NCBI GenBank assembly: GCA_029555925.1
Contig: JAKPQU010000581.1
Location: 1-20,765 of the forward strand
Source: Bacillota bacterium
GTDB lineage: Bacteria > Eremiobacterota > SpSt-956 > JAKJGF01
DNA length: 20,765 bases
Direction: 5' to 3'
The translations under genes were made by a program, and so were the position numbers. Numbering within the stretch: position 1 is the stretch's first letter; every line of letters starts with the position of its first letter. Under the pieces are notes generated by a model. It saw only the letters and a list, made by a program, of their open reading frames with translations, made no database searches and had not been told where the DNA came from. Shown here piece by piece: positions 1 through 20,765 of the stretch.

Positions 1-1123
1 GAAGAGCCTTTACAAGTTCTTTCTCATTCTTATCAATTATAATTTTGAGAGCACCAAGATTACTGCCTGCACCACCGTTTACAACGAGAATTAAATCTCT
101 GGCTATCATCTTAATGAATATCAACCCCTGTTGATATTCTGTCACCCAGTAATCCATAGATTTCCAGGATTTCAAAAGAGAAATACTATCAGCTACAATA
201 GAGCCAAGATTATCTCCTGATTGTGCCGCAGAGCTTCTGATTACAATACCGGTTAAATCAACAATAAGAACCTCTGAAACCATTTTATTTGAAGCAAAAT
301 CCTGAAGAGGACCGGCAAAAATTTCTCCAATTTGTTTATAGATTTCCTCTTTCTTTTTACGTTCTTCTTCTTCTTTTCTGAGTTTTTCTTCTTCTTCCAC
401 CCTGAGTTTTTCTTCTTCTTCTTTTCTGAGCTTTTCTTCTTCTTCTTTTCTGAGCCTGTCTTCTTCTTCTTTTCTGAGTCTTTCTTCTTCTTCCACCCTG
501 AGTCTCTCTTCTTCTTCTTTTCTTCTTTCTTCCTGCTGTCTTAACTTTTCTTCTACTTCCACTTCCGATTCTTTAACAAACGTAATAATTTCTTCAATCT
601 TTGTTTTACGTTTAAGGCACATCTGAAGATCAAACTCTAAAAAAATATCATCAGGAGAACTATTCAGTGTATCATGATAGTCTTTTATCTGTGTCTCAAG
701 CTCATCTTTCTCCTTTAATAACTCATCAGAGAACTGCCTGACTCCTTCCAGCTCAGGGGAAAATTCCGGTAAACTGTTTAATTTCTCAACAATTTCCTCT
801 GAAGGAGGTACATTTTTCTTCTGTAACTGGGCCAGTAAAAATCTGGCTTCAACATTATGAGGAGCATCGGCTAAAAGCTTTACAAGTTCAATATAAGCTT
901 CATTAATCATCCTTTGATATATATATATCCTGACAATAGCATTTTTTGCCTTTACATTATAAGGATCAATTTTGATGATTTTCTGATAACATGATAATGC
1001 TGCAAGTTTATTACCTCTCTTTAGATTGGCATCAGCATATAACATCAAAGAAGGAATATCTTCCGGACTCTGTGCTATCATCTCTTCATATTTATCAATC
1101 TGATGATCCAGACTAGTTTTCAT
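1..1123 (-). CDS. TPR / charged single-helix / Roadblock-LC7 fusion protein (3' end cut by window edge)
   Basis: The frame is open from the ATG at 1121-1123 to the left edge, giving about 374 residues without a stop. The start has a purine-rich ribosome site (GAGGGGA) at good spacing and overlaps the 3' end of the kinase gene by 11 nt, so the two are probably translationally coupled. Residues 1-105 hold TPR-like helices (for example ALSCYQKIIKIDPYNVKAK). Residues 105-190 look helical and charged. Residues about 193-256 are an E/K/R-rich run built on an 8-residue unit, EEEE[RK]LR[KV]. Residues from about 262 form a Roadblock/LC7 domain (VLIVDLTGIVIRSS, then LVVNGGAGSNLGALKIIIDK). Roadblock proteins dimerise and usually regulate Ras-like GTPases, so a cytoplasmic regulatory or scaffold role is inferred. 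The domain is almost complete at the edge, so probably only a few residues are missing. Confidence 0.85.
   Translation of the reverse strand, partial: MKTSLDHQIDKYEEMIAQSPEDIPSLMLYADANLKRGNKLAALSCYQKIIKIDPYNVKAKNAIVRIYIYQRMINEAYIELVKLLADAPHNVEARFLLAQLQKKNVPPSEEIVEKLNSLPEFSPELEGVRQFSDELLKEKDELETQIKDYHDTLNSSPDDIFLEFDLQMCLKRKTKIEEIITFVKESEVEVEEKLRQQEERRKEEEERLRVEEEERLRKEEEDRLRKEEEEKLRKEEEEKLRVEEEEKLRKEEEERKKKEEIYKQIGEIFAGPLQDFASNKMVSEVLIVDLTGIVIRSSAAQSGDNLGSIVADSISLLKSWKSMDYWVTEYQQGLIFIKMIARDLILVVNGGAGSNLGALKIIIDKNEKELVKAL
363..521 (-). repeat. 24-bp in-frame tandem repeat encoding a charged helix
   Basis: The pentamer CTGAG recurs on the + strand at 378, 402, 426, 450, 474 and 498, an exact 24-bp period over six units. 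Each unit encodes eight residues, EEEE[RK]LR[KV]. In coding order the variable last position reads V, K, K, K, V, K. An 8-residue rather than 7-residue period with E and K/R spaced by about four residues fits a stable single alpha-helix better than a classical coiled coil. Near-identical units make copy-number change by slippage likely. Confidence 0.9.
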
Positions 1124-2717
1124 TAAATTTCCCCTCTTTCGGCAAGTAAAAAATAAATCTGCTACCTTTATCAAGTTCGCTCTCCACTCTAATACTTCCT
1201 CCATGAACCTCAAGAATATATTTCACATTTGCAAGCCCCAGACCTGTTCCTTTTATCTTTGTCGTAATGGCACTGGCACCACGATAAAACCTTTCAAATA
1301 AACGGGGAATAACCTCTCCGGATATGCCTATACCATTATCTGCAACAGTTACTTCCCAGATATCTTTTTTATCTATTAAGGTAACTGATATATCTCCTCC
1401 GTCAGGAGAGTATTTAATTGCATTACTTAAAAGATTAATCATAACCCTGTAAAGCATATCCTCATCACCTATAAGAATACAGGAATTGACTGTTGAATTA
1501 AATATAATTTTATGAACAGCCTGCGGAGAAATTACCACTATTGATTTATTTATAATATTAACAAGATTTATTCTTTCCTTTTTAAATTCGTACCGCCCTG
1601 CTTCGAGTCTGGATAAATCAAGTAAATTATTTATAAGTTCCAGTAATCGAGAGGATTCTTCCTGTATAATCGAAAGGTATTTTTTTCTCCTGTTTTTATC
1701 AAGTTCTTTATTAATAAGTATATCTACAAAACCCATAATAGAAGTAAGAGGAGTACGTAACTCATGAGAAACCATAGAAACAAACTCGGATTTCATCTGT
1801 TGTATTTTTTTCATATGAGTTATATCATGAAAAACTATAACCTTCCCAAGAATTTCTCCTGAATTATCCCTTATAAAAGCACAATGAACATCGAATATTC
1901 TTCCGTCTTTTCCGAGAGGTAATTCGATGAAATTGATTGCATCCGGATTCTCTGAAATTCCTTCGACAAGAGGAATAGCTTCAGAAGCCCTTATTAATTC
2001 TCTATAATTCATACCTTCCAGAGAAGAACTATTTACACAGAATAGTTTTTCCAGGGCTGAATTAATCAATACAATTTCATTGGTATCATTTAAGACCATA
2101 ACTCCATTTGACAGACTTTTAAGTACTGCTTCCATCTTAATTTTTTCGAAGGTTATCTTTTTATTAAGTTGTTCCAGTTCTCCTGCTCTTTTCTTTTCCA
2201 GATCATAGAGACGGGCATTTTCTATGGCAATAGCAGCCTGATCACCTATCATAGAAAGGAAATTGAGCTGTTCTTCTGTAAAGTCATCCTTGGAAGAAGC
2301 TTTTCTCAGGTTTAAAACCCCTCTTAATTGATCTTTAACTTTAAGAGGTACACAGAGGCTGGACTTTATATCTTCCTTCCTGACAACAATATTGGTAAAT
2401 TCACTGTTATCGGCTTTCCCCACTAGAAGTAATGGCTCTCCGGTGAGAGCAACCTTGCCCGATATACTATCACCGATTTTTACCGAAACATCTTTAAGTT
2501 TATCCATATCAAGACCTGTAGCTACAGTAAGAACCAGTTCTTTCTGATCGTTAAGCAGCATAATAGAACCGGCTTCTGCTCCAAGATATTTTATGGTCAT
2601 TTTCATAATAAGATCCAGGACTTCCGGAAGGTTCAGAGTGGAATTTATAGCTTTGGCTATTTCATATAAAGCCAGTAACTCTTCTGATGTTTTATAAGAT
2701 GATAGAATACCTGACAT
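1113..2717 (-). CDS. Soluble GAF-PAS sensor histidine kinase
   Basis: The protein has 534 residues and no membrane segment or signal peptide, so it should sense in the cytoplasm. The domain order is GAF (about 20-170), a short coiled linker, PAS (about 192-305), HisKA with the H-box SMVSHELRTPLTSIMGF (phospho-acceptor His318), and HATPase_c with the N box around Asn428/Asn432, G1 box DNGIGI (460-465) and G2 box GTGLGL (490-495). All motifs needed for autophosphorylation are intact. The partner response regulator is not in the window and no receiver domain is fused. It follows the Roadblock gene after a 125-bp spacer and overlaps the next gene by 11 nt. The ribosome site upstream of its ATG is weak (AGAAAG). 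The ligands of GAF and PAS cannot be read from sequence. Confidence 0.95.
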   Translation of the reverse strand: MSGILSSYKTSEELLALYEIAKAINSTLNLPEVLDLIMKMTIKYLGAEAGSIMLLNDQKELVLTVATGLDMDKLKDVSVKIGDSISGKVALTGEPLLLVGKADNSEFTNIVVRKEDIKSSLCVPLKVKDQLRGVLNLRKASSKDDFTEEQLNFLSMIGDQAAIAIENARLYDLEKKRAGELEQLNKKITFEKIKMEAVLKSLSNGVMVLNDTNEIVLINSALEKLFCVNSSSLEGMNYRELIRASEAIPLVEGISENPDAINFIELPLGKDGRIFDVHCAFIRDNSGEILGKVIVFHDITHMKKIQQMKSEFVSMVSHELRTPLTSIMGFVDILINKELDKNRRKKYLSIIQEESSRLLELINNLLDLSRLEAGRYEFKKERINLVNIINKSIVVISPQAVHKIIFNSTVNSCILIGDEDMLYRVMINLLSNAIKYSPDGGDISVTLIDKKDIWEVTVADNGIGISGEVIPRLFERFYRGASAITTKIKGTGLGLANVKYILEVHGGSIRVESELDKGSRFIFYLPKEGKFNEN

Positions 2718-2759
2718 AATTTAACTTTCTATAATATTAATTATAATTTATTTCATCCT

Positions 2760-2830
2760 CGTAATGCGTAATGCGTAATAAGTAATGCGTAACTGGTTAT
2801 ATTCCCACGCATCACGCATTACGCATTACG
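2760..2830. repeat. Inverted heptamer repeat (GCGTAAT)n in intergenic spacer
   Basis: The left arm 2760-2776 (CGTAATGCGTAATGCGT) pairs perfectly with 2814-2830. A second segment, 2784-2790, pairs with 2807-2813 with one mismatch after a 7-nt bulge, leaving a 16-nt loop. The arms are built from a 7-bp word. No T-run follows on the minus strand, so it is unlikely to be an intrinsic terminator. It could act as an mRNA processing or stability hairpin between the Roadblock and kinase cistrons. Confidence 0.8.
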
Positions 2831-2842
2831 ATCATACGTCAC

Positions 2843-3199
2843 CTAAATAGCTGCTCCAAGGGCTTTTTTTTGCTTTCTGACTTCATATCTTATTCTGCCA
2901 AGATTAGCTCCCTTGGTAGCAATAATAACAAGAATTTTATCTTCCGACACAGGCTCCATAGCAATAACATTATCAACATATTCAATAACGGAATGGGTAA
3001 CTGCACCTTTGGATAACTGCTGTCCCATAATCTCTGCAGATTTTAAACCTTTAGAGGCCAGAAGACCAATATCATTTAAATCTGAAGAGGAAAAATTCTC
3101 TACTACACTGTTCAAAATCTTACCCTGTGCATCAACTATTAAGCCGGCTACTACACCGCCTAATTTTATAAATTCATTTAAAATATCTTCTGCAGACAA
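2843..3199 (-). CDS. Stand-alone Roadblock/LC7 domain protein (MglB-like fold)
   Basis: This 118-residue protein is essentially one Roadblock/LC7 domain: an N-terminal helix (AEDILNEFIKL), strand pair (VVAGLIVDAQGKILNS), central helix (DIGLLASKGLKSAEIMGQQL), then strands ending in ILVIIATKGANLGRIRYEV, whose NLG-R step is typical of the family. The start is TTG at 3197-3199, chosen because GGAGG lies six bases upstream and no ATG fits. Bacterial Roadblock proteins form homodimers; MglB acts on the GTPase MglA in polarity control. No such GTPase is present in the window, so the partner is unknown. It lies 18 bp after the membrane-protein gene and belongs to the same apparent operon as a second Roadblock domain (the fusion protein at the left edge). 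Confidence 0.9.
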   Translation of the reverse strand: MSAEDILNEFIKLGGVVAGLIVDAQGKILNSVVENFSSSDLNDIGLLASKGLKSAEIMGQQLSKGAVTHSVIEYVDNVIAMEPVSEDKILVIIATKGANLGRIRYEVRKQKKALGAAI

Positions 3200-3217
3200 A
3201 GGACACCTCCATTAAAA

Positions 3218-4060
3218 TTAATTGGACATTTTTCTTGGTAAATCAATACGACCGCCTTTAGAACCTGAAGGCGGTATATCCTTGTCAGAACTTTTCCCCT
3301 TTTGCGGCAGTTCAATTCTCATAGCTTTCATAGGCCCTGCCCTGTCAATCGAAAGATCCTGAAAAGAAGGGGTAGCTTCAATTTTCTTACTCGATGGCAT
3401 CTCTTTCCTGGGAAGTTCTATTTTAAGTCCATTTTCACTTTTTTTAGAAGAACTTACTGAAGAAAGGGGAGTAATTTTTTCGGGAAGAGAAAAATCTGCT
3501 TTATTCTTTTTTCCGTCTTCAAAATACGAAGGCACCGGACTTCTTTCCTCAAAATCCATCCGTTGTGAAGATGAATAATCTGTTACATCCAGACCTGGCT
3601 GACCGCCATACATATTATCTGACATATTTTCTGATATAAAATCCTTCTGTATATTAAAATCTTTTTCCTGCAGCAGAGAATCTTCATATAATTTAATTTC
3701 AGATTGAAGTAAATCTAATTCATCGTCACCAGGAGATGAACTTATCAGATAATTAGGCCTGGAAGCATTCAATTCATCCTGTGACACTACTTTATAGCTC
3801 ATATCGGATGTAAAGGCAGAACCATCGGATTTAACAAAAGGATCGTTTGGCAGCACTTTAACCATAGCAACTTCAGAAGAGACAAGTGTTTCCTGTTGCT
3901 GTTTTCTTACCACACAGGCTATAATAAGCCATACAATAAGAGCAATAAAAATAAAAGAAGTTATTGCAAAAATAAACCATAATGTATCAAGATTATTATG
4001 AGCGAATCTCTCAATATTGTTTAACATCATGTTCATAGAAGATAAAGCAATTACTGGCAT
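3218..4060 (-). CDS. Single-pass membrane protein with disordered tail carrying three [KR]I[ED]LP[RQ]K motifs
   Basis: The product is 280 residues when started at the ATG at 4058-4060, which has AAGGTG six bases upstream. An in-frame TTG at 4096 would overlap the previous gene and has no evident ribosome site. One hydrophobic segment lies at about residues 28-51 (WFIFAITSFIFIALIVWLII) and is followed by CVVRKQQQ; the positive-inside rule places the long C-terminal part in the cytoplasm. That tail is rich in S, P, D, E and K and looks disordered. It contains KIELPRK (213-219), RIELPQK (248-254) and RIDLPRK (271-277, near the C-terminus), with a weak relative DFSLPEK at 189-195. No family is recognised. 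The layout suggests a membrane anchor presenting repeated docking peptides, perhaps for the TPR proteins encoded next door; this is inference. Confidence 0.8.
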   Translation of the reverse strand: MPVIALSSMNMMLNNIERFAHNNLDTLWFIFAITSFIFIALIVWLIIACVVRKQQQETLVSSEVAMVKVLPNDPFVKSDGSAFTSDMSYKVVSQDELNASRPNYLISSSPGDDELDLLQSEIKLYEDSLLQEKDFNIQKDFISENMSDNMYGGQPGLDVTDYSSSQRMDFEERSPVPSYFEDGKKNKADFSLPEKITPLSSVSSSKKSENGLKIELPRKEMPSSKKIEATPSFQDLSIDRAGPMKAMRIELPQKGKSSDKDIPPSGSKGGRIDLPRKMSN

Positions 4061-4082
4061 ATTAATCACCTTCAACAGGAGG

Positions 4083-7000
4083 TTACTCTGTTTCAATAGT
4101 AAATTCTATAAGTTTCGGATCCGTATCTTCAGGTTCTTTAACAGTTTCTATTTTTCTGGTCATTTCCATAATCTTTTCCATAGTATCTTTGAATTTTATA
4201 TTTATTTCACATATGCCTTCATAAGCTTTCTTGGCATCCTTATATTTACCTATTTCTTCAAAGGTTCTTCCAAGATCATACCTGAGTTCCAGATACTCAT
4301 CATCAGGCATACCAGTTGCATCCAGTCCAATTTCCAGAATTTTACGGAACTGACGTGATGCAAGTTCCTTAAAACCTTCCTCATAAAAACAATCACCTAT
4401 CATTTTTAAAGAAGAAAGCCTTCTGGAACTATCCTTTGATGCAGCATTGAAAGCTCTGACAGAACCCTCAATAAAGCCTATCTTTTTATATATAATACCC
4501 CAGTTATAATAAGATTCTGCAAGCTTCGGATCAACAACTTCATTAATCTTAACATTATCTACCAGTTCATAAACATTTCCGCTGGCAATAAGCTTTTTAG
4601 ACCATTCTACGGCACTGTCAAGATCACCTTTACGGGCACAGGTAAGGGTTAATTTAGAATAGATACCGGGATAACCTGCTGAACTATCCAGAACCTTCAA
4701 ATATGTAGACATTGCTTCATCCCACATCTGATTATCAAAATAAACATTTCCCATACAGACATAAAGTTCAGGACTGTCCTGATTTTCTTTTAAGGCCTGT
4801 TGAAATGTCAGGGTAGCTTTCTCTAAATCACCGCTCTTTGCCTGAGAATTAATAAGAGAACAGTATTCTTCCACTACTTTATCCTTAAGACCTGATTTAT
4901 CATAGAGACCTATAAGTCTCTGTCTGTAATCAAGATTTTCCGGAGTTAAATGAGTAATCTTCGTATAAATCTCTATACTTTCCTCTTCTCTCTTCTCCTT
5001 TATCAAAAATTGAGCTACCAATTCATAACTTTCTATAGCTGAAGGAATATTGTTCTGCGATAAGTATATCTCTCCGATTGCTTTTTGTATTTCTATGGCA
5101 TCAGAGCCTCTGTCTACTTTCCAGTATATATCTACAAGCACCTTATATATTTCTATAATCTGTTCCATCATACCATGTTCTCTGTAAAGAGAAACTATAT
5201 CAAGACATTCCTTTATGGCATCATCAAAACGATTTAATTTAAGATATTCATCCAGTAAAATACGATAAATACCTGTAGTATCAGCCAGTTTATTCATTTT
5301 AATATAGGTCTGTACCACATCTTTACATTCTCTGATAGCTGTATCAAAATCACCTGCACTGGAGAGAACAGAAACAAAGTCTTTCTGAAATGATAAAGCT
5401 TTCTCAATATTTTCTTCCCGGGTAAGAATTTCTATTACCCTCTTATAATAAGGAATCTGTTCTTTGTGTTTATGTTGTTCCGAATAAAGCTTCAGAATTT
5501 CCTCATAAATGCCGAGTCCTTCATTGAACATTTTGCGGGAAAAATACATATCTCCTATTCTGGAATTAACCTCTATAGATGAATCAATATCTCCCTTATT
5601 CTTATAAACATTTGCAAGATCATGTAATATAGATACTGCTTTATCTATTTCATTAAAACTGAGATACATATCACTTAATTTTTTATATGAGTCAATATTA
5701 CCTGGCTCCATATTTATTATCTTTTGATACAGCTCTTTTGCTTCATTCTGCATATCTGATTTTACATAAATATCTATAAGAGAGAAATAATGGTCTACCG
5801 CTTCCTTCGTTCTTCCTTCCAGAGATAAAAGTTCACTTAATTTTACAATTGTTTCAATACTGTCTGGCTGTATCTCAAGGAGTTTATTAAATATCTCTAT
5901 TGCATAACTGATAAGGTTATGTTCAAGATAAATATCGGCAAGAGACATATATTCTTTCACTGCTATATCAGGAATACCCTGTTTGACATAATAATTGCAG
6001 AGTTTTTTTCTTACATTGATATCATTCGGCTCAACATCCAGAACCTTCTTACACATTTCAATGGACTTCATATAATTGCCTCTTCTCTCATAGGCATTGG
6101 CAAGGAAAATATATTCAGGTTTTACCTTTTCTGTCTTACCCTGTAAAGAATAAACCTCTACAATCTTCTCTCTTACATCCAGATTAACAGGCATATAGCA
6201 GAGAACACGCCTGTAGACTCCGATTGCAGGTTCAAATTGTTCTTTTTCCACATAAACATTACCCAGTGTCAATAACTGTTCCAGAGCTTCGTCAATCTGG
6301 CCTATAGATAAATAAACATCAACAAGTGTTTCTCTTATAGCACTGTTTCTGGGATCTAAATCCAGAACCTTCTTGAAATTATCTATACCTTCTTCCAGCA
6401 TATCTTTACCTATATAAATTTCACCTATTTTGGAAAGAGTGGGTATATGATTCGGATCTGACTCAAGGACCAGTTTAAATTCTTTTATACTCTCTTCATA
6501 TTCACCTTTTTCAAGATGGTTAAGAGCAAGCTCATAATGCATGTCAGCACTATCAGGGAATAAAGAGATCATTCTATGATATGTTTCATCGGCTTTTGTA
6601 TGCTCGCCCAGCTCCCTGTAAAGATTCATAGTCAGTAAATATTCTTCTTTTGCTGCATCTGTAAGTCCCTGTTTTGTATAAATCTCTGCAAGCAACATAT
6701 GGGCATCAACACTTTTGGCATCAAATTCGAAAACCTTTTCGCATATATTTGTGCCTTCTTCATAGAGATTTTTATCAAGGTACGTTTTCCCGAGAGCTAT
6801 AAATTCCGGTATGGCATTATCTATATCTTCTATAGCAAGTAAATTATTTATCAATTTATGCCTTGCCTGAAGGTTACCCGGATCAAGTGTGAGAATTTTC
6901 TGATATATTTCTATTACTTTTTCTCTTACTTCTCTGTTACCCGGTTCCCAGTCAAGAAGCCTCTCATATAAGAGTATAACCTTGTCAAGAAGGCCGTCTT

Positions 7001-7829
7001 TAGTATATATATCAGCAAGTCTCATACAGGTCTGTATGGCTTTATCCACCAGACCTTCATTGGAATAAATATCACCCAGCCTTGTAAGGATATCTATATT
7101 TTCAGGCTCAATTTTAAGAATATTTTCATAAACTCTTATAGCTTCCTGAACCTCATTCTTTTTTAAGTAAATATCACCTGCCTGAGAAAACCATTGAATA
7201 GCATTTGTATCTTTATGCTGTTTATAACATATATCTCCTAATTGTTCATAAACACTGGCATCATCAGGTGTAAGCCTGAGAACTTCCTGATACTCACCGA
7301 TAGCCTCACTGTTTTTTTCAAGTTCCGTATATATAAGGCCCAGGTGTTTATGAATCTCGGCAGGATTGGCAGGATTCATTTCTATACTCTTTTTAAATTC
7401 AGCCTCTGCATCACTTAAATTACCTTTAGCCAGATATACAAGGCCAAGTTTCCAGTGTATTTCAGCTCCGTATTCTTCCAGAGCATCTCTTACCTGGCCT
7501 AAATCTGCAGTAGGAGTTCTGACGAAAAAAGAGCTTTTTTTCGGTGTTCCTTCACGTTTTTCCAGATTTAAACATTCCTGAAATATTTCAATGGCTTCAT
7601 CATAATTTCCATCCCTTTTACATACTTCAGCCCAGTTTATATACTCAGCAATAGCATCACGATAGGAGCTTTTACTTTTGCACATATCTATCAATTTTCT
7701 GCGGACATCTGAACTGTGGGGATCCATTCTGAGTGCTCTCTGATATTTAGCAATAGCACTGTCGTATTTATTTTGTTTGGCCAAGTCATCCCCCTGACGA
7801 ACTATCCTCAAGAATTTAGGGTCAGACAT
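4083..7829 (-). CDS. Giant TPR-repeat protein (1248 aa), probable cytoplasmic scaffold
   Basis: The ATG at 7827-7829 follows GGAGGAGGAC. There is no signal peptide or membrane segment. Almost the whole length is TPR: units such as AIAKYQRALRMDPHSSDVRRKL and AEAEFKKSIEMNPANPAEI, many arranged as a double unit of about 70 residues that alternates an [AL]xIYxxxG helix pair with a Yxx[IL]LxxxPxN pair. The C-terminal 120 residues (YNWGIIYKKIG..., then LELRYDLGRTFEEIG) resemble the end of the other giant TPR protein, so the two are paralogues at least there. The last residues are acidic (EPEDTDPKLIEFTIETE). TPR arrays bind peptides or proteins; no enzymatic domain is seen. It heads an operon with the membrane protein, Roadblock protein, kinase and Roadblock fusion, behind a consensus promoter. 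Confidence 0.92.
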   Translation of the reverse strand: MSDPKFLRIVRQGDDLAKQNKYDSAIAKYQRALRMDPHSSDVRRKLIDMCKSKSSYRDAIAEYINWAEVCKRDGNYDEAIEIFQECLNLEKREGTPKKSSFFVRTPTADLGQVRDALEEYGAEIHWKLGLVYLAKGNLSDAEAEFKKSIEMNPANPAEIHKHLGLIYTELEKNSEAIGEYQEVLRLTPDDASVYEQLGDICYKQHKDTNAIQWFSQAGDIYLKKNEVQEAIRVYENILKIEPENIDILTRLGDIYSNEGLVDKAIQTCMRLADIYTKDGLLDKVILLYERLLDWEPGNREVREKVIEIYQKILTLDPGNLQARHKLINNLLAIEDIDNAIPEFIALGKTYLDKNLYEEGTNICEKVFEFDAKSVDAHMLLAEIYTKQGLTDAAKEEYLLTMNLYRELGEHTKADETYHRMISLFPDSADMHYELALNHLEKGEYEESIKEFKLVLESDPNHIPTLSKIGEIYIGKDMLEEGIDNFKKVLDLDPRNSAIRETLVDVYLSIGQIDEALEQLLTLGNVYVEKEQFEPAIGVYRRVLCYMPVNLDVREKIVEVYSLQGKTEKVKPEYIFLANAYERRGNYMKSIEMCKKVLDVEPNDINVRKKLCNYYVKQGIPDIAVKEYMSLADIYLEHNLISYAIEIFNKLLEIQPDSIETIVKLSELLSLEGRTKEAVDHYFSLIDIYVKSDMQNEAKELYQKIINMEPGNIDSYKKLSDMYLSFNEIDKAVSILHDLANVYKNKGDIDSSIEVNSRIGDMYFSRKMFNEGLGIYEEILKLYSEQHKHKEQIPYYKRVIEILTREENIEKALSFQKDFVSVLSSAGDFDTAIRECKDVVQTYIKMNKLADTTGIYRILLDEYLKLNRFDDAIKECLDIVSLYREHGMMEQIIEIYKVLVDIYWKVDRGSDAIEIQKAIGEIYLSQNNIPSAIESYELVAQFLIKEKREEESIEIYTKITHLTPENLDYRQRLIGLYDKSGLKDKVVEEYCSLINSQAKSGDLEKATLTFQQALKENQDSPELYVCMGNVYFDNQMWDEAMSTYLKVLDSSAGYPGIYSKLTLTCARKGDLDSAVEWSKKLIASGNVYELVDNVKINEVVDPKLAESYYNWGIIYKKIGFIEGSVRAFNAASKDSSRRLSSLKMIGDCFYEEGFKELASRQFRKILEIGLDATGMPDDEYLELRYDLGRTFEEIGKYKDAKKAYEGICEINIKFKDTMEKIMEMTRKIETVKEPEDTDPKLIEFTIETE

Positions 7830-7981
7830 TTATTATAAGTCCTCCTCCAGTATGATAATCACTAACATATCATTACTTAAGCTGTATATTAAATCAGGAA
7901 AACAGACAGGAGGTTACCGGATGTTACCTCTTTAAAATCTATTTACCGGAACAGTTTATATTAATAAAAACTTGCCATAAT

Positions 7982-8011
7982 ATTATATACAAATACCACA
8001 TAACGTGTCAA
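7982..8011 (-). promoter_or_regulatory. Consensus sigma-70-type promoter for the TPR/Roadblock/kinase operon
   Basis: On the minus strand a perfect TTGACA (8006-8011) is followed after 18 bp by a perfect TATAAT (7982-7987). Transcription would start near 7975, about 145 nt before the ATG at 7829. This is the only exact hexamer pair noticed in the window and is well placed for the operon that starts with the 1248-residue TPR protein. Confidence 0.8.
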
Positions 8012-8089
8012 TTCATCTGACAGTGTTTTTTACGACAGGCAAATTCACTTTTACTGGAAATTGCATTTGATTTCATAAATTTATTAACT

Positions 8090-8153
8090 AGTGAATAATG
8101 AACAGTAAGCTAAATCCCATCTTATTCACTTTTCACTTTTCACTTTTCACTCT
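8090..8153. repeat. Heptamer repeat (CACTTTT)n with degenerate inverted arm
   Basis: CACTTTT occurs at 8127-8133, 8134-8140 and 8141-8147, followed by a partial CACTCT. The segment 8090-8109 (AGTGAATAATGAACAGTAAG) is a degenerate reverse complement of the array, so the element can fold back. It lies between the giant TPR genes, upstream of the promoter, and encodes nothing evident. Confidence 0.75.
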
Positions 8154-8292
8154 GAATATTCTGTAACAAATTTCTTTTTCCATTGTATATAAAATCACCT
8201 GTCATTTTTTATGCACTCGCAAATTTATTCTTCCCCGTTAATAAAAACTGTTCCCCTTTAAAAACCATATTTCTCTGTTCCCCTGTCACTTA

Positions 8293-11200
8293 TTATCCTC
8301 CGGCTTTTAACTGTTCCTCCAGATGTTGAATTCTCTGTGTAACATCACGATATTTTATGTCTACGCCGAATATTTCTTCGTACATTCCCAGGGCTTCTTT
8401 TATCATGCCACGTCTTTCGTATAAAAGGCCAAGATTATAACGCAGTTCCTTATAGTCTACATCCTTGTAACCTTCTGATGAAAGACCTTTTTTAAATTGA
8501 TTGATGGCAAGATTTCCCATGCCCATCTGCTCAAAACACAGTCCAAGCATATTATATGCATCCAGTAGTTTCTCAGGACACTTTACCAGCGATTGAAATT
8601 GCTCTATAGCATTCTCTAAATCACCGAATTCCTTGTAAATTATACCAAGGTTATATCTGGCTTCAAAATCATCGGGGTTTTTATCTATTGCTACTTTATA
8701 GCGATCTACAATATCTCCAAGAATTTCTTTGTTTTTTAAATCTTTACTGACCTGTATGGCCTGCTGCAGTTTTCCGAGCTTTATATAACCTGCAGTCAGT
8801 CTCTGCAATGCATCTATATGTGTCGGACTCAGTCTTCTTATAAGCTCAAATTCCTGTAAAGCTCCCTCTAGATCATTATTCTTATCAGCCATTAGTACAC
8901 CGAGCTGGTAACGTGCTTCCAGATTATTCTGATCAAGAGAGAGAACCTTATGGTAAGCCTCAATAGCTTTAGTGTAATTCCCATCGAAACTGTATATTTC
9001 AGCCATAGACATATATTCCTGCATGGCTTTGCTGCTGAATCCCTTCTTTTCGTACAATTCAGCCAGTTTGTAATGAACATCATAGTTTTTTGGCTCTATC
9101 TGTAATATCTTTTCATATAACTCTATAGCTTTATCCAGATCATTCTTTTTCAGGAATATTTCAGATAAATTCTGACACTCTGCTATAGCTTTTTCTCCAA
9201 GATCTTTTCTTCTGTATACTTCTATAAGTTTTTCTCTTGCCGTAATATGAGTCGGTTCCGCGCCGATGACATTTTGCGCCATTTCCATTGCCTGATCATA
9301 TTTACCCTGATTGATATAAATATCTGCAATAACAAGATTTTCTTCTATAGCTTTACTGGACATTCCGCTCTTCATATAAAGCTGGCTTAATTTAACATGG
9401 GCATCAAGATGCTCGGGAGCAAGCCGTGTTATAGCTTCATAACTCTCTATTGCATTATTATATAATTTCTTATCAAGATACATTTCAGCAATGAGCAGGT
9501 ATTCCTGTATGGCTTTATCATTCATTCCCAGCTGTGCATAAGTATCTGCAAGTTTTGTATGGGTCAATAAACCTTCCGGTTCTATTTTCAACATTTTCTG
9601 ATATATATCAACTACTTCTTTAATCTGTCCCTTTGAACTGTATATGTTTGCCACTGCGATATATTGATATATAGATTCTCTCTTTTTATCCTGGGTAAGT
9701 AAAATCTCTGCCATATTCTCTCTGGCAATAACATCGTCACTATCCAGAGCAATAAGTCTCTGATATATATCAAGAGCACTGTCATAAATATTATTCTCTT
9801 TATAAATCTGGCCGAGTTCCAGGTATTTCCCTCTGAGACCTTCTGCATTACCTGTTAAATTATATAATTCAATCATCTGGTGATATATATTTATTTTGTC
9901 CGTCTCTTGATTACATATTTCTTGATATTCTTTAATAGCATCGTCAAGTAAGCCAAAATCTATTAACATAGATATAAGATTATTTCTGGCAATTATATCA
10001 CCTGTTCTGGCCTCTTCGCGCCATTGTTCTATCTGTGCACTTAAACTGCCCTGTGCCGGTTTTCTCTGTAACGATGGCACATTTTCTGCGACAGGTTTTT
10101 CTTCTGACATTTTTTTCTGCTCTTCATAGTCAGAAACACTCTCTTCAGGCCTGAAATCAACTACCATCGCATCAGGTGATTCCGGAATTTCTCTGTGTTC
10201 TTCCTCTTTTTCTTCCTCTTCATCTTCTACCGGCCTGAAATCAACTACAGCTATATCAGAAACAGATGTGACATCTTCATGTTTAGACATATCTACTACC
10301 GGTGGTTCCTCTATAGCAGGAGCAATCTCTACTTTGATTTCTTCTGTCTGGTCGGTAGAAGGTTTCTCTTCTGTTTCTTCTTCTTCAAAGGTAAGAGTAA
10401 TCCCTTCTCCATCAGGATCAAAAGCGAGTAAAGCCGTCTCTCTATCATCCACAATCTCACCTATGGAAATACCTTCAGAGATATTGGAACTCTGTGCCGG
10501 TTCTTTTTGCCTGCCAAACCCACTATCGGTGAATGGCTTCTGTTCTTCACGATGAACAGGTTTTACCTGTGCTTCTACGGGCTGCATCCTGGCAGGCTCT
10601 TCGGAGGCCAGCTCTATAAGTCTTCCACTCCCTGTCTTGCTGCTTATTAAAGATCTGGCAGTAGGAGCACTGTAGTCACCTCTTTTAGGAATAATCCTTG
10701 GCTTCAACATCTGGTCAGGTCTGATTTCCTCAAGAGGAGCCATAAGAGATGGTTTTTTTACTCCCTCATCTCTTTCAGGAAAACTTACCAAAGGAGCTTT
10801 TCTTTCTTCTTCCACAGAAGAAGGAGCTATTTCTTCCTGATACATAACCGGAGGTTCTGGCTGAGGAAAATCATCAGAAGGCTGTATTTCTTCTTTTATA
10901 TTTGCTCGCATTTTCATCGCATCTTCTTCATTCAACATAGTTTTATATGGTGTTAAAGGTTTTGTAGATCTAACAGGATGCATTCCCGGCCCGGGAAGCA
11001 TGGTATTACTTAAAGACAGTCGTGCAGTTCCCTGCTGGGTCTGTATTTGAGGCATTCTCGCCGGAACAGGTGCAGGACCTCCTCTTTTAGGGCCAAGGGG
11101 CTTTGTCATAGGTGAGCCATCTCCGCGGGGTATATTCATAATTCCTGACATTGGTCTTCTGAGACCTCTGGCAGAAGGTAATGCTCCATCTCGCATGCCT

Positions 11201-12255
11201 GCCATAGGAGGCTGCACAGGAGTTTCTCTTTCTGCAGCAGGAGGAGGACTGGAATATCCCAGTTCTTTTATCATACGAAGGGCTTTTGCATGTTTGCAAT
11301 CAAGATCCAGTACTACTTCACACATCTGAATAGCATTGGGCTTCATTTCCTGTTTCAGATAATCTTCGGCAGCTGCAAAATATTCCTTTACTGCTTCCTG
11401 GACCTGTCCTCTTATTAAGTATAATTCACCCAGTTTTTCACGGGCTTCAGTCTTCATGGGGTTTATATCTACTATTTTTCTGAATGCCAGTATTGCAGAA
11501 TCTATTTCACCTTTTTCCTGGCATACAAGCCCCAGTTCAGTCAGGGCTTTAATATGTGTAAGATCATATCTCAGGATAAAACGAAATGCATTTTTAGCAT
11601 CTTCCAGTTGTCCGAGTTCTCTGTAAAGAGTACCCAGATTAAGATGGGTTTCCGTATCATCAGGCTGAAGGACAGTTACTCTCTTATAGGTTTCGGAGGC
11701 TTTAAGAAGTTCACCTTTTTCCCAGAAAGCCATGGCTACTTCTTTATACTGGGCTATTCCTTCTTTTATATGTCCCTGTTTAACATTCATAATAGCGAGT
11801 TCGAGCCTAGCATCAAGGTTATCAGGATCTACTTCAATACCTTTTTGTAAAAATTCAAGAGCTTTTTCTGACTGGCCCTGCATACTGCAGATACGTGAAA
11901 GAGCAAAACACTGCTCTCTTACGTCATCTTTGTTATCCATATGATTATAAATTTCAATTAATTTCTCACGGGCTTTAATACTTTCAGGGTCAAGTCTTAT
12001 TATTTTATAACATATATCTATGCCCTGGTCTAAGGATGTATCTCCAAGATATATATCGGCTATTTTAAGATACTGATCTGTTACCTTGGAAATTAATCCC
12101 CGTCTGGCATAGAGGTCAACCAGTTCATAACAGATCTGAAGGTTTTGTGGCTCAACTTGTATTAATTTTTCATATTCTGTTATAGCCTGATCTATATCTC
12201 CCTGCTTGGCAAATGTCTGGGCTACCTTAAAACTCGCATTACTGTTTTTTGACAT
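8293..12255 (-). CDS. Giant TPR-repeat protein with central disordered linker (1320 aa)
   Basis: The start is the ATG at 12253-12255, eight bases after AGGAGG. An in-frame GTG nine bases upstream overlaps that ribosome site and is rejected. Residues about 1-330 are TPR (for example AITEYEKLIQVEPQN, AILAFRKIVDINPMKTEAREK). Residues about 335-735 are a low-complexity linker, first rich in P, R, G and M (GPKRGGPAPVPARMPQ), then strongly acidic, with VVDFRP twice. Residues about 737-1320 are a second TPR array with double units of about 70 residues containing ADIY/AEIY steps. The C-terminal module (YNLGIIYKEFG..., ELRYNLGLLYERRG) parallels that of the 1248-residue TPR protein. No signal peptide, so a cytoplasmic two-lobed scaffold is likely. 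It directly follows the pilMNOPQ terminator, which hints at a pilus-related role but does not prove it. Confidence 0.92.
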   Translation of the reverse strand: MSKNSNASFKVAQTFAKQGDIDQAITEYEKLIQVEPQNLQICYELVDLYARRGLISKVTDQYLKIADIYLGDTSLDQGIDICYKIIRLDPESIKAREKLIEIYNHMDNKDDVREQCFALSRICSMQGQSEKALEFLQKGIEVDPDNLDARLELAIMNVKQGHIKEGIAQYKEVAMAFWEKGELLKASETYKRVTVLQPDDTETHLNLGTLYRELGQLEDAKNAFRFILRYDLTHIKALTELGLVCQEKGEIDSAILAFRKIVDINPMKTEAREKLGELYLIRGQVQEAVKEYFAAAEDYLKQEMKPNAIQMCEVVLDLDCKHAKALRMIKELGYSSPPPAAERETPVQPPMAGMRDGALPSARGLRRPMSGIMNIPRGDGSPMTKPLGPKRGGPAPVPARMPQIQTQQGTARLSLSNTMLPGPGMHPVRSTKPLTPYKTMLNEEDAMKMRANIKEEIQPSDDFPQPEPPVMYQEEIAPSSVEEERKAPLVSFPERDEGVKKPSLMAPLEEIRPDQMLKPRIIPKRGDYSAPTARSLISSKTGSGRLIELASEEPARMQPVEAQVKPVHREEQKPFTDSGFGRQKEPAQSSNISEGISIGEIVDDRETALLAFDPDGEGITLTFEEEETEEKPSTDQTEEIKVEIAPAIEEPPVVDMSKHEDVTSVSDIAVVDFRPVEDEEEEKEEEHREIPESPDAMVVDFRPEESVSDYEEQKKMSEEKPVAENVPSLQRKPAQGSLSAQIEQWREEARTGDIIARNNLISMLIDFGLLDDAIKEYQEICNQETDKINIYHQMIELYNLTGNAEGLRGKYLELGQIYKENNIYDSALDIYQRLIALDSDDVIARENMAEILLTQDKKRESIYQYIAVANIYSSKGQIKEVVDIYQKMLKIEPEGLLTHTKLADTYAQLGMNDKAIQEYLLIAEMYLDKKLYNNAIESYEAITRLAPEHLDAHVKLSQLYMKSGMSSKAIEENLVIADIYINQGKYDQAMEMAQNVIGAEPTHITAREKLIEVYRRKDLGEKAIAECQNLSEIFLKKNDLDKAIELYEKILQIEPKNYDVHYKLAELYEKKGFSSKAMQEYMSMAEIYSFDGNYTKAIEAYHKVLSLDQNNLEARYQLGVLMADKNNDLEGALQEFELIRRLSPTHIDALQRLTAGYIKLGKLQQAIQVSKDLKNKEILGDIVDRYKVAIDKNPDDFEARYNLGIIYKEFGDLENAIEQFQSLVKCPEKLLDAYNMLGLCFEQMGMGNLAINQFKKGLSSEGYKDVDYKELRYNLGLLYERRGMIKEALGMYEEIFGVDIKYRDVTQRIQHLEEQLKAGG

Positions 12256-12293
12256 TCCATGCACCTCCTTGTTTACTCAAGAACCGGGTTCGC

Positions 12294-12305
12294 ATCACCT
12301 CCTTA
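12294..12305 (-). promoter_or_regulatory. Full-length anti-Shine-Dalgarno complement in the leader
   Basis: The minus strand reads TAAGGAGGTGAT, a perfect 12-nt complement of the canonical 16S rRNA 3' end (the + strand here reads ATCACCTCCTTA). A second AAGGAGGTG lies 34 bases downstream and is the one correctly spaced for the TPR protein start at 12255. The upstream copy has an ATG only two bases after GGAGG, opening an 18-codon frame that overlaps the TPR start in another frame. It may be a ribosome standby site or a leader-peptide start. Confidence 0.55.
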
Positions 12306-12424
12306 TAATATAATATACTATTGGAGGAATCACTTTAAGGATAAAACTGTTATTCATTCCGATGATATATTAATGTATGGTACAAATAATTCTCTACGTA
12401 TATCTAAAATCCTTCTAAAAAGTA

Positions 12425-12491
12425 AATAAGCTTAACTTAAGTATATTTAAAGAAGAAAATCTTCTTTAGTAAATACTAAAGTAAGCTTATT
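12425..12491. repeat. 67-nt imperfect foldback in the leader of the giant TPR gene
   Basis: The ends AATAAGCTTA (12425-12434) and TAAGCTTATT (12482-12491) are exact reverse complements. Inside, CTT/AAG, AGTAT-TT/AAATACT and AAAGAAGA/TCTTCTTT continue the pairing with small bulges, closing on an AAA loop. It lies inside the predicted transcript of the TPR gene and has no T-run after it. It could be an RNA structure or a short miniature element remnant. Confidence 0.7.
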
Positions 12492-12560
12492 AGCTTCGAA
12501 TAATATACTGTACATAAGCTTTTTCCCACCTTCAGGAAAAAAGGTTTTAATACTACATCT

Positions 12561-12578
12561 GTTCTGCAATGGCAGAAC
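12561..12578 (-). promoter_or_regulatory. 5'-end hairpin of the giant TPR mRNA leader
   Basis: GTTCTGC (12561-12567) and GCAGAAC (12572-12578) pair perfectly around a 4-nt loop. The hairpin begins about eight bases after the predicted transcription start near 12586, a position where a stem commonly protects a transcript from 5'-end-dependent decay. The protective role is inferred. Confidence 0.5.
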
Positions 12579-12592
12579 CTACTACTTGAAAT

Positions 12593-12621
12593 ATTATATC
12601 ATAAGAAAGAGACCATGTCCA
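12593..12621 (-). promoter_or_regulatory. Sigma-70-type promoter for the 1320-residue TPR gene
   Basis: The minus strand has TGGACA (12616-12621), a 17-bp spacer and TATAAT (12593-12598). The predicted start near 12586 gives a leader of about 330 nt. It lies downstream of the pilQ terminator, so the TPR gene is probably its own transcription unit and not a sixth pil cistron. Confidence 0.65.
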
Positions 12622-12651
12622 GTACAGGATGAGCTTCCAGTTATCACAGAT

Positions 12652-12700
12652 TGTGTTATGGGTGTTGGGTGTTGGGTTAAGAAGATCTACAACCCATCTA
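12652..12700. repeat. Heptamer repeat (GGGTGTT)n with short inverted partner
   Basis: GGGTGTT occurs at 12660-12666 and 12667-12673 and is followed by GGGTT (12674-12678). A short inverted partner (ACAACCCA) lies about 10 bases further on. This is the third different 7-bp tandem word found in a spacer of this window. Confidence 0.65.
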
Positions 12701-12728
12701 ATTAAGTTTTATTTACCTGAACCATTAC

Positions 12729-12766
12729 AAAAAAAAGAGGAAAGTAGAAATTCTACTTCCCTCTTT
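12729..12766 (-). terminator. Rho-independent terminator of the pilMNOPQ operon
   Basis: On the minus strand, a stem of up to 16 bp (12751-12766 with 12734-12749, one G-U pair) is followed by a run of eight T (12729-12736, partly inside the stem base). It begins 14 bp after the pilQ stop codon, the expected place for operon termination. Confidence 0.9.
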
Positions 12767-12779
12767 AAATAAAAAGCAA

Positions 12780-14657
12780 CTAGTATTTCAGTACTTTCGG
12801 TGTTATCATAAAGACAACTTCCGTAGACTGCATAGCAGCACTCTTATTTCTAAATAAAGCACCTAAAATAGGTATATCGCCTAAAATAGGTATCTTGCTT
12901 ATATCAACTCTTTCATCGTCTCTGAGCAATCCGCCTAATATAATGGTATCTCCGTCTTTTACCCTTACAGTGGTAGATGCAGATCTGGTAGCAACCTGCG
13001 GGAAGTTCTGAATAAAGCTGGTTACTGAACTTACTTCAGGTGTTATCTCTGTAGTGATATATCCGTCACCATTGACAATAGGAGTTACACTCAGAACGAC
13101 ACCTACGTCTATGTAGGTAGCCTGATAAAGTCCTGCTCTCGGATCATAGTAAACCAGAGGAATACGGTCGCCGAGATGGATATTGGCTTTCAGTCCATCC
13201 ATTGTTGTTATTCTTGGGTTTGCAAGAAGCTTTGCTTCTGATGATGAAAGAAGGAAATTTATCGTTGACTGTAACGAGAAAGCTGTTCTTGTAAATGTGT
13301 GAATACCTATATCACCCATTGGTAACGTGGAGGTGCCTTCATCTATAGGATTTGCCCCTGCGCCATCAGTATGAACTCTTTCAGACCAGGTTGCCTGTAA
13401 TGAAGAACCCCAGTTAATACCGAGATTTCTTGAAGTTGAAGATGCAAGTTCGAGTACTTTCAATTCCATAGAAACCTGTGGTTGTGCTACGTCTACACTG
13501 GCAAGGAAATCCTTTACAGTAGTGAGGGTTCCTTCAGAACCGGTAACTATAAGGGAATTTAATCTGTTATCTACAATAATACTGCCTGCTGGTACAAGTC
13601 CGCCCATCTGAGAAGCCACTTCAGTTGCCTTCGCATATTTAACCTTGAACACCTGAGTTACCGGCGGTGGTGGTGCCGGCGGCGGTGGCGGTGGCGGTGG
13701 GCCAGGGACATCCAGATTTGCAATTAAAGCTCTTATGTCTCTAATCTGATCGGGAGTACCCTTTACTATAACAGCCTGAATTCTTGTATCGGCAGAGGCT
13801 GCATTCTGGAATGTTGCATTGATTGTACTTGCTACGGAAGATGCATCTGCATACTCTAAATTGATAACCTGAGTCGTAATCTCTTCAGGTATCTTTTCCG
13901 GAGGCTGCGGTGCAGGGAATACTGTAGCAAGATGTTCGGGACTGTCTATTACTATAACATTTCCGATTCTTCTGTAATCAAGATCATGAAGTCTTAAAAC
14001 AAGGTTCAGAGCTTTCTCAAGGGGAACCTTCTCAAGACGTAAGGTTATACCACTGGCACCGGCACCGGGGCCAAGAACGATATTTTCTTTTGTCTGATCA
14101 GAGAAAAGTTTAAGAACATCGGCAAGATCTGCACTCTTAAGATCACATGAAACAAGCTGCGGAGCCGGTTCTTTTACGACTGTTCTCGGTCTGCTCTGAG
14201 CCTGGGCAAATACATCGGGACCTTTAACACCGGGAGCATCTATCGCAACAGCAACAATTTTGCCGTTATTCGAAAGAGCTGCCTGGAATTCGGAAGGTTT
14301 TGCAAGATCTATAACCACTCTTACAATATCAGGATCACCACTGCCATCATGGATAGAGAACTGACCGGTTCTTATCTGTTTAACAGAGGCAATATTTACC
14401 GGAGTAGTTTTAACTGTTTTTGAAAAGAGAGCAGGGAAAATATCTATAATAATAGAATTTTCGGGTTTTTTCTGCTCTACAACCTTATATTGTACCTGGC
14501 CAGTAGCGTAAATGTTAACCTGAAGCTGGCCCGGATATTCCTGAACTTCAATTTTATTAATGTGCGGACTTTCGCCTGCAAAAACTGATGAAGATATAAC
14601 TAAAATAAGACACACAAGCAAACTAGTCATCACACTAGTTTTTAATGTTTTGCACAT
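12780..14657 (-). CDS. pilQ: Type IV pilus secretin PilQ
   Basis: The product (625 residues) forms the outer-membrane channel through which the pilus exits. A signal peptide spans about 1-27 (SLLVCLILVISSSVFA, then G). Then come an AMIN-like domain (31-140, a PilQ feature that can bind peptidoglycan), an STN/N0 domain (168-240), a first secretin N domain (262-316), a polyproline linker (318-332), a second N domain (335-390) and the secretin core (395-625) with the late motif IPILGDIPILGALF (589-602). The ATG lies 3 bp after the pilP stop; its best ribosome site (GGAGG) is inside the end of pilP, about 14 bases upstream, which is wide and suggests coupling to pilP translation. It is the last gene before the operon terminator. 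No lipoprotein pilotin gene is seen nearby. Confidence 0.96.
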   Translation of the reverse strand: MCKTLKTSVMTSLLVCLILVISSSVFAGESPHINKIEVQEYPGQLQVNIYATGQVQYKVVEQKKPENSIIIDIFPALFSKTVKTTPVNIASVKQIRTGQFSIHDGSGDPDIVRVVIDLAKPSEFQAALSNNGKIVAVAIDAPGVKGPDVFAQAQSRPRTVVKEPAPQLVSCDLKSADLADVLKLFSDQTKENIVLGPGAGASGITLRLEKVPLEKALNLVLRLHDLDYRRIGNVIVIDSPEHLATVFPAPQPPEKIPEEITTQVINLEYADASSVASTINATFQNAASADTRIQAVIVKGTPDQIRDIRALIANLDVPGPPPPPPPPAPPPPVTQVFKVKYAKATEVASQMGGLVPAGSIIVDNRLNSLIVTGSEGTLTTVKDFLASVDVAQPQVSMELKVLELASSTSRNLGINWGSSLQATWSERVHTDGAGANPIDEGTSTLPMGDIGIHTFTRTAFSLQSTINFLLSSSEAKLLANPRITTMDGLKANIHLGDRIPLVYYDPRAGLYQATYIDVGVVLSVTPIVNGDGYITTEITPEVSSVTSFIQNFPQVATRSASTTVRVKDGDTIILGGLLRDDERVDISKIPILGDIPILGALFRNKSAAMQSTEVVFMITPKVLKY

Positions 14658-14660
14658 AAA

Positions 14661-15287
14661 CTATTTTTGCACCTCCTGTTGTAATGGTAATGTACCTTTT
14701 TGTCCTTCTTTAACCAGAACGACTTCTTTTTCATTTACCTGTAATACCCTGTATCCGTCCTCTAACTCCATACCAGCCTTAACAGTATATCCCTTTTTGC
14801 TGGAAGTTACAATTCCGACATATTCAGAACCATTCCATAACCAGCCTGTATACTTGAATAATCCCTGTATGACAGAATTATCTATCTTGGCAGGTTTCTG
14901 TGGCACAGATTTCGGAACACCCTCTGTTGTAGCCGGAGTTGCCGTTGCCACAGGTGGCGGTGGTGTAGCCTGTCCGGTTTTACCAGAATCAGACGTACCT
15001 GAACTCTTCGGAGGAAGAGTTGGCGGAGCAGTTGGCTGCTGTATATTAGTTGGTGGTGCTCCACCGCCTTCTATTAAATTATTAAACGGCTGAGGCTGTC
15101 CAGATTCGGCATTAGGCTGATATTCACCTGCCTGTGTAGGCTTTGGCGCAGGAGTCGCTTCTCCCGGTTTAATCTCAATCTCCTTCGAAGGGGGTTTACC
15201 TCCTTCCTGGGCAAAGACGAACTGTAATGTCATTGCTACAAGAAAAACTACTACTAAAAGAGAAACCACCCCTATAAATTTTCTCAT
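14661..15287 (-). CDS. pilP: PilP-like periplasmic pilus assembly protein
   Basis: This 208-residue protein starts with a hydrophobic segment (IGVVSLLVVVFLVAMTLQFVFA) that may be a signal peptide or a membrane anchor. Residues about 28-120 are rich in P, T, G and Q and probably form an extended linker across the periplasm. The C-terminal part (about 128-200) has the small beta-domain pattern of PilP: a W-x-G-x-E-Y-x-G-I-V strand, GYTVKAGMELEDGYRVLQVNE, and VVLVKEGQKGTLPL. PilP connects the PilN/PilO inner-membrane ring to PilQ. Sequence identity to classical PilP looks low, so the assignment rests mainly on position between pilO and pilQ, size and this C-terminal pattern. No lipobox cysteine is seen, unlike many PilP lipoproteins. 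A GGAGG sits 15 bases before its ATG, inside the end of pilO. Confidence 0.8.
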   Translation of the reverse strand: MRKFIGVVSLLVVVFLVAMTLQFVFAQEGGKPPSKEIEIKPGEATPAPKPTQAGEYQPNAESGQPQPFNNLIEGGGAPPTNIQQPTAPPTLPPKSSGTSDSGKTGQATPPPPVATATPATTEGVPKSVPQKPAKIDNSVIQGLFKYTGWLWNGSEYVGIVTSSKKGYTVKAGMELEDGYRVLQVNEKEVVLVKEGQKGTLPLQQEVQK

Positions 15288-15289
15288 AA

Positions 15290-15904
15290 CTATTGTTGTA
15301 CACCTCCTTTAGTAAACTGATAGGCCATTAACGGTAATGTAATACTCAAAGTCTGATAACCAGCTTTATTTTTCTTCGGAGACAGACTTATACTATTAAC
15401 AACAACCAGTTTATTAAACCTTGACTTATCAGATAATGTATTCAAAAAAGTCCTCAATGTATCATACTGACCTTCTACATTCATCTGCATAAGGTAGGTA
15501 TTATAAACACTACCTCCACCCTCACCGGCCTGTCCGGCAGTTGCGTTTCCCGGAGTGATAGAGAGAATAACAAAATCCCAGTCCTGCAAATTTCCTCTTA
15601 CTTCTGCTACAAGTTTCTCTATTGATTCAAGATAGCTGGGAATAAAATCTTCGCCACCCTCAACATCTACCTGGAGATTTGCAAGTTCTTTCTGGGCATC
15701 CTGCAGTTGTTTCTCATATTGATCCATATTCTGAACATAAGCTTTATCTGCATCTCTCTGGTTTGTAAGCTCAACTATACCTCCAGGACCTTTTTCCAGT
15801 GCGTCAAGTTCCTGCTGTTTCGGTTGATAAACAAACAAATAAAAACCTATACCAATTAAAATTACTAAACAGAAAAAAACCGCAATCTTCATCCCGGCGG
15901 TCAT
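15290..15904 (-). CDS. pilO: PilO, inner-membrane type IV pilus alignment protein
   Basis: The product has 204 residues with a short cytoplasmic N-terminus, one membrane segment at about 6-26 (AVFFCLVILIGIGFYLFVY), a coiled coil at about 30-75 (QQELDALEKG, then DADKAYVQNMDQYEKQLQDA) and a C-terminal PilO-type ferredoxin-like domain (about 85-200) containing VILSITPGN and a YDTLRTFLNTLS helix. Its ATG shares ATGA with the pilN stop, so translation is coupled, and GGAGGGGG lies just upstream. PilO pairs with PilN and links PilM to PilP/PilQ. Confidence 0.92.
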   Translation of the reverse strand: MTAGMKIAVFFCLVILIGIGFYLFVYQPKQQELDALEKGPGGIVELTNQRDADKAYVQNMDQYEKQLQDAQKELANLQVDVEGGEDFIPSYLESIEKLVAEVRGNLQDWDFVILSITPGNATAGQAGEGGGSVYNTYLMQMNVEGQYDTLRTFLNTLSDKSRFNKLVVVNSISLSPKKNKAGYQTLSITLPLMAYQFTKGGVQQ

Positions 15905-16485
15905 TTTGTTCCACCCCCTCCCGCAAGCACATAATTAGCTGTCATACTAAAACTATAAAGAATAAATCCCTTGTTATCTTCACTCCTGGTTATACTACTT
16001 ACAACAGGGTTATCAAAAGTAGGAGAGTCGATAATATTTCTCATAAATAAAGCAACTATAGCAAGACCGTCTTTATTACCTGCCACAGCCTTACAGTTAC
16101 ATTTTACATTTTTACTTCCTGGCTGAATTTCCAGACTATCAATCCACACATTCTTGGGTATAATCTTTGTAACCTCTCCAAGAAGAGTGCTGTAATTTTT
16201 GGGATCATCTCTTAAAGATTTTAGCAGTTCAACCTGTTGTTTAATACTCTGAGTTAATTGTTTATACTGGTCAATCTTTAGCTTAAGAGGAGCAAGTTGT
16301 TCAATTTCTTTCTGTAACTCTTCTATCTTGGTTTTCTTCTCAGCAATCTGATTATCAAGAGTCATCTTATAGTAAAAAAGTCCTCCTCCTACAGCCAGCA
16401 ATACAAAGATAAGAAATATTGTTACTCCATCAATTAATTTTGGCCTTTTACGCTCAGATGGCAACAAATCTACCTTAACGGTCAA
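15901..16485 (-). CDS. pilN: PilN, inner-membrane type IV pilus alignment protein
   Basis: The short N-terminus carries the conserved VDLLPSERKRP segment, which in the family docks into PilM. A membrane helix follows at about 20-40 (TIFLIFVLLAVGGGLFYY), then a coiled coil (KKTKIEELQKEIEQLAPLK) and a periplasmic alpha/beta domain (IIPKNVWIDSLEIQPGSKNV). The TTG at 16483-16485 is preferred because AGGAGG lies eight bases upstream; an in-frame GTG at 16494 overlaps that ribosome site. The product is then 194 residues, normal for PilN. It begins 18 bp after pilM ends. Confidence 0.92.
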   Translation of the reverse strand: MTVKVDLLPSERKRPKLIDGVTIFLIFVLLAVGGGLFYYKMTLDNQIAEKKTKIEELQKEIEQLAPLKLKIDQYKQLTQSIKQQVELLKSLRDDPKNYSTLLGEVTKIIPKNVWIDSLEIQPGSKNVKCNCKAVAGNKDGLAIVALFMRNIIDSPTFDNPVVSSITRSEDNKGFILYSFSMTANYVLAGGGGTK

Positions 16486-16503
16486 TTCCCTCACCTCCTA
16501 AAA

Positions 16504-17652
16504 TTAAACCTCAAAACTAACCATTTGATATTTACCGGGGTTGGCAATCATAATTTGTCTCATTGCCAGACCTACGGAAACCATAAGTTCAGGAGCCAGA
16601 CTTTTGAGTCTGTCCTCTGAAAAACCTATATCCTTCTGATAAGACATACTTATTAAAGGGTTGGCCTGCTGGACTTTTATACCCAGTTCAGCTTCCAGAT
16701 ATTTCTCAATATTAATAAAACACGACGTACCGCCACTGATAATGATAAGATCTACCATTTCTCCCCTGTATCTGGAACGATAATAATCAAAAGATCTCTG
16801 AATCTCTGTCACTAATTCTGTAAGCACAGGTGTAATAACATTAAATATACGCATAGCAGCAGGGGCAATTGGCGCAGCTTCTTTATCAACTCTTATAATT
16901 CCTTTTTCTTTCTTAAGCTTCTCAGCTTCATCGAAAGTTAAATTTAATGCCTGGCCAATAGCTTTGGTAAAATTATTACCTGCTACAGTAATAGTTCTGT
17001 TATGACGGAGAATCCCATTTTTAACAATATTAATACTGCTGGAACTGGCTCCCAGATCAATAAGAGCAATAGTCTGATTAAACTGCTCTTTACTGATGCT
17101 AACCTGCAGAGCACGTAAAATAGCAAAAGGTTCCAGATCAATAGCTTCTGGTTCATATCCTGCCCACTCTATAGTTTCAACTATATTCTGCACCATTTCC
17201 TTCTGAGCTGAAACCAGAAGCACTTCCATATGCTTCTCATCACCTTCAATGGCCTTGGTAATAATCTGACAAGCAATCTGGGCATCACTGGCTGAATAAG
17301 GGAGGTAACGTTCTGCCTCAAATTTTATCGCTTCATTCAGATCCTTTTCTGCCATCTGAGGTAAACGAATTGGTCTGACTACTACAGATTGACCTGCCAC
17401 AGCACTTACTACCTTTTTGGCAGGTATCTCCCTGGATTCAAAAACCTGACGTATAGTCTCACCTAGTGCTTCAGGATCAACTATCTTCCCATCTTTTACC
17501 GTTCCCTTGGGAGTATCTGCAAGTCCTACTCGAACCACTTGAGGACCTTTTTTTGTATCTTCAATATACATTACTTTAACATTACTGCTGCCAATATCTA
17601 CACCAACAGCTCCAACTTTAGAAAGCCCGAACAGACCCTTTAAAAATGCCAT
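16504..17652 (-). CDS. pilM: PilM, actin-like ATPase of the type IV pilus
   Basis: The product (382 residues) is a cytoplasmic actin/FtsA-fold protein that binds the N-terminal tail of PilN and couples the cytoplasmic motor side to the envelope complex. The first nucleotide-binding loop is GVDIGSSNVKV (17-27), the second ALIDLGASSSSINIV (196-210), and the adenosine motif IIISGGTSCF (303-312). The segment FEAERYLPYS (111-120) is typical of PilM. The ATG at 17650-17652 is preceded by AGGGGAGGTG. It is the first gene of the pilMNOPQ operon. Confidence 0.96.
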   Translation of the reverse strand: MAFLKGLFGLSKVGAVGVDIGSSNVKVMYIEDTKKGPQVVRVGLADTPKGTVKDGKIVDPEALGETIRQVFESREIPAKKVVSAVAGQSVVVRPIRLPQMAEKDLNEAIKFEAERYLPYSASDAQIACQIITKAIEGDEKHMEVLLVSAQKEMVQNIVETIEWAGYEPEAIDLEPFAILRALQVSISKEQFNQTIALIDLGASSSSINIVKNGILRHNRTITVAGNNFTKAIGQALNLTFDEAEKLKKEKGIIRVDKEAAPIAPAAMRIFNVITPVLTELVTEIQRSFDYYRSRYRGEMVDLIIISGGTSCFINIEKYLEAELGIKVQQANPLISMSYQKDIGFSEDRLKSLAPELMVSVGLAMRQIMIANPGKYQMVSFEV

Positions 17653-17683
17653 TTATTCACCTCCCCTCGTAAATAATTACATT

Positions 17684-17713
17684 TTTATAAAAATTTATAA
17701 TTTCCAACGACAA
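17684..17713 (-). promoter_or_regulatory. Candidate promoter for the pilMNOPQ operon
   Basis: The minus strand has TTGTCG (17708-17713), an 18-bp spacer and TATAAA (17684-17689), giving a leader of about 25 nt before pilM. The -35 match is moderate and the area is AT-rich, so a chance match is possible. A GC-rich patch just upstream (17720-17745) stands out from its surroundings. No clear intrinsic terminator of the upstream peptidase gene is visible, so read-through into pilM is also possible. Confidence 0.35.
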
Positions 17714-17834
17714 CATTCCCCCTCATCACCCGGGACAAATTACATAAAAAGTTTTTAATATCTTTCTAGATAAATAAAAAAATTCCTTCTATCTACAAAA
17801 ATAATTATTTATAATAGCGTAGTAGGTATAATAT

Positions 17835-19133
17835 TTATATATCAAGTAAATAACAAAAATACCAGTCAATGAATTTATTATACCATATAAATAATTCATC
17901 ATGATAAAAAATGACTATAAAAACACCTAAAATCATTGCAGGGCCAAAAGGTATAGCTGTACGGCCAAATCTATATTTACCCTGTATAATACGAACCGGA
18001 ACAATACAGATACCTATAAGTGCACCTATGACTATGGAGAGAAAAAAAGAAATCAGCCCGTCCTGCCATCCGATAAAAGCACCTATAAGGGCACCGAATT
18101 TAGCATCTCCCCCTCCTATAGGTGGTAATTCTTCATCTTCTTCTCTGAATATAGACGCACTTATAAAAGAAAGTAAACCTGATACGGCACCAAATAAAAC
18201 CGGTTCCTTCTGATGGGATAATCTTAGATATTCCGAGTATATCTCTTCTCTGTATATATCTTTAATAATATGTATGAGAAAAGAAAAAAGAAGAATTAAA
18301 AAAAATATAAGAAAAAAAATACTGGCAAAGGCTGTAGAGAGCCTCTCCTCTCCGTAAGTCATTAATTTTATAACAGCTAAAGAAAAACCTATCAGAAAGG
18401 TTAGAAAAAATGGTATACCTATAGCATCCCAGTTTTTAAAAATCCATAGAATAAAAGATTTTATATAAAGATAAATACATGTTCTATCAGGAAGAGAAGG
18501 TGTGGTAAATAAATTTTTTATAAATGATTTCACTTCCTTTACAAAATCCGAGAAAAATAAAAGTATAATTCCAAACCAGAATATAAATACAAAAAACATA
18601 TATCCTGTTACAATACCGAGAAGAGAATCCTTTACAGCAGGAGACTTCAAAAATAAACTGAAGAGCAAACCTGCTATTACACCGGAAAAGGTTATTCTGT
18701 CAAAAATAAGCTGATATTTCAAATCTATAAAGAATATTATTACCATAAGGCAGGCAAAAACAAGATACTTTAATAAAAGCAGTGTAATTCCAAACTTGAG
18801 GTAAAAAGAAACAAACATAAGAGCAGTAAGAAATTCAACTAAAAAATACTGAGGAGATATAGATTTTTTACAATTCCTGCATTTTCCGCCAAGTAAAATA
18901 AAACTTATAAAAGGAATATTATCATAGGCATTTATTAAAACATTACAGTGCGGGCAATGGGAGCGTTCTACAGCAAGAGGCAAATATTTAGGAAGTCTGA
19001 ATATACAGACATTCAGAAAACTGCCTATAAGAGACCCGTATACAAACATACAGATTATATTAAATAAAATTAAAATCAACCTCCTGAGTCGATGATGATT
19101 ATAATTTCTATATAAACATTCTTTATCCTTCAC
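17835..19133 (-). CDS. pilD: Type IV prepilin peptidase PilD with an enlarged membrane domain
   Basis: The N-terminal part has the family signature GSFLNVCIFRLP (37-48) and a zinc-type domain with two CxxC pairs (Cys60/63, Cys85/88) used by methylating prepilin peptidases. The A24 aspartic protease residues are present: the DLKYQLIFD stretch (Asp137/Asp145) and GGGD (Asp343). It should cleave the prepilin leader and N-methylate the new terminus. At 432 residues it is far longer than the usual 250-290; the excess lies between the catalytic Asp sites (about 185-310) as extra hydrophobic helices and charged loops. The start is uncertain: the GTG at 19131-19133 lacks a ribosome site, while a perfect AGGAGG lies inside the frame at 19080-19085 with no normally spaced ATG, GTG or TTG after it (next ATG at 19047-19049). 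Confidence 0.9.
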   Translation of the reverse strand: MKDKECLYRNYNHHRLRRLILILFNIICMFVYGSLIGSFLNVCIFRLPKYLPLAVERSHCPHCNVLINAYDNIPFISFILLGGKCRNCKKSISPQYFLVEFLTALMFVSFYLKFGITLLLLKYLVFACLMVIIFFIDLKYQLIFDRITFSGVIAGLLFSLFLKSPAVKDSLLGIVTGYMFFVFIFWFGIILLFFSDFVKEVKSFIKNLFTTPSLPDRTCIYLYIKSFILWIFKNWDAIGIPFFLTFLIGFSLAVIKLMTYGEERLSTAFASIFFLIFFLILLFSFLIHIIKDIYREEIYSEYLRLSHQKEPVLFGAVSGLLSFISASIFREEDEELPPIGGGDAKFGALIGAFIGWQDGLISFFLSIVIGALIGICIVPVRIIQGKYRFGRTAIPFGPAMILGVFIVIFYHDELFIWYNKFIDWYFCYLLDI

Positions 19134-19147
19134 TATTTATTCTGTAC

Positions 19148-19179
19148 AAAAAAATAAAAGAGAGAAGATAACTTCTCTC
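19148..19179 (-). terminator. Rho-independent terminator after the prepilin gene
   Basis: On the minus strand GAGAGAAG (19172-19179) pairs perfectly with CTTCTCTC (19160-19167) around a 4-nt loop and is followed by a T-rich tract (19148-19159). It starts 23 bp after the prepilin stop, so the prepilin is probably expressed mostly as a single-gene transcript. Confidence 0.9.
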
Positions 19180-19201
19180 CTTCATACAAACTGAATTAAA
19201 A

Positions 19202-19618
19202 CTACTTTACGATAAGACCCTGACCTGGTGCATATTTAGGATAACCGTTAGTTGAACCAGCAGAAAGGTGGGCGTTGGTTCCACTACACCACATTGTAAA
19301 GTTATCCGGCACTGTAGCCATAGTATATCCATAAGAATTTGGTAAACGGGAAGATGGACATAAAGGTATAGTCTTCATGTAACCACCACCGGATGCTGAA
19401 CTTGTAAGAGTTGTTAATCCGGCAGGATATGTACCAGTGTTGTCAGTAGCATACATTTCAAGAGCAGTAGCAAGGTTCTTAATATTAGATTCACAGGCTG
19501 CTAACTGACCCTGGGCACGAGCTTTCAAAAAGTTAGGCACCAAAATAGCTGCCAGAATGGCAATAATAGCAATAACGATCATAAGCTCAATCAATGTAAA
19601 ACCTTTTTTGTTTTTCAC
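19202..19618 (-). CDS. Type IV pilin-like prepilin (GspG/PilA type)
   Basis: The GTG at 19616-19618 is chosen as start because AGGAGG lies seven bases upstream; an upstream ATG (19634-19636) would place the ribosome site inside the coding region. This gives a 138-residue precursor with a short basic leader MKNKKG, cleavage before Phe, Glu at mature position 5 (FTLIE) and the hydrophobic helix LMIVIAIIAILAAILVPNFLKARA. The globular part begins with a helix (NIKNLATALEMYATDN) and is rich in G, S, T and P, with three cysteines of which the two distal ones could pair. It is the only prepilin in the window and lies next to the peptidase and the alternative sigma factor, so it may be the major pilin, although a T2SS-type pseudopilin cannot be excluded. 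No convincing promoter hexamers were identified in the very AT-rich upstream spacer. Confidence 0.92.
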   Translation of the reverse strand: MKNKKGFTLIELMIVIAIIAILAAILVPNFLKARAQGQLAACESNIKNLATALEMYATDNTGTYPAGLTTLTSSASGGGYMKTIPLCPSSRLPNSYGYTMATVPDNFTMWCSGTNAHLSAGSTNGYPKYAPGQGLIVK

Positions 19619-19766
19619 AATTTCACCTCCTCTCATAGTGAATTTTTAATTTCATTTTTTTGTCTATATACAATATACCCATTAAAAAAAAATTCTAGAC
19701 ATGAAATTTCAAAAAATTTAAAATAAAAAAATTTATTTAATAAAATGGCTTAAAACCTCATAAAAT

Positions 19767-20720
19767 TCAGAAAAATTTATCTTTACTCAGAATATCTTTC
19801 AGCTTATCAAGGGATTTTTTTATTAATCTTGAGACATGTTTTTGAGAAACACCAAGTTTTTTGGCAATTTCTATCTGAGTCAGATCTTTATAAAAGAAAA
19901 GAAATATAACATCTTTTTCCAGTATTTTCAATTGTTCTATTGCCTGTATAATAGCAATTCTATCTTCCACCGGTAATTTAAAGGTAATATAACGCTGACT
20001 TTTTATGCGGTCAATAAGAGGAAATGTAAAATTTTCCGTTTCTCTGTCTGATTTTGTTCCATCCAGAGACGTTATTTTAAAACTATCTACTGCCTTTAAT
20101 ATTTCAGTTATACCTTCCTCCTTTATGTTACAAAAATTGGCTATTTCAGAAAGTATCGGAGGGCGTCCCAGTTCTGTAGTCAGTTCTTCTATTGCTTTTA
20201 TTATCTGAACATATATACTTTGAATCCATCGTGGTCTTTTAATAATACTGCTCTTATCCCTCAAATAATGTCTTATTTCACCACGAATTTTATGAGTAGC
20301 ATAGGTACTGAACTTTACATTTTTTTCACTATCATATCCGTCAACAGCTTTAATGAGACCAATGTAACCTACCTGAATTAAATCATCTATAGTTTCTCCG
20401 CTATCCTGATAATTTTTAGCAATATATCTTACGAGACTGAAATTATTCAATACTATCTGGTGACGGAGTTCTATATCTTTCGTCTGACTATATTTTTTTA
20501 AAAGGTCAGCATTCATATATTCATTGGTAAAATTTTCACCGACAAAATGTTCGCCCACAAAGTTATCATTTTCTTCTTCAGAAAAATCTTCTTCTTCATC
20601 GGCAAAGTCTTCTTCATGGATATCACTTTTCCCATCAACAGTTCCATATTGCTTATCCCCGTTAAATTGATCATGTTCATTATCATATTTATTATTTGAA
20701 GGAAAATTTTCAGATGTCAT
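19767..20720 (-). CDS. Alternative sigma factor, SigB/SigF/SigG type, with acidic N-terminal extension
   Basis: The first 65 or so residues are a hydrophilic, strongly acidic extension (HEEDFADEEEDFSEEEND, then FVGEHFVGENF with a small internal repeat). Sigma region 2 follows at about 85-155 (DDLIQVGYIGLIKAVDGYD, FSTYATHKIRGEIRHYLRD), region 3 at about 160-240, and region 4 at about 255-312 with the helix-turn-helix EIAKKLGVSQKHVSRLIKKS. The GEIRHYLRD pattern fits the group 3 SigB/F/G branch, which controls stress and developmental genes and is commonly held by an anti-sigma kinase; none is visible here. The ATG at 20718-20720 has GGGAGA just upstream. It stands 148 bp before the prepilin start, so control of the pilin by this factor is possible but unproven. 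Confidence 0.93.
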   Translation of the reverse strand: MTSENFPSNNKYDNEHDQFNGDKQYGTVDGKSDIHEEDFADEEEDFSEEENDNFVGEHFVGENFTNEYMNADLLKKYSQTKDIELRHQIVLNNFSLVRYIAKNYQDSGETIDDLIQVGYIGLIKAVDGYDSEKNVKFSTYATHKIRGEIRHYLRDKSSIIKRPRWIQSIYVQIIKAIEELTTELGRPPILSEIANFCNIKEEGITEILKAVDSFKITSLDGTKSDRETENFTFPLIDRIKSQRYITFKLPVEDRIAIIQAIEQLKILEKDVIFLFFYKDLTQIEIAKKLGVSQKHVSRLIKKSLDKLKDILSKDKFF

Positions 20721-20765
20721 AGTTCTCCCGGATAAATCATTGTTGTTTTTATAAATTATTTAGAT

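Follow-up and report, generated by a model that had tools for sequence, protein, structure and literature searches.

The genes described here belong to a conserved gene module of one phylum, 'Candidatus Eremiobacterota', with the core order TPR1 > TPR2 > anchor > PATAN-like > Robl > TPR–Robl. We propose that this module encodes a scaffold gating or positioning type IV pili via a pair of Roadblock proteins, without MglA, and put the probability of this reading at roughly one half. In bacteria, Roadblock proteins are chiefly known for partnering MglA-like GTPases. If the proposal holds, the Roadblock fold would be able to serve pilus control without MglA (none was found in 26 of the 27 module genomes). 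The module also provides a defined gene set for study in a phylum that has hardly any cultured members.

The window, i.e. the 20,765-nucleotide stretch of DNA analysed, carries the module on the minus strand after pilMNOPQ. Four genes of the type IVa pilus alignment complex are present in order on the same strand: pilM (16504..17652; PF11104, E 1.4e-58), pilN (15901..16494; PF05137, E 9.9e-9), pilO (15290..15904; PF04350, E 4.2e-6) and the secretin gene pilQ (12780..14657; PF00263, E 1.2e-42). The gene at 14661..15287 (minus strand) has sub-threshold Pfam matches only and is taken as pilP by position. The original prediction listed five genes, all of which are found on the minus strand where it had placed them: a giant TPR protein, a membrane anchor, Robl, a kinase and a TPR–Roadblock fusion. 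TPR2 (4083..7829, ORF and Pfam) is a 1248 aa protein with a TPR solenoid across most of its length. The anchor (3218..4096, ORF) has a single TM segment (about residues 35–63) and a low-complexity tail of ~230 residues, and a TM-bearing ORF occupies the same place in relatives; anchor starts are not fixed, and the ORFs used for three loci (L006, L007 and L203) begin within TPR2. Robl (2843..3199, TTG start) is a 118 aa Roadblock/LC7 protein, and is followed by a soluble GAF-PAS-HisKA-HATPase histidine kinase of 534 aa (1113..2717, Pfam). The TPR–coiled-coil–Roadblock fusion (2..1123, assigned by profile comparison and an AlphaFold model) has 374 aa visible, the window end cutting the gene at base 2; an alternative start lies upstream at 1213, and the Robl domain spans approximately bases 334–2. 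These genes do form a conserved set, but the predicted border left out the PATAN-like gene as well as TPR1 (8293..12264, minus strand, ORF and Pfam), a giant TPR protein of 1323 aa with a long low-complexity middle. TPR1 precedes TPR2 in relatives, and the module starts with this gene, one earlier than had been proposed.

With the starts used here, TPR2 and the anchor overlap by 14 nt and the kinase and fusion by 11 nt, with gaps of 18 nt between anchor and Robl and 125 nt between Robl and kinase. Because of these overlaps and short gaps on one strand, a single transcription unit from TPR2 to the fusion is plausible. The predicted consensus promoter was located as a TTGACA-18-TATAAT site (7982..8011, minus strand) matching 12/12 consensus bases, an identification by consensus only. 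It is the best among 77 promoter-like sites listed in the window, a total not above that of shuffled sequences (mean 66.1, sd 8.0). A further site upstream of TPR1 (12593..12621, minus strand) matches 11/12 bases, with a TG preceding the second hexamer, while a sequence scan found a terminator-like hairpin of 15 pairs (5 G-C) with a T tail 3' of pilQ (12734..12766, minus strand). This hairpin and the site before TPR1, both consensus matches only, suggest that the pil genes and the module are here separate transcription units.

TPR2 is present in 27 of the 149 genomes searched, hereafter the module genomes, and the ten best TPR2 relatives (P0001–P0010) show 92–28% identity over 82–100% of the query. 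Loci L018–L032 were discarded as generic TPR matches, those after L020 on the basis of weak, partial matches. In 21/27 module genomes Robl comes after TPR2 within one contig, a contig end separating them in the other 6, and TPR1 lies 18–174 nt upstream of TPR2 in L001, L002, L009 and L011. No anchor-like ORF was seen in G002, G018 or G019; the anchor is therefore dispensable in some carriers, a point against the scaffold reading.

The expected conservation of synteny with pilM–Q was borne out, PilQ preceding TPR1 in the window and in 14 of the 27 module genomes (7 are unlinked and 6 could not be judged). Separation from the pil genes, named in the original prediction as evidence against a pilus link, was seen in 7 of the 21 judged genomes (G002, G009, G010, G013, G014, G018 and G026), and not in the remaining 14. 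The unlinked carriers would fit a general scaffold for the envelope or for polarity, serving another machine and lying near pil through inherited gene order, as would a paralogous TPR–Robl–kinase set that exists besides the module, for which no pil genes were seen in the stretches around L186, L187, L172 and L193. We consider this explanation quite improbable, given the co-occurrence with PilM: TPR2 is found in 24/39 genomes with a strong PilM match compared to 3/110 without (Fisher p 1.6e-14 over 149 genomes), an association with cut-offs picked after viewing the lists and with phylogeny uncorrected, hence confounded by kinship. The presence of a TPR1-like gene 3' of PilQ in G028 and G030 too, both lacking a PF03259 match, likewise argues against it.

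Both Roadblock proteins of the proposed pilus scaffold can be assigned to this fold. The stand-alone Robl scores 36.9 bits for PF03259 (E 3.1e-9; cut-off 23), and its family profile matches an archaeal Roadblock protein (E 4.3e-9) and MglB (E 1.5e-7) among other Roadblock structures in the PDB. The predicted fusion with TPR was also upheld, although Pfam returned no Roadblock match for the window copy and matched only 5/15 members of the fusion family at E <= 0.1 (best 4.5e-4). The Roadblock fold of its Robl domain is confirmed by hhalign profile comparison (99.1%, E 1.6e-18) and by the AlphaFold model, for which MglB is the best PDB match (Foldseek E 3.1e-6, TM by target 0.63). A tree built from 66 Robl sequences groups all module Robls in one clade (26/26, support 0.993) and nearly all fusion domains in another (23/25, support 0.958), the two outside being sequences cut by contig ends. 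Robl and the fusion domain thus appear to be an old paralogous pair.

The comparison to MglA/MglB made in the original prediction holds for the fold and not for the switch, because an MglA partner was seen in only 1/27 module genomes; as predicted, there is no GTPase among the window genes. PF00025 and the G006 MglA were each used to search all 27 module genomes. An MglA-type GTPase was found in G006 alone, and since genome completeness is not given, this absence is weak for any one genome and takes its weight from the set of 27. A cognate MglA in the genome, usually adjacent, as is characteristic of MglB, was not found in the window, and the one MglA of the module set adjoins other Robls. Conceivably the module works as in Myxococcus, with Robl regulating, in the manner of MglB, a small GTPase whose gene lies elsewhere or whose sequence has diverged too far to be recognised, and with TPR1 and TPR2 as SgmX-like effectors. 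The match of the Robl profile to MglB would agree with this, as would the G006 MglA, which adjoins Robl sequences, and a Rab-like GTPase of 173 aa adjoining a Robl in G013. However, the G006 MglA is on a contig apart from the module, and the Robl beside it falls outside both the module Robl clade and the fusion-domain clade. Furthermore, the other PF00025 matches listed, save that of G013, are all in open frames of at least 392 aa; those inspected presumably represent IF2, Obg, HflX, Der, FeoB or ROCO types, which they resemble by motif. Across a set of 12 of the module genomes the G006 MglA query gave a single match, a ROCO-type frame of G026, and 15 further GTPase-type matches inspected included no stand-alone MglA-like protein. 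A PF08477 search adds nothing about MglA, as it missed the known G006 protein. On balance a Myxococcus-like arrangement appears unlikely.

In the scaffold we favour, the PATAN-like protein, an operon member in most judged relatives, would probably connect the complex to the pilus motor, since cyanobacterial PATAN regulators bind PilB: excerpts of PMC9090330 describe PATAN-REC proteins interacting with PilB1. Its gene is the module gene preceding Robl in 23/24 genomes with the flank covered. In the closest relative of the window, G001, it lies outside the module (contig 361, E 1.2e-72), which rules out loss of the gene for that relative. For many members the evidence for PATAN is weak, which counts against this reading: PF14332 (DUF4388), which we take to be PATAN, matches 17/22 at E <= 0.1 (best 1.5e-6), member 1 scores 18.9 bits, under the cut-off of 25, and a PF14332 search of 10 genomes touched the module gene only in G020, below cut-off. 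An hhalign comparison with four G001 PF14332 stretches gave 58.6% (E 9.5e-5). The C-terminal end is modelled as a Cdc48-N-like double-psi barrel, the VIA-align rows covering mainly residues 208–297 of the model and barely its N-terminal half; a PDB sequence search with the profile gave no match up to E 10. The protein is a candidate adaptor combining a PATAN-type region with such a barrel.

The kinase is an accessory module gene, in contrast to its proposed role as a standing part. It lies between Robl and the fusion in only 12/25 relatives, which rules it out as the core input; 5/25 have a receiver without kinase there (four of these with a kinase after the Wzy gene), and 8/25 have neither.

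Taken as a mechanism, a cytoplasmic and inner-membrane scaffold would set the time and place of type IV pilus extension. The giant TPR1 and TPR2 solenoids may bind client proteins, while the single-pass anchor would tether the complex to the inner membrane, with motifs in its flexible tail as docking sites. Robl would pair with the Roadblock domain of the fusion, and the resulting platform would serve as a scaffold or switch with no MglA-type GTPase involved; a kinase, a CheY-like receiver, both or neither could supply lineage-specific two-component inputs. We hold more tentatively to a further-reaching version, in which a Robl/TPR–Robl heterodimer, tethered through the motifs of the anchor tail and joined to a PATAN–Cdc48-N-like adaptor, has taken over control of type IV pili from the MglA switch across much of the phylum, with interchangeable two-component inputs.

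A literature search found no described system with this gene layout, in line with the original prediction. The MglA–RomR system of Bdellovibrio has a TPR partner and, in contrast to the reading proposed here, is GTPase-based. According to excerpts of PMC3983030, a polarity system governs type IV pili that sit at a single cell pole. The type IVa pilus system of Myxococcus xanthus (MglA/MglB–SgmX–FrzS–SopA) shares a large TPR protein, a Roadblock protein, PATAN proteins co-occurring with SgmX, receiver-type partners and pilus linkage, as far as excerpts of PMC11580455 and PMC9481161 describe it. SgmX, a 14-TPR protein, is reported there as essential for polar PilB (PMC11580455), and the module TPR proteins are also large. 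In contrast to Myxococcus, the parts are gathered here in one cluster, often after pilMNOPQ, an MglA-type GTPase is rare (1/27), and there are two Roadblock paralogues, one TPR-fused, an anchor with tail motifs and a PATAN-like protein with a double-psi barrel. The excerpts of PMC11580455 also report no directly detected contact of SgmX with PilB or PilM even in Myxococcus, which weighs against the pilus-control reading. In cyanobacteria, PixE and other PATAN-REC regulators of PilB1 combine a PATAN-type region and receivers in a pilus context (PMC9090330, in excerpts), whereas here the PATAN-like protein and receiver are separate, the Cdc48-N-like barrel is extra and the PilB link is putative. 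Streptomyces conservons (CvnA–D) share a histidine kinase and a Roadblock protein in one cluster, and MglB homologues occur near PATAN genes (both from excerpts of PMC4316618). The window lacks the full conservon set of kinase, Roadblock protein, CvnC and CvnD GTPase in one cluster; it has no GTPase gene, its kinase is soluble and optional, and the cluster is linked to pil genes.

A Wzy/O-antigen-ligase-like gene is the 3' neighbour of the fusion in 17/19 judged genomes (PF04932, E 1.3e-22 in L001), and a glycosylation or polysaccharide role is therefore indicated as well. In L001, sugar-transferase-like and epimerase-like genes, assigned by eye, lie further 3'. Rather than pilus dynamics, the module could accordingly serve surface glycans or the glycosylation of pilin, with the TPR scaffolds organising the Wzy-like protein together with sugar transferases. 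This we judge distinctly doubtful, as the Wzy gene is missing from its usual place in G002 and G018 with the rest of the module kept, the Roadblock and PATAN parts better fit motor control, and the PilQ > TPR1 junction speaks for the pilus.

The anchor tail, predicted to be cytoplasmic from the positive-inside rule, contains the repeated short motif that had been described, as KIELPRK (3404..3424), RIELPQK (3299..3319) and, at the C-terminus, RIDLPRK (3230..3250), all on the minus strand. The pattern [IL][DE][LIVF].[KR], chosen after inspection of the sequences, occurs 15 times against 1.60 expected in 17 anchor tails, several of which are closely related; it lies inside the last 20 residues in 8/17 and is absent from 7/17. 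Anchors of several relatives end in RTISLDLxK-type motifs. The motifs look like the PilN N-terminus (window LTVKVDLLPSERKR), and excerpts of PMC5805733 describe its binding to PilM in both Thermus and Pseudomonas. Mimicry of PilN was not supported overall, as a shuffle test across the whole tail reached p < 0.05 in 2/17 genomes: the window (0.030, at a site other than the motif) and G023 (0.015), with 0.085 for G022 and p >= 0.22 in the remaining 14. A PilN-like anchor tail in G022 and G023 may be considered a lead.

The five genes that the original prediction had named as a module beside the pilus assembly genes proved real, all lying on the minus strand of the window. On this strand the type IV pilus (pil) part comprises a sigma-70-family gene, a pilin, a prepilin peptidase, pilM, pilN, pilO, a gene in the pilP position and pilQ. 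The module part comprises the giant TPR proteins TPR1 and TPR2, a single-TM anchor, a stand-alone Roadblock protein (Robl), a soluble kinase and a TPR–Robl fusion. A scan of the window gave promoter-like sites ahead of TPR2 (12 of 12 consensus bases) and TPR1 (11 of 12), and a hairpin resembling a terminator in the interval from pilQ to TPR1, all being consensus matches only. The sigma-70-family gene (19767-20720) is located 5' of the pilin, and a similar gene is seen by pilin/pilD/pilM in genomes G001, G007, G009, G010 and G014. The Robl–kinase gap contains an inverted repeat (~2740-2825) with units like GCGTAATGCGTAATGCG, by eye resembling an intergenic element of the REP or MITE kind.

TPR2 was aligned with nine relatives, and two peptide patterns from this alignment were run against 84,980 species genomes. 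They matched 248 stretches, a relative being encoded in 32 (tblastn E ≤1e-3), with high-scoring TPR1- or TPR2-like genes in loci L001-L015 and L017. L011, L013 and L014 are labelled Candidatus Eremiobacterota, and their genomes share a phylum set with G001, which carries the closest relative, L001. Among 149 genomes of this phylum, 27 contain a TPR2 match (E 2.1e-67 or better; module genomes), 39 a PilM match (cut-off E 1e-25) and 26 a Roadblock (PF03259) match, the latter corresponding to 23 of the module genomes plus three others. Genes in the module genomes were named on fetched stretches, using profiles built from seed sequences of these loci.

Robl lies 3' of TPR2 on the same contig in 21/27 module genomes, while a contig end separates the two in G004, G012, G013, G016, G145 and G148. 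A PATAN-like gene is the preceding module gene to Robl in 23 of the 24 genomes with that flank available, at a distance of 0.9-2.4 kb in G005, G006, G007 and G016. The sole exception is G001, where it is found on another contig (361; L262:2385-5847), by eye near an MreB-like gene on the opposite strand. G001 has eight matches to PF14332 (PATAN) in seven places, including L237, L240 and L243; the latter two resemble Ser/Thr-kinase–receiver–PATAN fusions by eye. The fusion follows 3' of Robl in 24/25 genomes, the contig ending first in G147, and the intervening region holds a kinase (12/25), a receiver without kinase (5/25) or neither (8/25). A Wzy-like gene comes next after the module in 17 of 19 judged genomes.

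The proposed link to pil genes was borne out in part. TPR2 is present in 24 of 39 strong-PilM genomes compared to 3 of the 110 others (Fisher p 1.6e-14, uncorrected for phylogeny and from hand-read counts). TPR1 follows PilQ in the window and in 14/27 module genomes (G001, G004, G005, G006, G007, G008, G011, G016, G020, G022, G023, G025, G145 and G146), but this junction is absent from 7/27 (G002, G009, G010, G013, G014, G018 and G026; flanks of 2.5-6 kb covered on one or both sides). These 21 are the genomes in which linkage could be judged; contig ends or lack of a PilM match affect G003, G012, G019, G147, G148 and G149 (6/27). As a TPR1-like gene follows PilQ in G028 and G030, the TPR1–pil link may predate the Roadblock part.

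Among solved structures, the top match of the Robl profile is an archaeal Roadblock (E 4.3e-9), followed by MglB (E 1.5e-7). The C-terminal domain of the fusion matches Robl by profile comparison, and the best PDB match of the fusion model (mean pLDDT 88.0, pTM 0.55) is MglB. A tree was built from 66 Robl sequences; in it the module Robls group as a single clade (26/26, support 0.993) and the fusion domains nearly do so (23/25, 0.958). A second conserved set is seen in L186:3539-13222 and L187:4557-14047, with parts in L172 and L193. It encodes a giant TPR protein, an ~800-aa protein with C-terminal Roadblock domain(s) and no further Pfam match, a 115-aa Robl and a receiver-GAF-kinase, joined in L186 by a LuxR-type regulator.

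All 27 module genomes were searched with PF00025 and, together with G015, with the G006 MglA protein. MglA is found in 1/27, G006, beside Robl sequences on a contig other than that of the module. By eye, this MglA-type GTPase (contig 186; L033/L177) adjoins the Robl sequences and has an apparent C-terminal membrane tail. The same query also gave weak matches to frames in G005 (1114 aa) and G026 (ROCO type); L217 (G026 contig 11) encodes a leucine-rich-repeat ROCO-type protein (PF08477 E 7.7e-35). A 173-aa Rab-like GTPase adjoins a Robl gene on G013 contig 32 (L189). A PF08477 search of all 27 reported the G013 and G026 proteins and missed the G006 MglA, and hence is not a valid MglA test. By motif, the remaining GTPase-type matches inspected are translation factors as well as Obg, HflX, Der, FeoB and related types; inspection covered part of the weak matches without a locus.

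SgmX is required for polar PilB in Myxococcus and PATAN proteins co-occur with SgmX (PMC11580455); Synechocystis PilB1 interacts with PATAN-REC proteins (PMC9090330, citing Jakob 2020 and Han 2022). These precedents suggest the module is a type IV pilus scaffold, in which the TPR and PATAN-like proteins would act on the pilus motor and the Roadblock pair would substitute for a GTPase switch. Gene content and order, the folds and the finding of MglA in 1/27 are observed, and the formation of a complex, the Roadblock heterodimer, docking and control of pili are inferred from them. Among open-licence papers, nothing was found on Eremiobacterota and roadblock, and the accessible text on Eremiobacterota and type IV pili describes no such module; given this coverage, the result is not proof of novelty.

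Relatives of the anchor share a TM segment and long low-complexity tail, several tails ending in RTISLDLxK or a similar motif; a related motif occurs three times in the window anchor. No anchor-like ORF was seen in the module loci of G002, G018 and G019. The idea that the motif copies the PilM-binding peptide of PilN was tested and is unsupported overall. As separate observations, PilN starts with LRVDLKSKE in place of KVDLLPTER in L199 (G023) and L153 (G022), and the anchor tails of these genomes end in IDLKSEN and LDLKPED, respectively.
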